Part shown: positions 1 through 64,000 of the stretch, in pieces
Layout of the letters: the number at the start of each line of letters is the position of its first letter
Position numbering within the stretch: the stretch's first letter is position 1
Translations under genes and position numbers: made by a program
Notes under the pieces: model-generated
Told to the model about the DNA's origin: nothing
Database searches by the model: none
What the model saw: the letters and a program-made list of their open reading frames with translations, nothing else
Assembly (NCBI GenBank): GCA_003149065.1
Contig: QGFZ01000001.1
Location: 1,240,001-1,304,000, forward strand
Direction of reading: 5' to 3'
DNA length: 64,000 nucleotides
DNA from: Ruminococcaceae bacterium R-25
GTDB taxonomy: Bacteria; Bacillota; Clostridia; Saccharofermentanales; Saccharofermentanaceae

Positions 1-601
1 AAAAAGGGATAACTAATTCATATAAACAGAACGCAGCGACAATGCCTATAACATAAAAAAAGATCCAGACTTTATAACTCCACCAGATGATCTTGGGAGT
101 CCTGTCAATTAATTCCTTTACCTTAAGGGCATTTTCCTCACCGAATTCCTTGTCATAGAAAACTATGCGGTAACTGTAAGGTGTTCCGGCCCAGGTCTTA
201 TTGTCGGTATCTTTTTTGCCAGAAGGTGCATCGCCGTGCCATACATAGCCTAATATCCTGTGATGGCAGTCACGCTTGATCTCAGCGATCACCTGAGTCC
301 TCTCACTCTGCCTGTAGACAATATATAAAATGATACCGCTGATCCAGAAAATAAAAGTACTAAGATAGTTAAAGCCCCAAATGATCGGATCGTCAAATGT
401 TGCCAGCATTATCATAAACATCGGGCCCCAGGCAAAGATCAACCATGTGCTGCTGCCGGAACCGCCTCCGCCGTAATAACCGCCGCCGGAGCTGTGAAAG
501 GACCCGCCGGAACCACCGCCGCCACCGGAAAAGCTGCCTCCACCTGAACTGTGGAAGCTTCCTGAATGTGTGCTGCCGCCGTGGAATCCGCCGCTAGCCA
601 T
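1..601 (-). CDS. Gly/Ser/His-rich N-terminus membrane protein, cut by window edge
   Basis: The reading frame opens with an ATG at 601 after a GGGGG ribosome site and runs off the left edge, so the C-terminus is missing. Residues 1-50 are almost only Gly, Ser, His, Phe and Tyr, with repeated SGGGFHSS-like units. Two hydrophobic segments follow (about 55-75 and 80-98), then a soluble stretch and a third hydrophobic segment near the edge. It is a paralogue of the next gene (694-1464): the first 13 residues are identical, and both share the motif with a Trp-Gly-Thr/Ala turn and 'YRI-F---FG--N---VKE'. I know no function. The Gly/Ser/His region could be disordered or bind metal, which is inference only. 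Confidence 0.75.
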   Translation of the reverse strand, partial: MASGGFHGGSTHSGSFHSSGGGSFSGGGGGSGGSFHSSGGGYYGGGGSGSSTWLIFAWGPMFMIMLATFDDPIIWGFNYLSTFIFWISGIILYIVYRQSERTQVIAEIKRDCHHRILGYVWHGDAPSGKKDTDNKTWAGTPYSYRIVFYDKEFGEENALKVKELIDRTPKIIWWSYKVWIFFYVIGIVAAFCLYELVIPF

Positions 602-693
602 ATACTACCCCCGCAAATACCGCAAATAATTCCTACAATTCAAGAATAAATTTTCTCTTATGTTTTGTAAATAGGAAGCAGATAAATGCCGGC

Positions 694-1464
694 TCAGTGC
701 ATTTCAGCTGCAAGTTCCTTCTCGTTTTCATCAACGATCTTGAACGCACATGTATATAAAAGATTTTCTCTGATCTTGACGAATATTGAACTTAAGATCG
801 GACATAAGAATGCGAGCCCGGCTGGAATGAATGAAACATAATACACTATTTCATCGATCCTCTTAACGCTGATAGGCTTAGGGACCAAAGAATATTTGAC
901 GCCCGAAACTATAAATGGCGAGGATAAAAACAAAATAAACGAAATAATCAGAAATACCTTTGGCCATAACAGGAATATAACCGGCCTTTTGCTCATAAAC
1001 TCCTTCACTCTCGTGAGATTCTTATCTCCGAAACGCTCTTCCCTGAAAGAGATGCGGTAATTCTTATCTTCCTTTCCGACCCAGGTCTCCTTAGTGCCGC
1101 GCCGTACGGGTGATATGAATTCAGTGCCGATGATCCGGTCGGAATGAACTATATATTTTAAACGGACCCGTTCTAACGCGGAAAACCTCTTATGAGCTTT
1201 GATGCTTGGAATAAAGGCAAATCCGGTAATAACATAAATACTGAAAGTCGGAAGGTTTATTCCTGGAATCGTACCCTTTTGAATATGACTGAAAACATAC
1301 AGAGTTATGGCAAGGACAATTAATCCGGCCATCATGAGGCCTTCTTCGGAACTGCCGCCATAATAGTCGTAGCCTCCGGAGCCGCCGCCACGTGAACCGC
1401 CTCCGCCAGAACTGTGGAAACCGCCTGAATGTGTACTTCCGCCGTGAAATCCGCCGCTTGCCAT
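694..1464 (-). CDS. Gly/Ser/His-rich N-terminus membrane protein, paralogue of upstream neighbour
   Basis: 256 aa. The ATG at 1464 follows a GGGGGTAG ribosome site. Residues 1-38 are Gly/Ser/His-rich. Predicted membrane segments lie at about 43-60, 70-88, 165-187 and 205-225, with a basic soluble loop between the second and third. It has no cleavable signal peptide. The tandem copy at 1-601 has the same design and the same leader (a run of five G, then a short spacer to ATG), so the pair probably arose by duplication and may be co-transcribed. Function is unknown. Similar glycine-rich starts occur in TPM/YgcG-like membrane proteins, but I see no such domain here. Confidence 0.75.
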   Translation of the reverse strand: MASGGFHGGSTHSGGFHSSGGGGSRGGGSGGYDYYGGSSEEGLMMAGLIVLAITLYVFSHIQKGTIPGINLPTFSIYVITGFAFIPSIKAHKRFSALERVRLKYIVHSDRIIGTEFISPVRRGTKETWVGKEDKNYRISFREERFGDKNLTRVKEFMSKRPVIFLLWPKVFLIISFILFLSSPFIVSGVKYSLVPKPISVKRIDEIVYYVSFIPAGLAFLCPILSSIFVKIRENLLYTCAFKIVDENEKELAAEMH

Positions 1465-1547
1465 AAAACTACCCCCGCAAAATTATTCCTTAAAGCAAGA
1501 ATAGGTTTTCGCGGGGGCTTTGTAAATACTTTTTGATTATCTGAGTC

Positions 1548-2606
1548 TTATGTCGTTGCAGTAACTGACTCGGAAACGGATTCAGATGCAGATTCAGCTG
1601 TTGCTGAAGGAGGCAACGTAGGACCTAAGTCCTCTCTGATCTGATCTGCCTTAAGAGCGGCTTTCGGAACGCAGTCAACAACGATATAAACGAGTTCTCC
1701 GCCGCCGTCAGCTGTCTTCTTAACCGCTACAAGCCTGAATGCGTAATCGCCCTTAACATAGTATCTTGCATCACCGTTATATTCGCCCATTGCTTTCATG
1801 GAAATATCCATTGCCTGATACATAGTAAGATCAGGATAGAGAGCACAGATAACGTTTGAAGAATAGAGCCATACAGTATTGAAGTCATCTTCACCGTACT
1901 GGATATATACTCTCGCATAAGCGAGCGTTCCGTCATTCTTTCTCGTTGCGCCTTCAATACCACCGATGTTGTAGTACTTGAAAGGTCCTTCGAAGAAATC
2001 TGCATAAGCTGTCTTAGCCGTAACGACTTCCTTTTCGCCCAGAATGGACGGATGTGCGGTCGGATCTACATAATCAGGAGTTCTGAAAGTGATATCAAAG
2101 CCGCTGTTCATGAGAGACTGAGCAACCTGGCCTTCATTAAATCTCGTAATGAAATCGTCGAGCGTAAGGCCCATCGAAGGAGTCAAAGCATTAGGCAGCA
2201 GGAAATAGATTCCGGCAACGATGAGAGCAAGTATCGCGAGGAGGATGCTGACAGGAATGAGCGGGTCCTTCTTGCACTTCTCAACAAAATGAAGCTTTCT
2301 GAACTCTTCATTTGCCTTTGCCTCTTCTTCGCTGACAGGATCAGGAATCTCGATCTCGGACTTCTCTTTCTTTTCGCCGTCTTCCTCAGATCCTTCTTCA
2401 TTCTCTTCTTCAGATTCTTCGTCAGCATTTTCAGCGGAAGCGTCTTCTGTTTCTTCCTCAGATGCTTCTTCACCTGTTTCTTCTGCTGCTTCTTCCTCTG
2501 TTTCTTCAGTATCTACGGAAGAGCCTTCGATCTTCTCATCGAGCTCTTCAACAGCTTTATTTTCATTCCGCTTGGGCTCTTTGCCCTTATTTTTTGCTTT
2601 AGCCAT
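1548..2606 (-). CDS. Acidic-tail single-pass membrane protein
   Basis: I chose the ATG at 2606 (MAKAKNKGKEPKRN) because GGAGG lies 10 bases upstream; an in-frame codon further up lacks a ribosome site. The protein has about 352 aa. Residues 1-15 are basic. Residues 16-95 are almost only Glu, Asp, Ser, Thr and Ala and must be a disordered cytoplasmic tail. One membrane helix follows (about 117-138, rich in Leu/Ile/Ala), then an outside domain of about 190 residues and a Ser/Thr-rich C-terminal tail. The outside part recalls small NTF2-like or DUF5105-like folds, but I cannot place it. It stands alone between a membrane-protein pair and a divergent SDR gene. Confidence 0.75.
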   Translation of the reverse strand: MAKAKNKGKEPKRNENKAVEELDEKIEGSSVDTEETEEEAAEETGEEASEEETEDASAENADEESEEENEEGSEEDGEKKEKSEIEIPDPVSEEEAKANEEFRKLHFVEKCKKDPLIPVSILLAILALIVAGIYFLLPNALTPSMGLTLDDFITRFNEGQVAQSLMNSGFDITFRTPDYVDPTAHPSILGEKEVVTAKTAYADFFEGPFKYYNIGGIEGATRKNDGTLAYARVYIQYGEDDFNTVWLYSSNVICALYPDLTMYQAMDISMKAMGEYNGDARYYVKGDYAFRLVAVKKTADGGGELVYIVVDCVPKAALKADQIREDLGPTLPPSATAESASESVSESVTATT

Positions 2607-2750
2607 ATTTAGGAATCCTCCAGAATTAACGCTGATATTATAAAGATAAAGACCCGACTTGTAAAACAAAAAGCTTTGGTAAAACCTGCAAGCTTACAAA
2701 GAATCGTGTACAATAGCTGTGATAGGAATTGATTTAAGGGGGATAAAACA

Positions 2751-3455
2751 ATGCCGCATCTTTTGATCTCAGGAGGTACCAGAGGGATCGGCAGAGCATG
2801 CGTAGATCTTTTCGCGGGCCAGGGATTTAAGGTATCTTCATTAAGCCGCTACGGCAGGCCTGATGATGCAATCGAAGGCGTGGATTACTATGCCTGCGAT
2901 ATCAGAGATTTCGAAAACGTAAAGAATACGGTTATCTGCGCCATCGAAAGATCAGGCAATATCGATGTTCTCATTTCCAATGCCGGAATATCCGTAACGG
3001 GTCTTGCGCAGGACATGAAATACCAGGATTACAGGGACGTCATCGACACGAATTTCGGAGGCCTTTTCAATCTTGCAAATGCCGTTATTCCGAATATGGT
3101 CGGTCAAAAGAAAGGCGTTATTCTCGCCGTATCTTCAATGTGGGGACAGACAGGAGCTTCATGTGAATCTTTATACTCTGCGAGCAAAGGCGCAGTGGAT
3201 TCCTACGTTAAGGCATTAGCCAAAGAATTAGGATCTTCAGGCATCAGAGTCAATGCCGTATCTCCCGGAGCAACCGAAACCGATATGATGAAGTGCTTCG
3301 GAGAAGATGACAGAAGAGCCATCTGCGAAGACACGCCGCTCGGCAGACTCGGTGAACCCGAAGAGATCGCAAAAGCCATGTTCTTCCTTCAGTCCGATAA
3401 GGCCTCATTTATTACCGGACAGATCATCGGAATAAACGGCGGATACCTAATTTAA
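2751..3455 (+). CDS. Short-chain dehydrogenase/reductase (FabG-like)
   Basis: 234 aa; ATG preceded by AAGGGGG. It is a classical SDR with a Rossmann fold. Near the N-terminus is the glycine-rich nucleotide motif SGGTRGIG (residues 7-14), then NAG at about 82-84, the catalytic serine in VSSMWG (about 128-129) and the YSASK pair (Tyr about 143, Lys about 147). The PGATETDM segment closes the substrate pocket, and the end (GQIIGINGGYLI) is typical of the FabG subfamily. The likely reaction is NAD(P)H-dependent 3-oxoacyl or sugar keto reduction; substrate cannot be read from sequence. It lies just upstream of citrate synthase with a possible promoter between them, so co-transcription is not certain. 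Confidence 0.85.
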   Translation: MPHLLISGGTRGIGRACVDLFAGQGFKVSSLSRYGRPDDAIEGVDYYACDIRDFENVKNTVICAIERSGNIDVLISNAGISVTGLAQDMKYQDYRDVIDTNFGGLFNLANAVIPNMVGQKKGVILAVSSMWGQTGASCESLYSASKGAVDSYVKALAKELGSSGIRVNAVSPGATETDMMKCFGEDDRRAICEDTPLGRLGEPEEIAKAMFFLQSDKASFITGQIIGINGGYLI

Positions 3456-3484
3456 TTGAATAATTCTATTTGAGAATATAAAAT
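3456..3484 (+). promoter_or_regulatory. gltA: Possible promoter for citrate synthase
   Basis: TTGAAT at 3456-3461 and TAAAAT at 3479-3484 are separated by 17 bases, a fair vegetative promoter match, 57 bases before the gltA start. A small hairpin (CGTGTC / GACACG at 3494-3511) follows in the presumed leader. Confidence 0.4.
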
Positions 3485-3540
3485 AGAAAGCGTCGTGTCT
3501 TTCAGGACACGTCCACTATGCCTCAGAAAGGAGAGGACTT

Positions 3541-4905
3541 ATGGCAACAAACAACTATTCCAAGATCACGCCCGAGATACAGCGTCTCGCAGAGATCTGC
3601 AGGTCGAATGTCATAGATCCTGAGCTCTACACCACCTATGATGTCAAGCGCGGCCTGAGAGACATTAACGGTAAAGGAGTTCTTACAGGACTTACCAGGA
3701 TATCTGAAGTCAACGCAACAAAAGTCGTTGACGGCAAGACTGTTCCTGCGCCCGGCGAACTGTTCTATCGCGGAATCAACGTAACCGAGATGATCAACGG
3801 ACAGCCCGAAGAAATGCACTGCGGGTTCGAAGAGACCACATATCTTCTTCTGTTCGGAAAACTTCCTACGCAGGATGAATTAAGAAACTTCAGAAGCCTT
3901 CTTGCAGAATCACGTTCCAAGATGCCTAAAAATTTCTTCAGGGACGTCATCATGCAGAAGCCTTCTTCTGACCTCATGAATAATATTCAAAGAGGTGTTC
4001 TTAACCTCTATGCATACGACACGCAGGCTGCCGATACTTCAATTCCCAATGTCTTAAGACAGTCACTGGAATTGATCTCCATCTTCCCCAGCCTTGCTGT
4101 CCATAGCTACAACGCAATGAAATACTATCTGGATCGTGATTCTCTTGTAGTTCACAGACCGAGGCCCGATCTTTCCACTGCAGAGAACTTCCTCTACATG
4201 TTAAGACCTGACAATAAGTACACGCCTCTTGAAGCAAAGATATTAGACGTATCTCTCATGCTCCACGCAGAGCACGGCGGCGGTAACAACTCCACATTCA
4301 CGACCCACGTCGTAACGAGTTCCGGCACTGACACTTATGCTTCAGTCGTAGCTGCATTGAGCTCTCTTAAGGGACCCAAGCACGGCGGTGCAAACATCAT
4401 GGTCGTCAAGATGTTCAAGGAACTCGAGAGAAGCATTTCCGACTGGGAAGACGACGAGGAGATCCTGTCTTACCTTGAGAGGATCCTTCACAAGGATGCT
4501 TTCGACCGCTCCGGCGTTATCTACGGTATGGGGCATGCCATCTATTCCGTATCCGACCCCAGAGCCCAGATCTTCAAGCGCTACGTCAAGGATCTCTCTG
4601 CCGAAAAGGGCCGCACAAAAGAATTCGAGTTCTACGAGAGAGTCGAAAAGCTCTCCGCTGACCTGATCGCTGCAGAACGCAAGATCTATAAGGGCGTTTC
4701 AGCCAACATCGACTTCTACAGCGGCTTCGTTTATTCAATGCTCGGAATCCCCATGGAGCTCTACACTCCCCTCTTCGCGATCGCCAGGATCTCCGGGTGG
4801 TCTGCTCACAGGATCGAAGAGCTCAACGGCAAGGGCAAGATCATCCGCCCTGCTTATAAGAGTGTTCAGGACAGAGTCGAGTACCATCCGTTAAACGAGA
4901 GATAA
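3541..4905 (+). CDS. gltA: Citrate synthase
   Basis: 454 aa, ATG after GAAAGGAGAGG. It condenses oxaloacetate and acetyl-CoA to citrate in the cytoplasm, the entry to the TCA arm that supplies 2-oxoglutarate and glutamate. The catalytic set is visible: His245 in HAEHGGGNNS, His332 in GMGHAIYSVSDPRA and Asp391 in NIDFYSG. An N-terminal extension of about 40 residues precedes the segment GVLTGLTRISEVNATKV, as in the longer citrate synthases of Clostridia. A 2-methylcitrate synthase is an alternative, but no prp genes are nearby. A strong hairpin at 4926-4954 ends the transcript. Family assignment is firm; substrate preference is inferred. Confidence 0.95.
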   Translation: MATNNYSKITPEIQRLAEICRSNVIDPELYTTYDVKRGLRDINGKGVLTGLTRISEVNATKVVDGKTVPAPGELFYRGINVTEMINGQPEEMHCGFEETTYLLLFGKLPTQDELRNFRSLLAESRSKMPKNFFRDVIMQKPSSDLMNNIQRGVLNLYAYDTQAADTSIPNVLRQSLELISIFPSLAVHSYNAMKYYLDRDSLVVHRPRPDLSTAENFLYMLRPDNKYTPLEAKILDVSLMLHAEHGGGNNSTFTTHVVTSSGTDTYASVVAALSSLKGPKHGGANIMVVKMFKELERSISDWEDDEEILSYLERILHKDAFDRSGVIYGMGHAIYSVSDPRAQIFKRYVKDLSAEKGRTKEFEFYERVEKLSADLIAAERKIYKGVSANIDFYSGFVYSMLGIPMELYTPLFAIARISGWSAHRIEELNGKGKIIRPAYKSVQDRVEYHPLNER

Positions 4906-4925
4906 GATATTGATTTGTTTTTCTG

Positions 4926-4954
4926 AGCCCGCTGAGTTTTTGGCTTAGCGGGCT
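4926..4954 (+). terminator. Intrinsic terminator after citrate synthase
   Basis: AGCCCGCTGAG pairs with CTTAGCGGGCT across a short T-rich loop, followed by TATTATTT. It lies 20 bases after the gltA stop codon. Confidence 0.8.
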
Positions 4955-5048
4955 TATTATTTGGTTGGGCTATACTTCACCATTTTTGCAACATTATCTC
5001 CTTATCATCTGTATTTAGTTTAGAATCACTTATTCAGGAGGGATAACT

Positions 5049-5756
5049 ATGCGCAAAAATGAGTGCTTAAGGGTTACTGCTGTTGCTTTGGCAGCCGCAG
5101 CTTTATTATCCGGTTGCAACGCAAACAATATAGAATCGACAAGCTCAGTCCCCACAAGGGACACGGCCGGAACAACAGAAGAATCCGTAACTGAAACAAC
5201 AGGCACATTCAATCACGGCTATTCTATTTCAGAAGCATCCACAGGCAGGCCTTACGAGATAAAGCGTTCTGATGATGTCCTTACAAATAAGGACCAGGCT
5301 TTAGAATACCTGAAAACTTGCGTTGAACTTCCCGGAAAAGATTTCGAATTCGTACTGACAGATACATCAGAAAACGACCCCGGCGCATATATGTGGTATG
5401 AGTTCACATTAAGCTATAAAGACTTTATTGTCATGAACGCTGAATTCACGGTTATCACTTTTACTGACGGTACAATCTGCGAAGGCAGATCACCGGTATT
5501 AACATGTACTTTTGCCGATCCCACTGACGTGATCGATAAGGATGAAGCGCTCAAGATATATGCCGAAAACTATAAAGATGACCGCGAATACAAATACCTG
5601 GAAAAACTCTATTATTTCTCAGGCAGAGGAAACAATGAATGTCCTTTCGTATATAAATTCAAATACGACTGCGGTAATGATCTGGAAAACAACACTATAT
5701 TGATAAATGCAAAAACCGGAGATATGGTCGGCTGCTGGCCGGATGCTATTGATTAA
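5049..5756 (+). CDS. Lipoprotein with PepSY-like C-terminal half
   Basis: 235 aa, ATG at 5049 after CAGGAGGGATAACT. The N-terminus is a type II signal peptide: basic start, hydrophobic Ala/Leu core and lipobox LLSGC, so the mature protein should be lipid-anchored outside the membrane. A Thr/Ser-rich linker (residues 30-65) follows. The rest has two similar units, each beginning with a 'D-A-L-Y---' helix and ending in a strand that resembles the PepSY fold (KDQALEYLKTC near 80; KDEALKIYAENY near 175; final INAKTGDMVG). PepSY-like is my inference from pattern. It is a single-gene unit closed by a hairpin at 5763-5791. Confidence 0.8.
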   Translation: MRKNECLRVTAVALAAAALLSGCNANNIESTSSVPTRDTAGTTEESVTETTGTFNHGYSISEASTGRPYEIKRSDDVLTNKDQALEYLKTCVELPGKDFEFVLTDTSENDPGAYMWYEFTLSYKDFIVMNAEFTVITFTDGTICEGRSPVLTCTFADPTDVIDKDEALKIYAENYKDDREYKYLEKLYYFSGRGNNECPFVYKFKYDCGNDLENNTILINAKTGDMVGCWPDAID

Positions 5757-5762
5757 ATGGAA

Positions 5763-5791
5763 AGAGGCTGCCCTAAGGCAACCTCTTTTTG
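5763..5791 (+). terminator. Intrinsic terminator
   Basis: AGAGGCTGCC / GGCAACCTCT with a CTAA loop and a T5 run, directly after the lipoprotein stop. One G-U pair in the stem. Confidence 0.85.
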
Positions 5792-5828
5792 AAAAAACTT
5801 AAAACTTACTTAAAGGTTATTGATTTAA

Positions 5829-6086
5829 TTAAGCTTCCTCGTCAACCTTTCCGAAAAGGTTAAGTCTGAAAAGCATAGCCTCATCGTCAGGATCAGAGCA
5901 GGAGATCTTTGCATTGCAAACGATACCGCCTTCGATGAGCTTCATGATGCCTGTGATCTGGCTGAGCTTGCTCTTAAGATTGAAACGGTCACCTTCGTCT
6001 GTAAGAAGAATTACGTTTCCCTTGCACTCATCAAGTGCCTTCATAAGTGTTGCAACATCAATGTTGTCTAAATAAAATGCTTTCAC
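5829..6086 (-). CDS. Small conserved clostridial-type protein, unknown function
   Basis: I take the GTG at 6086 as the start because AGGAGG lies nine bases upstream; the open frame continues further up to about 6269 but there it has no ribosome site. The result is 85 aa: VKAFYLDNIDVATLMKALDECK and so on. It is a soluble, mixed alpha/beta sequence with a 'GNVILLTDEGDRFNLKSKLSQI' like core. I recall similar 80-90 aa proteins in Clostridia that carry uninformative names, and I do not know what they do. It is separated from lysA by 210 bases and may be read from the same direction. Confidence 0.7.
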   Translation of the reverse strand: MKAFYLDNIDVATLMKALDECKGNVILLTDEGDRFNLKSKLSQITGIMKLIEGGIVCNAKISCSDPDDEAMLFRLNLFGKVDEEA

Positions 6087-6296
6087 TATGTTATACCTCC
6101 TAAAAAGTATTGGTTTGTCCTTTTTACTATCCCCAAAGGCTTTCCCTTTGGACAGCCTAATGGTACACTTACTCCCCATTTCAAACAATGGATTTCTTGA
6201 ACATATTGCATAATCAAAAGACCTTGTTTTTGTGCAGGTTGCACATAACAAGGCCTTAAAAACAATCAATATGACAAATAGTCAGAATCAGCTAAA

Positions 6297-7565
6297 TTAC
6301 TCGCTTATAAGTTTTTTTGCATATTTGCTGTTATCGAATGTAGCGAAGTAGTCGTTAAGCGTCTGGGCTCTTCTGATCTGCTCTACAGAACCGTCTTCTT
6401 TAAGGAGCAGTTCTTCGCACCAGAGTCTGCCGTTGTAGTTGTAACCCATAGCAGATCCGTGAGCGCCTGCATCGTGGATTCCGAGGATATCTCCCATGTC
6501 GATCTTAGGGAGCATTCTGTCTATAGCGAACTTATCGTTGTTCTCGCAAAGGCTTCCTGTTACATCGTACTTATGGTCACAAGGCTCATTCTCCTTGCCG
6601 AATACTGTAATGTGGTGGTAAGCACCGTATATTGCAGGTCTCATGAGGTTAGCTGCGCAAGCGTCAACGCCGATATATTCCTTATAGATATGCTTTTCGT
6701 GTATAGCCTTTGTGATGAGCATTCCGTAAGGAGCCAGCATGAATCTGCCCATCTCTGTGTAGATTGCGACATCTCCCATGCCTGCGGGAACGAGAACGCG
6801 CTCGAACTGCTTTCTTACGCCTTCGCCGATTTCAATGATATCGTTCTGGGTATCTTCAGGTCTGTAGCCGATGCCTACACCGCCGGAGAGGTTAACGAAT
6901 GCGAATTCGATGCCGACCTTCTCTGCGATCTCAACGACGAGCTCGAAAAGCTGGCCTGCAAGAGTCGGATAATATTCGTTTGTAACAGTGTTACTTGCAA
7001 GGAATGCGTGGATTCCGAACTTCTTTACGCCGTGAGCCTTGAGCTGTGTATAAGCGTCGATAAGCTGCTCTTTTGTCATGCCGTACTTTGAATCGCCCGG
7101 GTTATCCATGATGCCGTTGCTGAGCTTGAATACTCCGCCCGGATTATATCTGCAACTCATAACCTCAGGGAACTGGGGTCCTAAGATCTGCTCTAAGAAA
7201 GGAATGTGTGTGATGTCATCGAGGTTGATGATGCCGCCTAAGTTAGCGCAGAGAGCATATTCTCTGGCAGGTGTGTCATTGGATGAGAACATGATCGGGC
7301 CGCCGACTGCGTCTGCGAGAATGAGTTCTGCCTCTGATGAGCAGTCAAAACCGAAACCGTAATCGTTGATGATGTCCATGATGTAAGGGTTCGGTGTAGC
7401 CTTTACCGCAAAATATTCTCTGAAGCCCTTGTTCCATGCGAATGCCTTTTTGACACGCTCGCAGTTTTCGCGGATACCCTTCTCATCGTAAAGATAGAAA
7501 GGTGTATGGTGTGTTTTTGCGATCTCGTCGATCTGTTCCTTGGTTACGAAAGGCTTCTTTTCCAT
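6297..7565 (-). CDS. lysA: Diaminopimelate decarboxylase
   Basis: 422 aa from the ATG at 7565, chosen because GAGG lies nine bases upstream. The enzyme removes CO2 from meso-diaminopimelate to give lysine in the cytoplasm using pyridoxal phosphate. The PLP lysine is in FAVKATPNP, the phosphate-binding glycine loop is GGVGIGY, EMGRFMLAPYG is the second PLP segment, and the catalytic cysteine is in GSLCENNDKFA, with GAHGSAMGYNYNGR near the end. The protein belongs to the fold-III decarboxylases. The C-terminal 'RRAQTLNDYFATFD' is typical of the clostridial form. No other lysine gene is adjacent. A 26-base perfect inverted repeat lies upstream, between it and the divergent gene. Confidence 0.93.
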   Translation of the reverse strand: MEKKPFVTKEQIDEIAKTHHTPFYLYDEKGIRENCERVKKAFAWNKGFREYFAVKATPNPYIMDIINDYGFGFDCSSEAELILADAVGGPIMFSSNDTPAREYALCANLGGIINLDDITHIPFLEQILGPQFPEVMSCRYNPGGVFKLSNGIMDNPGDSKYGMTKEQLIDAYTQLKAHGVKKFGIHAFLASNTVTNEYYPTLAGQLFELVVEIAEKVGIEFAFVNLSGGVGIGYRPEDTQNDIIEIGEGVRKQFERVLVPAGMGDVAIYTEMGRFMLAPYGMLITKAIHEKHIYKEYIGVDACAANLMRPAIYGAYHHITVFGKENEPCDHKYDVTGSLCENNDKFAIDRMLPKIDMGDILGIHDAGAHGSAMGYNYNGRLWCEELLLKEDGSVEQIRRAQTLNDYFATFDNSKYAKKLISE

Positions 7566-7650
7566 AGTTTTGTTCCTCAATAAAAAATCAGTATGAGGTA
7601 AATTAACATTTAATTAAATGAATTACAAGGCGTTTGTGATATATTTACTT

Positions 7651-7676
7651 CTGAAGAAATACAGTGTTTTCTTCAG
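7651..7676. promoter_or_regulatory. Inverted repeat between divergent genes (possible operator)
   Basis: CTGAAGAAA at 7651-7659 and TTTCTTCAG at 7668-7676 form a perfect nine-base inverted repeat around TACAGTGT. It sits 86 bases before lysA and 37 bases before the small membrane protein gene. Its role is unknown. Confidence 0.35.
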
Positions 7677-7713
7677 CAAATTTAGTGCTTTTTGAATAAG
7701 GGAGGACAAATAA

Positions 7714-7971
7714 ATGGACAACAACACGATTCCTGAAGAGTATCGTCCGATATCAATGTGGGGTTACTTTGGATATGAGATCTTATTCTCTATCCCGATA
7801 GTCGGCTTTATCTGCCTCATCATTTTCGCGATCGGTGCAAAGAACGTTAACAAGAAGAACTTCGCAAGATCTTACTTCTGCTACACGATCATCTGCTTCC
7901 TGGTATTCCTGGTTGCTTTGGCAATCGTTCTTGCAACAGGAGCAATCGAATCAGTACAGACCTGGTTCTGA
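7714..7971 (+). CDS. Small two-helix membrane protein
   Basis: 85 aa, ATG after AAGGGAGGAC. Two hydrophobic helices (about 17-41 and 53-76) are joined by a short basic loop (KNVNKKNFARS), so both ends probably face outside. The N-terminus contains EEYRPISMWGYFGYEILF, a pattern common in small clostridial membrane proteins annotated only as hypothetical. The stop codon is two bases from the end of the convergent gene at 7973. Confidence 0.75.
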   Translation: MDNNTIPEEYRPISMWGYFGYEILFSIPIVGFICLIIFAIGAKNVNKKNFARSYFCYTIICFLVFLVALAIVLATGAIESVQTWF

Positions 7972-7972
7972 T

Positions 7973-9838
7973 CTATCCTTCTTCGATAACGGTTTCAACA
8001 GCTACGTCATCCTCGTTATCGAAATTGCCCGTGATTCCGTAACCGGTATTGGGCACGAAGTTTGAATAGACAAAGTCAGCAGCAATTATTAACACAAGGG
8101 TCACGGCCAATGGGACGAGGACCCTTCTGTTTATTCTGCGGATAAGATTATCAAGGAGCGGGGCCAATACATAGATAAATGCCAGGCCGCAGATACCGAA
8201 AACGAAAAGACCTTCTGCGCAGATCCTGCTGTTGAGGTTAAGGAAATAACCGCTGTAATCCCACCACTTCTTGTCGAAAGCAGTTTCCAGAAGCCAGCTG
8301 GTGAAATACTCTACTGCGCCGCATGAGATAACCGTTGCAAAAAAGAAGATGACCGGATTTTTCTTAAAGCGGTGAAGGCCCATCAGGACGATAAGACCGC
8401 CAAAGCCGTAGATCGGAAGCCACGGTCCGTGGTTAAAGCCTCTGTTGATAAGCTGGCCCTTCATGAGGAAGTAATAGAACAATTCCCATGTCCAGCCGAA
8501 ATTCGAGAAAATAAAGAATAAAAGAGCCAGAGAAGAAAGCGAATAGTGTCTCATGTAATGGATGTTGTCCAGAGCCTTGATCTTGCGCTGTTCAGGAATA
8601 GGAGACAGTCTCGAAGGATAGACTAATCCTCTTGCTTCCTTCTCGTAGGCCTTCATCTTCATTCTGTGGGCCTCTTTGTTCTCATATTCGATCTCTTCCT
8701 TGCTGTTCCAGAGAATAACGCCGAAGTTCTTTGCGAAGAACTGCTCCCGGCGGCCTTCAAGGTGCTCTAATGAATACTCGGGCTTTTCGATCTCAGAGAG
8801 GACATCAGCATAAATCTCACCCAGCTTGTTAGAATCTGCTCTGACAAACAGATATTCATCGTTAAGCATTTCCGAACCCGGAATACCCTTCTCTTTTGCA
8901 TGCTTTCTGATCTGCGCATAGTATTCCGAATAGCAGCAGATCATGTAAGGGTTCGAAAAGAAAATATTAGAAAGGCCGAAAGTAAAGCTTCCCAGAACAT
9001 ACCAGCCCATAAAGCTCATGCTCATACAGAAGAGCTTCCACTTGTTTCCTCTCATCATGAGCCAGGAGAGTTTAGCGGCCTCCCAGGGCTTGATGTCAGG
9101 GTTTTCGGCAATGATATAAGGCATTAGGAAAAAGCCGAAGTGAACTACAGGAAAACCTACTATGGTGGACATACCCAAAAGTTCAATGAGAGTTCTGAAT
9201 GCCATCGTAAAGGACGCTCTGATCCATCTTTTCATTCTGATGAAGAACAGATATCTCGAAAACGGGATCCTCTTATAGATACGGCCTTCGAGGAAGATCC
9301 TTCGGTTAACGGCGATATAAACGTTACGGACAAAGAGCCACGCAAATGCAGCTATTACTGCGAGAAGGATAATGATTAGCAGTTTTCCGACATTGCCGAA
9401 TGCGATGAACTGAATGACAACGGAATATAGATTGGAAACAATAGTATCCTCAGTAATGTAATTGATGATCTGATTGAGCGTTCCCCTTGTTCTGCCTAAG
9501 ACCTTATTGGCATCATCATTTTCGAAAGTCTTGTTATACAGATACTGTTTTACGCCGGTGTAAAGTGAGTCTGCATCTGCGTCAATGGACTTGTATGCGT
9601 TTTCGATCCTTCTGACGTGGTCATCCTGTCCCGTAAGTTCGCATACCGCATTGACAGCATCGGAAACAACCTGGCGCCTTACTGAAATAAGGTTGTCCGA
9701 AGTAAAGAATTCCGCCTGGATAATGATCGAGAAAAGGCACGCAACAACGTACATCATGTAATGATGCTTGAGATTTGTTTTAGCATCGCGCTTAAGATCT
9801 CTGCGCGAAAAAATAAACCTGTTCTCAGACTTTTCCAA
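7973..9838 (-). CDS. DUF975-like / CmpB-like polytopic membrane protein
   Basis: About 621 aa. I prefer the TTG at 9838 because AGAGGTGAG precedes it; the ATG at 9865 has no ribosome site. The N-terminal 330 residues begin with SRRDLKRDAKTNLKHHY and carry several membrane helices, as in DUF975 proteins. A soluble region follows (about 340-430). The C-terminal 200 residues have five or six helices and the pattern NFGWTWELFYYFL...GPWLPIYGFGG...EYFTSWLLE--F---WWDYSGY-LNLN-RIC, which matches PF06541 (ABC_trans_CmpB) proteins. The two families joined in one chain is notable. Role unknown; there is no transporter ATPase nearby. The call rests on remembered family patterns. Confidence 0.8.
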   Translation of the reverse strand: MEKSENRFIFSRRDLKRDAKTNLKHHYMMYVVACLFSIIIQAEFFTSDNLISVRRQVVSDAVNAVCELTGQDDHVRRIENAYKSIDADADSLYTGVKQYLYNKTFENDDANKVLGRTRGTLNQIINYITEDTIVSNLYSVVIQFIAFGNVGKLLIIILLAVIAAFAWLFVRNVYIAVNRRIFLEGRIYKRIPFSRYLFFIRMKRWIRASFTMAFRTLIELLGMSTIVGFPVVHFGFFLMPYIIAENPDIKPWEAAKLSWLMMRGNKWKLFCMSMSFMGWYVLGSFTFGLSNIFFSNPYMICCYSEYYAQIRKHAKEKGIPGSEMLNDEYLFVRADSNKLGEIYADVLSEIEKPEYSLEHLEGRREQFFAKNFGVILWNSKEEIEYENKEAHRMKMKAYEKEARGLVYPSRLSPIPEQRKIKALDNIHYMRHYSLSSLALLFFIFSNFGWTWELFYYFLMKGQLINRGFNHGPWLPIYGFGGLIVLMGLHRFKKNPVIFFFATVISCGAVEYFTSWLLETAFDKKWWDYSGYFLNLNSRICAEGLFVFGICGLAFIYVLAPLLDNLIRRINRRVLVPLAVTLVLIIAADFVYSNFVPNTGYGITGNFDNEDDVAVETVIEEG

Positions 9839-9868
9839 CCGCTCACCTCTTCCAACGAATATCATAAC

Positions 9869-9914
9869 AAAAAAAGCCGTGCAAATCTTTATTTAAAATA
9901 AAAGAATTGCACGG
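9869..9914 (-). terminator. Intrinsic terminator after SDR gene
   Basis: Read on the minus strand, CCGTGCAA and TTGCACGG form the stem around an A/T loop and are followed by CTTTTTTT. It lies between the SDR stop (9964) and the start of the next minus-strand gene. Confidence 0.8.
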
Positions 9915-9963
9915 TTTAATATTGGTTAAAAGCGCCGGACGAGATTACGTCCCGGATGCTTGA

Positions 9964-10737
9964 TTACATTGCTGTATATCCGCCGTCAACAGGAAGATTT
10001 ACGCCTGTAACATATGTTGTTGCGGGAGAAGCGAGGAAGCATACTGCTGTATCGAGCTCGCCGTCGTTGCCGTATCTCTCGAGAGGGATCATTGTTCTTG
10101 CATTAGCCTGGAAGAACTCGGAATCCAATGTCTCCTTTGTAAGAGGGCTGTAGAAGTAACCGGGGCAGATAGAGTTAACTGTGATGCTGTACTTACCCCA
10201 CTCGGAAGCCAAAGCTCTTGTAAGGTTAACAACGCCGCCCTTTGCTGCGTGATAAGGAGAAGCGGGAGCTACCTTATTACCAACAAGACCGTACATTGAA
10301 GCGATATTGATGACTCTGCCGAAGCCTGCAGGGATCATTGCCTTCTTAGCGATGGCTCTTGCCATTCTGAATGTACCGAAGAGGTCGATGTCGATCTCGT
10401 TCATGAACTGTTCGTCTGTGATGTCTTCTGCAGGTGCAACTGCGCCTGTGCCTGCATTGTTTACGAGAATGTCGATCCTGCCCATCTTTGCGAGGATCTC
10501 ATCGATTGCTGCATCAACTGCTGCTGTGTCTGTGATGTCGAGCTTTACTGCAAGTGTCTTAACACCGTATGTCTTTTCGATATCTGCGCAAACCTCATCG
10601 AGAAGATTCTGGCGGCGTGCAATGGCTACAATATCACAGCCCTGGTTTGCAAGAGCCTTCGCCATCTGAACGCCGAGTCCTGTGGAGCAACCTGTGATAA
10701 CAGCTACTCTACCCGTAAAATCAAAAATGTTAGCCAT
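9964..10737 (-). CDS. Short-chain dehydrogenase/reductase, gluconate 5-dehydrogenase-like
   Basis: 257 aa from the ATG at 10737, preceded by GAGGTGG ten bases upstream; an ATG two codons earlier sits too close to that site. It is a classical SDR: GCSTGLG nucleotide loop (about 15-21), NNAGTG (about 92-97), catalytic Ser in NIASMYG (about 147) and YHAAK (Tyr about 160, Lys about 164), then CPGYFYSPLT and the final PVDGGYTAM. The overall shape resembles gluconate 5-dehydrogenase and other sugar-acid reductases of the IdnO group, but substrate is uncertain. It is a single-gene unit with its own terminator and a 326-base upstream region. Confidence 0.85.
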   Translation of the reverse strand: MANIFDFTGRVAVITGCSTGLGVQMAKALANQGCDIVAIARRQNLLDEVCADIEKTYGVKTLAVKLDITDTAAVDAAIDEILAKMGRIDILVNNAGTGAVAPAEDITDEQFMNEIDIDLFGTFRMARAIAKKAMIPAGFGRVINIASMYGLVGNKVAPASPYHAAKGGVVNLTRALASEWGKYSITVNSICPGYFYSPLTKETLDSEFFQANARTMIPLERYGNDGELDTAVCFLASPATTYVTGVNLPVDGGYTAM

Positions 10738-11063
10738 ATTCATTCCACCTCATTAAATTTATTTGCCGGAGTCTTTCTTAACTCCACCGAAATTATACAA
10801 AAGGCCTCCCACCCTATTAAGTCAAAAACTCGTTCTTTTTGACCATTTTTCGTTGCTCTTGTGTTGTTTCCATTAAGTTTTAATCTCGTTTATATATAAA
10901 GCAGTAAGAATGATTTTCATTCTCGCGGAAAACAGGGCCTTCAGGGCAAGTTTGGAAACCGCAAAAAAGCAAACAGTTTTTCAAAATACCAAAGTAAAGG
11001 TTTATTCAGCTCAACATGGTATAATGGTTTTACCTATAAAATATTCTTTAGGAGGACTTTGAC
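10738..11063. other. Intergenic region between divergent genes
   Basis: It holds a perfect eight-base inverted repeat (GTCAAAAA / TTTTTGAC, 10821-10843) followed by CATTTTT, and the promoter of the superoxide reductase gene at its right end. Otherwise it is AT-rich with no open frame I would call. Confidence 0.6.
11017..11025 (+). promoter_or_regulatory. Extended -10 promoter of superoxide reductase gene
   Basis: TGGTATAAT is an extended -10 element 38 bases before the gene start. No convincing -35 is present, as is usual for extended -10 promoters. Confidence 0.5.
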
Positions 11064-11423
11064 ATGAAGTTTTTTAAAGGTAAGTGCGGAACAGTAGTAA
11101 CTAAGCTTTTCGATACAGAATGCGAAGGCGGTCCTCTCGAGGAATTGATCCCCAACACAACTGATGCCGCAGGCGAAAAGCACGTTCCTGTAATCTCCGT
11201 TAACGGACAGGAAGTCACAGTTACAGTCGGCGAAGTTGCACACCCCATGATGGATGCGCACTACATCACATTCATCGCTTTAGAGACCGACAAGGGCGAG
11301 ATCATAAGACAGCTTAAACCCGGCAGCGAGCCTTCTGCTGTTTTCACGATTGGTGCTGACGAGAAAGTCATTGCAGCTTACGAATACTGCAACCTCCATG
11401 GCCTTTGGATGGCAGAAGCATAA
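11064..11423 (+). CDS. Desulfoferrodoxin-type superoxide reductase
   Basis: 119 aa, ATG after TTAGGAGGAC. It reduces superoxide to peroxide in the cytoplasm of anaerobes. The catalytic iron site (center II) is complete: His40, His60, His66, Cys109 and His112 (EKHVP, VAHPMMDAHY, YEYCNLHGLW), with Glu38-Lys39 before the first ligand as in known enzymes. The N-terminal domain keeps only Cys8 and Cys20 and lacks the Cx2C pair needed for the rubredoxin-like center I, so it resembles class III (one active iron) desulfoferrodoxins. Electrons must come from a separate donor. The next gene starts 15 bases later but is unrelated in function. Confidence 0.93.
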   Translation: MKFFKGKCGTVVTKLFDTECEGGPLEELIPNTTDAAGEKHVPVISVNGQEVTVTVGEVAHPMMDAHYITFIALETDKGEIIRQLKPGSEPSAVFTIGADEKVIAAYEYCNLHGLWMAEA

Positions 11424-11438
11424 TAAAGCTTTGTTTTG

Positions 11439-12992
11439 ATGATCATGCGGGAACTCAGACTTACAGATAAAAGCAGACTTAAAAAGCTTGAGATCGCTAT
11501 TCTCATAGTTGCAGCGACTATCACGATCACATTCGTGTCTACAAGCTCTCCTCTTTATCCGTTCAATCCATGGGATGATACAAATGTATTTTTAACCGTA
11601 GGACGCTGTATGATCCGCGGCTGGGTTCCCTACCGTGACATCTTTGACCACAAAGGACCGTTGCTCTATTTTATCTATGCCTTAGCAGCATTGATCTCAG
11701 ATAAATCGTTTACCGGAGTCTGGATCGTTGAATGCATTGCGGCTTCTGTTTTTGCGATATATTCCTGGAAGATCGCCAAACTGTTCGTTGAACCGTCCAA
11801 GCATTCTATTGCTTTAATGCCTCTTTTCCTGGGAATCGTATACACATCCAATATGTTTAATTACGGCGGAAACACCGAAGAATTATGCTTTCCGCTTCTT
11901 ACGATCATCCTGTTTATAGTATTAAGGTCAATAGTTGTTTCAGACGGACTGCCGGGCAAAGCCGAAGCTTTGGTTTGCGGAATTATTGCCGGCTGTTTAT
12001 TTTGGCTCAAGTATACTTTCCTGGGATTTATGATAGGCGTATGCCTTTATATTCTCCTTCTTTCGATCAAGCGCAAAAACTTTAAGACTCTCTGGGCTCT
12101 TGTCTGGAGATTTATTGCCGGCTTTATCGTTATTGCAGTTCCGGTACTGGTATACTTTGCTGTTACCGGTACTTTAGGTTACCTCTGGGAAGCATATTTC
12201 TATGATAATATCTTCCTCTATAGCAACAGCACGTCAGACCTGAAAATAGCATCTATACCTGTAGTCAAGAATATTGCTATTCCTGCTTTTTCGATCCTTA
12301 CTTCATCTTTGAAGAATCCTTCATTCGGAATTCTGCTGTTAACTACTTTTATCTCATTGGCATTCATTCCAAAGAAGTACCGCAAGAAGGCATGCGTACT
12401 GTTTTTCCTGACTTTTATCATTTCAGCAGGATTCTTATTTACAAGAAATTCTTTTATTTACTATTATGCATATCTTCTCTGTTATGGTTTCGGATTTGCT
12501 TTACTTCCGTTCATTAAAGGCTTAAATCAGGCAGAGAACATCTTTAAGCAAAACAAATCATTTATCAGAGGCTTTATAACTGCTGTCCTGTTGGTTTTTT
12601 ATGGTCTTTCGATTTTGCTGTGCAAGAACATGTATCTGATCTTCCAGCCAAAAACGTATCTTGCACAGTATCGTTTTGCAGAAACGATCAATCAGACTCC
12701 AAATGCGAAAGTCTTAACCTATGACGTTATGGATGCCGGTTTCTACACAGCCGCCGGAATACTTCCGAGCAACAGATATTGTGCGCACAAAATGTTTGGA
12801 GACAACTACCCTCAACTCAAAGAAGAACAGGACCGTTTAATCTCAGAGGGATACTTTGATTACGTCATTACGTCCTTCTTCTGTGAGTGCGACTGGGATA
12901 ATTATGTTCTCATCAAAGAGGAAAAAGATACTTGCGTTGACTATACCGGCAAGAAAGCTCTGGACGGGTTCAGACTTTATAAAAGAGCTTAA
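11439..12992 (+). CDS. GT39-like integral membrane glycosyltransferase
   Basis: About 517 aa. The start is uncertain: ATGs at 11439 and 11445 lack a good ribosome site, so it may depend on translation of the preceding gene. The chain has 10-12 membrane helices. The first outside loop, PFNPWDDTNVFLTVGRCMIRGWVPYRDIFDHKGPLLYFIY, matches the Asp-containing loop of polyprenyl-phosphate-sugar transferases related to ArnT/PMT (GT39), which glycosylate lipids or proteins outside the cell. A soluble C-terminal domain of about 110 residues starts near AETINQTPNAKVLTYD. Acceptor and donor are not predictable. It converges on the racemase-like gene. Confidence 0.75.
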   Translation: MIMRELRLTDKSRLKKLEIAILIVAATITITFVSTSSPLYPFNPWDDTNVFLTVGRCMIRGWVPYRDIFDHKGPLLYFIYALAALISDKSFTGVWIVECIAASVFAIYSWKIAKLFVEPSKHSIALMPLFLGIVYTSNMFNYGGNTEELCFPLLTIILFIVLRSIVVSDGLPGKAEALVCGIIAGCLFWLKYTFLGFMIGVCLYILLLSIKRKNFKTLWALVWRFIAGFIVIAVPVLVYFAVTGTLGYLWEAYFYDNIFLYSNSTSDLKIASIPVVKNIAIPAFSILTSSLKNPSFGILLLTTFISLAFIPKKYRKKACVLFFLTFIISAGFLFTRNSFIYYYAYLLCYGFGFALLPFIKGLNQAENIFKQNKSFIRGFITAVLLVFYGLSILLCKNMYLIFQPKTYLAQYRFAETINQTPNAKVLTYDVMDAGFYTAAGILPSNRYCAHKMFGDNYPQLKEEQDRLISEGYFDYVITSFFCECDWDNYVLIKEEKDTCVDYTGKKALDGFRLYKRA

Positions 12993-13026
12993 CGCCAACA
13001 GTTTATTGTTAAACATTGTTTTCATA

Positions 13027-14145
13027 TCAGACCACCAGCCTTTCTACATAAGGATGTACGAGTAAGGGATTTACGCAGATCTTTACTGTGTCTCCTTCCC
13101 TGACATCGTTTTCTGTTACATCGACCGTCATATGTGACACGCCGATCCTTCCGATTACGGGGCTCTTCTTTCCGTTGATCCACACGCTTATAACCGGGTC
13201 TTCCTTGATCTTTCTTACAAGGTTTTTGAGGATATTGACGAATGAAAAATCCAGAGAGCCCTTCTGGATAAGTCCTACGCCGCATCCTGTTCCGACCCTA
13301 ACTACAGCAAGTGAACTGTCTCTGTTTAATGTTGCTTCGCCGTTATATCCGATGTGCTCGCCTTCCAGTCTGTTGTATACGGAATACACTTTGGATTCGA
13401 GCCATACAGCTTCTTCAAGACCGTCATCTGAAGGTGCTTTGCCAAGGATCGCGCTTCCTACTCTGACCGCATCGTATCCCAAAGAACCGAAAGTCATTGC
13501 GGCCTTTGAATTTGCGATATGGCAGATGCCGGGATTAACGCCGTTCTCCCTGATTTTTTCCAATGCAAGGTTAAATACCCTAACCTGGTTCTCAACACTC
13601 TTCTTGTAGTTGTGAACGCTTCCTGCGAGGTGTGAAAAACAACCTTCGATGGAAAGACTATCCTGATAACGGCTGAAATCGAGCTTGTCGTCTGCATTGT
13701 AGCCGTATCTGCCAAGACCTGAATCGATCTGGATATGGACTCTCGGCTTTTTTCCGAGGAGCTTAAATACATCGAGCAATTCAGGGATCTGCTTGTCGTT
13801 TCCCAAAGCAATAACAACATCAAGAGATACCATAGACAAGAGCTCGCCGAAATCAGTGATCGGAGTAAGCATGAGAATATCAGCTTGGCATCCTTCTCTG
13901 CGGAGTGCGATCGCTTCACAAGGCGATGTTACGGCATACATGAAGATGTCCTGATTTTCCAATATGTGGTAGAGATTGGCGACACCTACACCGTAACCAT
14001 TTTCCTTAACGACTGCGATTACTTTCGCGCCCGTCTTTTCCTTTATTATCTTTATGTTGTTTACGATAGCTTCCTGCTTGATTACCAAAGTAGCATTTTT
14101 ATCAAAACAACTGTTATTCTGTTCATTATATATCTCGCTGCACAT
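13027..14145 (-). CDS. Alanine-racemase-family protein lacking the catalytic tyrosine
   Basis: 372 aa, ATG after GTGAGG. The N-terminal PLP barrel is recognisable: the PLP lysine is Lys47 in AVVKENGYGVG, and IQIDSGLGRYGY (about 153-164) is the usual second barrel motif. In the C-terminal beta domain the position of the catalytic Tyr of GYADG is occupied by VGTGCGVG (about residue 286), and the CMDQ motif reads GVSHM. Both bases of the racemase reaction come from Lys and Tyr, so ordinary alanine racemase activity is doubtful. It may have another substrate, a PLP-sensing role, or be decaying. No vancomycin-type or cell-wall genes are adjacent. Confidence 0.8.
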   Translation of the reverse strand: MCSEIYNEQNNSCFDKNATLVIKQEAIVNNIKIIKEKTGAKVIAVVKENGYGVGVANLYHILENQDIFMYAVTSPCEAIALRREGCQADILMLTPITDFGELLSMVSLDVVIALGNDKQIPELLDVFKLLGKKPRVHIQIDSGLGRYGYNADDKLDFSRYQDSLSIEGCFSHLAGSVHNYKKSVENQVRVFNLALEKIRENGVNPGICHIANSKAAMTFGSLGYDAVRVGSAILGKAPSDDGLEEAVWLESKVYSVYNRLEGEHIGYNGEATLNRDSSLAVVRVGTGCGVGLIQKGSLDFSFVNILKNLVRKIKEDPVISVWINGKKSPVIGRIGVSHMTVDVTENDVREGDTVKICVNPLLVHPYVERLVV

Positions 14146-14275
14146 AGACTGGCCTCACTTTCTACATAAAGATTAAAGGTGAGGTTTTTCAAATCATCTT
14201 CATATCAGCATCAAAACGACAACAAGATTGAGAGAAAAGATAGGCTAAACTGTGTGAAAGCCGCCAATATAAAAT

Positions 14276-14308
14276 GCCGGAAATGCTTTAGATCAAAGCG
14301 TTTCCGGC
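14276..14308 (-). terminator. Intrinsic terminator after rlmI
   Basis: GCCGGAAANGCTTTG pairs with its complement over a short loop (15 bases with one mismatch) and is followed on the minus strand by ATTTTATATT. It lies 31 bases past the methyltransferase stop. Confidence 0.7.
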
Positions 14309-14338
14309 GATATTTCGTTTTTTAAGACAAGCAGATTA

Positions 14339-15553
14339 TCAAACGACCTGAAATATGTAAAATTTTAAATAGTTTGTCTCCGGGACGTTCCACAAAATCG
14401 GGTGGTCAGGCGCCTGTGTCCTTGCCTCGATCTGCCTTAAGCTGACGCTTGCATCCCTTGCAGCAGATGCCAGCATCTTCTTAAACAGCTCGTCTGTCAT
14501 GAAATGAGAGCATGAGCATGTGGCAAGATATCCGCCCCTCGGCAGCAGCTTCATTGCCTTAAGGTTTATCTCTTTATATCCCCTGCCTGCCGAATCAACG
14601 GTCTCCCTTGATTTGGTAAATGCCGGAGGATCTAAGATGATGTAGTCAAACGAATGGTCTTTCTTCTCAGCCATCTTTGTTAAGAGCTCGAAAACATCCT
14701 CGCAGACATAATCGATCTTATCTGACAGGTTATTACGCTCACAGTTGGCCTTTGCCATCTCTATGGCCTGTGAAGATATGTCGACACTCGTAACATGCTT
14801 GGCGCCGTTATAAGCGCAGTTAAGGCCGAAAGAACCGGTATGCGTAAAGCAGTCCAAAACATTCTTATCCTTGGCGATCTTTGCTGCTGCAAGCCTGTTA
14901 TACTTCTGGTCTAAGAAAAAGCCCGTCTTCTGGCCGTTTTCGACATCGACAGAATACTTTATGCCGTTTTCGGTGATCTCGGTTAAGCATGAAAGATCCT
15001 TGCTGCCGTACCAGCCTTTATAGAGCTCCAAGCCTTCCTTTTCGCGGAGCGCTAATTCATTACGCTCATAAATGCCCTTCAAAGGCTCTCCGATCTCGTT
15101 AAACACGTCCAGGATCGCTTTATATATCACATCCTTATTAAGCTCAACGCCAAGGCATGCGATCTGCGTTACGGCTATATCACCATATCTGTCACAGGTA
15201 AATCCGGGGATCTGGTCTGCTTCGCCATGGATAATCCTGCAGCATTTAAAATCATCTCCGGGCATGACGGTCTTTCTGTATGAGACCGCATAAAGGATCC
15301 TTCTGTACCAGAACTTATAATCGAATTGATCGTTGCTGTTACGGGATATTATCCTTACAGCAATCTTCGAATTGGCATTATAAAAGCCCGCGCCCTGCCA
15401 GCTCGATCCTTCAAAACAATCGACAACAGAACCGCTTACAAGTTCTGCTGCAGATGAGATCTCATCTGCATATACCCACGGATGGCCATTCTTTAAAGAT
15501 CTGGCGGCTTTCTGCGATATGGATACTTTGGGATAGATTCTTTCCTGCTTCAT
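14339..15553 (-). CDS. rlmI: 23S rRNA (cytosine-C5) methyltransferase, RlmI family
   Basis: 404 aa. It uses S-adenosylmethionine to methylate a cytosine of 23S rRNA. Residues 1-75 form a PUA RNA-binding domain (KNGHPWVYADEI). A central linker follows and then a Rossmann methyltransferase: NGQKTGFFLDQKYNR, motif I DCFTHTGSFGLNCAYNGA, acidic loop VDISSQAIEMAKAN, motif IV LDPPAFTKS and the catalytic cysteine in TCSCSHFM. These are the RlmI/YccW hallmarks. The start is at ATG 15553 with a weak AGGAT site; the preceding gene ends 15 bases upstream, so the two are probably co-transcribed. A hairpin at 14276-14308 closes the unit. Confidence 0.9.
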   Translation of the reverse strand: MKQERIYPKVSISQKAARSLKNGHPWVYADEISSAAELVSGSVVDCFEGSSWQGAGFYNANSKIAVRIISRNSNDQFDYKFWYRRILYAVSYRKTVMPGDDFKCCRIIHGEADQIPGFTCDRYGDIAVTQIACLGVELNKDVIYKAILDVFNEIGEPLKGIYERNELALREKEGLELYKGWYGSKDLSCLTEITENGIKYSVDVENGQKTGFFLDQKYNRLAAAKIAKDKNVLDCFTHTGSFGLNCAYNGAKHVTSVDISSQAIEMAKANCERNNLSDKIDYVCEDVFELLTKMAEKKDHSFDYIILDPPAFTKSRETVDSAGRGYKEINLKAMKLLPRGGYLATCSCSHFMTDELFKKMLASAARDASVSLRQIEARTQAPDHPILWNVPETNYLKFYIFQVV

Positions 15554-15568
15554 CTCATCTTATCCTGA

Positions 15569-16054
15569 TCAAGCCCACGGATCTGCTGACTTGGGAGTCC
15601 TGATCATGCCCAATATCATCTGCTCTTCAACAAACCACTGGTTGGTGGAAGGCTTATGACGCATAGTGATAAATCTCTTGGAATCAGCGCCGGATGATGT
15701 AAGAAGGATCCTCATCCTTCCGTCGATCTCCTGTTCAAAGCCTCTTTCAGTCTCGATCGTATAAGGCATTGAAGGCGTGTAGTCGTTATCAGGTGATGTG
15801 CCGTTGAAAAATGATCTTACAACATGATCGCCGTCAGCCATTCTGTCTGCGATAAACTGCTTCTGAAATTCTGTAACTTCATAAGGTCCGTTAAGGAAAT
15901 CGAGCATCTCAAATGTCTCTTCCTTATTCTCGCTGTAATGCATCATCGCTGCGACAAAAAGAGCAGCGCCGTATTCAGGTTCATTCAAAGAAGCAAAAGG
16001 CAGCGCCTGAAGTTCAGTAATGTTTTTAGGGAGTCTGTCAAATGTAATGGTCAT
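15569..16054 (-). CDS. DUF6935-like protein, unknown function
   Basis: 161 aa from the ATG at 16054, chosen over one six codons upstream because GGAGG lies eight bases before it. It is a soluble protein with no signal peptide. The sequence opens with TFDRLPKNITELQALPFASLNEPEYGAALFVAAMMHY and later has MPYTIETERGFEQEIDGRMRILLTSSGADSKRFITMRHK and WFVEEQ; this layout resembles the DUF6935 group of Lachnospiraceae and relatives, often found near tellurium-resistance or stress proteins. That link is from memory. It is the first gene of a two-gene unit with rlmI. Confidence 0.75.
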   Translation of the reverse strand: MTITFDRLPKNITELQALPFASLNEPEYGAALFVAAMMHYSENKEETFEMLDFLNGPYEVTEFQKQFIADRMADGDHVVRSFFNGTSPDNDYTPSMPYTIETERGFEQEIDGRMRILLTSSGADSKRFITMRHKPSTNQWFVEEQMILGMIRTPKSADPWA

Positions 16055-16107
16055 ATAAAAGTCCTCCATCAAACTTTTCAGGATTCATAGACTAAAAGAT
16101 TATAACA

Positions 16108-16151
16108 TTAAGACAGAGTATTCGCGCTATCCCGCGAACGCTCTGTCTTAA
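16108..16151 (-). terminator. Long hairpin, probable terminator
   Basis: TTAAGACAGAG and its complement, extended by CGCG pairs, form a stem of about 19 bases around GGATAG. On the minus strand it lies 21 bases past the stop at 16173. Its poly-U tail is weak, so an attenuator role for the next gene is possible. Confidence 0.65.
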
Positions 16152-16172
16152 CGCTACGGAGGTTATAACAAA

Positions 16173-16754
16173 TTAAACTGCGCTTGCCGCCTCTTCAGGA
16201 ATGTCATATAACGTAAGGACGGAATCAAAGGCCCTGATGATCTTTTTAACCTTGGTGCTGCCCATGGAATATGTGCTGCAGACATAATTAACCGACTTCT
16301 TCTCAAAACAGCACAGAATAACGACACAGGCATTCTCGATACTGCCGCGCATCAATGAATCGACCTTGTTCCAGAAAGATCCGGCTGAGATATCGCATTC
16401 GACAGATCTGGTATCTACAGGCAGAAGCTTTATCTGCAAGGTTTCTTCATAATATCTGGCAATAAGGTCACAGGCTTTACGGACATAACGCCTTATAGTC
16501 CTGTGTGTATAGTAGGTCAGCTTTGCAAGAGTCTGCTCGGAATGCCTGGACTCAAGATAGTTTACTGCTACGGCATATTCATAGTCTTTCATGTTGGCAG
16601 CAGCATAAGCCAATGCATTAAAAATGTTATCCCTGATCCTGGTATAGATTACCGCATGATCCGTATAGCCCTTGTCTGCGAGCTCTCTTACAGCCTTATC
16701 GATCATGTTCGCCCTTCTGAAAATATCCTTCACCGTACAACAAAACTCATCCAT
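16173..16754 (-). CDS. Hypothetical helical protein, possible sigma-like regulator
   Basis: 193 aa, ATG after TAAGGAGATATTAGT. The chain is almost all helical, with no signal peptide or membrane helix. Two segments look like helix-turn-helix units: SEQTLAKLTYYTHRTIRRYVRKACDLI (about 72-98) and NYVCSTYSMGSTKVKKIIRAFDSVL (about 156-180), an arrangement similar to phage-type sigma-70-like regulators of the ArpU or RinA kind. I could not identify a family. It is alone, bounded by a long hairpin and a 304-base upstream region. Confidence 0.65.
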   Translation of the reverse strand: MDEFCCTVKDIFRRANMIDKAVRELADKGYTDHAVIYTRIRDNIFNALAYAAANMKDYEYAVAVNYLESRHSEQTLAKLTYYTHRTIRRYVRKACDLIARYYEETLQIKLLPVDTRSVECDISAGSFWNKVDSLMRGSIENACVVILCCFEKKSVNYVCSTYSMGSTKVKKIIRAFDSVLTLYDIPEEAASAV

Positions 16755-17058
16755 ACTAATATCTCCTTAAAACGAAAAACATTTGCTAAAAAAAGAACAA
16801 ATGTATGCTAAACTTATGGAGTAATCATAGCACCTAGGCCCTCGAAAGTAAACAGATTTTATGTGACATTTCACTACATATTGGGTTTTGTAATATTACA
16901 GCGCTCAAAAAACAACTATTATAAGAAAGCCCTTATATATATTAATTATAGTATATATTATCGCTTTACAGAAAATTTTTAGTTTTCTATCCCGACGTTA
17001 ACCCTTTGGCTTATCCAATGTGTTAAAATTATTTTATAATTCGATATCCGGGGGCTCT
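16755..17058. other. AT-rich intergenic region between divergent genes
   Basis: It contains runs of TATATA near 16935-16965 and no gene-like frame. Promoters for both flanking genes are expected here, but I see no clear -35/-10 pair. Confidence 0.5.
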
Positions 17059-19368
17059 ATGAGGATACAATATCTGATTGAACTGGTTGTTATAGCTCTC
17101 TTCCTGATAGCAATGATAATTGCTTCAATGTTCAAGCGGAGAAAAAATCTCGAAAAGAAAGCCACCAGCGTATTTAATGTATTCCTCGCCGTAATCGTTC
17201 CTTTAGCAGGCAACGCTCTCGCATTTCTTACCGACTCCGAAAAACTGGCGAATATCGGCTACATGATCATGCTCCTCGGCGATTGTTTCCTGATATATAA
17301 CCTTTTCATATTTGTAATGGACTACTGCGAATTCCGTTTCAGGCGTACTGCGGTCCAATATATTGTCCTGGCTGTTTTATCCATCGCTTCTGTTTCTGTT
17401 CTTGTTAATCCCTTATTCGGCTTTGTTTTCGGAGTCCAGACTAAGACTCTTTCTGACGGAAGCACTTATTTTGCATTAGAACCTCATATAGGAATGCTTT
17501 TGGGATTCTGCCTTCTCGAGGCTCTGCTCGTTCTGATGATCGCTATCCTTATAGATAAATGCTTAAAGATATCTTCCGCATATCATGAGAGATATATCGT
17601 TATCATGATCTCAATGGTTATCTGCATGGCATTCCTTTTCTATGTATTCTCGGAAAGCCCCGTCAACAACTCCCTGATAGGCTATGTTCTCTGCGGATTC
17701 CTGTTATATCTTTTTACCTACATATATAAGCCGTTCTTCATCAGGAGAAGACTTGCCGACTCAGTTGTCGGATTCCACACTGACGGCATCATCTTCTACG
17801 ACACAGATGTCAATGCGCTTTATGCAAACGACAGGGCTTATGAGATCCTCGGAATAGAAGCAGGCGATCCCAACAAGTGTACAGACAAGCTGTTAGAAAT
17901 CACAGGCGGCGTAGACCTTGGAGCAAATTTCGATATATCTGCAAGCTTCCGTGATAAGGATAAGGAAACGACATATCTCAACATCACTCACCGCTTGATG
18001 AAAGACAAAAGGAATAAGGAAGTCGGTTCCTTCTTCTCTATTCACGACGATACCGAGCAGGTCAACCTCAATGAGGAGAGAAAGTATCTTGCAACGCATG
18101 ACAAGCTCACGGGGCTTTCCAACCGCTTCAGTTTCGAAGACCAGGTAAACGGTATCCTCGAATCAAATCCGGATACTCCTTATTACATGATCGTATCTGA
18201 CATCAATGACTTCAAGCTCATAAACGATGTCTTCGGCAGAGCAAAAGCTGATGAGATCCTTATCAAGATTGCAAGAGACCTCGAGAAATTCTCTCATCCC
18301 GGTTCAGCAACATGCAGATGGAGAGGCGATATTTTCTGCGCATTTGCGAAGAAATCCGTTATCGATCTGAATGATATCGAAAGGCTCGTCAAAGAATCCT
18401 GGGGTATTACCAACATCATCAATTCACCTCTCGTGATCCACATTGGTGTTTTCGAGACAACGTCAAAAGACCAGGATGAAAAGCTTACAGTCAACAGTAT
18501 GGTCGACAGGGCCCAGCTCGCAATCGCAGGCATCAAGAATGACTATAATCGCTGCATAGCGATCTACGATAATAAGCTTCGAGACGATAAGCTCTGGGAA
18601 CAGCGCATCACGAGCGAACTTGCAAACGCTATTGCCAAAGGTCAGATCATCCCTTATCTTCAGCCACAGTACAGAGCTGACGGCAGGCTCGAAGGCGGAG
18701 AAGTTCTGGTCAGATGGAACCACCCGGAAGAAGGTTTGCTGTCGCCGTTTAAGTTCATTCCCGTTTTCGAGAAGAACGGCCTTATAGCAACGATCGACAG
18801 TCACATCTGGGAAGAAGCCTGCAAGATACTTTCGAGTTGGTCCAAAAGAACTGACGGTTACGAAAAGCTCAGCCTCTCGATCAACATTTCTCCCAAAGAC
18901 TTCTATTTCCTTGATATCTATCAGGTCATAACAGGCCTTGTCGAAAAGTATAACGTCAGCCCTGAGCAGCTCCATCTGGAGATCACGGAATCTTCAGTCA
19001 TGAATAATGCAGCAGAGCACATCAAGGTCATCAACAGCCTCAGAGAATACGGCTTCACGGTCGAGATGGATGACTTCGGCTCAGGCTATTCGTCACTTAA
19101 CATGCTTAAGGACATGCCGGTCGATATCCTCAAGATCGACATGGTTTTCCTCGGAAAGACTGCAGACTACAGAAAGTCCAAGATAATCTTAAACAGCATC
19201 GTTGATATGGCAAACAATCTCGAAATGCCGCAGATCACGGAAGGCGTTGAGACCAAGGAACAGTTCGACATGTTAAAAGATATGGGATGTAAATTATTCC
19301 AGGGTTACTTCTTCTCAAAGCCTGTTCCGTTGGACGAATTCGAAAGACTCCCACTGGTTTGGAAATAA
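17059..19368 (+). CDS. Membrane GGDEF-EAL protein (c-di-GMP phosphodiesterase)
   Basis: 769 aa from the ATG at 17059, chosen for GGGGG four bases before it. Residues 1-225 have seven or eight helices like the 7TM sensor of some histidine kinases. A PAS-like domain (about 235-340) and a GGDEF domain starting at THDKLTGLSNRF (about 344) follow; its signature reads WRGDIF (about 420) in place of GGDEF, so cyclase activity is unlikely. The EAL domain (about 520-769) keeps EVLVRW, the LEITES segment, DDFGSGYSSL and EGVET plus QGYFFSKP, which supply metal and catalytic residues. It should hydrolyse c-di-GMP in response to a membrane signal, with the GGDEF part perhaps binding GTP as an allosteric site. 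Confidence 0.9.
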   Translation: MRIQYLIELVVIALFLIAMIIASMFKRRKNLEKKATSVFNVFLAVIVPLAGNALAFLTDSEKLANIGYMIMLLGDCFLIYNLFIFVMDYCEFRFRRTAVQYIVLAVLSIASVSVLVNPLFGFVFGVQTKTLSDGSTYFALEPHIGMLLGFCLLEALLVLMIAILIDKCLKISSAYHERYIVIMISMVICMAFLFYVFSESPVNNSLIGYVLCGFLLYLFTYIYKPFFIRRRLADSVVGFHTDGIIFYDTDVNALYANDRAYEILGIEAGDPNKCTDKLLEITGGVDLGANFDISASFRDKDKETTYLNITHRLMKDKRNKEVGSFFSIHDDTEQVNLNEERKYLATHDKLTGLSNRFSFEDQVNGILESNPDTPYYMIVSDINDFKLINDVFGRAKADEILIKIARDLEKFSHPGSATCRWRGDIFCAFAKKSVIDLNDIERLVKESWGITNIINSPLVIHIGVFETTSKDQDEKLTVNSMVDRAQLAIAGIKNDYNRCIAIYDNKLRDDKLWEQRITSELANAIAKGQIIPYLQPQYRADGRLEGGEVLVRWNHPEEGLLSPFKFIPVFEKNGLIATIDSHIWEEACKILSSWSKRTDGYEKLSLSINISPKDFYFLDIYQVITGLVEKYNVSPEQLHLEITESSVMNNAAEHIKVINSLREYGFTVEMDDFGSGYSSLNMLKDMPVDILKIDMVFLGKTADYRKSKIILNSIVDMANNLEMPQITEGVETKEQFDMLKDMGCKLFQGYFFSKPVPLDEFERLPLVWK

Positions 19369-19389
19369 GCCTCAAATCCTGAAAAAAAT

Positions 19390-19420
19390 ACAGGTTGCCT
19401 CAAATCGAGACAACCTGTTT
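19390..19420 (+). terminator. Intrinsic terminator, possibly shared by convergent genes
   Basis: ACAGGTTGCCTC / GAGACAACCTGT with an AAATC loop and one G-U pair, then TTTATT. It sits 21 bases after the GGDEF-EAL stop and 31 bases before the end of the convergent gene. Confidence 0.75.
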
Positions 19421-19451
19421 ATTCCCTAATCTATGCCCCCGCTTTTTGCGT

Positions 19452-20801
19452 TTACGCTCCTATTGCGACCAGCACACCCGATAAGATGCAGATTGCAATA
19501 TATGAGACAGAAGCAAAGATAACTCCTGCCCTGAAATGAGGCTTGCCGCGGTGAACGGTGATAATTGTCATCAGGGCTGCAAAACCCAAAGCAAGCGTTG
19601 CCCACATAGCAAGGATCCTCTTGGGCGTATAGCCGTAGATGCTGTAATAAAGACCGAGCTTGCTCATTGCGATAGCTGCAAAGATGATGCTCTCCACCAT
19701 GAGAAGAGTTACAAGGATCTTCGAAGGTACTGAGAACTTGCCGTCTGAGTCCGTTTTTCCCAGGAGAATGATCGCAAGATAAACGCACATATTAACAGCC
19801 ATGATACCTACGAGTTCAAAGAAGCCTTCTCTCGCATAGTGAGATACGAGCATTCCGTCCGGCACGCTGCCTGCAAAGCCGCCCAGCATATAAGTAAGTC
19901 TCTTTATAAAGAAAAGGATATAACCTACTACGAAGATGCCTGCTGCAATGTAGACCAGAGTGGAAGATACGGTCTTTCCCTTGCCTCTGATACGCATGAG
20001 CCATGAAGCGACTCTCTTTTCCCTCTCGCCGTCTGACTTTGCGCTTCTGGACATAAGGCCATAAAGATAGAAGCATACAGGGATAGCAAATATTCCGCGG
20101 ACGAAGATCTCTTCGAGCCTCAAATGTACAAAGTAATCAGCTAAGTCTCCGAATACATTATCAAGGAAATTAGAAATATCCTTATCGATCGAAGACATAA
20201 ATCCAAGCGCGATCATCATCAAAACGAACATGATAATGACGAACAATATGGCGCTTATGGGATTCTTCTTAGGCGCCGGCTCTTCACCCGGTTCAATTTC
20301 CGGTTTCTTCCTGGAAAAAGCTTTCCAGTCAACTACGAAATTCGGGAAACCTGCAAAAGACTTAACATAGAAGCCGTGAATAAGGTCTGCCGGAATGAAT
20401 CCTGAAGTCTTGCCGCCTAAAAGGATCTTATTGGATACCAGCACCGAATAAACAGCGCCAAGGTGCATTGCAAATACGGATACGACCTCAATGTCATCCA
20501 GGATCACTGTAGAGCCCACAGTCGCCGTAAGGCCTGAGAGGAACGTAATCAGATACCAGAATATCATCTGGGGTGTAAGCTTGTCCTCAGCGCCTCTTCT
20601 GCCGCGTCTTACAATCTCATTTACGACAATGAAAAGGATTGCAAAGATCGGGTATGCAATATTGTAATGAAAGTCGCCTGCGCCTACTGTTGCGTTTATG
20701 TAGAAATCTTCCGAGAAGTTCATCAAAAGCCTTACATAAGCGTATGCTAAAGGATAGGCTAGGATAATTCCCAGCCTTTGGAATATTACTTTTTTGTCCA
20801 T
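19452..20801 (-). CDS. DUF4153-like polytopic membrane protein
   Basis: 449 aa, ATG with GGAGG eleven bases upstream. It has about ten membrane helices in two groups, split by a Pro/Glu-rich cytoplasmic loop (about 178-195, EPGEEPAPKK). The helix pattern and length recall DUF4153 proteins of Gram-positive bacteria. It is the last gene of a three-gene unit with an XRE-type regulator and a DUF2975 membrane protein; the spacing to the regulator is six bases. Function unknown. Confidence 0.75.
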   Translation of the reverse strand: MDKKVIFQRLGIILAYPLAYAYVRLLMNFSEDFYINATVGAGDFHYNIAYPIFAILFIVVNEIVRRGRRGAEDKLTPQMIFWYLITFLSGLTATVGSTVILDDIEVVSVFAMHLGAVYSVLVSNKILLGGKTSGFIPADLIHGFYVKSFAGFPNFVVDWKAFSRKKPEIEPGEEPAPKKNPISAILFVIIMFVLMMIALGFMSSIDKDISNFLDNVFGDLADYFVHLRLEEIFVRGIFAIPVCFYLYGLMSRSAKSDGEREKRVASWLMRIRGKGKTVSSTLVYIAAGIFVVGYILFFIKRLTYMLGGFAGSVPDGMLVSHYAREGFFELVGIMAVNMCVYLAIILLGKTDSDGKFSVPSKILVTLLMVESIIFAAIAMSKLGLYYSIYGYTPKRILAMWATLALGFAALMTIITVHRGKPHFRAGVIFASVSYIAICILSGVLVAIGA

Positions 20802-20807
20802 TTGAGT

Positions 20808-21011
20808 TTAGTCCTCCCTGTACTCGAGGATATCCCCGGGCTGGCAATCCAATGCCTTACAGATATCGTTTAATGTTGAGAACCTGACGGCCTTTGCCTT
20901 CTGGTTCTTAAGAATTGACAGATTTGCCTGTGTGATTCCCACCTTGGCTGCCAGATCACCGGAGGAGATCTTGCGCTTTGCCATCATTACATCAAGATTT
21001 ACAATAATCAT
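20808..21011 (-). CDS. Small XRE-family HTH regulator (YozG-like)
   Basis: 67 aa, ATG after AGGAGGAGCGAC. Almost the entire protein is a Cro/CI-type helix-turn-helix: MAKRKISSGDLAAKVGITQANLSILKNQKAKAVRFSTLNDICKALDCQPGDILEY. The form with NLS-L-N-KAKAVRF and QPGDILEY is the compact YozG-type regulator that regularly accompanies DUF2975 membrane proteins, as here (start 15 bases after that gene). It probably regulates its own operon. Confidence 0.9.
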   Translation of the reverse strand: MIIVNLDVMMAKRKISSGDLAAKVGITQANLSILKNQKAKAVRFSTLNDICKALDCQPGDILEYRED

Positions 21012-21026
21012 GTCGCTCCTCCTTTC

Positions 21027-21479
21027 TTAGATCGTAAGATCCATTTCTTCTTTCATGGTGATCGCCTTGGCGAAAACAACTCTGATGCTGAGCACTACAA
21101 GCGACATGAACAGAGCAACTATTGCCAGGATCCAGCCGCCATTCCAGATGAATCCGCAAACTGTGCAGTCAACGGCGATACCGACCAACGCACATGTGAT
21201 GATCATCATAAGCTTTGTATTATCCCTGTCAAATACTTTATCCTTGCTCATGTTATTAAGCATCTTGAAAAGCGGGATAAGCACCAAATAACCGCCGACA
21301 GTACCCAGATAGAAAATGACGATAAGTGCAATTACTCTGGGAAGATCGAAAACTTCAGCCCAGCAGTAAGCTATATACTTAACAATAACTACACCGAATA
21401 TATCTGCAACAGCTGCTAAAGCGGTAAACAAAACAGTGGCGATCTTAGCCCACCTTAATATTGCGTCGTCATATCGCAT
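21027..21479 (-). CDS. DUF2975 membrane protein
   Basis: 150 aa from the ATG at 21479, ten bases after GGAGG. Four membrane helices lie at about 7-30, 43-68, 92-112 and 115-135. The cytoplasmic loop between helices two and three carries LFKMLNNMSKDKVFDRDNTKLM, a DUF2975 signature. It is first in an operon with the small XRE regulator and the DUF4153-like protein. Function unknown. Confidence 0.85.
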   Translation of the reverse strand: MRYDDAILRWAKIATVLFTALAAVADIFGVVIVKYIAYCWAEVFDLPRVIALIVIFYLGTVGGYLVLIPLFKMLNNMSKDKVFDRDNTKLMMIITCALVGIAVDCTVCGFIWNGGWILAIVALFMSLVVLSIRVVFAKAITMKEEMDLTI

Positions 21480-21752
21480 TAACTTATTTCCTCCTTGAAA
21501 ACGATTAAGCATGCTTTATTGCGAGTATACTAACATAGTGATTTTCGTTTTTCAAGACTTTTTTATCGTTTTTCAATAAATATTTTCTGATTAGAAAAAT
21601 GGAGTCTTCGTTGGCGAAAAGCCGCCTGCAGCCCTGCCCTTCCTATTTGATGTTAATTGCGATTATTAATAAAATATATTTGCAGTTTTTGGATAGATTA
21701 ACTTTTGTATTTGTTGTATGCTTGTATGGAAGTTAATTATATGAGGTTTACT

Positions 21753-24653
21753 ATGGACTTTATTATCTCTTCTTCTAAACTCAAGAATAAAGACATTGAG
21801 ATCATCTGCGGCAAGGACACTTTATCAGGTGTCAGAAAGATCGCTGAAAAGGTCTCATCAGACATCAAAGCAGTCTTCGGACATGCACCTTCAGTTGTTG
21901 ATTCTTCAGAATGCAAGTCACCCATCATCGTCGGCCTTACAGGCGACAAGCTCATCAAAGCTTCCGGCGTTGATGTAAGCGATATCGAAGGCAGGCGCGA
22001 AGTATATAAGATAGAAGTTACCGGCACAGCCCTCGTTATCACCGGCAGCGACAAACGAGGCGCTATATACGGCTTGTTCAAGCTCTCAGAGATGTTAGGT
22101 GTCTCTCCTTTTATCGACTGGCTCGATATCAAGCCTCCGAAAATGTCTACATTCAAGATACCGGAAGATTACTGCATGGTATCCAAAGAACCTTCCGTCA
22201 AATACAGGGGCTTTTTTATAAACGATGAGTGGCCGGCTTTCGGCAACTTCTGCATGCATAACTTCGGCGGATTCAACGCGAAGATGTACGAGCATGTTTT
22301 CGAGCTCCTGTTAAGACTCAAAGGCAACTATCTCTGGCCTGCAATGTGGGCTGAGATCTTCCCTGAGGACGGCCCGGGGCTTGCAAATGCAGAGCTTGCA
22401 GACGAGCTCGGTGTCGTAATGGGCATGAGCCACCACGAGCCATGCTTAAGACAGGGCGAAGAATATAAGTATTTAAGAGGTCCCAAGTCCATCTACGGCG
22501 ATGCATGGAACTTCCTTAAGAATGAGAAAGGCATAACAAGATTCTGGGAAGACGGCCTTAATAGGAGCGGCAGGTTCGAAAACGTGATCACCGTCGGTAT
22601 GAGAGGCGAAGCTGATACTGCGATAATGGGCAAGGACGCTACGCTCAAAGATAACATAGACCTTTTGCGCAAGGTTTTAAAAACACAGAATAAACTCATC
22701 AAAAAATACGTAAATAAGGACCTGGATAAGGTTCCCAGAATGCTCGCTTTGTATAAGGAAGTAGAACCGTATTTTTATGGTGACGAGAAGACACCCGGCC
22801 TTATGGGAGACCCTGAGCTTGACGGCGTTACCCTGATGCTCTGCGACGATAACTTCGGAAACTTAAGAACTGTTCCAACCCCTGAAATGCGCAATCATAA
22901 GGGCGGCTACGGAATGTACTATCACTTCGATTATCACGGACTTCCGATCTCTTTCGAGTGGTTCAACACATCGTGCCTGGCTAAGACATGGGAGCAGATG
23001 ACAACAGCTTATGACTTCGGCATAAGAGATCTCTGGATCGTTAATGTCGGTGATATTTTCAGCAATGAATATCCGCTGTCATTCTTCTTAGACCTCGCTT
23101 ACGATTTTGACATGTGGGGCACAACAAACCACGATGCTCCGGCAGAATACACGAAGCTTATCGTTGACCGCATTTTCGGTTCTACCGTCTCTCCTGCCGA
23201 CAAGCGCGCAATAAGAGAGCTGCTCTTAGGTTATACCCGCATTACTTCCGCGCGCCGCACAGAAGCAATGAACGACAAAGTCTATAACGCATTTAATTAC
23301 AATGAGACTTTCGATCTTCTCGAAAACATCGATGCGCTCATGAAAAAATGCGACAAGTTAAGAGACAAGTTCAAAGGTAATACTGAGTTTGGTTTTTACG
23401 AACTCGTATGGCTCCCTCTTACAGCTAACCTCAATGTTCAGAGAATGTGGCTCCTTACAGCTTTGAACCACGCTTTCTGCGAACTTGGCAGCACTTATGC
23501 AATGACTCTCGCAAAAGAGATCAACAAGTGCATAGCTTACGATAAGATCATCGTTGATGAGCTTCACACTATTCACGGCGGCAAGTGGTACGGCATGGGC
23601 TTATCTGAGCACATCGGCTTTAACAACTGGTGCGAGGAAGGCTGCAAGTATCCTATAGTAAGCACTTTCGAGCCTGCCAACAAAGAAAGGCTCATTACGA
23701 CCATTAAGGGTTCCTGCCAGGCTACAGAAGGCAAGTTCTGGACAGGCAGAGTCCTTCTTTTAGACCGGTTCCTCGATCCTTCCGTTGATGAAGCAACCCT
23801 GCTCCTCAGCACTGCTTGCGACAAGGACGTAAAGTTCTCTGTTGAAAACCCTTGCAAGGGATTGGCTTTCTCATCTGAAGAAGGTGTAATCGCTCCTTAT
23901 ACGCTTACAGAGCTTAAGGTTAAGATCGACCGCTCTAAGATCAAGCGCGGCGATTCCACAGAGTTCTGCATCAGGAGCGCTGATGGGTTTACTGTCGTCA
24001 AAGTTCCTTTCAACAAAGCATCTTCGTTTAAGGGCGAAAAGGTCCATCACTGGGTTGGAAGAAAAGATTACGGCGAAGATATTATCAAAGCCAATATTTT
24101 CGACAGGTCGCTCGAAAAGAATGCTTTCGGAATGAACTACATTTCCATCCTGCCTGTAGATTACAGCTCATGCTGCTCTTCGCCTTCATTTGCTGCTTTC
24201 GGATTGATAAAGGATTATACACGCGGCATGGATGCCATAAAGGCTTATCCGCAGGATGAAGTCTTGGGCGTAAAGAATGCTCCTCATCTTGATTACAAGA
24301 TCAATGTGCCTTCAGCCGGAAAATACGATGTAACCTTGTACACGAACCCCAGCAATCCTTTCAGCCGCGAGCCGAAGATCCTTGTAGGTGTCAAAGTAAA
24401 TGACGGCAATATCAAAAAGATCAACATGATCCCTGAAGGCTTTGCAGTAGGAGACGGAAATCCTTACTGGTCACAGGGTGTTTTGGACAATGTCCGCAAG
24501 ACAAAGCTTACGGTCGACTTACAAGAAGGATTAAATATTTTGAGCATTTACGCTATCAATCCGAATCTCGTCCTGCAGAAGATCGTGATCAGCGAACAGG
24601 GTGCAAAGATCCCTGAATCCTACTTAGGTCCTAAACCGACTTACATGACTTAA
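21753..24653 (+). CDS. GH115 family alpha-glucuronidase
   Basis: About 966 aa. I choose the ATG at 21753, six bases after TGAGG; the ATG at 21741 is an alternative. No signal peptide is present, so the enzyme is probably cytoplasmic and acts on imported oligosaccharides. GH115 enzymes remove (4-O-methyl)glucuronic acid from xylan or xylo-oligosaccharides. Family marks are the N-terminal alpha/beta domain with GSDKRGAIYGLFKLSEMLG, then KYRGFFINDEWPAF, GNYLWPAMWAEIF, ADELGVVMGMSHHEP, VGMRGEADTAI, and WIVNVGDIFSNEYPLSFFLD. A C-terminal beta domain follows from about 690. No transporter or other xylanase gene is adjacent. A perfect terminator follows. Confidence 0.92.
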   Translation: MDFIISSSKLKNKDIEIICGKDTLSGVRKIAEKVSSDIKAVFGHAPSVVDSSECKSPIIVGLTGDKLIKASGVDVSDIEGRREVYKIEVTGTALVITGSDKRGAIYGLFKLSEMLGVSPFIDWLDIKPPKMSTFKIPEDYCMVSKEPSVKYRGFFINDEWPAFGNFCMHNFGGFNAKMYEHVFELLLRLKGNYLWPAMWAEIFPEDGPGLANAELADELGVVMGMSHHEPCLRQGEEYKYLRGPKSIYGDAWNFLKNEKGITRFWEDGLNRSGRFENVITVGMRGEADTAIMGKDATLKDNIDLLRKVLKTQNKLIKKYVNKDLDKVPRMLALYKEVEPYFYGDEKTPGLMGDPELDGVTLMLCDDNFGNLRTVPTPEMRNHKGGYGMYYHFDYHGLPISFEWFNTSCLAKTWEQMTTAYDFGIRDLWIVNVGDIFSNEYPLSFFLDLAYDFDMWGTTNHDAPAEYTKLIVDRIFGSTVSPADKRAIRELLLGYTRITSARRTEAMNDKVYNAFNYNETFDLLENIDALMKKCDKLRDKFKGNTEFGFYELVWLPLTANLNVQRMWLLTALNHAFCELGSTYAMTLAKEINKCIAYDKIIVDELHTIHGGKWYGMGLSEHIGFNNWCEEGCKYPIVSTFEPANKERLITTIKGSCQATEGKFWTGRVLLLDRFLDPSVDEATLLLSTACDKDVKFSVENPCKGLAFSSEEGVIAPYTLTELKVKIDRSKIKRGDSTEFCIRSADGFTVVKVPFNKASSFKGEKVHHWVGRKDYGEDIIKANIFDRSLEKNAFGMNYISILPVDYSSCCSSPSFAAFGLIKDYTRGMDAIKAYPQDEVLGVKNAPHLDYKINVPSAGKYDVTLYTNPSNPFSREPKILVGVKVNDGNIKKINMIPEGFAVGDGNPYWSQGVLDNVRKTKLTVDLQEGLNILSIYAINPNLVLQKIVISEQGAKIPESYLGPKPTYMT

Positions 24654-24660
24654 AAACAAC

Positions 24661-24684
24661 AGGCTGCCTTCGGGCAGCCTTTTT
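24661..24684 (+). terminator. Intrinsic terminator after GH115 gene
   Basis: AGGCTGCC-TTCG-GGCAGCCT with TTTTT, a perfect stem with a UUCG tetraloop, seven bases after the stop. Confidence 0.95.
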
Positions 24685-24688
24685 CGTG

Positions 24689-24740
24689 AATGACTGAAAT
24701 GGTGACTGATTTTGAATTTTGAGTCACTGTTTGAGTCATT
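24689..24740. repeat. 52-base palindromic repeat, copy 1
   Basis: The 19-base arms begin AATGACTGAA and end GAGTCATT; they pair with one mismatch if G-U is allowed. The loop is a 14-base A/T stretch. A second copy follows at 24751 with a 62-base period. Confidence 0.75.
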
Positions 24741-24750
24741 TTCACCACAA

Positions 24751-24802
24751 AATGACTGAAGTGGTGACTGTTTTAGGGAAATTAGTCACTGTTTGAGTCA
24801 TT
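24751..24802. repeat. 52-base palindromic repeat, copy 2
   Basis: It matches copy 1 at all but one of the first 20 positions and at all of the last 19; the loop differs. The divergent loop with conserved arms suggests selection on the arms or a recent duplication followed by drift. Confidence 0.75.
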
Positions 24803-24863
24803 CGCTGGAAGAAGGGCTTTGCAAGCACACAAAAACTTGACCTGAACCGCACCCTTTACGTTC

Positions 24864-24976
24864 ATTGACAGAAACCTGTACGCAAATGACCAAAATCGTC
24901 AATAAATTTGTCAATAACGCCCATTTTGACGATTTTATTGACAGTTTGAGCTGTTTTCGTACAGTTTTTCGTCAAT
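24864..24976. repeat. Nested inverted repeat with TTGAC/GTCAA cores
   Basis: Outer arms of 19 bases (24864-24882 and 24958-24976) match at about 16 positions. An inner pair, AAAATCGTCAA at 24892-24902 and its perfect complement at 24926-24936, lies inside, with further TGTCAATA copies. Outer arm length equals that of the two preceding palindromes, but the sequence differs. Confidence 0.6.
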
Positions 24977-25013
24977 CAGGGTTTCAACCACTTCCGCACC
25001 CGAAGCACCAACC

Positions 25014-25052
25014 CCAAATAAAACCCCCGAAGTTTGTTCAACTTCAGGGGTT
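25014..25052 (-). terminator. Intrinsic terminator after lipoprotein gene
   Basis: AACCCCTGAAGTT and AACTTCGGGGGTT (minus strand) form the stem, followed by TTATTT. It lies 41 bases past the stop at 25093. Confidence 0.75.
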
Positions 25053-25092
25053 CATTTCAATTCAGGCAGTATTTATAAATGCAGTTTTAATC

Positions 25093-25593
25093 TCAAGGGT
25101 CGATCTTTTCGAAAAGTTCACCTGATGTGCTTATGATCAAAATATCTGCCGGCACCCTGTTTACTTCCAATACTGCACAGGGGCAGTTAAGGCCTTCGTA
25201 TTCGGTACCGGATTCCTTATATTCTTCAACGACGATAACGAGTGTCGAGCCGTTCATTCCGAAATCCGAGATCTTGATATCAGCGCCTGAAGATGTATGC
25301 GTTCCTGCACTTATTACGATGAAATAAGGTGTGTCGAGCTGCTCTAACTGATCGATATAATAGCCTCTGTCCTTGTTGTAGCAGCCGAACTGTTCCTTGC
25401 TGAGCATCTTATATTCGATATCACCGACTGTTCCTTTAGAAGGGAGCTCGCCGGAATCATTTTTTACTGATGTGAAGCTGGGAATGTCAGCCTTAGAAGA
25501 CTTGGGATTATTTGCCTTACAGCCGGTCAAAACACCTGTAATAAGTGCGAGAGCCATTACGGCGCATGCGATTTTCTTGATCAACTTGTTCAT
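25093..25593 (-). CDS. Small lipoprotein, protease-complex-inhibitor-like
   Basis: 166 aa from the ATG at 25593 (eight bases after GGAG). The signal peptide ends in the lipobox VLTGC, followed by a Lys/Ser-rich linker. The mature part has about 110 residues, beta-rich, with YFIVISAGTHTSSGADIKISDFGMNGSTLVIVVEEYKES and NCPCAVLEVNRVPADILI. That 'stable ISAGxKxTGGYxI' pattern is close to the PrcB C-terminal domain (protease complex subunit), which I infer from memory. It is a single-gene unit. Confidence 0.8.
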   Translation of the reverse strand: MNKLIKKIACAVMALALITGVLTGCKANNPKSSKADIPSFTSVKNDSGELPSKGTVGDIEYKMLSKEQFGCYNKDRGYYIDQLEQLDTPYFIVISAGTHTSSGADIKISDFGMNGSTLVIVVEEYKESGTEYEGLNCPCAVLEVNRVPADILIISTSGELFEKIDP

Positions 25594-25668
25594 TTTCATT
25601 TCTCCTTTTTGAACGTTTCTGACATATATACAGTCCCGCTCCGGAAAATGTTGCAGTGAAAAATAATA

Positions 25669-26874
25669 TCAGTTTGACGGAAGTCCTATTACTTCATGTG
25701 TACCGGAATATTCCCATTCTTCGGCTCTGAAGTTGAGACCGGCAGATCCGTCCACCGGTTTAACAATATACACATTAGTGCCTACCGGATACTTGTCCTT
25801 CTCATCTTCCTTAAGTATCAGACCCTTACCGTTAGACAATTCAACAACTGGTGAACCGTCACGATCGTATGCGGCAGTGACCGTGACATATTCGATCGTG
25901 TAATCCCCGGTAATATATTTTGCAATTGTCTTGTCGTCAAACTTGGCCTTGGCAAGCATGGTCTGACCGCCCATGGTGTTAACAACAAAACCGCCGTTGT
26001 CATTTACTGTAGGCACCAGACAGAAAAGGACGATACCTGCTGCGAGCACGATAAGTGATAAAACAATGGCAAAGATCTTAGCGCCCGTATTCCTGTGATA
26101 GAAAACCGCATAAGGATCGTCAGGATGAACTCCGAGTTCAACGACATCACCTACATAAGGCGTGAGCTTTCCTGTCCTCATATTGTTTTCCTGGAATGCC
26201 TGATAAGTAACTCCGTTTATGCTGTATTCGAAAACAGGAGCACCTGTAATGTAATACCTGTTGTGATTGATATTGCTGTTACTGTTACTGCTATTGCTTC
26301 CCTCGACCATCTTGATATAACCGATACATTTGCCCTGCACAGTGTTCTTTGCAGCTTTGGAGAAGCGGACAAAACCGATTATTGAATAAACAATAAAGAA
26401 CAATCCGCCGAGCACAAACCATGTCGCGCCGCCTGCAACCAGTGACTTCGCATAGCCAAACGTTGGTGCAGCAGCCGCAGGCACTATAACACCGAGGCCG
26501 AACGCGATCGCTGCAGCTCCGGGAATTGCTTTCGGGATCTTAGCCGTATCCGGAAGTTCTGGATGCTCCGACTCTTTACCTGGAATGAAAAACGCAATTC
26601 CGAAGAGAATGAACACTCCTCCGAAGGTAAAAAGAAGTGCAGGAACCATCTTATTTATAGAGAAAATGATAAGCAGAATTATCGCTATACCAAACAGCGC
26701 GATCGGCAGGTATTTCTTAATGCTGGCGCCTGCAGTATCCTCGGGTCTGAAGATGTCTCCGACGAACTCTTTAACATATTCCCTGCTCTGCTCCATAATG
26801 AGCGAACGCTCTTCTGCATCAGTCTCAGGATTTTTGCTGAAATAGTAAGCTTTAAGATCCTCATAGAATCTCAT
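25669..26874 (-). CDS. DUF3592-like membrane protein
   Basis: 401 aa from the ATG at 26874, seven bases after GGAGG. After a charged N-terminal 50 residues come four helices (about 55-75, 80-97, 118-140, 150-170). A beta-rich outside or cytoplasmic domain with FEYSINGVTYQAFQENN and YVGDVVELGVHPDDPYAVF follows, a pattern like DUF3592 (the 'PD-P' turn). One more helix lies at about 265-285, then a C-terminal domain with VNTMGGQTMLAKAKFDD and NVYIVKPVDGS. Function unknown. The gene is separated by 65 bases from the hydrolase gene upstream. Confidence 0.75.
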   Translation of the reverse strand: MRFYEDLKAYYFSKNPETDAEERSLIMEQSREYVKEFVGDIFRPEDTAGASIKKYLPIALFGIAIILLIIFSINKMVPALLFTFGGVFILFGIAFFIPGKESEHPELPDTAKIPKAIPGAAAIAFGLGVIVPAAAAPTFGYAKSLVAGGATWFVLGGLFFIVYSIIGFVRFSKAAKNTVQGKCIGYIKMVEGSNSSNSNSNINHNRYYITGAPVFEYSINGVTYQAFQENNMRTGKLTPYVGDVVELGVHPDDPYAVFYHRNTGAKIFAIVLSLIVLAAGIVLFCLVPTVNDNGGFVVNTMGGQTMLAKAKFDDKTIAKYITGDYTIEYVTVTAAYDRDGSPVVELSNGKGLILKEDEKDKYPVGTNVYIVKPVDGSAGLNFRAEEWEYSGTHEVIGLPSN

Positions 26875-26938
26875 AAACATTCCTCCCCTTATTCACTTAT
26901 TCCTGATGATTATTATATCAGAAATAATTGACAGAGAT

Positions 26939-27925
26939 TCATTCTGTTAACGGCACCACATACTTTTCGATGAATTCCACACGGTCGAAGATCATAGGCT
27001 TAAACGTGCCTGTAACTCCGATAGAAATATTCTTTTCACGGTTCACATATATGATGTTTCCGCAGTCGCCTATCGCAGCATACACTTCCCTGTTTTCAAT
27101 AGGCTTATACCAGAGATATCCGTAATACATATTCCCGAATCTCTCGCCAAGCTTCTGATAGGGCGTTAACATGCGGCTGATCCAGCTTGATGAAACAATT
27201 TGATTGCCGTTATAAGATCCTTCATGGAGCACCATATCACCCATCTTTGCGAGGTCTCTTGCGGATGCGCACAAACCCCATCCTGCAGTTACGGTATCCT
27301 GAGGATCAGAATACCATTCATTCTTTCTCGGACCTTTGTTCATGAAGAAATCGAACTGGTCTTCCTTGCTGCTGTCACCGTGAATAACGTGCTTTGGGAT
27401 CCCAAGAGGAATAAACAGATTCTCATTTGCAAAATCTATGAGCTTTTCACCTGATGCCCTCTCGATAATGCCTGCAAGTATCTGTATCCCCAAAGTCGCA
27501 TATCTGAATTCGCCTGTGATGCCTGCTCTGCCTCCCAAAAAGTCCAATGCTGCTTTGGTCCAGTCATTGGAAGTGCATACTTTTTTCCATGGTTCAGACT
27601 TGCCCTTATAGGGCGCAGTCATGGTCAGAAGATGATTTACCGTAACGTCATAGATCGTCTTCTCACCGCGTTTAACCTGATAATCAGGAAAATAATCCAT
27701 GACCTTATCGCTGACTCTTATAAAGCCCTTGTCAGCTGCGATTCCTGCCAAAAGGGCCACAACGCCTTTAGTTACCGAATTAACGTTAATGGGATCTTCC
27801 AAAGTAAAATTCCGCCAGCTGTCCTCGTAGACTATAGCACCGTCTTTTACAGCACATATCTGGCATATGTTGCTCTCATTTCCCTTGCTTTCTGATACAA
27901 ATGCATGAAACTCTTTTCGTTCCAT
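26939..27925 (-). CDS. Serine hydrolase of the beta-lactamase/class C fold
   Basis: 328 aa, ATG after GAGGAGG. No signal peptide, so it should be cytoplasmic. It has the SxxK motif Ser50-Val-Thr-Lys53 (NSVTKGVVALLAG), followed by the family's VNHLLTMTA block, the Tyr-containing FRYATLGIQILAGII block and GWGLCASARDLAKMGDMVLHEG. These are marks of PF00144 (beta-lactamase, esterase EstB, D-aminopeptidase types). Cytoplasmic members are usually esterases or amidases, so drug resistance should not be inferred. A 14-base perfect palindrome lies 23 bases before the start. Confidence 0.88.
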   Translation of the reverse strand: MERKEFHAFVSESKGNESNICQICAVKDGAIVYEDSWRNFTLEDPINVNSVTKGVVALLAGIAADKGFIRVSDKVMDYFPDYQVKRGEKTIYDVTVNHLLTMTAPYKGKSEPWKKVCTSNDWTKAALDFLGGRAGITGEFRYATLGIQILAGIIERASGEKLIDFANENLFIPLGIPKHVIHGDSSKEDQFDFFMNKGPRKNEWYSDPQDTVTAGWGLCASARDLAKMGDMVLHEGSYNGNQIVSSSWISRMLTPYQKLGERFGNMYYGYLWYKPIENREVYAAIGDCGNIIYVNREKNISIGVTGTFKPMIFDRVEFIEKYVVPLTE

Positions 27926-27948
27926 ATAAGCCTCCTCTTAAACTAAGA

Positions 27949-27962
27949 TTTGGACGTCCAAA
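27949..27962. promoter_or_regulatory. Palindromic operator candidate
   Basis: TTTGGACGTCCAAA is a perfect 14-base palindrome just upstream of the hydrolase ribosome site. Sites of this form are commonly bound by TetR-type dimers. The cognate regulator is not identified. Confidence 0.5.
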
Positions 27963-28009
27963 AACTAGGCTAATATGATTAAAAATTCTTTTCAAGAGTT
28001 TTTTCGGGG

Positions 28010-28039
28010 CAAAATAAAACCGGCTTTAAAACTGGTTTT
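28010..28039 (-). terminator. Intrinsic terminator after acyltransferase gene
   Basis: Minus-strand AAAACCAG and CCGGTTTT pair with one mismatch and are followed by ATTTT. It closes the TetR-SDR-acyltransferase operon. Confidence 0.6.
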
Positions 28040-28052
28040 AAGATAGCTGAAA

Positions 28053-29243
28053 TCAAACGCTGTATATATGTCTTGCAACAGTCATGACATCTCCTGTCGT
28101 AACTATCCCTATGACGTTTTTCGCGTAAGAAACAACAGGCGGGACAAATACTATCTCATTGATATGGAGATCACCATAATCTAGCGGAATATCAGCTCTC
28201 GTAAGATTCGTGATGCTGATGTCCTTGACCTTATCGCCATAACCTAACAGATCAGCGACTCTGGACGCAATCTTACTCTCAAAGCATCCCGCATGAACAA
28301 GATTCAGAGAATCTTTTAATGTAGGATCGAGAAGCCCCATAAACTGCAGCACCAGATACCTGGACCTGGTGTCATCCAGTTTCCTGCGCATAGCCTTAAA
28401 GACGGCTCTGGCATTGTCTTCAAAAGACTTCCTCTTATCGTATCTGTATTTGACCGAGATGCCCGTTGCCTGGTTTCCCATAGACCTGTTGCCGTCAGGC
28501 CTTCCGTCTACCGCAAGTCCTACATCCATCGCTGCATCAGTATCCTTGATAAGGTCGGTGATAAGATATGCAGTAAGCGATACGCCTGCATTCTTTGCAT
28601 TCTTTACCAGACTATCGAGTTCATCCTTTGAATAACGCTTCAACTCGACCTTTGTCCTTCGCTCTTTCCAGAAGTCTGAATAAGCGTTGTCCAGATCAGC
28701 AAAACTGAAGACCTTCTTTTCCTTCTGCCATTTCCTGTTCCAGGAATTAGATAAAAGTTCATAGTAAAAAGGCAGTTTGCTTTCTTTAGGGAGATCAGAT
28801 AACCCGAGCGACCTGAATGGCAAGTATCCGCATTCTTCACCTGCAAGGCACTTCATAAATGTCTCTATGAAATATAAAAGTGACTTACCGTCTCCGCCCA
28901 GGTGATGCATCATAAAAACAATGCCGTCAGAAGAAATGAAAGCCCTTATGAACTCACCTTTATCTACCTTAAATCTCTTCCTCTCGTTTTCAAAGATAAG
29001 GTCTTCCAATGAAAGATAAGTAACAGCTATGCTGTTTTGAGGCTCATCGTTATCAACATAAAATGCTTCGCCGGAATCTTCGATTACCACCTTCGAATTA
29101 AGCACTTCGTGAAGGCTTACCGCCTTATCAAATGCTCTCCTAGCATCTTCATAAGAAACCTTGTTATTAAGTGATACCCTCATCGTTATCACGATATTTA
29201 CATCGAAAAGGTCAACCCTCTCGGTATCGATCCTGTATCTCAT
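28053..29243 (-). CDS. Condensation-domain-like acyltransferase
   Basis: 396 aa. The start ATG at 29243 overlaps the SDR stop as ATGA, with AAGGA upstream, so translation is coupled. The motif HHLGGDG (His113-His114...Asp118-Gly119) is the HHxxxDG active site of the condensation/chloramphenicol-acetyltransferase superfamily, which also includes PapA and wax-ester synthases. The N-terminal half carries VDLFDVNIVITMRVSL and the C-terminal half DGRPDGNRSMGNQATGISVKY, similar to the DGR-x(5)-G-N segment of alcohol acyltransferase-like enzymes. With an SDR and a possible FadR-like regulator, a role in making or modifying an acyl ester or lipid is likely; the exact product is unknown. Confidence 0.85.
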   Translation of the reverse strand: MRYRIDTERVDLFDVNIVITMRVSLNNKVSYEDARRAFDKAVSLHEVLNSKVVIEDSGEAFYVDNDEPQNSIAVTYLSLEDLIFENERKRFKVDKGEFIRAFISSDGIVFMMHHLGGDGKSLLYFIETFMKCLAGEECGYLPFRSLGLSDLPKESKLPFYYELLSNSWNRKWQKEKKVFSFADLDNAYSDFWKERRTKVELKRYSKDELDSLVKNAKNAGVSLTAYLITDLIKDTDAAMDVGLAVDGRPDGNRSMGNQATGISVKYRYDKRKSFEDNARAVFKAMRRKLDDTRSRYLVLQFMGLLDPTLKDSLNLVHAGCFESKIASRVADLLGYGDKVKDISITNLTRADIPLDYGDLHINEIVFVPPVVSYAKNVIGIVTTGDVMTVARHIYSV

Positions 29244-30001
29244 ACGTATTTCCTTATGCTCCTGCTCCACTGGCTCATAACAATATTAGTAGGCGTTATC
29301 TTTGAATAAAACCTGAAGTATTTTGCGAACGCTCCGGGCACGGACATGTCCTTGCCTTTTGCGCTGTCCTTAAGCGCCTTTACCACAACAATTTCAGGGT
29401 CAATCATGCCGGCATATTTGATCTCTTTACCGTCTTTAGTTCTAGGCAGCATTCCTGTATCCACCCATCCCGGACATACTGCTGTAGCAGTTATCTTCCT
29501 GGACTTAAGCTCAACATTTAAAGCTCTCGAAAAGTTCTTCAGATAAACCTTGCTCGCCGAATACATGGCAAGATAAGGATTCGGCTGAAACGAAGATGCA
29601 GATGAGATGTTTAATATCCTCGCGCCCTCATGCATATAGGGGAGCGATATGGATATGAGCTCAGAAGGAACGCTGCAGTTTAACCTGCAGATATCTCTTA
29701 CCTGACCTTTTTCCATCTTCTCGAAAGGACCCATATATCCTGTTCCGGCGTTATTTACTAGTATCCTTATATCAGGTGCTCTCTCACTTATGAGACGTGA
29801 GATAACATCTGTTCCGTCGGAACCAAGGTCAGCTGTTACCGGCACAACCTTTTGACTTACTGCGCATAAAGCGTCCAGCTTATCTTTGTTCCTTCCGACT
29901 GCCCATACTTCATCTATATCATCCATAGCGCAGATCTTTTTAACAAATATTCCGCCTATGCCACCGGTCGCGCCGGTTACTATTGCTATTCTTTTCATCA
30001 T
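29240..30001 (-). CDS. Short-chain dehydrogenase/reductase in lipid-type operon
   Basis: 253 aa from the ATG at 30001, which overlaps the TetR stop (ATGA); an upstream in-frame extension lies inside the regulator gene and is rejected. SDR marks: TGATGGIGG at 9-17, NNAGTGYMGPFE, NISSASSFQPNPYLAMYSASK (Ser, Tyr, Lys of the catalytic triad) and VCPGWVDTGML. The C-terminal 40 residues are basic and hydrophobic (FAKYFRFYSKITPTNIVMSQWSRSIRKYV), as in membrane-associated SDRs such as DltE or 3-ketoacyl reductases. The following acyltransferase gene starts inside its stop codon. Confidence 0.88.
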   Translation of the reverse strand: MMKRIAIVTGATGGIGGIFVKKICAMDDIDEVWAVGRNKDKLDALCAVSQKVVPVTADLGSDGTDVISRLISERAPDIRILVNNAGTGYMGPFEKMEKGQVRDICRLNCSVPSELISISLPYMHEGARILNISSASSFQPNPYLAMYSASKVYLKNFSRALNVELKSRKITATAVCPGWVDTGMLPRTKDGKEIKYAGMIDPEIVVVKALKDSAKGKDMSVPGAFAKYFRFYSKITPTNIVMSQWSRSIRKYV

Positions 30002-30576
30002 TTCACCAAAAGCCTGAACAGAGTATCTTTCGTAACCATCTTGCAGCCGGGTACAAACAGTTTTTTCAGGGCATACATATAGACCGTGCCCCAATAAAGG
30101 TCAGCAAGATAAAGTGCATCTCCCTTTACAACGCTTCCCTCTTTCTGGCCCTGCTTTACTATCTCTGCAAGAACCTTATAAAGATCGTTCTTATAAAGGT
30201 TTTCTTCCTGCTCTAAAAGGAGCTGGGATAATATCGTGATCCTGACCACGTATTCTTCGTCGTTTTTCAGCTTCTTTTCCATTTCAGCAGAGATCTTTTC
30301 GATCTTTGTTTTTGCAGGGATAGGGAGTTTTGAGAGGGTCTTTAAACGCTTGATCTCATCTTTATTCTCAGCGCTCTTTCTGATCTCTTCGAAAAGCTCT
30401 TCTTTGGACTTGAAATAAAGATAGATCGTTCCCTGACCTATTCCTATATGCTTGGCAAGATCGCCTATCTTCGTGTCTCCGAATCCGTTACGCGCAAAAT
30501 AAAGAGAAGACTCCTTAAGTATCCTGTTTCTCGTATCTTCCCTGATCTGCTGGCACTGCTGCTCAGTCTTCGGCAT
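29998..30576 (-). CDS. TetR/AcrR-family regulator
   Basis: 192 aa, ATG after AAAGGAGGGATAAGGG. The N-terminal 60 residues are a TetR DNA-binding domain: ILKESSLYFARNGFGDTKIGDLAKHIGIGQGTIYLYFKSKEELFEEI. The rest is a helical ligand domain. It heads an operon with an SDR and a condensation-type acyltransferase, each overlapping by four bases. Its promoter carries two dyads, one close to the Bacillus FadR box, so autoregulation by an acyl-CoA or similar ligand is plausible. Confidence 0.92.
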   Translation of the reverse strand: MPKTEQQCQQIREDTRNRILKESSLYFARNGFGDTKIGDLAKHIGIGQGTIYLYFKSKEELFEEIRKSAENKDEIKRLKTLSKLPIPAKTKIEKISAEMEKKLKNDEEYVVRITILSQLLLEQEENLYKNDLYKVLAEIVKQGQKEGSVVKGDALYLADLYWGTVYMYALKKLFVPGCKMVTKDTLFRLLVK

Positions 30577-30598
30577 CCCTTATCCCTCCTTTTTTGGC

Positions 30599-30616
30599 TG
30601 AACGAATATTCATTCA
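30599..30616. promoter_or_regulatory. TetR operator candidate, FadR-box-like
   Basis: TGAACGAATATTCATTCA is an 18-base near-palindrome overlapping the expected transcription start. It differs by one base from the perfect TGAATGA-n4-TCATTCA form that resembles the B. subtilis FadR consensus as I remember it. Confidence 0.6.
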
Positions 30617-30621
30617 TAAGG

Positions 30622-30650
30622 AATATATCACCGGAGTTAACCGGTGTCAA
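30622..30650 (-). promoter_or_regulatory. Promoter of the TetR-SDR-acyltransferase operon
   Basis: On the minus strand TTGACA (30650-30645), a 17-base spacer and TATATT (30627-30622). The spacer holds a six-base inverted repeat, CACCGG and CCGGTG, a second possible operator. Confidence 0.75.
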
Positions 30651-30707
30651 GAAACTGGGATCGAGCCCATTTTTCAGTTGTAATGAACTATAGATCTAAT
30701 AGATTCA

Positions 30708-31280
30708 TTATCCCAGGGCATCAAGATCAGAATCTTCGTATCTGTTATGCCCGGGCAGGCTCTTTTTGTATTTCCAGCACTTGATGGCATCGTCTAACGA
30801 ACGTCCCTTATTTGCTTCGAAAAAGTCTCTCACATAAGTATTGTATTCGAACTGCTTGTCGATCGAAGTCTTTGTTTTCTTCTTTTCTTCAAGGATCTCA
30901 TAATAAGCAGCAACAGCTTCTCGGTATGTCTTTCCTACATTAGTCTTAAGCCATTTCTGAAAGGCAACATTAAACGAGAATGATTCGCCGATCTGTTCTT
31001 TGAAAAACGCGCGGTGAACTTCCGAGCAGACAATATCAGTTTCTATGATGCTGTCTAAAGAAAGCGATGTAACTTTGGAAGCAGCGCGTTTAGATGTATT
31101 GCTTAATAAGATCTTTCCGGTATCAAGGAAATAAGCAATCCTTTCCGTGAGTACAGTTTTCGAGCCATTGGAAGGCAGGCCGTTATCGCGGCAGAAAGCA
31201 ACGAGCTCTTCTTTGAGCCAGTACCATTGGCGGAAAGAATCGCCATTCAGATCTGTATTAAGTAAAGGTCTGTCATTCAT
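30708..31280 (-). CDS. SAP domain protein with DUF6434-like C-terminus
   Basis: 190 aa from the ATG at 31280; an upstream extension runs through a terminator hairpin and is rejected. Residues about 20-55 form a SAP motif (WYWLKEELVAFCRDNGLPSNGSKTVLTERIAYFLDTG), a small helix-loop-helix that binds nucleic acid. The C-terminal part (SFNVAFQKWLKTNVGKTYREAVAAYYEIL, YVRDFFEANKGRSLDDAIKCWKYKKSLPGHNRYED) matches the DUF6434 pattern that follows SAP in many Firmicutes. Function unknown. Its ribosome site GGGAG lies in the 3' arm of the preceding terminator. Confidence 0.85.
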   Translation of the reverse strand: MNDRPLLNTDLNGDSFRQWYWLKEELVAFCRDNGLPSNGSKTVLTERIAYFLDTGKILLSNTSKRAASKVTSLSLDSIIETDIVCSEVHRAFFKEQIGESFSFNVAFQKWLKTNVGKTYREAVAAYYEILEEKKKTKTSIDKQFEYNTYVRDFFEANKGRSLDDAIKCWKYKKSLPGHNRYEDSDLDALG

Positions 31281-31320
31281 AAAAAACTTGCTCCCTTGAG
31301 TATTATACCAAGAGAGCAAG
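31281..31320 (-). terminator. Terminator hairpin with embedded promoter and ribosome site
   Basis: Minus strand: CTTGCTCTCTTG and CAAGGGAGCAAG pair with one mismatch and are followed by TTTTTT then the next ATG. The stem starts 11 bases past the stop at 31331. The loop holds TGGTATAAT (extended -10) and the 3' arm holds GGGAG. Confidence 0.8.
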
Positions 31321-31330
31321 GATATTTACT

Positions 31331-33640
31331 TTAAGTTCTTTCTGCCAATATCGTCGTTACCCTGTTTTTTATGATCGGAAGTATATCATCAAGGCTCTTC
31401 TGGTCTATAAAATATGGCGGCATCTCTTCTCTCAGCACGACAATTATCGCAGGGTCAAGATTATCCATTACTGCTGCAGACAGAAGAACATCCTTATAGG
31501 ATGATACTGCACTTTCATCCTGTTTGAATCTCGGGAAAGCTTTGTTGTAGCTTTCAAGCGCTTTTTTCGCAGAAGAATCAAATGCTTTCAAACTGACCGG
31601 ATTGTAGTTCATTGCAACAAGATCTTGAATATCATCGCTCAGGAATGCTTTGATAAATTCCCAGGCGCCATCAACTACAGCAGAAGGAGCAAAAGCAGAT
31701 ATTCCTACGGAAGCTTCCACTTTGATCGCAGGTCCGCGGCCGTCTGTCGAAGGATAACCCAGGAGCGTCATTTTCGAAGCACGATACTGTTCAGATCTTA
31801 AATGGCTGCCGATATTGTAATAAATGTCGTATAAGGCCGGATCATTTTCATCGGGGAATCTGTCAGGTTTATATATGACATTATCCTTTACATAACCGCA
31901 AAGGGCTCTGAACGATGCATTATCGAAGTCTGCTTCTTTTCCGTTGATGCATGTATCACTCAAATAAGGAAACAGATCGCAGAGCACTTCGGTCTGGGTT
32001 TGATCGAGCGGATTTATGCCATTGCATACTTCATCAACGAATTTCACATATTCATCGAAAGTAAAGCCTACCTGACCGTCCCTGACATTAGATTTATCAG
32101 TAGCTATACCGTCTACAGAAAAACTTAGCGGCATATAAAGAAGTTTGTCATTGGTTTTTGCCGCATTAATAACATTGCCGAAATAGTCTGCTTCATTGAT
32201 GCCGTTCTTGCCTTTGACAAAACTATTCAGATCAACAAGATAATCTTCTGACTGGATCAGCATGAAATCACCTGCATTCAGAATTATATCCGGACCGTTG
32301 CCTGAAATAATATCTGCGGCCAGCTGGTTGCCCAAAGCAGAAGAACCTTTATAGTACAGATTCATCCGCGCATCGGAATCATCTGTGCTGCTGAAATCGA
32401 TATAATCATCCAATCTGAGCTTGCTGTCTATCTGTACGAAGTATTTCTCATTAGTTTCATTAAACAGCCTGATAGCTTCACAAACCGTGTAAGTCAGATC
32501 CGTCTCGCCGGCAGCAGCCGCAGTGATGATTATCTTTCCGGCATTAGGATTTTTATCTGCCTTCTCAAGCACAACGATCACAGGAACGGATTCAGGTTCA
32601 GAATCATCCGCAACAAGCGAATTCTTGCGGTTGACATCACCTGCCAGCACATACCGGTCACCTTCGACGCAAACAAGTTTCAGCCTGCCCATTTCAGCCC
32701 TGTTGATATTACAGGAATTAAAAGAGACAACATCGTCGAGCTGCTTTGTTTCAAAGTTAATGCATTTAATTCCGCTCTGATCAGTAATATAGGTCTTACC
32801 GCCAAAAGAAGCGATGCGGCTCTTATAGTCGAGCTGATTAAGCCAGGAATATTCTTCGTCTTTATCTTTCAATTCCCCTGTCTTGAGATTAAGAGAAAGG
32901 AACTTAACACTCGTAGAATAGCAAACAAAGATAATTTCATTTTCTGAAACAGTTATGAATCCGCCAATTGAAAACAAGTCCGTGGAACGGGAAATGGCTG
33001 CCAGATCCACATCTTTACTTTTGCCGTCCCTGCTGATCTTAAATCCTCTATTAGATTCTTTTTCATAAAAGACAACTACATAATCTCCGGCAGCATAAGT
33101 TTCTTCATACATGGCCCAGTCATCATCAGATGCACTGTCAGGAACGCTTTCTGCTAATTCTATGTTTTCAATAGTTCCTTTCTCCAGATTGAGGCTCGCC
33201 GTAAAGTGCTGGGTCTCTTTAACATCGACCGGTCTTAACTGGTTAAAGAATCTGATCTTTATGCCGTCATTACCGATAATGATCTGTTCTATCTGCCTGT
33301 TAATAAGGTCTTCACTGGCATCGATGGAATAAACCAGCTCTCCGTTAAAGTTGTAGTAATCAAAAGCTTCAAGATTTGATCCGCTCGAATACCAACCTGT
33401 GGTATAGATCAAAATACCATCCTTATAAACGCCGCACATTTCGGTTTCAAAATATTCCAGTTTTTTGCCTTTGAACCTGCTACCGATCTCAGTTGAAGAA
33501 GCGTTATACCAGACAGAATCCTTGGGCACTTTCCTGACTGCGCCCTTATTTTTATTGCATCCTGCAACAGATACAGCTTGTGCGAAAATAAGCAGCGCTG
33601 AAACGAGCACACTTATTGATTTTGTTATCCTATTTCCCAT
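31331..33640 (-). CDS. Solute-binding-protein-like lipoprotein, paralogue 1
   Basis: 769 aa. The signal peptide ends in a lipobox ending AGC (VSVAGC), then Asn-Lys. Residues about 40-345 are beta-rich with repeated strand pairs, propeller-like. From about 350 (ADKNPNAGKIIIT) the chain resembles family 1 ABC extracellular binding proteins: AIRLFNETNEKYFVQID, GNGPDIILN, LVDLNSFV, YMPLSFSVDGIATD, FTFDEYVKFVDEVCNG, GYPSTDGRGP and AWEFIKAFLSDDIQ. It ends with EEMPPYFIDQKSLDDILPII. It belongs to the six-member family described in the findings. It follows the anti-sigma gene by 51 bases, so it is likely in the ECF sigma operon. No permease is nearby. Confidence 0.85.
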   Translation of the reverse strand: MGNRITKSISVLVSALLIFAQAVSVAGCNKNKGAVRKVPKDSVWYNASSTEIGSRFKGKKLEYFETEMCGVYKDGILIYTTGWYSSGSNLEAFDYYNFNGELVYSIDASEDLINRQIEQIIIGNDGIKIRFFNQLRPVDVKETQHFTASLNLEKGTIENIELAESVPDSASDDDWAMYEETYAAGDYVVVFYEKESNRGFKISRDGKSKDVDLAAISRSTDLFSIGGFITVSENEIIFVCYSTSVKFLSLNLKTGELKDKDEEYSWLNQLDYKSRIASFGGKTYITDQSGIKCINFETKQLDDVVSFNSCNINRAEMGRLKLVCVEGDRYVLAGDVNRKNSLVADDSEPESVPVIVVLEKADKNPNAGKIIITAAAAGETDLTYTVCEAIRLFNETNEKYFVQIDSKLRLDDYIDFSSTDDSDARMNLYYKGSSALGNQLAADIISGNGPDIILNAGDFMLIQSEDYLVDLNSFVKGKNGINEADYFGNVINAAKTNDKLLYMPLSFSVDGIATDKSNVRDGQVGFTFDEYVKFVDEVCNGINPLDQTQTEVLCDLFPYLSDTCINGKEADFDNASFRALCGYVKDNVIYKPDRFPDENDPALYDIYYNIGSHLRSEQYRASKMTLLGYPSTDGRGPAIKVEASVGISAFAPSAVVDGAWEFIKAFLSDDIQDLVAMNYNPVSLKAFDSSAKKALESYNKAFPRFKQDESAVSSYKDVLLSAAVMDNLDPAIIVVLREEMPPYFIDQKSLDDILPIIKNRVTTILAERT

Positions 33641-33691
33641 AAATACTTCCCCCCCGGATAATTATGCGCTATCCAAACGCGAGATAAAAGA

Positions 33692-34705
33692 TTATTCAGC
33701 CATATATGTCACGCCGTTGATCTCAATGCCTTTTATGTTATTAATATCAAAAGCAGAACCAAACCTTATGGAAAGCTTTCCTTCGTTAATATCGCCGTAA
33801 ATCTCGATCGTTTTTCCATTAGAGGCAATAATACTTCCGCCGCCTGCACTCACAGATAATCCGGACAAACCGAGTTCTGCAAGAATATCGTGATGTTCAC
33901 CATCTGAATCTATGATAACCAGGCTGTTGATCTTTGAGAAGGTTGGCCCGTTTTCGGGTTCATCCTTATTCTCATCGATCATACTCATTCCAAAATGAGA
34001 TATCACTATTTCTGCTCCATCTTCCGAACGGAGAGTCTTTGTCGGAATATTCGGTTTAGTGATCAGATCAAAGTAGATTCCTTCGTAATAAGTGAAGTCA
34101 CCGCTCATCGTATGGCCATCATAATGGAACGGTTCACCTGTCTCGAAATCTTCAAAGAAGATTATTCTCATCGGACGCGATTCATCAATAGCCTTGCCAC
34201 GAACGGGAAATCTGAAGCTCCAGGAAACCTCATCTTCAGTCCAGGTTGATCCGTCAGAAGATCCGAAGCCTCCTGCACCCCACATATATTCATTGTCATC
34301 TGCATATACGCGATAAAAGTGAGCAGTGTGAAGATGATCCTTTGCATCTTCTGTCAGCGCCGTAAGGGTATAAACACCCTCAACGAAATTGCCGTCGCAG
34401 ATCTGAACATCTACAGTCAACCGGATCTTACCGTTTTCGACAGTATATGCATCCGCAATATTATTCTCTTCAAGTAAGCGTACGCCTTCTTCGCTATAGT
34501 AAATGCTTACTTTGTCGCGGTGTGTTAACTGCGTGAAAGCAAACACACCTGCAGGTACCATCAAAGCCACAGCTGCAGCAACAGCGATCCCGATGCCGAT
34601 TCTTTTTCTTAAACTTGTAACACGCCTTGCAGAATAGTTTTCGTACTCGGCAACAAAACGCTCATCTATTCCGCCCGTTATCTTCATATAATCTTGTTCA
34701 TTCAT
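33692..34705 (-). CDS. DUF4179-type anti-sigma factor
   Basis: 337 aa; ATG at 34705 overlaps the sigma-factor stop (ATGA). A short cytoplasmic N-terminus (MNEQDYMKITGGIDERFVAEYENY) is followed by one membrane helix (about 37-58) and an outside beta-rich domain of about 275 residues. This layout, directly after an ECF sigma gene, is typical of DUF4179-type anti-sigma factors. The cytoplasmic part would hold the sigma factor and the outside part would sense a surface signal. The signal is unknown; the next gene encodes a solute-binding-like lipoprotein that could be the partner. Confidence 0.8.
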   Translation of the reverse strand: MNEQDYMKITGGIDERFVAEYENYSARRVTSLRKRIGIGIAVAAAVALMVPAGVFAFTQLTHRDKVSIYYSEEGVRLLEENNIADAYTVENGKIRLTVDVQICDGNFVEGVYTLTALTEDAKDHLHTAHFYRVYADDNEYMWGAGGFGSSDGSTWTEDEVSWSFRFPVRGKAIDESRPMRIIFFEDFETGEPFHYDGHTMSGDFTYYEGIYFDLITKPNIPTKTLRSEDGAEIVISHFGMSMIDENKDEPENGPTFSKINSLVIIDSDGEHHDILAELGLSGLSVSAGGGSIIASNGKTIEIYGDINEGKLSIRFGSAFDINNIKGIEINGVTYMAE

Positions 34706-35265
34706 AGGGCGCCTTCCTTTCTCTCAATGAAAGTCCTTAAGTTTTCTCTCATCCGGTGAAGCATAGTCTTGACATTACTCTCAGAAAAACCGGTACGCTT
34801 TGCGATATCAGAGATCGATTCGTTGTACCAATAGCGTCCCAAAAAGACAGCGCGCTTGTCTTTTGGGAGCTTTGCCAGGAACTCGTTGATGCACATAGAG
34901 AGTTCTTCGCTGCGCTCATCGGTTATGTTGCTGTTATCTGGAATGCACTCATTCATTTCCTGAGTCAGTTCCACCAGCTGAGCCGATCGTTTTTGTGCCG
35001 TGTTTTTCTTTATAATGTCAAGAGCGGTGTTTCGGCAGAGAGCAGCGAGATAGGCAAACAAACTACCGGGACGATTAGGCGGAATAGTATCCCATGCACG
35101 TGCATAGACATCATTGACGCATTCCTCTGCGTCTCTTGTGTCCGATAGAAAACGCATCGCGAACCTCAAAAGCCGGCCGTTATAACTTTTCATGGTCTCG
35201 CTTATCGCGTCTTCATCCCTTGCAAAATACAAGTCTATTATTCCGTTATCGTCCATTATCCCCAT
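34702..35265 (-). CDS. ECF RNA polymerase sigma factor (1)
   Basis: 187 aa, ATG after AAAGGCAAAT. Region 2 is visible (LLRFAMRFLSDTRDAEECVNDVYARAWDTIP) and region 4 (LAKLPKDKRAVFLGRYWYNESISDIAKRTGFSESNVKTMLHRMRENLRTFI). No region 1 or 3, so it is of the extracytoplasmic-function type. It heads an operon with an anti-sigma factor (four-base overlap) and the paralogue 1 lipoprotein. Upstream on the minus strand TGTAACC followed about 20 bases later by CTTATA may be its own autoregulated promoter. Confidence 0.93.
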   Translation of the reverse strand: MGIMDDNGIIDLYFARDEDAISETMKSYNGRLLRFAMRFLSDTRDAEECVNDVYARAWDTIPPNRPGSLFAYLAALCRNTALDIIKKNTAQKRSAQLVELTQEMNECIPDNSNITDERSEELSMCINEFLAKLPKDKRAVFLGRYWYNESISDIAKRTGFSESNVKTMLHRMRENLRTFIERKEGAL

Positions 35266-35331
35266 ATTTGCCTTTCGCTCTTTCCCTATAAGTAGAATTC
35301 CGCTTAGGAAAGGTTACAGTTAAGCGTGCGA

Positions 35332-35423
35332 TTTTACACCAAATCCTGAAAAAATAGCACTTTGGTGTAAAAATAGCCCTGTTTTCACACCAAAGGCTCG
35401 AAAAAATGACGTTTGGTGTAAAA
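35332..35423. repeat. Two tandem palindromes (TTTACACCAAA / TTTGGTGTAAA)
   Basis: Unit 1 spans 35332-35372 with perfect 12-base arms. Unit 2 spans 35383-35423 with one arm substitution. The loops also resemble each other (CTGAAAAAATAGC and CTCGAAAAAATGA). The block lies between the GNAT gene end and the sigma-factor gene and may work as tandem terminators or as a protein-binding element. Confidence 0.75.
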
Positions 35424-35458
35424 CAATTAAGAAAACATAGTTAAAAAGCAAGACATCT

Positions 35459-36376
35459 TCAGTCACCCTTTTTCCAGAAGGACCAATGGAAACCGTTGCC
35501 ATAACCGATCTTGCCGTAGAACGGATCTCCGCCGCCAGTCATGTGCGTGGCACCTAATGCTTTCATCCTGCGGTAATGCTTTGTAAGAGCAGCTGCCGCC
35601 AAGCCCTTTCTCCTGTGCTCCGGAGCGGTGCACAAAGGCTCCATGTAGGCGAGCTTGTTTTCGGGCACCCACCACATTCCTGAAAAGCATACATACTCTT
35701 CGTTCTCATCAGCAATTACGATGGCATATTCCTCCGTCGAATGCGGAGATGGTGCCATAAAGTCACCTGCAATATCCTTATGGGATTTGGCAGGCGTCCA
35801 ATCCAAAGAGTCGTCGTACCTGTCGTAATCTTTGAACTCACCTTTATCTCCGTGGCCGAATCCGTACCAGCAGAGCTTCGAGAGCTTAACCACATTGAAA
35901 TCTTCAGGCTCAACAAAGTGATAACCTTCAGGAAGCTCGTAATTAAGTTCGTTTTCAAAATCGAAGACCATATCATCATATTCAAAGACCTGCTTAAAGC
36001 CTCTTTTTTCTGCTGCCTTCTTAAGATAATCCTGACCGCCGAAAAGAACGAACTGCTGTTCATTACCGAAGTTTGGCATAGTCGTGATTGCATAATCTAT
36101 AAGTTCATCAGAAAGGAACTCATAACCCGGACGGACGTTAAAATAGATATCCGTTACGGGTGCTTCGTAAAAGACAAACGCTACAACCTTATCCCCGTCA
36201 AACCACAATCTGTCCAGATAAGAATAAGATGAATCCACCCACGAAGCCTTGATCGCATGCTCAAAGAACGGCGCAGCGACACCGTTGTCTTTCTTATACT
36301 CGTAAATGTCAACCAGAAAATCCCATACGAGACCCAGGTCCGTAAACTTCTGAAACTGTTTAGTTGTAATTCCCAT
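35459..36376 (-). CDS. GNAT-family N-acetyltransferase
   Basis: 305 aa, ATG after AAGGGGATATTT. The acetyl-CoA-binding motif A lies near the C-terminus: AYMEPLCTAPEHRRKGLAAAALTKHYRRMKALGATHM, with the R/Q-x-x-G-x-G/A loop as RRKGLA (about 255-260). The N-terminal 150 residues look like a second, degenerate GNAT domain (FVLFGGQDYLKKAAEKRGFKQV), so it is probably a two-domain GNAT. The end, GGGDPFYGKIGYGNGFHWSFWKK, is common in this subgroup. Substrate unknown. It is read in the same direction as the Nudix and flavodoxin-type genes upstream. Confidence 0.87.
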   Translation of the reverse strand: MGITTKQFQKFTDLGLVWDFLVDIYEYKKDNGVAAPFFEHAIKASWVDSSYSYLDRLWFDGDKVVAFVFYEAPVTDIYFNVRPGYEFLSDELIDYAITTMPNFGNEQQFVLFGGQDYLKKAAEKRGFKQVFEYDDMVFDFENELNYELPEGYHFVEPEDFNVVKLSKLCWYGFGHGDKGEFKDYDRYDDSLDWTPAKSHKDIAGDFMAPSPHSTEEYAIVIADENEEYVCFSGMWWVPENKLAYMEPLCTAPEHRRKGLAAAALTKHYRRMKALGATHMTGGGDPFYGKIGYGNGFHWSFWKKGD

Positions 36377-36403
36377 AAATATCCCCTTAATGCGTCAGTC
36401 AGA

Positions 36404-36922
36404 TCACAGATCTGAAAAAATATCATTCAAGTACGGCCGGTATCTTTCCACGTGATTTCTCATGGCCTGCTCAGACTCTGTGTATTTCCAGAAATCCTTC
36501 AGATCGACCCATACGTAATCAGTGGTCTCGCCTTCCTGAAGCACAACCGAATCCTTATCGCAGCTTACGACAGCCAGATAAGAATAGTAAATGCTGTGGC
36601 TCTTCTCACTTATCGATCTGTTTATAAACTCCCAGCTGTCAGCCTTAAGGCCGGTCTCTTCAAAGAGCTCTCTTTCAGCACACTCTTCAGGGCTTTCTCC
36701 CTGCACCGCAGAGCCGCCTGCACCGGGTTCCCAGAAACCGGGATATATATCCTTTCTGGGGTCCCTTTTCGTCAAAAGATACGTCCCGTCCACGTGCCTT
36801 ACGAGGATATCGCTTACCAGGTGATAACGCCCGTCAGGAATAGCAGTATAATTTCCGGGTTTTCTTTCCCATACTTCGCCTGTCTTGTTGCCGTCTTTGT
36901 CATAAAGATCCCAAAGTTCCAT
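36404..36922 (-). CDS. Nudix hydrolase
   Basis: 172 aa, ATG after AAGGAATT. The Nudix box is complete at residues 70-92: Gly70, Glu76, Arg84-Glu85-Leu86, Glu88-Glu89 and Gly91. The start WDLYDKDGNKTGEVWERKPG resembles IPP-isomerase-like Nudix proteins of the YfcD type, which hydrolyse nucleoside or isoprenoid diphosphates. Exact substrate not predictable. It sits 27 bases upstream of the GNAT gene in the same direction. Confidence 0.92.
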   Translation of the reverse strand: MELWDLYDKDGNKTGEVWERKPGNYTAIPDGRYHLVSDILVRHVDGTYLLTKRDPRKDIYPGFWEPGAGGSAVQGESPEECAERELFEETGLKADSWEFINRSISEKSHSIYYSYLAVVSCDKDSVVLQEGETTDYVWVDLKDFWKYTESEQAMRNHVERYRPYLNDIFSDL

Positions 36923-36941
36923 AATTTTTAATTCCTTGCTT

Positions 36942-37868
36942 TTAGATTTCTTCTATTACCGATGTTCCTTCTTCGCCCATCGTCCATTTCCACGTCTCAT
37001 TAAATCTCAGCTTACCATTCTCGATCTGAGGCGCAGAATCGCATGAACCGGTCCTTAAATTGCCGTCCTTGTTCATGTGCTGGTAGTTAAAGTGAAGGTT
37101 ATGTTCCTCATCCATTGTTCCAATGAGGAATCCCTTTACGATATCGCCGCCTGAATACTCAGCCCAGATAACGCTGCCCTTCTGGTGATAGCAGAATACC
37201 GTCTGGTCAGATACTTCGCCAGATTCGGAGTTTTCGACTGCCGTGAAAAATCTGTCATCTACTGAGAATGTTTCTTCAGCACATACGAAAAAGTTCTTTC
37301 CCTTCTCATATGCCTTCTCCAAATTCTGATCCCAGTTGCCTTCACGGGTTTCTTTTTCTCTTGATGTACCGTCGAAAACAACGAATTCCATCTGCTTTGC
37401 GCGGTTAAAGAGCCTGTCGCCGAACATTACTTTTTTCATGCTCGCAAGAAGTCCGAATTGCTCTAATCTCTCAATAGGATTTCCTGCAGAGCAAAGGATC
37501 ATGGCCTTTTCGAGCATTTTCATCTTCTTGTCGCCATATGCAAAACCATAAGACCAGACCCTGTCAAACCAGCCGACGAGCTTAGCCGGAGCTTCGGTCC
37601 AGAATACAGGATAGACAAACGCAATGGCATCAGATGAATTGATCTTCTCGTGCTCGGCGAGCACGTCTGATGCGACCTCAGGAGTGTTCCTGTAATTGGC
37701 ATCCCTTAAGTATTCCTGCTCAGTCATGTCAGCCTTAAAATCCATCTTATAGAGATCCGAGATGACATAATCATTCCCTGAATCAATAATACCCTTTATG
37801 AAGGCGTCACGGATATTCTTCGTGAACGAATCTTCTGACGGGTGGCAATAAACAATAAAAACTCTCAT
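36942..37868 (-). CDS. NAD(P)H-dependent flavodoxin-fold oxidoreductase fused to an avidin-like domain
   Basis: 308 aa, ATG after CAGGAGATAATAAA. Residues 1-190 are a Flavodoxin_2 fold: MRVFIVYCHPSEDSFTKNI (FMN phosphate loop), FVYPVFWTEAPAKLVGWFDRVWSYGFAY (flavin-side loop) and CSAGNPIERLEQFGL. The C-terminal 100 residues (RFFTAVENSESGEVSDQTVFCYHQKGSVIWAEYSGGDIVKG...GSCDSAPQIENGKLRFNETWKWT) resemble a stand-alone Firmicutes family that has been annotated as N-acetylglutamate synthase but is probably a small beta barrel. Combining both in one chain is unusual. The enzyme probably reduces quinones or similar; the barrel's role is unknown. Confidence 0.82.
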   Translation of the reverse strand: MRVFIVYCHPSEDSFTKNIRDAFIKGIIDSGNDYVISDLYKMDFKADMTEQEYLRDANYRNTPEVASDVLAEHEKINSSDAIAFVYPVFWTEAPAKLVGWFDRVWSYGFAYGDKKMKMLEKAMILCSAGNPIERLEQFGLLASMKKVMFGDRLFNRAKQMEFVVFDGTSREKETREGNWDQNLEKAYEKGKNFFVCAEETFSVDDRFFTAVENSESGEVSDQTVFCYHQKGSVIWAEYSGGDIVKGFLIGTMDEEHNLHFNYQHMNKDGNLRTGSCDSAPQIENGKLRFNETWKWTMGEEGTSVIEEI

Positions 37869-37932
37869 TTTATTATCTCCTGAAAACCATTATAGACTTT
37901 TTAATCCATGTTGGCTCTTTTATACTTCATAG

Positions 37933-37961
37933 TTGACAAATAATCGATCTAGTTCTATCAT
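37933..37961 (+). promoter_or_regulatory. Vegetative-type promoter with overlapping dyad
   Basis: TTGACA, 17 bases, TATCAT. A seven-base inverted repeat GTTCTAT / ATAGAAC (37952-37972) covers the -10. It points into a region with only a decayed transposase, so it may be a leftover. Confidence 0.45.
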
Positions 37962-37989
37962 ATAAATAGAACATTTGTTTGTTGTTTAG

Positions 37990-38303
37990 GAAGCCAGAAA
38001 GATTTCAGAATTGAATGAAATCATTGATGCATATAAGAAATTATCCTTCATTGACCATATTGTGTTTTAAACGCCCCTTTCCAACAATGTAAATGTACAT
38101 AATGACAATTTAAGGTCTTTCTTGTCGAAATATGTATTGCCGATGGTAATGCATGTATCTATTGCGAAGGCTCTTATGTCGTTAAGAACGGAAAGTGTAA
38201 AGATTGTACTCAGTATTTGTATTTCTTGTTAGATAAAGAATCACAAAGAAACAGCAGAAGAATGTTCTGTCTCGGTTACCACTGTATTTTACTGGCGTCA
38301 TAA
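37990..38303 (+). pseudogene. Decayed transposase N-terminal fragment
   Basis: Two open pieces in different frames read like the N-terminus of an IS1595-type or similar transposase: ARKISELNEIIDAYKKLSFIDHIVF and then NACIYCEGSYVVKNGKCKDC, a zinc-ribbon pattern (CxxC...VVKNGK...CKDC). There is a stop between them, no start codon and no catalytic domain. The rest of the 530-base gap holds only an AT-rich promoter-like region on the left and the leader of the TnpB gene on the right. Confidence 0.4.
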
Positions 38304-38399
38304 AAACTCGATTCTTTGAAGGAAATAACAGTACATAACAGCAATATATCGGCAAGACCGCCGCTTTCATTCGTCACATAGAGATAAGGGGTATGTAAC

Positions 38400-39734
38400 A
38401 TGATACTCTCGGAAGAACACAGAATAAAGAAACATAACAATAAGAAGCTTCTTCACGAGATAGACGATTACTGCTATAAAGTGAAAAACCTCTCTAACAG
38501 CGTTAACTACCTGATAAAACAGTGCTACCGCATCCATAAGAAGATCGTGAACGGAAAAGCACTTGAGGATTGGGAAAAAGAGTTAATCCAAGAAATAAAC
38601 AAAGCGCTCGAGAAATACAATGCCGGCCGTTCTGAAAGCAAGCAACTGCGTTATATCAATGCCGATAACGGATACATAGCCGATGCATATTTCCTCAGTT
38701 GGTATCTGAAAGGAACGGAAGTATATAAAGACGTTCCGTATTCAACATGCAGCCAGATATGTATACAAGAGAAATGCAGAGAGTGGAAGTCGTTCTACAG
38801 GGCGAAAGCCGAATACGGGAAAGATCCAAAGAAGTTTAAGGAGCATCCGCATGTACCGGGATATCTAGACCCGAAAAAAGGAAGAGGCTCTCTTGTTATC
38901 ACCAGTCAGATCTTCAAGGTTGATGAGGCTGGTAATGTTACCATGCCTAAATTCCTTAGCGGCATACACATCCGTGCAAGACACAGAAACATAAGGCAGA
39001 TAAGGATAAAGATGTTCAAGGATTCTATCCTTATCAGTCTGATGTATGAGAAAGAAGAAAAACAGATAAGCGGAACAAAGATCATGGGGATAGACTTGGG
39101 AGTAAACAATCTCATAGCAGCCGCATGGGATTCTGAAGACAGGCCTGTGATAATCAACGGAAAACCGCTGAAATCGATAAACCAGTACTACAACAAGGCA
39201 AGAGCTCATATGCAAAAGGAGGCGAAGGTATATAACGGAAAGAACAGGACCAAAAGACTGAATAACCTTACGGCAAAAAGGAACCGCAAGATAAAAGACT
39301 ACATGCACAAGGCAAGCAGGAAGCTAGTTAACCTGGCAGTCTCTTCGAATGTAGGGCTCATAGTTATAGGAGCCAATCAGGGATGGAAACAAAAAGTACA
39401 CATGGGAAATGTAACAAACCAGAACTTTGTATCCATACCGTATAAGACGCTTATAAACATGATCGAATACAAAGCAAGACTTGAAGGCATTGAGGTAAAG
39501 ACAGTACGAGAAAGCTACACGAGCGGCACGAGTTATCTTGATGGAGAAAAGCCTGATCCAACGCACTATGACAAGACGCGCAGGATAGAACGCGGATTAT
39601 TTAGGAGCAATAGCGGTATATTGATAAACGCAGACGTAAATGCTGCATATCAGATGATGAAACTAGGTGACACAAGAGCAATTCCCATCAATACGAGGAG
39701 AACAGATAATCAAGATAAAAGCAGCCTGAATTAG
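38400..39734 (+). CDS. tnpB: TnpB-like RNA-guided nuclease of the IS200/IS605 group
   Basis: 444 aa, ATG after AAGGGGTATGTAAC. The RuvC-like core is present: Asp232 in GIDLGVNNLIA, IVIGANQGWKQ at 321-331, ESYTSGTSYLDGE at 371-383 and Asp412 in NADVNAAYQ. In the usual TnpB the second strand ends IVVEDL; here the position is Gly (IVIGAN), and Glu371 of ESYTS may serve instead, as known for some TnpB lineages. The usual zinc-ribbon cysteines are absent. No TnpA is present, so it is a solo or immobile copy. It lies between a decayed transposase and hxlR. Probably active as a nuclease guided by an RNA from its 3' end. Confidence 0.88.
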   Translation: MILSEEHRIKKHNNKKLLHEIDDYCYKVKNLSNSVNYLIKQCYRIHKKIVNGKALEDWEKELIQEINKALEKYNAGRSESKQLRYINADNGYIADAYFLSWYLKGTEVYKDVPYSTCSQICIQEKCREWKSFYRAKAEYGKDPKKFKEHPHVPGYLDPKKGRGSLVITSQIFKVDEAGNVTMPKFLSGIHIRARHRNIRQIRIKMFKDSILISLMYEKEEKQISGTKIMGIDLGVNNLIAAAWDSEDRPVIINGKPLKSINQYYNKARAHMQKEAKVYNGKNRTKRLNNLTAKRNRKIKDYMHKASRKLVNLAVSSNVGLIVIGANQGWKQKVHMGNVTNQNFVSIPYKTLINMIEYKARLEGIEVKTVRESYTSGTSYLDGEKPDPTHYDKTRRIERGLFRSNSGILINADVNAAYQMMKLGDTRAIPINTRRTDNQDKSSLN

Positions 39735-39783
39735 ATCAGGTAGAGGCATCAGGCTAGTGCCATTAAAGATCCGATATGATACT
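39700..39783 (+). ncRNA. Candidate guide (omega/re) RNA at 3' end of tnpB
   Basis: The end of the gene and the 50 bases after it can fold: AGCCTGA (39723-39729) pairs with TCAGGCT (39749-39755), and GATCAGG inside can pair alternatively. TnpB guide RNAs usually cover this place. The exact right end cannot be set without relatives. Confidence 0.3.
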
Positions 39784-39807
39784 ATTCATTTCGGAGATTT
39801 ATAAATA

Positions 39808-40167
39808 TCAGTCACAAGCTGGTAAATAGCCATCCATGTTTTCTTCTCCCCACTTCTTCAGTTCCAGAAGAATGGGAATGATGCTCTTTGCTTTGTCTGT
39901 AAGCCTGTACTCAACACGGACCGGCATCTCATCGTACTGTGTTCTTAAGACCATGCCGTCTGCTTCCATCTCTTTTAAAGATGTTGCAAGCATCGTATTG
40001 GTGATGCCGTAAATACCTCTTTTAAGCTCACCGTATCTTACGACTTCGCTGCGGTCGATCAGGCATAAGATCAATATCTTCCACTTGCCGCCGATAAGGT
40101 CTAACACGCGCTTTAATCCGCATCCTTTTCCTGCAATATCCTCACATAAAACTTCTTTTTTGCTCAT
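39808..40167 (-). CDS. HxlR-family winged-helix regulator
   Basis: 119 aa, ATG after TTAAGGAGGATAGAA. The chain shows the HxlR pattern: cysteine near the N-terminus (GKGCGLKRVLDLIGGKWKILIL), then RYGELKRGIYGITNTMLATSLKEMEADGMVLRTQYDEMPVRVEYRLTDKAKSI, the recognition helix and wing. Cys16 (and Cys8) could sense redox, as in HypR/YodB-like members. It is divergent from thioredoxin with overlapping promoters, so it probably controls itself and trxA. Confidence 0.93.
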   Translation of the reverse strand: MSKKEVLCEDIAGKGCGLKRVLDLIGGKWKILILCLIDRSEVVRYGELKRGIYGITNTMLATSLKEMEADGMVLRTQYDEMPVRVEYRLTDKAKSIIPILLELKKWGEENMDGYLPACD

Positions 40168-40220
40168 TTCTATCCTCCTTAACCCGGTAAGAAAAACCGT
40201 ACCAGGTCAATATATTCTGC

Positions 40221-40263
40221 GTACTTGATACGAAAATTATACCAGATATACTTGAAGTATCAA
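40221..40263. promoter_or_regulatory. Overlapping divergent promoters with palindromic operator
   Basis: Plus strand: TTGATA (40225-40230), 16 bases, TATACT (40247-40252), for thioredoxin. Minus strand: TTGATA (40263-40258), 16 bases, TATAAT (40241-40236), for hxlR. ATACTTGAAGTAT (40248-40260) is a perfect palindrome that covers the thioredoxin -10 and the hxlR -35. A related GTACTTGATAC lies at 40221-40231. Confidence 0.7.
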
Positions 40264-40293
40264 AGTCATTCCAAAAACGTAAGGAGGTTCAAT

Positions 40294-40617
40294 ATGGAAT
40301 ACAGATTTAATGAAAACAATTTTACTGATGAGGTTATTAAGAGTGACGTTCCCGTCATGATCGATTTCTACGCAGAATGGTGCGGTCCGTGCCGCATGAT
40401 GTCACCTATCGTGGAGGAGTTCGCGAAAAACTACGAAGGCAAGGTTAAGATCGGAAAGATCAATGTCGACGAAGAAAGTGATCTGGCTATGAGATTCGGC
40501 GTCCAGAGCATCCCCAGCTTCATCTTCATCAAAGACGGCAAGGTCATCGACAGAATAACAGGCGCAATGCCGCGGCCTATTTTAAGAAATTATCTCGATG
40601 AACTCGCAGCCGGTTAA
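40294..40617 (+). CDS. trxA: Thioredoxin
   Basis: 107 aa from the ATG at 40294 (AAGGAGGTTCAAT upstream); an in-frame extension upstream runs through the promoters and is rejected. The WCGPC active site is at residues 29-33, followed by the conserved Asp24 and the cis-Pro loop SIPSF. It reduces protein disulfides in the cytoplasm. Divergent from hxlR and ended by a hairpin at 40668-40701. The link with an HxlR-type redox regulator suggests induction by thiol stress. Confidence 0.95.
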   Translation: MEYRFNENNFTDEVIKSDVPVMIDFYAEWCGPCRMMSPIVEEFAKNYEGKVKIGKINVDEESDLAMRFGVQSIPSFIFIKDGKVIDRITGAMPRPILRNYLDELAAG

Positions 40618-40667
40618 ATCAGGCGCTTATCATTCTTAAATCCGGTCTCAATTATTCATCAGCAACA

Positions 40668-40701
40668 AAGAACACCACCTGTCTGAAACAAGTGGTGTTC
40701 T
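40668..40701 (+). terminator. trxA: Intrinsic terminator after thioredoxin
   Basis: AAGAACACCAC and GTGGTGTTCTT make a perfect 11-base stem around CTGTCTGAAACAA, followed by ATATTTAT. Confidence 0.75.
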
Positions 40702-40725
40702 TATATTTATAGCATTGGAGCTAAA

Positions 40726-41751
40726 TCAATCTTTTATCAGCACCAATTTCTCGTTTGAGCAATATAAGTGTCCATCATCACTTTTATATTCCACACTGTA
40801 TTCCCCTCCGATTGAAGTTTGTTTTGAAGCAGATATTAAGTGTGGACAATCACTTATGTCTAATTCATTAAGACCCCTTAACCCGATAAAAGCATATTCA
40901 ATATTCGGAGAGCCGGAGATATTCAGCGTAGCTCCGCATATTTTATCTAGATCATAGTAACGAAGATCAAGTATTGAGCAGCTTTTAAGCATGCTGCAAT
41001 TACTAAGATCAACAGAAGCAATTATCTGTCCATTCTCAATTCTGACATGATCAAGATTATCGCATCCTGACAGATCCACGTTATAGCGTTGTTCCTTCAA
41101 AGGATCAAAATCATAATCTAATAACAGATTATTCAAGTTCTTATCAGCCGCATCAAAATACGCACTGAAATCGATCAATCCGTCACAATCCGCAATAACA
41201 ACATCACCGCTCACTGCACAGTCTTCAAAGATTACTTTTTTAACAAGATCATTATCAAAGAGAATGCCTTTCTCAAAAACACAGCAGGAAAACTTAAATT
41301 CGGTAACAGGATATTCATAAGCAAAAACAAATCTCTCACTGAAAACACACCTAGATATTTGCATTTCCTCTAAATTTGTCAGATTGTTAATTCCTGACAG
41401 ATCAGGACACTGTTCCTGGAAAGTAAGTGTTTTTAAATTAGTCAGACTCTCAATACCGGGAAAATCAGAACAATGACAATGAATGACACCAAGAGTCTCC
41501 AGATTAGTCAGATACTCAATACCCGTTAAATCATAACAATCTCCCCATATAAGAAGAGATTTTGCTTCTTTCAATTCCTTCTTGCTCAAATAGCCATTAC
41601 CGTTTGAATCAAAGCTCCTCAAACTAGACCGTAATTCATTATCCGGAAAATGTTCAGCATCAAGCGCGAGGCCAAGCAATGAACAAGACGGAAGAGCAAA
41701 AACAGAAATTGTTAACGACAGCAACGTCAGCAATGAGATAGCTTTTTTCAT
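40726..41751 (-). CDS. Lipoprotein with EF-hand-like and leucine-rich-type repeats
   Basis: 341 aa, ATG after GAGGAAAAG. The signal peptide ends ALPSC (lipobox). Residues 35-65 hold an EF-hand/dockerin-like loop, FDSNGNGYLSKKEL. From 70 on come short leucine-rich-like units: LTGIEYLTNLETLGV, FPGIESLTNLKTLTF, LSGINNLTNLEEMQI, then longer, less regular ones rich in Cys. These domains usually bind proteins or surfaces. It follows anti-sigma factor 2 by 113 bases and is likely the third gene of that operon, in the place that the solute-binding lipoprotein has in the first ECF operon. Confidence 0.85.
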   Translation of the reverse strand: MKKAISLLTLLSLTISVFALPSCSLLGLALDAEHFPDNELRSSLRSFDSNGNGYLSKKELKEAKSLLIWGDCYDLTGIEYLTNLETLGVIHCHCSDFPGIESLTNLKTLTFQEQCPDLSGINNLTNLEEMQISRCVFSERFVFAYEYPVTEFKFSCCVFEKGILFDNDLVKKVIFEDCAVSGDVVIADCDGLIDFSAYFDAADKNLNNLLLDYDFDPLKEQRYNVDLSGCDNLDHVRIENGQIIASVDLSNCSMLKSCSILDLRYYDLDKICGATLNISGSPNIEYAFIGLRGLNELDISDCPHLISASKQTSIGGEYSVEYKSDDGHLYCSNEKLVLIKD

Positions 41752-41864
41752 AAACTTTTCCTCAAAAACAAATTGAAATAATCATATATATCTTAACCAC
41801 TTTCTGCCACATTTTGCAAAAAACAGGGGCTGGAATTACTCCAACCCCTATATTTACCGGTATT

Positions 41865-42932
41865 TTATCTAAACTCAACCGTAAAACCGCCCCATCCAAG
41901 CGGATCAAAAACATCAGGTACTCTTTCTCCTGCAGAATCGTAGTGAAAACATAATGGTTCGAAGGTATAACTCTTAGCATTGGGATCAAGACCCTCCAAA
42001 TCCGTCATAAAAATTGTCACGCAGTTATCATCGGAATCAATACCATAAACCCATACAGTTGTACTATTTCCACTGCTATCGGTAATCCGGTACTTTACGA
42101 TATCTTTAATAGACTTCGATGAATCATTCAATTGATAGACGATACTTACTTTGAACATCGATGGTGCAACAGTTACGTTTATATCTGCAACTCCACCTTC
42201 GACAGAAAGCTTTTCCTTTCTCAGCTGACGCGCGTCATTTGGTTTCTCAAAATCAAAACGCAATTCCTGTTCTGCTATCGTCTCAACCTCGTTGTTTTCC
42301 TGAGTCGTAAGTAATTCAGGCACAATCTTGTATTGATTCAGTTTCAGATGGGTTACAAGAGTTACCTTCCCGGAACTGGTATCCGCATTTGAGAGATCAA
42401 CATAACAGATGTAGTGTCCGGTATACGTTTCAGTGTTTTCATCCCAGTCTCCGTCAGCTGACAATTGGCAATCTGTGCCATTCACATCAGCGTGGTCACT
42501 CCACACGACCCTCATATTACCAGCATCGATTACCTTCTGTGGGGCAGTTGCTGTAAAGTATAAAGTCGCACCATCATACCAGTATTCTTCAATTGTCCAA
42601 AGCGGACCGTAGTCTTCACCCTCAATTTGACTGATTTTTATCTCATTCTCCGAGGGAGAATCCAATCTCCCGTTTACTTCTTCCTCTGGCATAAACTTGG
42701 ACAGGAATCCAGCCAATCCGCCGTTTGCAGCCCACGCTACACCACCACCTATCAGTACAACTGTGACTATAGCTGCTGCCGCGACCGCTGGGTTCTTGAA
42801 AAAACTTCTTCGAATATTGCTGTTTTTGCTCATTCTGCTTTCCTCCTGAATTTGGGCAAAAGCGTTCTGAGCCTTTTCCTGAACTATATCAGGCACGTTC
42901 ATTTCTTTAACTGCACGACTAAAATCCTTCAT
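41865..42932 (-). CDS. DUF4179-type anti-sigma factor (2)
   Basis: 355 aa from the ATG at 42932 (GGAG seven bases upstream, four bases past the sigma stop). Cytoplasmic N-terminus of about 45 residues (MKDFSRAVKEMNVPDIVQEKAQNAF), a membrane helix at about 50-70 (AVAAAAIVTVVLIGGGVAWAA), then an outside domain with ATLYFTATAPQ and C-terminal strands. It pairs with the sigma gene just upstream. The outside domain is unlike anti-sigma 1 except in general layout, so a different signal is likely. Confidence 0.82.
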   Translation of the reverse strand: MKDFSRAVKEMNVPDIVQEKAQNAFAQIQEESRMSKNSNIRRSFFKNPAVAAAAIVTVVLIGGGVAWAANGGLAGFLSKFMPEEEVNGRLDSPSENEIKISQIEGEDYGPLWTIEEYWYDGATLYFTATAPQKVIDAGNMRVVWSDHADVNGTDCQLSADGDWDENTETYTGHYICYVDLSNADTSSGKVTLVTHLKLNQYKIVPELLTTQENNEVETIAEQELRFDFEKPNDARQLRKEKLSVEGGVADINVTVAPSMFKVSIVYQLNDSSKSIKDIVKYRITDSSGNSTTVWVYGIDSDDNCVTIFMTDLEGLDPNAKSYTFEPLCFHYDSAGERVPDVFDPLGWGGFTVEFR

Positions 42933-42936
42933 ATGA

Positions 42937-43452
42937 TTACTCCATACCATTGTCAAAATATCTGGCCAACTGCGCCCTGCCTCTTGAAAGCCTCGTTTGT
43001 ATGGTGCTTACAGGGACATTGAGTATAGCTGCAATTTCTTTAGTGCTATACCCGTCACCATAAAACATCATGATCGGCACCCTGTATTTTTCATCCAGCT
43101 GCTCTATGGCTTCCTTTATTTCCAAATTGCTTTCATCTTCATGAAAGGCAAGTTCTTCATGCTCACTGATATCTACAGTGTCTATTCTCTTCTTTCTGAT
43201 ATCGTGGCATCTGTTGATCAGGATTCTTGTCATCCATGTTTTAAAAAGCTTGTTGTCACGAAGGGAACTCAGCCGTTCCCAACATGCAAGGATAGTTTCC
43301 TGTATCGCATCAGCTGCATCCGCATCATTCATCAGTATTGCAACCGCTGTTCGATACATGTCCTTCATATAAAGGTTCATTAGTTCAGTAAAGGCTTCAG
43401 GATCCCGCCTTTTTGCCTTTTGTACCAATTTGAAGTTCTCTGTGTTACTCAT
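42937..43452 (-). CDS. ECF RNA polymerase sigma factor (2)
   Basis: 171 aa, ATG after TAGGAGTAGAAG. Region 2: FTELMNLYMKDMYRTAVAILMNDADAADAIQETILACWERL. Region 4: IEQLDEKYRVPIMMFYGDGYSTKEIAAILNVPVSTIQTRLSRGRAQLARYF. Anti-sigma 2 follows after four bases. The upstream minus strand holds CGTCTAATATAATG near 43530, a -10-like element for either the vegetative or an ECF holoenzyme. Confidence 0.93.
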   Translation of the reverse strand: MSNTENFKLVQKAKRRDPEAFTELMNLYMKDMYRTAVAILMNDADAADAIQETILACWERLSSLRDNKLFKTWMTRILINRCHDIRKKRIDTVDISEHEELAFHEDESNLEIKEAIEQLDEKYRVPIMMFYGDGYSTKEIAAILNVPVSTIQTRLSRGRAQLARYFDNGME

Positions 43453-43681
43453 TAAACTTCTACTCCTATGCGCGCATTGCTGTAAAGCATCGTCAGAGCG
43501 TCCTCCGCTTTTGCTCTACATTATATTAGACGGAAATTTATCCCCATAAATCCCATTTGAAATACAAATTTTACAAGAAACGCTTATAAAAAATTAATGT
43601 TGTTATAATCTCAATCAAAAGGAGTCAGAAATCCACAGTAAATAAAGACAATTACTGAACAAAATACTTTCCGCTTCGCCC

Positions 43682-46057
43682 TTATCCTCGCTCATCCAGC
43701 ACCTTCTGTACTCTGTCTTGAGCAATTTTAATTACATCAACCAGCTCTTTTTGTCCTAAGAAGTAGGCCGGCATCTCTTCGATAAGTATGAGGTTAATCT
43801 CTGAATCAACCGAATTCATTCTTGAACAGTTCAATATTACTTTCTCCAGATCATTTACGGTTTCTTCTGAATACTTCTTTCTTGTACCGTTTGACCCTGC
43901 ATTATAGTAATCAACTGCAGTTTTTGCAGCCTGTTTTAAAGCTTCCCTGTTGACTGTAATTCCGTCACACATAGCATAGTTCGTTTGAACATCATCAGAC
44001 AGGAGCATCTTAACAAATTCAGCACAGGCAGCAATATTCTTTGCCTGTGCGGAAACAGCAACAGAACGTCTGGGAGAGAATAAAGGACCTCTGCCATCTG
44101 AAGAAGGAATGCCTAGAACAGCTGTGGCGCCGCTAAGAGTTGCTGTATCGGAGAAATAAGAGCTTATACTAGGGCAGGAATTGTAAATTGCACACCGGCC
44201 TTCCTGTTCCGCGATAGTACTGTCATTAACAACTTCGCCAAAAGCTCTGCTGTTTTGCGGAGCATTGTCTTTCACATACCTGGCAAGCTCTTTAAACTCA
44301 GGAGTCGTAAAATCGACTTTGCCGCCTTTAATAAACAAATCTCTTTCAGCACTGAACAACCTGGCGAAATACACCGCCTGTCCGTCGCCTATTACATCTT
44401 TGCCGTTCAATGCACCTCTGAGGAATACTTCATATTCGGCAGTCGTAAAACCGACGCCGGAACTTCCGGCATACTTCGGATTCGTATGTATTCCATCAAC
44501 AGTAATTGTGACCGGCACCTGATAAAGCGCTCCGTCGTACTTCGCACCTTCGATTACGTTGGTAAAATACTTATTTGAATCGAGTGTACCGATATATGGT
44601 GTCAGATCCGCCAGAAAATTCGGATTGTTCAGAAGTCCAAACGAACTTGTATTCATTAAGATATCCGGACCTTTACCGTTTATGAGATCGACAGCAAGAG
44701 CTTCACTCTTTTTCGAATTGACCGTAAGGTTATACACTTCGTATTCATCTGCATTTCCGGCACTCTGCTCGGTGCTGGAATACTTACTCAGATTATAGCG
44801 GTCCGTAACTTCAATAAAATATTCACTGTTAGTATCATTGAACTTCAATACAGCATCAGCTGTTGTGTAATCCAGTTCCCCGTCGGCAGAATACAGTTCA
44901 AGAACAGTTTTTCCTGCATGGGGATTCTGAGCAGCTCTGGAAAACTCATATATCATAAATTCCGGTTTAACGTTTGATATAAAACTTCCCGGCTGATACT
45001 TCTGTCCGCAAAGAAGGAACGAATCTCCCGTACATTCTGCCACATAGAAAAAGTTAAGTAATTGTCTGTTTATATTGCACCAACTGTAATCGAAAACCAT
45101 CTCAACGGCTTTCTTATCCAAATTTATCCTGGATATACCAAGCGGAGAGGCATAATAAGTCTTGCCATCTGTTCCGCTCAATAATGAACCATAAATATAT
45201 GTATCAAGCCATTTGTATTCTTCGTGGTCAGCGGGTGCTGCCGTACCCTGCTCAAGATCAAAAGTATAGTAGATAATACCCTTGTCCGTTTCTGCGCATA
45301 TCAATGCTGCAGTTTCAGTAACCGGCAAAACAGCATTAACTGAAAAGATCTGTGTTCCATTACCATTAACTTCAGTTTCCTTTGTATTGCCATCAGGAGA
45401 GATAACTCTGACAGTGAAGCTTTCAAGCCAGGAATTCCAGTCCCTGATTATCTCAGTTCTGTACTTACCAACGGTATATGTACGGTCGACAGAATCTTTA
45501 ACTTCACCATCAATCCTGCGGGTGTCCAAAACACTTCCGGATAACGGATCAATATCGGTTTCTATGTTTGTTGTTTTGTTGGCAGAAGCATCGTATTTAA
45601 GGGACGTAACAGTAATCCTGCCTGAAGCATAGTTAATAACATCAATGATTCCCTCAACAGAAATATCATTCTTAACATTGATGTGTTTAACTGTTTCACC
45701 TTTGGCTCTGTCAAAAACAGAAACTATCGGAGTCGTAGAATTCTCATATTCCTGCAGATCACTGTCAGTGACAGTATTATCATCACCAAGCAACTTGTAG
45801 TAAACAGTTGTGACAACAACAATATACTTATCGTCCACGCCGGCAAATTTAGTATCTGTATATTCAGCGTCAACGTTCTCTTCTATGCCCAGATCAATAT
45901 TGATCCTCTTGCTTTCAAACCAAGGAAAATCAGAAGAAACTTTCTCACCTGTCTGAACAGCAGATGTCTCTGAAGGATCTGTCTTCTTATCGCAGGAAGC
46001 TATGCTCAAAAGCAAAGATACTGCTGCAATGATACTTACTGTCTTTTTTATGCTCAC
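43682..46057 (-). CDS. Solute-binding-protein-like lipoprotein, paralogue 2
   Basis: 791 aa, GTG start six bases past the stop of the M56 fusion gene, so in one operon. Signal peptide with lipobox SIASC; the mature start contains SSDFPWFESK. A beta-rich domain runs to about 370, then a binding-protein-like domain: NPHAGKTVLELY, FNDTNSEYFIEVTDRYN, GKGPDILMNTSSFG, LADLTPYI, YFTNVIEGAKYDGALYQVPVTITVDGI, GIPSSDGRGPLFSPRRSVAVSA and LLSDDVQ. It ends EEMPAYFLGQKELVDVIKIAQDRVQKVLDERG-like, nearly identical to the fusions. No transporter is linked. Probably a free, lipid-anchored partner or decoy of the upstream sensor. Confidence 0.87.
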   Translation of the reverse strand: MSIKKTVSIIAAVSLLLSIASCDKKTDPSETSAVQTGEKVSSDFPWFESKRINIDLGIEENVDAEYTDTKFAGVDDKYIVVVTTVYYKLLGDDNTVTDSDLQEYENSTTPIVSVFDRAKGETVKHINVKNDISVEGIIDVINYASGRITVTSLKYDASANKTTNIETDIDPLSGSVLDTRRIDGEVKDSVDRTYTVGKYRTEIIRDWNSWLESFTVRVISPDGNTKETEVNGNGTQIFSVNAVLPVTETAALICAETDKGIIYYTFDLEQGTAAPADHEEYKWLDTYIYGSLLSGTDGKTYYASPLGISRINLDKKAVEMVFDYSWCNINRQLLNFFYVAECTGDSFLLCGQKYQPGSFISNVKPEFMIYEFSRAAQNPHAGKTVLELYSADGELDYTTADAVLKFNDTNSEYFIEVTDRYNLSKYSSTEQSAGNADEYEVYNLTVNSKKSEALAVDLINGKGPDILMNTSSFGLLNNPNFLADLTPYIGTLDSNKYFTNVIEGAKYDGALYQVPVTITVDGIHTNPKYAGSSGVGFTTAEYEVFLRGALNGKDVIGDGQAVYFARLFSAERDLFIKGGKVDFTTPEFKELARYVKDNAPQNSRAFGEVVNDSTIAEQEGRCAIYNSCPSISSYFSDTATLSGATAVLGIPSSDGRGPLFSPRRSVAVSAQAKNIAACAEFVKMLLSDDVQTNYAMCDGITVNREALKQAAKTAVDYYNAGSNGTRKKYSEETVNDLEKVILNCSRMNSVDSEINLILIEEMPAYFLGQKELVDVIKIAQDRVQKVLDERG

Positions 46058-46063
46058 AAAGAA

Positions 46064-49000
46064 TTATCCACGCTCATCAATTACTTTCTGGATCCTATTC
46101 TGAGCAATCTTGATAACCGCATCAAGGTCTTTCTGTCCTAAGAAGTAGGCCGGCATCTCTTCAATAAGAATCATACTTATTGAAGAATTATCCGATCTCA
46201 TTCTCGAACAGCTCAGAATGGTCTGTTCTACTTTATTTATATCACTATTGTTTAACTCAACATAATAAGTCGAACCTTTTCTTACAAAAGTGTTGAAGTA
46301 ATTTACAGCGGCCTCACCGGCATTTCTTGATGCATTGCGGTTAAGAACAAAGTTGTCGTTCATGGCAAGATAAGTCTGTACTTCTTCGGAGAGCAGCATC
46401 TTTACGAATTCTCCGCAGGCATCTGCATCAACAGTTTCTTTGGAAATTGCAACTGAACAGTTAGATGAGTATCTTGGACCTCTTCCATCAACAGAAGGGA
46501 TACCGAGAACAGTGGGGTTCTTGACCGGGCCGTTTCTGTCTGCATAATCAACAAAATAATCTCTGTATCCCTGAATCTCAGAATCATATTCGGCGTAATT
46601 CAGAGCTTCCGTTAAACCACTGGAAAACTCTCCATAAGGAACTCCATCTTTGGGAACGTTGTTCTTCACATAATCAGCTAACGCAGCAAATTCCGGACCT
46701 GTCAGATCGGCCTTTCCGTTTACGATGAACTTGTCATCCATAGCATTAAACAGTTTGGAAAACAGCATTGCCTGTCCGAAATACATGATATTCTCGCCAT
46801 TCAGATCACCGTCAACCAACGCCTTATATTCATCCAGCGTAAACCCTACACCGGTTTTCCCGGCATACTTTTCATCTGTCCTTATTCCTTCGATCACAAA
46901 GCCTACAGGCAACTGGTAGATGACGCCATCGCGTTTTGAACCTTCAATGATGTTCGTATAGTACTTATCAGGATCAAGATCTTTTACATACGGCGTCAGA
47001 TCCATCAGATAATCAGGATTGTTAAGCTGGCCGTAATTACTTGTGTTTATCAGGATATCAGGACCTTTGCCACTGATGATATCCTTCGCCAGAGCGCTGC
47101 TCATATTCAGTTCTGAATTGAGCATTATTATTCCAGTATCATCTATATTTTTTACCTGAGACTCTGAATAATTACTGGTCTGGTTATAGCGATCAACTAC
47201 TTCTATGAAGTAGTTTTTGTTTGTATCATTATATCTGGCTATAGCTTCTCCAATATAATTCGTTACATAGGGGGCATACAATTCCAGAACAGTTTTACCG
47301 GCATTAGGATTCTTTTTTGCCTTTGTAAATTCTACGATCTGGCATGTCTTCTTTATACTCTCGTACTCTGAATCACCTGTTGTCTGTCCGAACATGATAA
47401 TGGTGTCTCTGGTACATTCAATAAACTTAAGATCTGCAACTTTTCCTCTATTAATTCCGCACCAGTTGAATGTAAAGACATCTTCCACTTTCTTAGCGCT
47501 TACATTTACCCTGGCAAGGCCACTTAAAGTTCTGCAGTATACCTCTCCATTTGTTCCGGTAAATGCTTCCGTCAGTTCATTGGGATCAAACCAGCTGTAA
47601 TTCTTCTCATCCCCTGTTATTAATTTATTAGTAGTAAGATCCAGCTCGTAATATCTGTTTCCCTTATCCGAGGTTGCAGGGATTAAAACAGTAGTATTGT
47701 TTAATGCCAGAACAACTGAAGAATAAATCCTGTTGCCGGGTTCATTCAATTCAACGAGAGAAGATTTTCCGTCAGGCGAAGTAATAACAACGTTGGTGTG
47801 ATAAAGACCGCCTTCATCGTATGCTATTGCAGTTTCGATCCTGTAATTGCCGATTTTAAAGAAACGCGAATCCCAGCCTGCGTCTTCATTTGCTAAAGGA
47901 CGGGAATCCAGCAGATTACCTGTTGCAGGATCATAGTCGCGCTCATTGGAATTAGTTTTTACAGTTATCTTGCCTTCCATATAGAAGGAAGCTTCAGGGT
48001 TAATGTATTCTCCTGAGTTCTTATCAAGATCGCGCTTAACATTAACAGTATTTACAGTTTGCTTTGTGTTCCTGTCGATTACTTTGACAGTTAAGAACTC
48101 CTCAAAAGTCGGCAAATCCGCATTTTCTTCCACATAAGAACCTTCTGCGCACAAAACATAGTATTTCTCATCTGCGCCCCAGAAAAAAAAATTCGGATAA
48201 TAGATATCTCTGTCCTCTTTCAGACCCAGATCGATATCATAAGTTTCAGAGGTAAACCATGGAGTATCCTTTGAAATCTTGCCCGCATTATCAGTTGAAT
48301 TTGCAAACGAACAACTCGTAAACAGCAAAAGAGCAGCCATGCTCAAAGCAAGTGCTTTTCGGCTCTTATTTGCAGGTTTCTTTATGTTGCTGATCCTTTT
48401 CTTCATCACCTTATATCCCCCTCTCATACCTGTAGAAACAGTAAACCCAAATGAAATTCCCGTCTTTCTCTGAAGCATCGAAAACAGAGTCTTTGCATAT
48501 TCCTTAGCAGATCCTGAACCGCATGTTTTCAGGACTTCTTCATCGCAAGCCAATTCGCAGTCCTGTCCTGACAGGAAAAATGCTGCCCAGATCACAGGGT
48601 TATACCAGTTAAGAAGCAGAACAAGATACCGGACAAGGATCCATATATGATCGCCATGCTTATAATGGCATGCCTCATGACAGATAATGTAATCACTGAT
48701 TTCTTCCAAATCTTTATCCACATAGATCTTGTTGAATAACAGGTACGGCGTTCCCTGGTGCTTTATCCGATAGATCTTAAGCTTTCCGGAAGGGTCTTTG
48801 CCGACATATTCTCTTTTGTGTCTGCAATAGGTTATAAAGCCTGCGTTATATACCAGCAATGCTAATACCAGGAGTGCTGATACGGAGTATGCAATATAAC
48901 CCAATAATTTCTCGGTCTTTATCGTGTTTTTAGTTCTGGATTCCGTTTTCGAATCATTATAATTTGCAGGCAAAGACTGTTTCTCCGGTTTTGCAGCAAC

Positions 49001-49309
49001 ATTATCCAGCTCATTGGTTTCTGCCTGTTTGCTTTGTTCATAAGGATTCACCTTGTTGTTATCAGCAACAACAGCAGGCATTTTAGGTGCCGCTGCTTCA
49101 TATGTGATCTCAGTCTTTTTTACAAACAAAGACTTTAATTCATAAGCTGCCGGAACATCGATCCTTATGAAAGGCATAAGGATCATATAAAGAGGAATAA
49201 TAAGCCAGAATGCATACTGTTGCTTCTTAAGCACCTTTCCGTTCGTCAATGCACGGATGATAATTATGACGGCAGCTATAAACGTGATTCCTATTACATA
49301 ACGAAGCAT
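46064..49309 (-). CDS. BlaR1-type M56 peptidase fused to solute-binding-like sensor (1)
   Basis: 1081 aa. Residues 1-330 are BlaR1-like: helices at about 3-20, 32-49 and 135-158, then a cytoplasmic zinc protease loop with HEACH at 211-215 and the third metal ligand in ACDEEV (about 257), and a helix at about 318-333 ending LLFTSCS, a lipobox-like end. The rest (about 340-1081) is not a penicillin-binding domain but is homologous to the lipoprotein family in this window: DTPWFTSE, NPNAGKTVLELYAPY, GKGPDILINTSNYG, LMDLTPYV, YYTNIIEGSKRDGVIYQLP and EEMPAYFLGQKDLD. BlaI-type repressor gene ends one base before. Expected action: the outside domain binds a ligand, the protease cleaves the repressor. 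Confidence 0.9.
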   Translation of the reverse strand: MLRYVIGITFIAAVIIIIRALTNGKVLKKQQYAFWLIIPLYMILMPFIRIDVPAAYELKSLFVKKTEITYEAAAPKMPAVVADNNKVNPYEQSKQAETNELDNVAAKPEKQSLPANYNDSKTESRTKNTIKTEKLLGYIAYSVSALLVLALLVYNAGFITYCRHKREYVGKDPSGKLKIYRIKHQGTPYLLFNKIYVDKDLEEISDYIICHEACHYKHGDHIWILVRYLVLLLNWYNPVIWAAFFLSGQDCELACDEEVLKTCGSGSAKEYAKTLFSMLQRKTGISFGFTVSTGMRGGYKVMKKRISNIKKPANKSRKALALSMAALLLFTSCSFANSTDNAGKISKDTPWFTSETYDIDLGLKEDRDIYYPNFFFWGADEKYYVLCAEGSYVEENADLPTFEEFLTVKVIDRNTKQTVNTVNVKRDLDKNSGEYINPEASFYMEGKITVKTNSNERDYDPATGNLLDSRPLANEDAGWDSRFFKIGNYRIETAIAYDEGGLYHTNVVITSPDGKSSLVELNEPGNRIYSSVVLALNNTTVLIPATSDKGNRYYELDLTTNKLITGDEKNYSWFDPNELTEAFTGTNGEVYCRTLSGLARVNVSAKKVEDVFTFNWCGINRGKVADLKFIECTRDTIIMFGQTTGDSEYESIKKTCQIVEFTKAKKNPNAGKTVLELYAPYVTNYIGEAIARYNDTNKNYFIEVVDRYNQTSNYSESQVKNIDDTGIIMLNSELNMSSALAKDIISGKGPDILINTSNYGQLNNPDYLMDLTPYVKDLDPDKYYTNIIEGSKRDGVIYQLPVGFVIEGIRTDEKYAGKTGVGFTLDEYKALVDGDLNGENIMYFGQAMLFSKLFNAMDDKFIVNGKADLTGPEFAALADYVKNNVPKDGVPYGEFSSGLTEALNYAEYDSEIQGYRDYFVDYADRNGPVKNPTVLGIPSVDGRGPRYSSNCSVAISKETVDADACGEFVKMLLSEEVQTYLAMNDNFVLNRNASRNAGEAAVNYFNTFVRKGSTYYVELNNSDINKVEQTILSCSRMRSDNSSISMILIEEMPAYFLGQKDLDAVIKIAQNRIQKVIDERG

Positions 49310-49310
49310 A

Positions 49311-49667
49311 TCAGATATCCTCTATCATCTTCCTGATCTCTTCCAACTGTTCCGGTGTAAGCTTTTCTGAACCAATCAGATTAGAAATAAGAAGTCCCGC
49401 ATTCCCGTTATAGACTTTATCAAGGAGCGATTCGACTTCCTCATTCTCAGCTTCAGATTTCTCGATAGCAGGAGAAAAGATCTTGGTGCGACCTTCCTGG
49501 ACAAAAGAGACAGCGCCCTTCTCGAGCATGCGCTTAAGCAAGGTAATAACTGTAAATCTTGTCCATCCGGTGCTCTCGCTCAATTCATCCGTGATCTCTG
49601 CAATGGTCATGGATTTGTTTTCCCAAAGGCAATTAGCTATTTTCCATTCCGAGTCTGTTAAGCGCAT
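49311..49667 (-). CDS. BlaI/MecI-type repressor (1)
   Basis: 118 aa from the ATG at 49667, eight bases after AGGAG; a longer in-frame extension covers the promoter and is rejected. The winged helix is clear: MRLTDSEWKIANCLWENKSMTIAEITDELSESTGWTRFTVITLLKRMLEKGAVSFVQEGRTKIFSPAI, then a helical dimer segment with the acidic run SEAENEEVES, and SGLISN-like tail. In bla/mec systems the receptor protease inactivates such repressors. The gene is one base upstream of its partner M56 fusion, and its promoter carries a large inverted repeat. Confidence 0.92.
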   Translation of the reverse strand: MRLTDSEWKIANCLWENKSMTIAEITDELSESTGWTRFTVITLLKRMLEKGAVSFVQEGRTKIFSPAIEKSEAENEEVESLLDKVYNGNAGLLISNLIGSEKLTPEQLEEIRKMIEDI

Positions 49668-49689
49668 AAATACTACTCCTGTGAATTTG

Positions 49690-49737
49690 TTGACAAATGT
49701 CCACTTCGAATATAACTCGTTAGTGGACAACTGTCAA
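49690..49737 (-). promoter_or_regulatory. BlaI(1) promoter with 48-base inverted-repeat operator
   Basis: Minus strand TTGACA (49737-49732), 17 bases, TATATT (49714-49709). The promoter lies inside an inverted repeat with arms of 16 bases at each end (TTGACA..TGTCCACT), 14 of 16 matching, with AGTGGACA as the inner half-site. Repressor bound to both arms would cover the -35 and the start. Confidence 0.75.
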
Positions 49738-49842
49738 CATACTGAATAAACTTCTTAAAAAGAGAGAGAGTTGAGGGTCGTATTTCTTCTGCTACATCCC
49801 TCTCAATATATGTATCAATATAAGCCAGCCTCAGATTATCTT

Positions 49843-49911
49843 ATTCCGAAGTTTACTATTATCGAATTCCGAAGTCAGTAGTTATTAAATTCCGAAGTTT
49901 GATTACTTCTC
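49843..49911. repeat. Three 23-base direct repeats (iterons)
   Basis: ATTCCGAAGT starts at 49843, 49866 and 49889, exact 23-base steps. The 13 bases after each core are A/T-rich and less conserved. Confidence 0.75.
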
Positions 49912-49912
49912 A

Positions 49913-49997
49913 GAAGCGTTTCAAGAACAGCTAAAACAATGAAAGAACAGAGTTTCCGGGCTTCGCATTCAGTTTTTAAGACACTCTTCGGCCACTT
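49913..49997. repeat. Flank repeat, copy A
   Basis: About 85 bases align to 58025-58110 at about 80% by eye with one gap, sharing AGAAC, TTTCCGGG, CTTAAG/TTTAAG and CACTCTTC-GCCACTT. The other copy abuts a duplicated tRNA-Arg 3' half. Confidence 0.6.
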
Positions 49998-50136
49998 GAT
50001 AATTACTTTTAATCATTCATGCACCTGAAAAATATGGTATTACTGCATTTCAGCAAAATAGAGGATAATCAGCCGGTAAAATAGAGGCAGATTGCTGTCT
50101 ACGAAGAAAACGGTAATAAATCGAGTTAATAATAAA

Positions 50137-50179
50137 CAAGGCCCCGAAGTGTGGGGACACTCCTTTCGTTGGGACCTTG
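50137..50179 (-). terminator. Intrinsic terminator of module 2 operon
   Basis: Minus strand CAAGGTCCC ... GGGGCCTTG with inner pairing, then TTTATTATT. It lies 81 bases past the stop at 50260. Confidence 0.65.
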
Positions 50180-50259
50180 CGTTCTTATGTTCGAAGGACT
50201 TATTCAATCCTTCTATAGTCGGATTCAGTCATCCGTACTATACTGCTTATATTTCAAAA

Positions 50260-53200
50260 CTACCCTCGTTCATCTAACACTTTCTGTATTCTGTTCTCGG
50301 CAATCTCAATTACAGCATCCAAATCCTTCTGCCCTAAAAAATACGCTGGCATTTCTTCAATAAGAATCATACTAATATCCGGATCTTCAGATTTAACCCT
50401 TGAACAGCCCAGTATTATATTTTCAATAAACTCTATGTCCTGCATTGTTATCTTATTGCCAATACTGTTGCCATAGCTGCCACTACCTCCATTGCTATAG
50501 TATTCAACGGCAACTGCACCAGCGTTTTTAAATGCTTCCCTGCTCAAAACAAATCTGTCATTCATGGCAATCTCGTTTTGAATATCATCAGACAAAAGCA
50601 GCTTTACAAACTCGCCACAGGCTTTTGAATCAACAGCATGTGTAGACACTGCTACAGAACAAGTAGGTATAAACAGAGGCCCTCTGCCGTCAACAGACGG
50701 AAAACCAAGCATAGTCACCCCTCTTCCGTAAGGAGTAATACCCATACCCATGCCATAAAAATCGTTTATTCCCGTACATCCCGATTCCAAAGTTAAATCG
50801 CATTTCAGAAGAGGACTCTCCGCATAGCATGAACTATACCACGCATTAAGGGAACTTCCATTTTCCGGTACATTATCTTTAATATAGTCAGCAAGCTCTT
50901 TAAATTCCGGTTTAGACAAATCAACTTTTCCGTTCGATATAAACTCATCACTCATACCACTAAAGAGCATTGAAAAATATACTGTCTGACCATTAACAAT
51001 AGGGTCATTTCCATTCAAAGTTTCTCTGACAAACTTCTTATACTCTTCAAGCGTAAAGCCCTTTGCAGTACTACTGACATTTTCAGCTTTGGTGAAGATT
51101 CCTTCCATTCCAAAGCTTATGGGCAATTGATAAAGAACGCCATCAATTTTTGACCCTTCTATAATGTTAGTAAAATACTTATCAGAATTATATTCTTTTA
51201 AATATTGTGAAAGATCAACAAGACAGTTTGAATTATTAAGTTGATTGAACCCACTAACATTCATCAGTATGTCAGGACCTTCGCCGTTGATAATATCTAT
51301 GGCAAGTTTGTTGCTCAGTTTGCCTTTACCCTTTATTTCAGACAAATCCATGACGTCCTGATTATTATTATCATAATCTTTATCAAAGAAATCACTATAT
51401 AAATACCTTGTTGAAACTTCAATAAAGCATTTACCGTTAGTCTGATTGAATAGTGCGATTGCTTCCCCCGTAAATCTGTCCACTCCACCATATGCATATA
51501 ATTCTAAAACAGTTTTACCTGCGTGAGGATTCTTATCTGCTCTCGTAAATTCGATAATTCTAATCTTATCAGCCCTTCTTCCGGAATAAACATTTGTCAT
51601 ATCATATTTGCAGCAGATCACAAACCTGTCATCAGAGCATTCCATCAATGTAGAGTACTGGATCAATCCAATATTAAGATCACACCAGTTAAAATCTAGA
51701 GCAAGCTCAATTGACTTTGTCCGTGCATTTACTCTTGATATTCCACAGTCAGAGTTGAAATATATCATCCCGTCAGGGCTGGATAAGGATTCATATAACG
51801 AGGCATAATCCAACCACTCATAATCTTTAGAATCAGCAGGGGTTAACTCATTATTTTCAAGATCAAGGTGATAGTATACTCTTTTATTTCCAATAGATTC
51901 CATTATCAATGCACGGGTGTCAGTTACTGCTAAAACCGATGAAACCCATACATCTCTATCCGCTTTCTTGATTTCTATCTTTGATACCATCTTGTCAGGT
52001 GCTGTAATACTCAGTTCAGCGTATCTGAGCTCCTCATTATCCTGATGATCGATCACTTCAATCTCATAACCGCCTATTGTGTATAATTTCGAAGATGAAT
52101 ATAAATCATTCTTGCCGGATTCATGGGTAGCCAGAAGTTCTCCTGTAAACGGATCATAATCTCTTTTTGCCAAATTGGTTTTAGCAATAATTATCCCGTT
52201 TGAGTAGTAAGCATCCTTAACAAAGTTTTCACTGACAGTAAGATCCTTAAGCAAATCGATAGTATTCACAGTTTGACTGGTCTTACGGTCTATAACTGCA
52301 ATATAACAGAATCTATAGTCCTTTTGATTGTAATTATCCCAATCTATTTCGTCATCGGGAGGCATCTCATAGTCTCCTGATGTGCGAATAATATAGTAGT
52401 TATCATCCATTCCAACAAATTGATAATTCAGCAAAGACATTACCTTGTTTTCATCAGCACCGCTCTTCACTTCAATTATGTTCGTGTTGAACCAGGGATC
52501 ATCTGCCTTAACCCTTCTGGTATCTGAAGTCTTTGCAAAAGAACAACTTGTAACCAACAGTATAGCCGCCATGCTTAAAGCCGTAACCTTTCGGCTGCTA
52601 TTTGCCGGTCTCTTTAAGTTAATTATTCTCTTCTTCATCATCTTATATCCGCTTCTCATTCCAGTTGACAGGGTGAAAACAGCTTTATTTGCCTGTTGTT
52701 GTGGTATTCCAACCAGTGTTCTTGCATATTCTTTATAAGAATCAACACCATAAGCTCTCATAACTTCTTCATCGCACGCATATTCACAATCCCGACCGGA
52801 AAGAATAAAAGCTAACCATATTATTGGGTTATACCAATTAAGAAACAGAACCAAATATCGGATTAATACCCATAAATAGTCACCATGTTTATAATGACTG
52901 ACTTCGTGACAAACTACAAAATCGTTAATCTTCTCCGAACTGTTATCAACATAGATTTTATTAAAGAGAAGGAATGGTGTTTGTTTATATCTGATACTAT
53001 ATATTTTGAGACCACTTGAAGGATCTCTGCCGATATATTTCCTGTTGCGTTTGCAATAGGATATAAATCCAGTGTTGTACACTACTAATGCTGCGATAAG
53101 AACGACAGAAACAAGAACACTGCTACTCCTCAGTGTTGCACCTACTTTCTTAGATTCGTTTGTTTTAATTATTGATATATCTGCATGATTATCCGTTATC

Positions 53201-53544
53201 TTCTCACGTTCATAGGATTTCCCGGAAGATCTTTGCATTTCATAATTTACAACAGACTGATTATCCGAAAGAGATTGCTCAGTCTCCATATCTCCAAGCA
53301 TGAATGTAGAAGGAACTGCTTCTTTAACTTCCTGTGTCGCAACTTCAGTATTTGAAGTGAACAGAGTATTTCCAATATCTGCTACAGGAACATTTATCTT
53401 CACAAATGGCATTAAAATCATATAGAGCGGAATAGCAATCCAAAAAGCATATTGATACTTTCGGAGTATTTTTCCGTTCGACAAAGCACGTACAATAATA
53501 ATGCCTATTGTTAATATGGTAATGCCAATGATATAGCGCAACAT
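50260..53544 (-). CDS. BlaR1-type M56 peptidase fused to solute-binding-like sensor (2)
   Basis: 1094 aa, same design as the copy at 46064. Helices at about 3-20, 32-49 and 140-162; HEVSH at 213-217; ACDEEV with the third ligand near 259; junction helix ending LLVTSCS (Cys334). The outside half starts KADDPWFNTN, has a beta-rich part and then NPHAGKTVLELYAYG, FNQTNGKCFIEVSTRY, GEGPDILMNVSGFN, LVDLSQYL, YFTNIIEGSKIDGVLYQLPISFGMEGI, GFPSVDGRGPLFIPTCSVAVS and EEMPAYFLGQKDLDAVIEIAENRIQK. The repressor gene is one base upstream. The two sensors differ mainly in the second helix-to-third helix loop (60-135) and the beta part. Confidence 0.9.
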   Translation of the reverse strand: MLRYIIGITILTIGIIIVRALSNGKILRKYQYAFWIAIPLYMILMPFVKINVPVADIGNTLFTSNTEVATQEVKEAVPSTFMLGDMETEQSLSDNQSVVNYEMQRSSGKSYEREKITDNHADISIIKTNESKKVGATLRSSSVLVSVVLIAALVVYNTGFISYCKRNRKYIGRDPSSGLKIYSIRYKQTPFLLFNKIYVDNSSEKINDFVVCHEVSHYKHGDYLWVLIRYLVLFLNWYNPIIWLAFILSGRDCEYACDEEVMRAYGVDSYKEYARTLVGIPQQQANKAVFTLSTGMRSGYKMMKKRIINLKRPANSSRKVTALSMAAILLVTSCSFAKTSDTRRVKADDPWFNTNIIEVKSGADENKVMSLLNYQFVGMDDNYYIIRTSGDYEMPPDDEIDWDNYNQKDYRFCYIAVIDRKTSQTVNTIDLLKDLTVSENFVKDAYYSNGIIIAKTNLAKRDYDPFTGELLATHESGKNDLYSSSKLYTIGGYEIEVIDHQDNEELRYAELSITAPDKMVSKIEIKKADRDVWVSSVLAVTDTRALIMESIGNKRVYYHLDLENNELTPADSKDYEWLDYASLYESLSSPDGMIYFNSDCGISRVNARTKSIELALDFNWCDLNIGLIQYSTLMECSDDRFVICCKYDMTNVYSGRRADKIRIIEFTRADKNPHAGKTVLELYAYGGVDRFTGEAIALFNQTNGKCFIEVSTRYLYSDFFDKDYDNNNQDVMDLSEIKGKGKLSNKLAIDIINGEGPDILMNVSGFNQLNNSNCLVDLSQYLKEYNSDKYFTNIIEGSKIDGVLYQLPISFGMEGIFTKAENVSSTAKGFTLEEYKKFVRETLNGNDPIVNGQTVYFSMLFSGMSDEFISNGKVDLSKPEFKELADYIKDNVPENGSSLNAWYSSCYAESPLLKCDLTLESGCTGINDFYGMGMGITPYGRGVTMLGFPSVDGRGPLFIPTCSVAVSTHAVDSKACGEFVKLLLSDDIQNEIAMNDRFVLSREAFKNAGAVAVEYYSNGGSGSYGNSIGNKITMQDIEFIENIILGCSRVKSEDPDISMILIEEMPAYFLGQKDLDAVIEIAENRIQKVLDERG

Positions 53545-53545
53545 A

Positions 53546-53902
53546 TTAATCCTCTTCGATTATTCTACGAAGTTCCTCTAACTGCTCTTTAGTAAGTTTG
53601 TCTGAACATTTCAGATTCGAGATCAGTAATCCGACATTACCGCCATAAACTTTATCCAGGAAAGAAGTTGTCTCTTCAAGTTCTGCTTCCGTCCTGTCTA
53701 TTGCAGCACTGAACCATTTGGTTCTCCCCTCCTGGTCATAGGAAACCAGTCCTTTTTCAACCATACGATTAAGTAAAGTAATAATTGTCTGCTTAGACCA
53801 TCCGGTCTTTGCATCTAAAGCTCTTGTAAGTTCCATTAAAGTCATGGATTTATTAGTCCAAAGACAATTGATGATCTTCCATTCTGAATCAGTTAAACGC
53901 AT
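53546..53902 (-). CDS. BlaI/MecI-type repressor (2)
   Basis: 118 aa, ATG with GGAGG eleven bases upstream. Winged helix: MRLTDSEWKIINCLWTNKSMTLMELTRALDAKTGWSKQTIITLLNRMVEKGLVSYDQEGRTKWFSAAID, then RTEAELEETTSFLDKVYGGNVGLLISNLKCSDKLTKEQLEELRRIIEED. It is close to repressor 1, but the recognition-helix residues differ (SKQTIITLLNRM against TRFTVITLLKRM), and so do the operators. It sits one base before the sensor gene. Confidence 0.92.
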   Translation of the reverse strand: MRLTDSEWKIINCLWTNKSMTLMELTRALDAKTGWSKQTIITLLNRMVEKGLVSYDQEGRTKWFSAAIDRTEAELEETTSFLDKVYGGNVGLLISNLKCSDKLTKEQLEELRRIIEED

Positions 53903-53922
53903 TAATAATCATTCCTCCGCAC

Positions 53923-53970
53923 TGGTCTACTCTTGTTTACCAATATACAACTTTGGTCTACAAGAGTCAA
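53923..53970 (-). promoter_or_regulatory. BlaI(2) promoter with TGGTCTAC repeats
   Basis: Minus strand TTGACT (53970-53965), 17 bases, TATATT (53947-53942). TGGTCTAC occurs at 53923-53930 and 53954-53961, 31 bases (three turns) apart, and ACTCTTGT / ACAAGAGT form an inverted pair at 53929-53936 and 53960-53967. Different from the operator of module 1. Confidence 0.7.
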
Positions 53971-54089
53971 CCAGACAAAACAGTTCACGTGTGATGATGT
54001 TCTCATACAAATGTTGCCGTTCCTGAATAGCAACGAATCCGCTACCTCTGTTTTTTGTTTTAATTTCCTAAACACCACACACAAACAGG

Positions 54090-54358
54090 CTACCAATGCG
54101 AAATAATGTAATCAATATTAACAGCAATTTGAGGGTATTTTCTGAGCCTGTTACGTATAGATTCAAACTCAATCGAGCTTTCAACACACATCAACTCACT
54201 GATATTGATAGTACGATATTCGCCAATAATATCAAACAAACAATATGACTGTCTGAAATAATGCCCTTATTATCTTGAACAACTACCAAATCATTAAAAT
54301 CTACACTTTCATAGTGATCCCAGAAAATGCCAAAAAGCTTATATGTGCTCTTCGTCAC
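54090..54358 (-). pseudogene. Frameshifted small gene after the 54.4 kb cassette
   Basis: A GTG at 54358 (GAGG upstream) opens VTKSTYKLFGIFWDHYESVDFNDLVVVQDNKGIISDSHIVC and soon meets a stop, but a one-frame change continues as FDIIGEYRTINISELMCVESSIEFESIRNRLRKYPQIAVNIDYIISHW to a stop at 54090. Amino-acid use is natural on both sides, so I read it as one gene of about 90 aa broken by a single indel. Sequencing error is possible. It directly follows the stop of the 118-aa gene and was probably the third gene of that operon. Confidence 0.55.
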
Positions 54359-54364
54359 TATTCC

Positions 54365-54709
54365 TCATAGCTCAATCGCAATTCCAGTATTATTTGCAAT
54401 GGCATATTGGAGATAGTCTTTAAGTTTATTAAAAAAGTTGAGAAGAGGAATCATACGTTCTTCTCTACTGACATTGTTTAACCATTCCAATAACAATGCA
54501 CATTGCGAAGCATTGTAATATTGATAATCTCCGAGATCCAGCGTTGCTTCGCATAACTCATTAGTCTGATCAACAAAAAGATCATCAATTAGATTGCTAT
54601 CCTCTTCAGTTATTTCAAATGAGACAACCTTTTCTTTCTCTTGCGTAAGATCAGGAACATCTCCATACATAGGAATATTTGATAAATCATGAGCTAAATA
54701 AACTTTCAT
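54365..54709 (-). CDS. Hypothetical small acidic protein
   Basis: 114 aa from the ATG at 54709; a GTG at 54721 that overlaps the previous stop is an alternative start. Soluble, acidic, mainly helical after residue 60: MKVYLAHDLSNIPMYGDVPDLTQEKEKVVSFEITEEDSNLIDDLFVDQTNELCEATLDL and ALLLEWLNNVSREERMIPLLNFFNKLKDYLQYAIANNTGIAIEL. I do not recognise the family. The DxxL layout and size fit immunity or antitoxin-like partner proteins, but that is inference. Confidence 0.65.
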   Translation of the reverse strand: MKVYLAHDLSNIPMYGDVPDLTQEKEKVVSFEITEEDSNLIDDLFVDQTNELCEATLDLGDYQYYNASQCALLLEWLNNVSREERMIPLLNFFNKLKDYLQYAIANNTGIAIEL

Positions 54710-54717
54710 ATTACATT

Positions 54718-55905
54718 TCACTCCTGCGAGCTATGACACATATACAAATTGTATAGCGAATTCAATGCGCAATAATATAAATCTTCTTGCGTTTCCGCAT
54801 AACGATCATTAATATAAACCATTTCAAATTCACAGGATTTGACTCTGTAATATAAGTTATTACATGAATCAATAACAAATCTACATAACCAAAAAGTGAG
54901 TTCCGCTTCTTCACAAGAACCAAAGTCTTTTTCAAGCCAAAGATAATCCATTGGCGGCAACGCATCCGACTCAATGTTGTTTTCCTTCATCCAAAGATAA
55001 TCGTCTATATACTTATCAATTGATGAATGATCAGCGTTCTTAAATATCTCTGTGCCGGATTTAATATGGTTTGTAAACGAATAAATATCATAATTACTAA
55101 TATCAAGATCAGAATAATAATCAAAAGCTCGATATAAGTATTGGTTAAACATATATAAGTATCGTCTTGTTGATAATTGGTATTCTTCTAAATCCGCGCA
55201 AAAGCGCTCCAATGCCTCTTCCAAAAACAGCGATTTCATATCTGCCAATAATTCAGCATCACATGCTTTTAGAATATATCTTTGTATTTTGGGGGGTAAC
55301 AGAATAAACTCGGTATACATAGATCTACAGTGTTTGTGTTCAGGACTATAACAAAACGCTATTTGACACAGAGGAATTAATTCCTTTTCTTGTTCATGAC
55401 TAATCAGGAACGCTCTTGCAACAATCTCATCAGCCTCATCAAGAGATACATTTGTCTTAGTCTTTTTGGCAGACGATTTGACAACTGTTTTTTTCGCCTC
55501 TATTTCTTCTTCTGACAACAAACCAGCAGATTTTGTGATTATTCTTACCATTATGGCAGCAACACGTTCAGCAACATTTTCAGCATCTAAACTTTCATCG
55601 TAAAGAGACAATTCTCTTGCCAAAGCCTCTCTTGTTGCTAGCGGTCTTTCGTTTATTCGCTCCATCAGAATATCAGGAGTCAATCTGTTGACTATGGACT
55701 GAGCAAAAGTCTTAGATAATCCCCTCTTAATGAAATTAAGAATAGTGTTATCTTTTATTCTTTTAGTATTAGGATCAACCTCGGTTCCCCATTCTTCTTC
55801 GGTAACTGTAGTAATCATGGCCATCAAGTCCCTAAAAAAATAGGGACGATCATGTCCATCACCAAGACATTTCTTAAGTGGATTAAAGATTTCCTTAAAT
55901 TCCAT
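54718..55905 (-). CDS. Hypothetical protein, first gene of accessory cassette
   Basis: 395 aa, ATG after AGAGGAATACGAG. No signal peptide or membrane helix. The N-terminal 100 residues (NPLKKCLGDGHDRPYFFRDLMAMITTVTEEEWGTEVDPNTKRIKDNTILNFIKRGLSKTFAQSIVNRL) look like a folded helical domain with a small DNA- or partner-binding character. A Lys/Thr-rich linker (about 143-155) precedes a C-terminal helical domain of 230 residues rich in Tyr, Asp and Leu. I cannot assign a family. It starts an AT-rich three-gene unit that lies between module 2 and a divergent toxin-type operon, a place and composition typical of recently acquired cassettes. Confidence 0.65.
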   Translation of the reverse strand: MEFKEIFNPLKKCLGDGHDRPYFFRDLMAMITTVTEEEWGTEVDPNTKRIKDNTILNFIKRGLSKTFAQSIVNRLTPDILMERINERPLATREALARELSLYDESLDAENVAERVAAIMVRIITKSAGLLSEEEIEAKKTVVKSSAKKTKTNVSLDEADEIVARAFLISHEQEKELIPLCQIAFCYSPEHKHCRSMYTEFILLPPKIQRYILKACDAELLADMKSLFLEEALERFCADLEEYQLSTRRYLYMFNQYLYRAFDYYSDLDISNYDIYSFTNHIKSGTEIFKNADHSSIDKYIDDYLWMKENNIESDALPPMDYLWLEKDFGSCEEAELTFWLCRFVIDSCNNLYYRVKSCEFEMVYINDRYAETQEDLYYCALNSLYNLYMCHSSQE

Positions 55906-56061
55906 TTATCTCGTATTCCTCTCATGAACCATTTTGAACCAACCTGCACCCGTTGGAAACAAGACACTTTTATACACTTCAAACATATCAAATACAGCTC
56001 AAATTACAACACCATCAAAAAGTGGGCAACGAGAGCATGAAAATCAGGGAGGAAATGAAAA

Positions 56062-56781
56062 ATGACAAAAACGAATGACAATACAAAGGATTCCCGCCCG
56101 GGGTGCAAAGATATTTGGAATGCCTATATGGCAGAAGGCGTTGTCTTCTGTAAACACGATATCCCCTATTGTCCTACAACGGCTACGACGATTCCCAAAG
56201 CTATCATAAACTGGGAAGAAGCCAAATCAATCCATAAAAAGCACCTAACCCAAAAAGAAACAGATTATAAATATGATGCATTTGTTTGTTTTTATATGGA
56301 TGATTATAAATTTGATGGTCCAAAAGGAGTTTGGTCCAATCCAAGATTAACACTTGAAGTACTTAAGCACTTTTCTGGAATCATCACTGTAGATTTTTCA
56401 ACATATCTTGATTTCCCGGAACCAGTTAATACATATGCCACATACAGAATGCGCTTGCTTGGCTATTGGTGGGGCAAAAACAAACTTGCGGTGATAAACA
56501 ACGTTCGATGGGGACCTAAAGAATCCTATGACTATTGCTTTGAAGGGATCCCCCAAAATAGTGTTGTTGCAATCGGGACTGTGGGCGGGAGCCCCAAAAG
56601 AGTCATAGATCGTGAAAGATTCGAACAAGGATTCTTTGAAATGATCAGAAAGCTTAAACCTCACACTATCATTGTTTACGGTTCGAGCAAGTATCCATGC
56701 TTTGAAGCAGCAGAGAAAATGGGTATTAGTGTAATTGCTTATCCCAGTCATACAGCAAGATATTGGGAGGCAAGAAAATGA
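56062..56781 (+). CDS. DUF4417 protein
   Basis: 239 aa, ATG after GGGAGGAAATGAAAA. The chain matches the DUF4417 pattern: cysteines and His near the N-terminus (GVVFCKHDIPYCP), WEEAKSIHKK, VCFYMDDYKFDGPKGVWSNPRLTLEVLKHFSGIITVDFSTYLDFPEPVNTYATYRMRLLGYWW, NVRWGPKESYDYCFEGIPQNSVVAIGTVG and the C-terminal LKPHTIIVYGSSKY. DUF4417 genes are frequent on phages and mobile elements; function is unknown. The next gene starts inside its stop codon (ATGA). Confidence 0.87.
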   Translation: MTKTNDNTKDSRPGCKDIWNAYMAEGVVFCKHDIPYCPTTATTIPKAIINWEEAKSIHKKHLTQKETDYKYDAFVCFYMDDYKFDGPKGVWSNPRLTLEVLKHFSGIITVDFSTYLDFPEPVNTYATYRMRLLGYWWGKNKLAVINNVRWGPKESYDYCFEGIPQNSVVAIGTVGGSPKRVIDRERFEQGFFEMIRKLKPHTIIVYGSSKYPCFEAAEKMGISVIAYPSHTARYWEARK

Positions 56782-57242
56782 GCAAGGGTTTTAGCGGCTT
56801 GTTTCGTAACACTTCAGGTCACAAGTTAAACACTAATACATTAAGGGATAAAGCCATACATGCTGTACATAACCTTATCAGTTCAACACCCGGAGGCAAA
56901 CAAAGAGCCATGGCGGTTGGTGCTTATGACATACAAACAGGAGCCATCGTTACCTCATTCGCAAAAGCCATCCCGAAAAATGTTCATCCTGAGTTACTTA
57001 AAAGAGCAGAAAGAATTGGCGGTGTTGGCTCACTTGGCATCACTGACAAAAACACGGTTGGGATTTGCGCTGAATTCCATGTGATAAATTCTCTTCTCTA
57101 TAAGGGAAGCAAGTTGGAGAATATTAGACTAACACCATCAATCCAACCAAGAACTGGTAATCCTAGGCTGTATTGCAACAACTGCAAGGCAATGTTCTAT
57201 GATATTATGAGTTTGGGGGTATTCTACAATGAGAATTACTAA
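56778..57242 (+). CDS. YwqJ-like deaminase (toxin-type)
   Basis: 154 aa from the ATG at 56778, which overlaps the DUF4417 stop and has GGGAGG upstream. The core is that of a deaminase of the cytidine-deaminase superfamily: Cys97-Ala98-Glu99 in GICAEFHVINSLL and Cys133-Asn-Asn-Cys136 in RLYCNNCKAMF, the zinc site with its catalytic glutamate. A strand AVGAYDIQTGAIVTSFAKAIP precedes it. This is the pattern of the YwqJ-like C-terminal toxin domains of polymorphic toxins, here without a secretion or delivery domain. The following gene looks like its immunity protein, which supports a toxin role. Confidence 0.75.
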   Translation: MSKGFSGLFRNTSGHKLNTNTLRDKAIHAVHNLISSTPGGKQRAMAVGAYDIQTGAIVTSFAKAIPKNVHPELLKRAERIGGVGSLGITDKNTVGICAEFHVINSLLYKGSKLENIRLTPSIQPRTGNPRLYCNNCKAMFYDIMSLGVFYNENY

Positions 57243-57666
57243 AATCGATCTTCAGTGTTATGACTATTTGTGGTTCGCTATAGATGCGAATGGCTGTATT
57301 ATTGCATTTACTTCAGGCGGTATAGGTGATGTTCCAGAATTCGTTTGCCGCAGCAAAAGTGAAACAAAAAAACTGGAAGAATATTTCCTGTCGCTTCCTA
57401 GTAGTTTTACACCTGCCAAATTACTTATTGACGATGACGGAAGTCAAATGGCTATTGATGCTAAGGATTTAGCTCAAAAAGGTATATACTATTTTGATGC
57501 TTGTTCAGATATTGAATATGAATATGGATATAGTAAAGTTTCGTATCCGGAAAGTGCCCTTCATCTTATTGATCTACCAGCAAATATACAAAAAATCATA
57601 TCCGATCACATTATTGATGTTGATGTTTCCGTCGCGGAACGAATAATCGTTAAGCATGCATACTGA
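57229..57666 (+). CDS. Probable immunity protein for the deaminase
   Basis: 145 aa; ATG at 57229 lies 14 bases inside the deaminase gene, so translation is coupled. Soluble and acidic: FAIDANGCIIAFTSGGIGDVPEFVCRSKSETKKLEEYFLSLP and YYFDACSDIEYEYGYSKVSYPESALHLIDLP. Small acidic proteins with the 'WFA-D--G-I--FTS-G-G-VPE' start are common immunity partners of polymorphic toxins. Assignment rests on that pattern and on the position. A hairpin at 57815-57837 may end the transcript. Confidence 0.7.
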   Translation: MRITKIDLQCYDYLWFAIDANGCIIAFTSGGIGDVPEFVCRSKSETKKLEEYFLSLPSSFTPAKLLIDDDGSQMAIDAKDLAQKGIYYFDACSDIEYEYGYSKVSYPESALHLIDLPANIQKIISDHIIDVDVSVAERIIVKHAY

Positions 57667-57784
57667 ACGATTTAGAGTCCAGACCAAATAAAGAAACCTC
57701 TATATTCTTCTTGTAACAAATATGAATTACGGACAGAAATGATCTTGCCGACAATTTTGTTTTCAACTTGGTCTATGTAAAATA

Positions 57785-57823
57785 TGGATGATAATGAGCG
57801 GTTCGAAATGCTGACCTTCCGCT
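57785..57823 (-). repeat. Decayed tRNA-Arg 3' fragment (possible old attachment site)
   Basis: Read on the minus strand it follows the 3' half of the tRNA-Arg(CCT) gene at 63539 for about 40 bases, with matches at AAGCGG, AGG-CAGC, TTCGAA, CGCTCA and CCA, roughly 80% by eye. A perfect nine-base stem (57815-57837) is built from its anticodon-side sequence. Confidence 0.5.
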
Positions 57824-57837
57824 TCCCGAGCGGAAGG
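57815..57837 (+). terminator. Hairpin, possible terminator of the deaminase operon
   Basis: CCTTCCGCT / AGCGGAAGG with a TCCCG loop, followed by TTTC. The poly-U tail is weak. Confidence 0.4.
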
Positions 57838-57983
57838 TTTCAACTATAAAACATAGAAAGGAAAGGCGTTTCGGGGCTACACCCGCTCATTTTCAACCAC
57901 TTTACGCTGAATTAGCCAAAATCTTCAACCACTCTTAGGACATGAAAAAGGTTTCCAGAAAACCCTGAAACCCTTGAAAACAT

Positions 57984-58028
57984 TGGTGATCGTGAGCGGA
58001 TTCGAACCGCCGGCCTACCGCTTAGGAG
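57984..58028 (-). repeat. Duplicated 3' half of tRNA-Arg(CCT), candidate attachment site
   Basis: 45 bases identical, except one substitution, to 63539-63583, the 3' end (T arm and acceptor with CCA, plus part of the anticodon arm) of the intact tRNA gene, in the same orientation. Similarity stops inside the anticodon arm. It is the expected product of tyrosine-recombinase integration at a tRNA 3' end. Confidence 0.85.
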
Positions 58029-58110
58029 CGTCCAAAGAACATCTAATAACATTGAAAGGGCGGGGTTTCCGGGTTTTACATTCCGTTCTTAAGCCACTCT
58101 TCAGCCACTT
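58029..58110. repeat. Flank repeat, copy B
   Basis: It directly follows the tRNA fragment and aligns to copy A at 49913-49997. It ends eight bases before the stop of the lipoprotein gene at 58118. Confidence 0.6.
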
Positions 58111-58117
58111 ATTAAAG

Positions 58118-60493
58118 CTATCTTCTTTCATTCATGACAGTCCTTGCCCTGTCATTCATTATCTTAATGACATCATCAAGAGATTTATCTCCGGCTAAAT
58201 AAGGCTGGATCTCTTCAAAGACAATAATATCGATATCTGCATCGGACTTATAGATGTGATCTAACGACTCAGCAACTTTTTTCAAGGTGTTGAGATCATC
58301 TTTCTTCGTATACAGGCTTGATTTGTCGGCACCGGTCTGCCAACTGTACTCCTGATCTATTTGATGATTAAAGATATCAACGCAGTCTGCTCCAACCTCA
58401 TCAAATGCTTTTCGATTGAGCGGGAATTCATTCTGGAAAGTACCGGTCTGACTGCAAAGGCTCTTCTGAACATCTTCACTTAGAAGTGTTTCGATAAATC
58501 TCCACGCACCTATCGGACATTTGGAACCTTGTGTCACCGATACAAAGCAACGTATATTTGCAGCTGGTCCGCGGCCATCAGCTGACGGAAATCCGATCAG
58601 ATCCGCATCACCATAACCGAAGGGAGCGCTTTTAATCTCACTGAACCAGCCAAGATAACCTTCAATACAGGTATTATTAGAACAAATCGAGGACCGTGTG
58701 AAACTGTTCCAATAATCATTGATCTCCACATCGTTAACATGATCACGGGTAAACTCTGCCATTGCTCTGAATCCCGTACAATCAAAGTTTACAGTACCGT
58801 TCTGTTCGACAACGTCATATTGATAATTTAAGCATTTGCCCATAAAACCTGTCCGGCTGTTAGAAATAACATTAAGGCCATTGCAATAAGAATCAGTAAA
58901 CTGACCGAATTGATTGAATGTCATTCCGTTACCCTCAAATCCGCATTTTGTTCTGTCTACGATAATTCCATCCAAAACGAACGACAACGGCATGGCATAT
59001 AGACATCCGTCATTCTCACAAGCCTTGACGATGTTATCGAAAACCTGATTTTTCATTTTGCCGGATTCTAAGTAGGGCTTCAGATCCATCATGCAGTTGC
59101 CGTTATTTAACTGGCCGTAGCTTGTCACGTAGAAAACCACATCCGGGCAGTCACCGGCCATAAGATCGACCATCATACGGTTTCCGACTTCGCCTCTTGT
59201 ATATATCGCAGGCTTATCAGATGTATTTGCACTGCGCTCAGCATCAGTATAGATATTCGGTACTATCTTGATGTAATAGTCCTTATCCGTTCTGTTAAAA
59301 GTCCAAATAGCGGTATATATTACGTCCTTATAAAAACCATCTGTAGTTATGATCGTTTTCCCCGCATGAGGATTAGTTTTCGCTTTTGTGGCATTGTATA
59401 TCTCAAATCCGCATCCGTCTTTTTCCGGCATATAATCCATTACGATAAATTCGGCTGATTCCTCATTTGCATTAGCAACATAACAGTATTTTTGGCCGGA
59501 TGAAGCAAAGACAGCTCTGTTTATATCCATATTCTCGAGAAGAATAAGGTTGTTGAAACATTTTTTACCAAAGTCCGGAACTGCCACCGCATCCGGAGTA
59601 ATAAAGTATATTTCTCCATTACTGCCTGTATTGTATCGGATATCAGGTCTGTACCAGTTAAAATATGGTTTGATCCAGTCGTATTCCGAAGTATCCTTTG
59701 AGAGCTTCCCGGAGGTCACATCATAAAGGAAGTACTTCTGTGTCTGATAATCAAAAAACAACGCCTGAGTATCACTTACAGGCAGAAGATCAGAAACATA
59801 TCCTGAAAGATCCATTTCCAGTTCAGGGCTGGGGTTATATATCGAAGTCTTGCCATCAGGTCCTACGCTGAGGATACAGAAATACTCATATAAGCTTACA
59901 AACAACTCGTTCTCACCGCATTTAACTCTATTAACACTAAACAAGTTATAACCGGAAGGCTTGCTGCTCTGAACGCTGTATGTAGCGGACAATTCTACTG
60001 TCCCATTCAAAAGATCCACGTCAAAGAGCATTATCGACATATCACTCTGATTATCGATCTTTAATTTCAGCTTGCCATCCTGAAGATAAAGATCGTATGC
60101 ACCTCTGAATTCCGGCATGCTCAGGTCAGGGTATAACTCTTCTACTTTCGCGAAAAGATCCAATTCAGCGGTCCGGGTTCCTTCTCCGGAATAAAGATAC
60201 ACTTCCACTATATCGGATCCGATAACATTAAGAGCGTAGACGTAGCCATCTGAGATTTTTCCTATCGGATACTGGCTTATCTGATCTTCTGCAAAATCAT
60301 TTGTGTTTTCGCGCTTTACCTCACACTCCGTGACCTTACAATCGAACCATGGAGTATCGGCAGATACTTTCTCACCACCCTCATCTACTTTTCTGCCAAA
60401 AGAACAACCAAAAAAAGAGCCTGCAAGAACAGACACTGTTAAAAGCAGTGATAGTTTTCTGATAATAGTCTTTCTATATCGCGCAAACATCAT
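58118..60493 (-). CDS. Solute-binding-protein-like lipoprotein, paralogue 3
   Basis: 791 aa, ATG 14 bases past the stop of the preceding paralogue. Lipobox SFFGC; mature start SADTPWFDCK. It is the most divergent of the later copies: beta-rich half to about 345, then NPHAGKTIITTDGFYKDVIYTAIWTFNRTDKDYYIKIVPNIY, GDCPDVVFYVTSYG, MMDLKPYL, YAMPLSFVLDGIIVDR, GFPSADGRGPAANIRCFVSV, FIETLLSEDVQ and EEIQPYLAGDKSLDDVIKIM at the end. No transporter is linked. It lies inside the segment bounded by the tRNA repeat. Confidence 0.85.
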   Translation of the reverse strand: MMFARYRKTIIRKLSLLLTVSVLAGSFFGCSFGRKVDEGGEKVSADTPWFDCKVTECEVKRENTNDFAEDQISQYPIGKISDGYVYALNVIGSDIVEVYLYSGEGTRTAELDLFAKVEELYPDLSMPEFRGAYDLYLQDGKLKLKIDNQSDMSIMLFDVDLLNGTVELSATYSVQSSKPSGYNLFSVNRVKCGENELFVSLYEYFCILSVGPDGKTSIYNPSPELEMDLSGYVSDLLPVSDTQALFFDYQTQKYFLYDVTSGKLSKDTSEYDWIKPYFNWYRPDIRYNTGSNGEIYFITPDAVAVPDFGKKCFNNLILLENMDINRAVFASSGQKYCYVANANEESAEFIVMDYMPEKDGCGFEIYNATKAKTNPHAGKTIITTDGFYKDVIYTAIWTFNRTDKDYYIKIVPNIYTDAERSANTSDKPAIYTRGEVGNRMMVDLMAGDCPDVVFYVTSYGQLNNGNCMMDLKPYLESGKMKNQVFDNIVKACENDGCLYAMPLSFVLDGIIVDRTKCGFEGNGMTFNQFGQFTDSYCNGLNVISNSRTGFMGKCLNYQYDVVEQNGTVNFDCTGFRAMAEFTRDHVNDVEINDYWNSFTRSSICSNNTCIEGYLGWFSEIKSAPFGYGDADLIGFPSADGRGPAANIRCFVSVTQGSKCPIGAWRFIETLLSEDVQKSLCSQTGTFQNEFPLNRKAFDEVGADCVDIFNHQIDQEYSWQTGADKSSLYTKKDDLNTLKKVAESLDHIYKSDADIDIIVFEEIQPYLAGDKSLDDVIKIMNDRARTVMNERR

Positions 60494-60507
60494 TAAGCTC
60501 TCTTTCC

Positions 60508-62874
60508 TTATCCTCGTTCATCCAAAACTTTCTGCACTCTGTCTTGAACAATCGCTATTACTGAATCCAGATCCTTCTGTCCTGTGAAGTATGCCGGCAT
60601 CTCTTCAATAAGGATCTTGCTTATATCAGCATCTTCGGAATAAATTCTCGAGCAGCTGTCGATTATCTTCTCGAAGTCATTAACAGTCTTTTCAGAGAAT
60701 GTCATCGGTCTGTTTGAAATCGCGACATCATAACCGAAGATCCAGTTGCCGCCTGGTCCGTTAAGGTATTCGGCCGCTTCCATTCCGACTTCTCTAAATG
60801 CGTTTCGGTTCAATACCAAGTGTTCCTGTTCGGCCATTCCCTTTTGAATCTCATCAGACAAAAGGATCCTTATGAACTCAACACATGCATCAACATTTGT
60901 TGACTGAGAGGATACCGCCACTGAAGTATAAGCTTCGAACATGGGTCCACGACCATCTGAGGAAGGCAGACCTAAAAGTGCAAAGTTCCCATTGTATCGA
61001 TATTGTTCACGGAAACAATCGCCAATTCCGTAGCATGTACCGGCCAAGGCTGCTCTTTGCTCTGTTGGCTCCTCAGAATCAAAATCATAAACAGCGGTCT
61101 TTTCCGGAACATTTTCCTTTACGAAAAAGGCGAGCTCCGCAAACTCGGGACAAGTAAAATCCGCTTTCCCGTTCTTGATGAAGTCATCGCTCATGGCAGT
61201 GAAGAGATCGGTGAAGTAATATACCTGAGATTTATAGAGAGCATCCGTGCCATTCAACGGGCCGTTTAAAAACTCCTCATACTCATCAATTGTAAATCCG
61301 ACACCTGAAGTGCCGCTGTACTTTGCTTCAGTCATTATTCCGTAAAGTCTGAAGCATATAGGCATCTGATATAGTTTTCCGTCATATTTTGATGCCTCAA
61401 CAATGTTGGTGAAGTATTTAGAAGAATCAAGATCGTTGAAATAAGGAGTCAAGTCGGCAAGATAGTAGCTGCTGTTAAGAGCACCGATATCACTCGTGCT
61501 GATGAAAATATCAGGACCGGTGCCGTTAATGATATCCATTGTGAGCTGATTGCCCATATCGCTATTCATGTTAAGACGAGCTAAATCATATTCATCTTCG
61601 CTCCTAGCATTTGAAAGACCCGATTGGTCTTCTTTGTACTTGTCCGTCACCTTTATATAGTAACTGCTGTTCGAACTGTTAAATAACTGTATAGCCTCGT
61701 TTACTTTGTCTGATGCAAAATCCTCGGCTTCATAAAGTGTTAAGACTGTCTTTCCCGCATTAGGATTCTTTTCTGCTTTTTTGAAGCTGACTACATAATA
61801 TTCATTTTCATCTTTGGCGGGATTAAGCGCCATTCCGTAGTTGAGACTTTTCTGACCTGCAACGACTGCTGAATTGCCGTCACAACTGACAATCTCCATG
61901 TATTCCAGCAGATCTCTGTTTGTTACTGTCCAGTTATAATCAAGGAATGTTTCAATGGTCTTTTTCTCCAGATCGATTTTCGAAATCCCGTTCGAAGTCG
62001 TAAAGTAAGATTTGCCATCTGCTCCAGCATAAACATTATTAATATCACCAAGAGCATCAAGATCCAGCCATTCATAATCTTTTGCATCCAAAGCTTTGAC
62101 AATACTCTCATTAAGATCTACTTCATAGAATCTGTTGTCTTTTTCTGTGACAGCACAAACGAGAACTTTGCTTTCGTTAATCGGTACAATGAACGGTATA
62201 TCCTGATAGTTGACACCGGCCTCTTTGAGTTCAATAGTAGTGTGTTTATCTTCGCCAGGAGATTGAACGTATAATTTGCACCGTCCAATGTTATTGTTAT
62301 CGATAAATAAATAAGCTCCGATTAAAAATTCACCCAGTTTAAAGCGGCGGGAATAGGTAAAATCGGTTGTTCCCTTTGAATTAAGGATCTTTCCTGAATC
62401 TAAATCGATCTCAGTTAACAGCAGATTCGAATTGAATGTCTTGGGGTCGTAATGGTTTACTGTCAGCGAGAGTATGCCGTCTTTATAAGATGTATCATTA
62501 ATAAAGTCTGTGGCTGTAAATTCGTTTGAAAGGTCTATTTTCTTTACCTGTTTGGTTGCCTGATCGAAAACGGAAACAAGAACAAAATTCTCGGCTTTAT
62601 CATAGTCGTCCGATCCGTCATCGGCTCTGTAAGAACCGCTTGCTACGATCACTATATTCTTTTCATCAGCGCCGGCCATGTTGATCAGGTAGCCGCCCAG
62701 CATCCTGGAGGTATCTAATCCCAGATCAACTTTTGTTACTTCACTGTCAAACCACGGATCATCTTCGTTTATTATCTCAGCATTTTTCTTTTTGCCGTTT
62801 CTGCATGATGCAACAGACATTGCCATTGCGAAAACCAGAACCAATGCAACGAATCTGAATAATATCTTTTTCAT
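60508..62874 (-). CDS. Solute-binding-protein-like lipoprotein, paralogue 4
   Basis: 788 aa from the ATG at 62874, which gives a normal lipoprotein start (MKKILFRF...SVASC); the GTG 12 codons earlier gives an unusual long charged start. Neither has a strong ribosome site. Mature start EDDPWFDSEVTKVDLG. Binding-like half: NPNAGKTVLTLYEAE, FNSSNSSYYIKVTDKYK, GTGPDIFISTSDIG, LADLTPYFND, YFTNIVEASKYDGKLYQMPICFRLYGI, GLPSSDGRGPMFEAYTSVAVSS and EEMPAYFTGQKDLDSVIAIVQDRVQKVLDE. It forms a two-gene operon with paralogue 3 inside the tRNA-bounded segment. Confidence 0.87.
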   Translation of the reverse strand: MKKILFRFVALVLVFAMAMSVASCRNGKKKNAEIINEDDPWFDSEVTKVDLGLDTSRMLGGYLINMAGADEKNIVIVASGSYRADDGSDDYDKAENFVLVSVFDQATKQVKKIDLSNEFTATDFINDTSYKDGILSLTVNHYDPKTFNSNLLLTEIDLDSGKILNSKGTTDFTYSRRFKLGEFLIGAYLFIDNNNIGRCKLYVQSPGEDKHTTIELKEAGVNYQDIPFIVPINESKVLVCAVTEKDNRFYEVDLNESIVKALDAKDYEWLDLDALGDINNVYAGADGKSYFTTSNGISKIDLEKKTIETFLDYNWTVTNRDLLEYMEIVSCDGNSAVVAGQKSLNYGMALNPAKDENEYYVVSFKKAEKNPNAGKTVLTLYEAEDFASDKVNEAIQLFNSSNSSYYIKVTDKYKEDQSGLSNARSEDEYDLARLNMNSDMGNQLTMDIINGTGPDIFISTSDIGALNSSYYLADLTPYFNDLDSSKYFTNIVEASKYDGKLYQMPICFRLYGIMTEAKYSGTSGVGFTIDEYEEFLNGPLNGTDALYKSQVYYFTDLFTAMSDDFIKNGKADFTCPEFAELAFFVKENVPEKTAVYDFDSEEPTEQRAALAGTCYGIGDCFREQYRYNGNFALLGLPSSDGRGPMFEAYTSVAVSSQSTNVDACVEFIRILLSDEIQKGMAEQEHLVLNRNAFREVGMEAAEYLNGPGGNWIFGYDVAISNRPMTFSEKTVNDFEKIIDSCSRIYSEDADISKILIEEMPAYFTGQKDLDSVIAIVQDRVQKVLDERG

Positions 62875-63011
62875 AAAGTATTTAGATATCCAGCCTTCCC
62901 GGATTTTCACTTATCTTACACATTCTGGCCGAGTTCAATCACTAAATAGCCTTATCCTATATATCTTTGTGAATAAGTTCCCGTAATCAATGCATAGGTT
63001 TTCTTAAAGCG

Positions 63012-63284
63012 TTATCCAATATTTACCTGCTTTCCATCCGAATCAACCAATACAGGTGCCTTTTTGTTCTTGTCATATACGGCCAGCGGCTTTTTACAAA
63101 CTTTAGCTTTTCTCTTTGCGTTGCTGACAGCCTGCCTAGCTCTTTTATCCATATCTGCATCATCGGGAGAAAGAATTCCTGACTCAATCAACTTAGCGCT
63201 AGTAACACGCTTCTTGGCGACTTTGACTTCCATATTATCTATCTTCACAACATGCTTAATTACTTTTTTCTCTTCATCACCCAT
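63012..63284 (-). CDS. Small basic hypothetical protein
   Basis: 90 aa, ATG after AAAGGAAGTACTTACTC. Rich in Lys (about 20%) and Val, helical in the middle (MDKRARQAVSNAKRKAKVCKKPLAVYD), ending KKAPVLVDSDGKQVNIG. No signal peptide. It could bind nucleic acid by charge, but I recognise no family. It lies between paralogue 4 and the tRNA-Arg gene, within the putative island, where an excisionase-type or other small element gene would be expected. Confidence 0.7.
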   Translation of the reverse strand: MGDEEKKVIKHVVKIDNMEVKVAKKRVTSAKLIESGILSPDDADMDKRARQAVSNAKRKAKVCKKPLAVYDKNKKAPVLVDSDGKQVNIG

Positions 63285-63456
63285 GAGTAAGTACTTCCTT
63301 TCGTATTTTTGTATTATTTTAACTCAAAATGCGTAAAAATGTCCTGAAAGAAGTTTTTGGGTTTATCCTCCTATGAAAAGAAAGAACACCACTTTATCTT
63401 GCGAGTTCCGCAGGTATTTTCCTCAATCAGCTGCGGTCTGCTTTTAGAAAAATAGA

Positions 63457-63529
63457 AAAACCACCTGTGATACGAGTTCCGCAGGCGCTTTAGCGCCGAG
63501 GACCTGTTTGAAGTATCACAGGTGGTTTT
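63457..63529 (-). terminator. Large hairpin downstream of tRNA-Arg
   Basis: AAAACCACCTGTGATAC and its exact complement (17 bases) enclose 39 bases with an inner GGCGC-TTTA-GCGCC hairpin. On the minus strand it is followed by TCTATTTTT. It starts ten bases past the tRNA 3' end. CGAGTTCCGCAGG inside recurs at 63402-63414. Confidence 0.7.
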
Positions 63530-63538
63530 CTATGACTT

Positions 63539-63615
63539 TGGTGATCGTGAGCGGATTCGAACCGCTGGCCTACCGCTTAGGAGGCGGTCGCTCTATCCAG
63601 CTGAGCTACACAATC
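63539..63615 (-). tRNA. tRNA-Arg (anticodon CCT)
   Basis: 77 bases including the encoded CCA. Acceptor GATTGTG / CACGATC with discriminator A; D arm TAGCTC--GAGC; anticodon arm ACCGC-CTCCTAA-GCGGT with anticodon CCT; T arm AGCGG-TTCGAAT-CCGCT. All four stems close, with one G-U in the acceptor. Confidence 0.95.
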
Positions 63616-63632
63616 AGGCGAACGAGATTATA

Positions 63633-64000
63633 TCACAAACCCGGGATACTATAAAGACACGTCTCTGCCAACATTATGACTAATGAGATGAGGATCAGGT
63701 AAAAAGGCAGACCGTCTATATATTTGGACTTGGACACGAAGATAAGTCTTCGTCTGATAACTGAAAGAAGTCCCGTCATGATGATATCCGAGCAGATAAT
63801 AAGAGCCAGGGCGACCAAAAGGTGCCAGACCTTCGGAAAACCGGGATTTGCAAGAAATATAACCGAAATAAATGCAGCAGCCATGGATACTTCACTGATG
63901 AAGTAACGAAGGCCGAAGATCGAGCTTCTGTAATTATGCCTTGCAGCATAGACCATTATCGAGCCTGAGAGGAGTGCGATTACCGCACAAACAGGTATTG
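63633..64000 (-). CDS. Polytopic membrane protein, 5' end outside window
   Basis: The frame is open from the right edge (IPVCAVIALLSGSIMVYAARHNYRSS) to a stop at 63633; about 122 residues are seen. It has at least four helices separated by basic loops: GLRYFISEVSMAAAFISVIFLANPGF, WHLLVALALIICSDIIMTGLLSVI and LPFYLILISLVIMLAETCLY. I cannot assign a family. The stop is 17 bases before the tRNA-Arg gene. Confidence 0.7.
   Translation of the reverse strand, partial: IPVCAVIALLSGSIMVYAARHNYRSSIFGLRYFISEVSMAAAFISVIFLANPGFPKVWHLLVALALIICSDIIMTGLLSVIRRRLIFVSKSKYIDGLPFYLILISLVIMLAETCLYSIPGL

Follow-up and report, generated by a model that had tools for sequence, protein, structure and literature searches.

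The BlaR1/BlaI pair is known as an antibiotic-resistance switch. In a window of 64,000 nucleotides from Ruminococcaceae bacterium R-25, the whole stretch of DNA analysed here, a gene for a repressor of the BlaI type adjoins a receptor gene whose membrane protease continues into a sensor of approximately 740 residues homologous to the adjoining free lipoproteins. This arrangement raises the question of what such a receptor senses and how its signal crosses the membrane. We consider it somewhat probable that the locus encodes a BlaI/M56 proteolytic switch that regulates itself and whose penicillin-binding sensor is replaced by one of the lipoprotein type, consisting of a propeller and a sugar-type solute-binding protein, with a putative carbohydrate signal and possible cutting of the sensor.

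The receptor and its sensor

The receptor (F1) and the genes on either side of it (module 1) comprise the following features, in window positions:

49311..49667, (-): BlaI-type repressor, 118 aa, N96-L97 at the BlaI cut site (PF03965; start set by the twin repressor of module 2)
46064..49309, (-): receptor F1, M56 protease with lipobox and predicted propeller/solute-binding-protein sensor, 1081 aa (open frame, Pfam, models)
48359..49309, (-): M56 part of F1, about residues 1-317 (PF05569; profile A2 against BlaR1 8exp)
48665..48679, (-): HEACH zinc motif, residues 211-215, aligning with H201/H205 of S. aureus BlaR1
48311..48358, (-): last transmembrane helix, residues 318-333, ending in lipobox FTSC (C333); lipobox in 26/28 fusions
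47312..48289, (-): beta-propeller half of the sensor, residues 341-666 (model; propeller matches)
46067..47299, (-): solute-binding-protein half of the sensor, residues 671-1081 (structure match to 7x0o CbpC)
43682..46057, (-): free lipoprotein paralogue Lp1, 791 aa, after a 6-base gap behind the F1 stop

The 1081 codons of F1 run uninterrupted in a single frame. An earlier note on this DNA had described a complete M56 architecture, a BlaI-type repressor one base before the receptor and a free lipoprotein six bases past it, and each of these descriptions holds. The repressor stop at 49311 lies one base ahead of the F1 ATG at 49309; comparison with the twin repressor indicates that translation of the repressor probably starts at the ATG at 49667, not at the listed TTG at 49730. 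Lp1 is 42% identical to the F1 sensor and, given the short gap, probably shares an operon with F1.

The protease core resembles that of BlaR1 in its zinc ligands. The M56 family PF05569 matches F1 with an E-value of 7.4e-28, and profile A2 matches residues 181-317 of BlaR1 8exp. H211 and H215 of the HEACH motif, together with E252 and D256 supplied by CELACDEE at residues 251-258, align to the BlaR1 zinc site, for which residue roles in S. aureus are given in the available part of PMC9834060. The TGM of F1 (residues 293-295) aligns with the BlaR1 autocleavage site S283-F284, and N96-L97 of BlaI with the BlaI cut site N101-F102; this MecI/BlaI alignment used the twin repressor (residues 3-116), and the module 1 repressor, which matches the PF03965 winged helix and C-terminal dimer part with an E-value of 2.4e-29 over profile positions 1-114 of 115, has the same motif. 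The NCBIfam model blaR1_generic scores 78.1 bits on F1, below its cut-off of 400.

Models show the sensor as a beta-propeller joined to a sugar-type solute-binding protein. Pfam places SBP_bac_1 at residues 739-978 of F1 (E-value 1.1e-6), and the best match of the predicted solute-binding half is CbpC (7x0o; Z 23.0, rmsd 4.2, 378 residues aligned), a two-lobed fold which bears out the earlier suggestion that the sensor is not penicillin-binding. A propeller had also been suspected in the outer half, and the model of that region (pLDDT 82.2, pTM 0.80) yields propeller matches for residues 341-666 with a best Z of 14.0. The fold comparison drew on the top 1000 matches of Foldseek. Foldseek's own first matches for the sensor are dinucleotide-binding proteins, and a ligand site is not readable in the sensor model; both count against our preferred explanation. 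A transpeptidase sensor was ruled out by these models and by a Pfam search (E<=1) that found no transpeptidase or beta-lactamase domain in the F1 sensor.

Operators, paralogues and relatives

The window contains a second full module of repressor and receptor (50260-53544 plus 53546-53902), further lipoprotein paralogues and candidate operators, the latter read from sequence:

49723..49738, (-): operator box 1, GTTGACAGTTGTCCAC, overlapping the -35 element TTGACA (49732-49737)
49709..49714, (-): -10 element TATATT of module 1, 17 bases from the -35
49689..49704, (-): operator box 2, GTGGACATTTGTCAAC
53924..53972, (-): operator pair of module 2 (53955-53972 and 53924-53941) around TTGACT-N17-TATATT
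53546..53902, (-): BlaI-type repressor of module 2, the twin (PF03965; MecI/BlaI alignment)
50260..53544, (-): receptor F2 of module 2, 1094 aa, lipobox VTSC (frame, Pfam)
58118..60493, (-): free lipoprotein paralogue Lp2 (Pfam; sequence comparison)
60508..62910, (-): free lipoprotein paralogue Lp3 (Pfam; sequence comparison)

PF01547 or PF13416 matches F1, Lp1, Lp2 and Lp3 above cut-off; the F2 sensor has no solute-binding-protein match in Pfam at E<=1. Candidate palindromic paired boxes precede BlaI at 16 of 28 fusion loci, including both window modules, against an expectation of 0.03. Ten exact box sites, forming five pairs, were found in the genome, and a search allowing one mismatch gave no excess (15 per strand versus 18 in the control), so only exact, paired boxes were used at the genome level. 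One of the five pairs belongs to a paralogous BlaI/M56 unit and is flanked by divergent ABC permeases, two in number, an arrangement that recurs at seven related loci; the closest relatives of these permeases with a solved structure are AlgM1/AlgM2, SugB and MalG, importers of alginate oligosaccharide, trehalose and maltose. The 24 BPD_transp_1 matches to ABC permease genes found genome-wide all lie outside the window. The sensor fold and this paralogous unit, with its boxes between sugar-type permeases, indirectly support the sugar reading, and the putative ligand of the sensor is probably a carbohydrate.

The fused architecture is not peculiar to this locus. The earlier note had allowed that the M56 and solute-binding parts might be separate genes in relatives; a survey of their genomes found 28 one-frame fusions in 24 genomes of one family, which rules out an assembly error, although in four of the 28 the frame is truncated by the edge of a contig. 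Locus L008, from a horse-faeces metagenome-assembled genome, carries a fusion at 90% identity that is cut by the contig end; it is probably the same contig as G048:C155, which is equally long, and is thus not independent. BlaI lies upstream in 28/28 fusions and in 100/110 of the M56 frames read. Sensor type changes at least seven times on the M56 tree (four changes forced by starred branches), and the fused or free state at least nine times on the sensor tree (seven forced); as read from these trees, the re-pairing of sensors and proteases is repeated, and the lipobox is kept while the sensor type behind it changes. A free paralogue follows the receptor within 700 bases in five of the 28 fusions, with four others reaching the contig end, so Lp1 was rejected as a constant receptor partner. 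The receptor at locus L068 of genome G079 has strongly diverged in its sensor, and about 3.6 kb downstream of it stands an Lp1 that is 97% identical.

A lipobox where protease and sensor join

The segment KSRK-ALALSMAALLLFTSC of F1 has a basic n-region, an apolar h-region and a lipobox with cysteine, FTSC, at residues 330-333. Four hydrophobic stretches precede Cys333, which is therefore not N-terminal. The lipobox is kept in 18 of 20 clusters at 80% identity, and the small-Cys-small pattern persists in 26 of the 28 fusions while other residues of the stretch vary. The two remaining fusions have AGS and VGS in place of the cysteine motif, and the corresponding residues are SGF in a sister group whose sensor is hydrolase-like, which argues that processing is not essential to every member. 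A lipobox universal among M56 proteins was ruled out, as none occurs in the 30 best loci of a class-level search; it is present in 7 of 19 lower-ranked M56 loci elsewhere in the class (20 hand-picked from the listed rows, one of them without a parsed frame). LspA and Lgt genes are present in the genome.

These observations, which go beyond the earlier note, suggest that the position of the lipobox may alter how the signal crosses the membrane, and that signal peptidase II possibly releases the sensor. In S. aureus, type I signal peptidase sheds the BlaR1 sensor at G331-Q332, and this shedding by SpsB has been proposed to hold the receptor low without inducer (PMC9834060, available part). Extended to a class of BlaR1-like receptors, the proposal would be that the last membrane helix serves inside the protein as a functional type II signal peptide and that Lgt and LspA turn the outer half into a free lipoprotein. 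From one gene would come both a protease in the membrane and a binding protein at the surface; behind the cysteine, many different lipoproteins could be plugged in, and cutting would help to decide the fate of BlaI. We hold this broader proposal tentatively, as plausible but falling short of probable. If the sensor were cut off, the covalent connection presumed to act in BlaR1 would be lost, which also counts against our preferred explanation.

A rather less likely account is ordinary BlaR1-like signalling, in which the lipobox-like end is unprocessed, the sensor stays covalently linked and ligand moves it against the membrane. The last helix has the same position and a median apolar run of 19 residues both with and without a lipobox and could therefore span the membrane uncut; the idea that it is too short (14 versus 19-21) came from comparing unlike spans and was dropped. 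The two cysteine-less fusions and the sensor motion relative to the membrane seen in S. aureus structures (PMC9834060, in the part available) also agree with an uncut helix, but such a helix does not account for a small-Cys-small pattern conserved among varying neighbours, or for its absence from the 30 best M56 loci elsewhere in the class, though 7 of 19 lower-ranked loci have it. It is unlikely that the receptor is instead a decoy of Lgt and signal peptidase II that monitors lipoprotein maturation, quiet when cut and, when maturation stalls, accumulating uncut to cut BlaI and adjust lipoprotein genes. Retention of the lipobox while sensors swap, lipoprotein genes downstream of some receptors and the proposed role of SpsB shedding in S. 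aureus (PMC9834060, same part) would fit, but there would then be no need for a sensor that is large, conserved and folded like a binding protein, and immediately downstream of most fusions read there is no paralogous lipoprotein. Very improbably, an internal start at M303 (MKKRI...) yields a free lipoprotein from the same gene and only this product makes use of the lipobox: MKKRISNIKKPANKSRKALALSMAALLLFTSC resembles a lipoprotein signal and a 4-base GAGG lies upstream of M303 in F1 and some relatives, but this Shine-Dalgarno-like match is weak and not kept, the F2 start has none, and the candidate was set aside. It is extremely improbable that the receptor senses the cell wall or beta-lactams as BlaR1 does and differs from it just in an unusual outer domain. 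The repressor does belong to the BlaI family, and at another place in the genome a box pair accompanies a lipoprotein gene with the PF00144 beta-lactamase fold, but those boxes by eye resemble the hydrolase-sensor unit's more than module 1's, and the F1 sensor is modelled as propeller and solute-binding protein with no Pfam transpeptidase or beta-lactamase domain.

Proposed mechanism and comparison with known systems

In the proteolytic switch that we favour, BlaI bound to the two palindromic boxes around its own promoter would keep the repressor, the receptor and Lp1 low. An extracellular ligand bound by the sensor, for which a carbohydrate is the likeliest candidate, would shift the M56 core, which would then cut BlaI at N96-L97, the site suggested by alignment, and the operon would open. 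Given the lipobox that terminates the last membrane helix, the sensor may be lipidated by Lgt and cut off behind that helix by signal peptidase II; the released membrane lipoprotein would be a turnover product or a non-covalent partner of the protease core.

The BlaR1/BlaI protease-repressor core appears as a plug-in receptor with a carbohydrate-type sensor in gut Clostridia, and a paralogue of the same core has candidate operators between sugar-type permeases. The architecture suggests a signalling scheme that can be reused to detect signals other than antibiotics. The lipobox at the joint of receptor and sensor makes the role of signal-peptidase shedding in BlaR1-type signalling directly testable. 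Among the literature matches listed, subscription papers and preprints aside, no title concerns an M56-solute-binding-protein fusion or a lipobox in BlaR1.

Module 1 shares with staphylococcal BlaR1/BlaI and MecR1/MecI an M56 HExxH...E protease, an adjoining BlaI gene and candidate dyad operators, and proteolytic derepression would be expected. The autocleavage and BlaI cut sites align with those of BlaR1/BlaI, and a signal-peptidase site lies just past the last helix in both, although it is a type II lipobox in F1 and the type I site G331-Q332 in S. aureus BlaR1 (PMC9834060, available part). Unlike BlaR1 and MecR1, F1 has a predicted propeller and solute-binding protein as its sensor, not a penicillin-binding domain. 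The predicted fold and the lipobox resemble those of carbohydrate-type solute-binding lipoproteins (PF01547/PF13416; CbpC of Clostridium thermocellum, 7x0o), from which F1 differs in the extra N-terminal propeller, in the fusion of F1 and F2 to a protease and in a window without an ABC permease; in ordinary type II lipoproteins, moreover, the signal is at the N terminus and not at residue 333. A further regulatory parallel is with the BlaI_1845 and BlaI_0696 operons of C. thermocellum, which include BlaR1-like genes and form small BlaI regulons; their authors, in the available part of PMC8457756, read them as beta-lactam responses.

Receptor genes and their sensor domain

The receptor of module 1 (F1) is one open frame in which an M56 protease core passes through its last membrane helix, ending in a lipobox (C333), into a sensor related to the free lipoproteins of the window; the receptor of a twin module (F2) is 44% identical to it over the full length. 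The genes are arranged as follows.

49311-49667, minus strand: BlaI repressor of module 1, open frame
46064-49309, minus strand: receptor F1, 1081 codons, open frame
43682-46057, minus strand: free lipoprotein Lp1, open frame
53546-53902, minus strand: BlaI repressor of module 2, in a repressor-receptor pair just upstream of module 1
50260-53544, minus strand: receptor F2 of module 2, open frame
58118-62910: two more free lipoproteins (Lp2, Lp3), open frames

The earlier note described a BlaR1-type membrane protease preceded by a BlaI-type repressor, with an outer half homologous to the window's lipoproteins, and each element was borne out. Pfam gives an M56 match in both receptors and PF03965 in both repressors, module 1 has gaps of 1 base (BlaI-F1) and 6 bases (F1-Lp1), and the F1 sensor is 42% identical to Lp1. 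SBP_bac_1 is matched in the outer half of F1; the Pfam scan of the F2 outer half was without this match.

An AlphaFold2 model of C333-G1081 (six sequences, pLDDT 79.8, pTM 0.81) also agrees with the earlier view that the outer half is not a penicillin-binding sensor, as no transpeptidase occurred among the structural matches of the sensor models. The last ~410 residues match carbohydrate-type solute-binding proteins, the best being CbpC of C. thermocellum (Z 23.0, rmsd 4.2, 378 aligned), followed by MalE-like and beta-1,2-glucooligosaccharide-binding proteins. In the Foldseek ranking by itself the top hit is a dinucleotide-binding ABC protein, with CbpC in 26th place, and the fold match therefore does not fix the ligand class. 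Residues 341-666, modelled separately (pLDDT 82.2, pTM 0.80), match beta-propellers (best Z 14.0; YncE 11.7).

Lipoproteins of this propeller and solute-binding type (~800 aa) are much expanded and often tandem, in the window (43682-62910) and in at least 107 of 115 family genomes. The window contains no ABC permease genes. It also encodes an IS605-type OrfB/TnpB (38400-39734; PF01385, PF07282), an ECF-type sigma factor (PF08281, PF04542) and, after it, a possible anti-sigma factor, a membrane protein with only a weak DUF5643 match (41865-43452), and a short ORF that weakly matches a YwqJ-like deaminase (56763-57242; 18.2 bits against a cut-off of 25.9).

Distribution of the fusion and its lipobox

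The sensor profile matches at least 107 of 115 genomes of the family (~9 candidates scored per genome), mostly free lipoproteins of ~800 aa among the matches listed, and the M56-part profile at least 82. From the listed M56 matches 100 regions were fetched, including all rows whose open frame exceeds 850 aa; these regions, four own-genome loci and the window together yielded 110 M56 frames. The one-gene architecture that the earlier note proposed to seek in relatives was found in 28 of them, from 24 genomes. Three (L076-L078) match the sensor only patchily (46-51 bits) and four extend past a contig end. BlaI lies directly upstream in all 28 and in 100 of the 110.

A lipobox closes the last helix in 26 of 28 fusions (the others have AGS and VGS) and in 47 of the 82 remaining M56 frames (48 with a slightly wider search window), or 18/20 and 37/61 after clustering at 80% identity; L006 and L099-L105 carry SGF there. 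Among seven further relatives five match, two of these (ALAC) doubtfully. Elsewhere in the class none of the 30 best-returned M56 loci has a lipobox; in a class-level sample of lower-ranked M56 proteins (L198-L217) 7 of the 19 parsed proteins carry one, spread over seven other families of Clostridia, perhaps indicating a wider receptor class. Another own-genome M56 receptor (L001, C2:713961-717866) combines the lipobox GAGC with a sensor that resembles NlpC/P60 (22.8 bits, slightly short of the cut-off of 23).

Change counts on two trees indicate that lipoprotein sensors were repeatedly joined to or lost from M56 cores, the lipobox staying with the core. The M56 tree (110 rows, helix and lipobox columns excluded, quick method, long branches flagged) requires at least seven changes of sensor type, four forced by starred branches. 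The sensor tree (67 rows, 19 fused and 48 free, identical rows entered once; LG+G4, quick, long branches flagged), from which nine of 28 fused sensors were left out for weak matches or spans below 600 residues, requires at least nine changes between fused and free, seven forced. L005 and L095-L098 have different sensors and a nearly identical helix end. At L068 (G079:C16, 4028-12999) a receptor with a much diverged sensor is followed by two ~400-aa lipoproteins and, farther along, an Lp1 copy at 97% identity.

Operators and a permease-linked paralogue

Two palindromic boxes, GTnnACnnnnGTnnAC, lie upstream of BlaI; box 1 of each window module overlaps the -35 element (TTGACA, TTGACT), with TATATT after 17 bases. 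When each box may carry up to one mismatch and the start-to-start distance is 30-36, the pair occurs in 16 of 28 fusions (0.03 expected; 13 mismatch-free) and in 24 of the other 72 loci whose BlaI upstream stretch is readable (0 expected). The 12 fusions missing it include eight with a wider-spaced pair by eye and one misplaced start (L057); no pair is visible by eye upstream of BlaI in L076-L078. Genome-wide, one exact pattern occurs at 6 sites and the other at 4 (against 1 and 0 per strand in the controls), and allowing one mismatch gave no excess over control. The ten sites form five pairs.

Pair 1: module 1
Pair 2: module 2
Pair 3: BlaI-M56 operon (L005)
Pair 4: between two divergent PF00528 permease genes (L166)
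Pair 5: before a PF00144 beta-lactamase-fold lipoprotein gene (L165)

The L165 gene (6479-8233; own genome C2:348478 on) has its pair around TTGACA-N17-TATATT. None of its listed neighbouring ORFs is a BlaI, and it is a possible target in trans. At L166 (own genome C1:1100000-1109500; 1954-6205), BlaI and an M56 receptor with an alpha/beta-hydrolase-like sensor (PF12146, 23.4 bits, below the cut-off of 27) follow one sugar-type ABC permease gene and are oriented divergently to a second; no solute-binding protein gene is among the ORFs listed beside this unit. Each of the seven loci L099-L105 likewise has a box pair, at 33 bases, in the space between divergent permeases, and PF12146 exceeds its cut-off in all five scanned. 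An eighth locus (L120) has similar permeases and its box pair elsewhere. No NCBIfam model reaches its cut-off on the permeases (best UgpA-like and GlcU-like). Among solved structures the closest to them are AlgM1 and AlgM2 of an alginate importer, with SugB and MalG next.

We lean slightly towards a switch with a lipoprotein sensor, in which BlaI would repress its own operon, an engaged sensor would lead the receptor to cut BlaI, and F1 and Lp1 would rise together. A carbohydrate is favoured as the signal, given the sensor fold and, in the paralogue, the operators at the permeases.

Comparison with BlaR1

A profile of five M56 parts matches S. aureus BlaR1 (8exp) at E 6.1e-8; H211, H215, E252 and D256 align with BlaR1 H201, H205, E242 and D246, TGM (293-295) with the autocleavage site S283-F284, and BlaI N96-L97 with the BlaI cut site N101-F102, the roles of these residues being those given in excerpts of PMC9834060. 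As far as sequence can say, the inner half works in a BlaR1-like way. Strictly speaking F1 is no BlaR1, because the defining penicillin-binding sensor is absent; the NCBIfam BlaR1 model scored 78 against 400 bits required.

The joint resembles a lipoprotein signal, with positive residues before an apolar stretch and a Cys after it. The total apolar run of the last helix is 19 with or without a lipobox, so sequence alone is no proof of cutting. Autocleavage at TG-M295, if it occurs, would leave a fragment starting MRGGYKVMKKRI and resembling an ordinary lipoprotein precursor. LspA and Lgt genes are present in the genome. We regard real internal type II processing of the receptor as conceivable, though somewhat doubtful; cells may use the lipobox to release the sensor as a lipoprotein. 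In S. aureus, according to the same excerpts (PMC9834060), SpsB, a type I signal peptidase, cleaves BlaR1 between G331 and Q332 in the linker that follows the last helix, as a proposed turnover in the absence of inducer, whereas F1 has a type II site at about the matching place.
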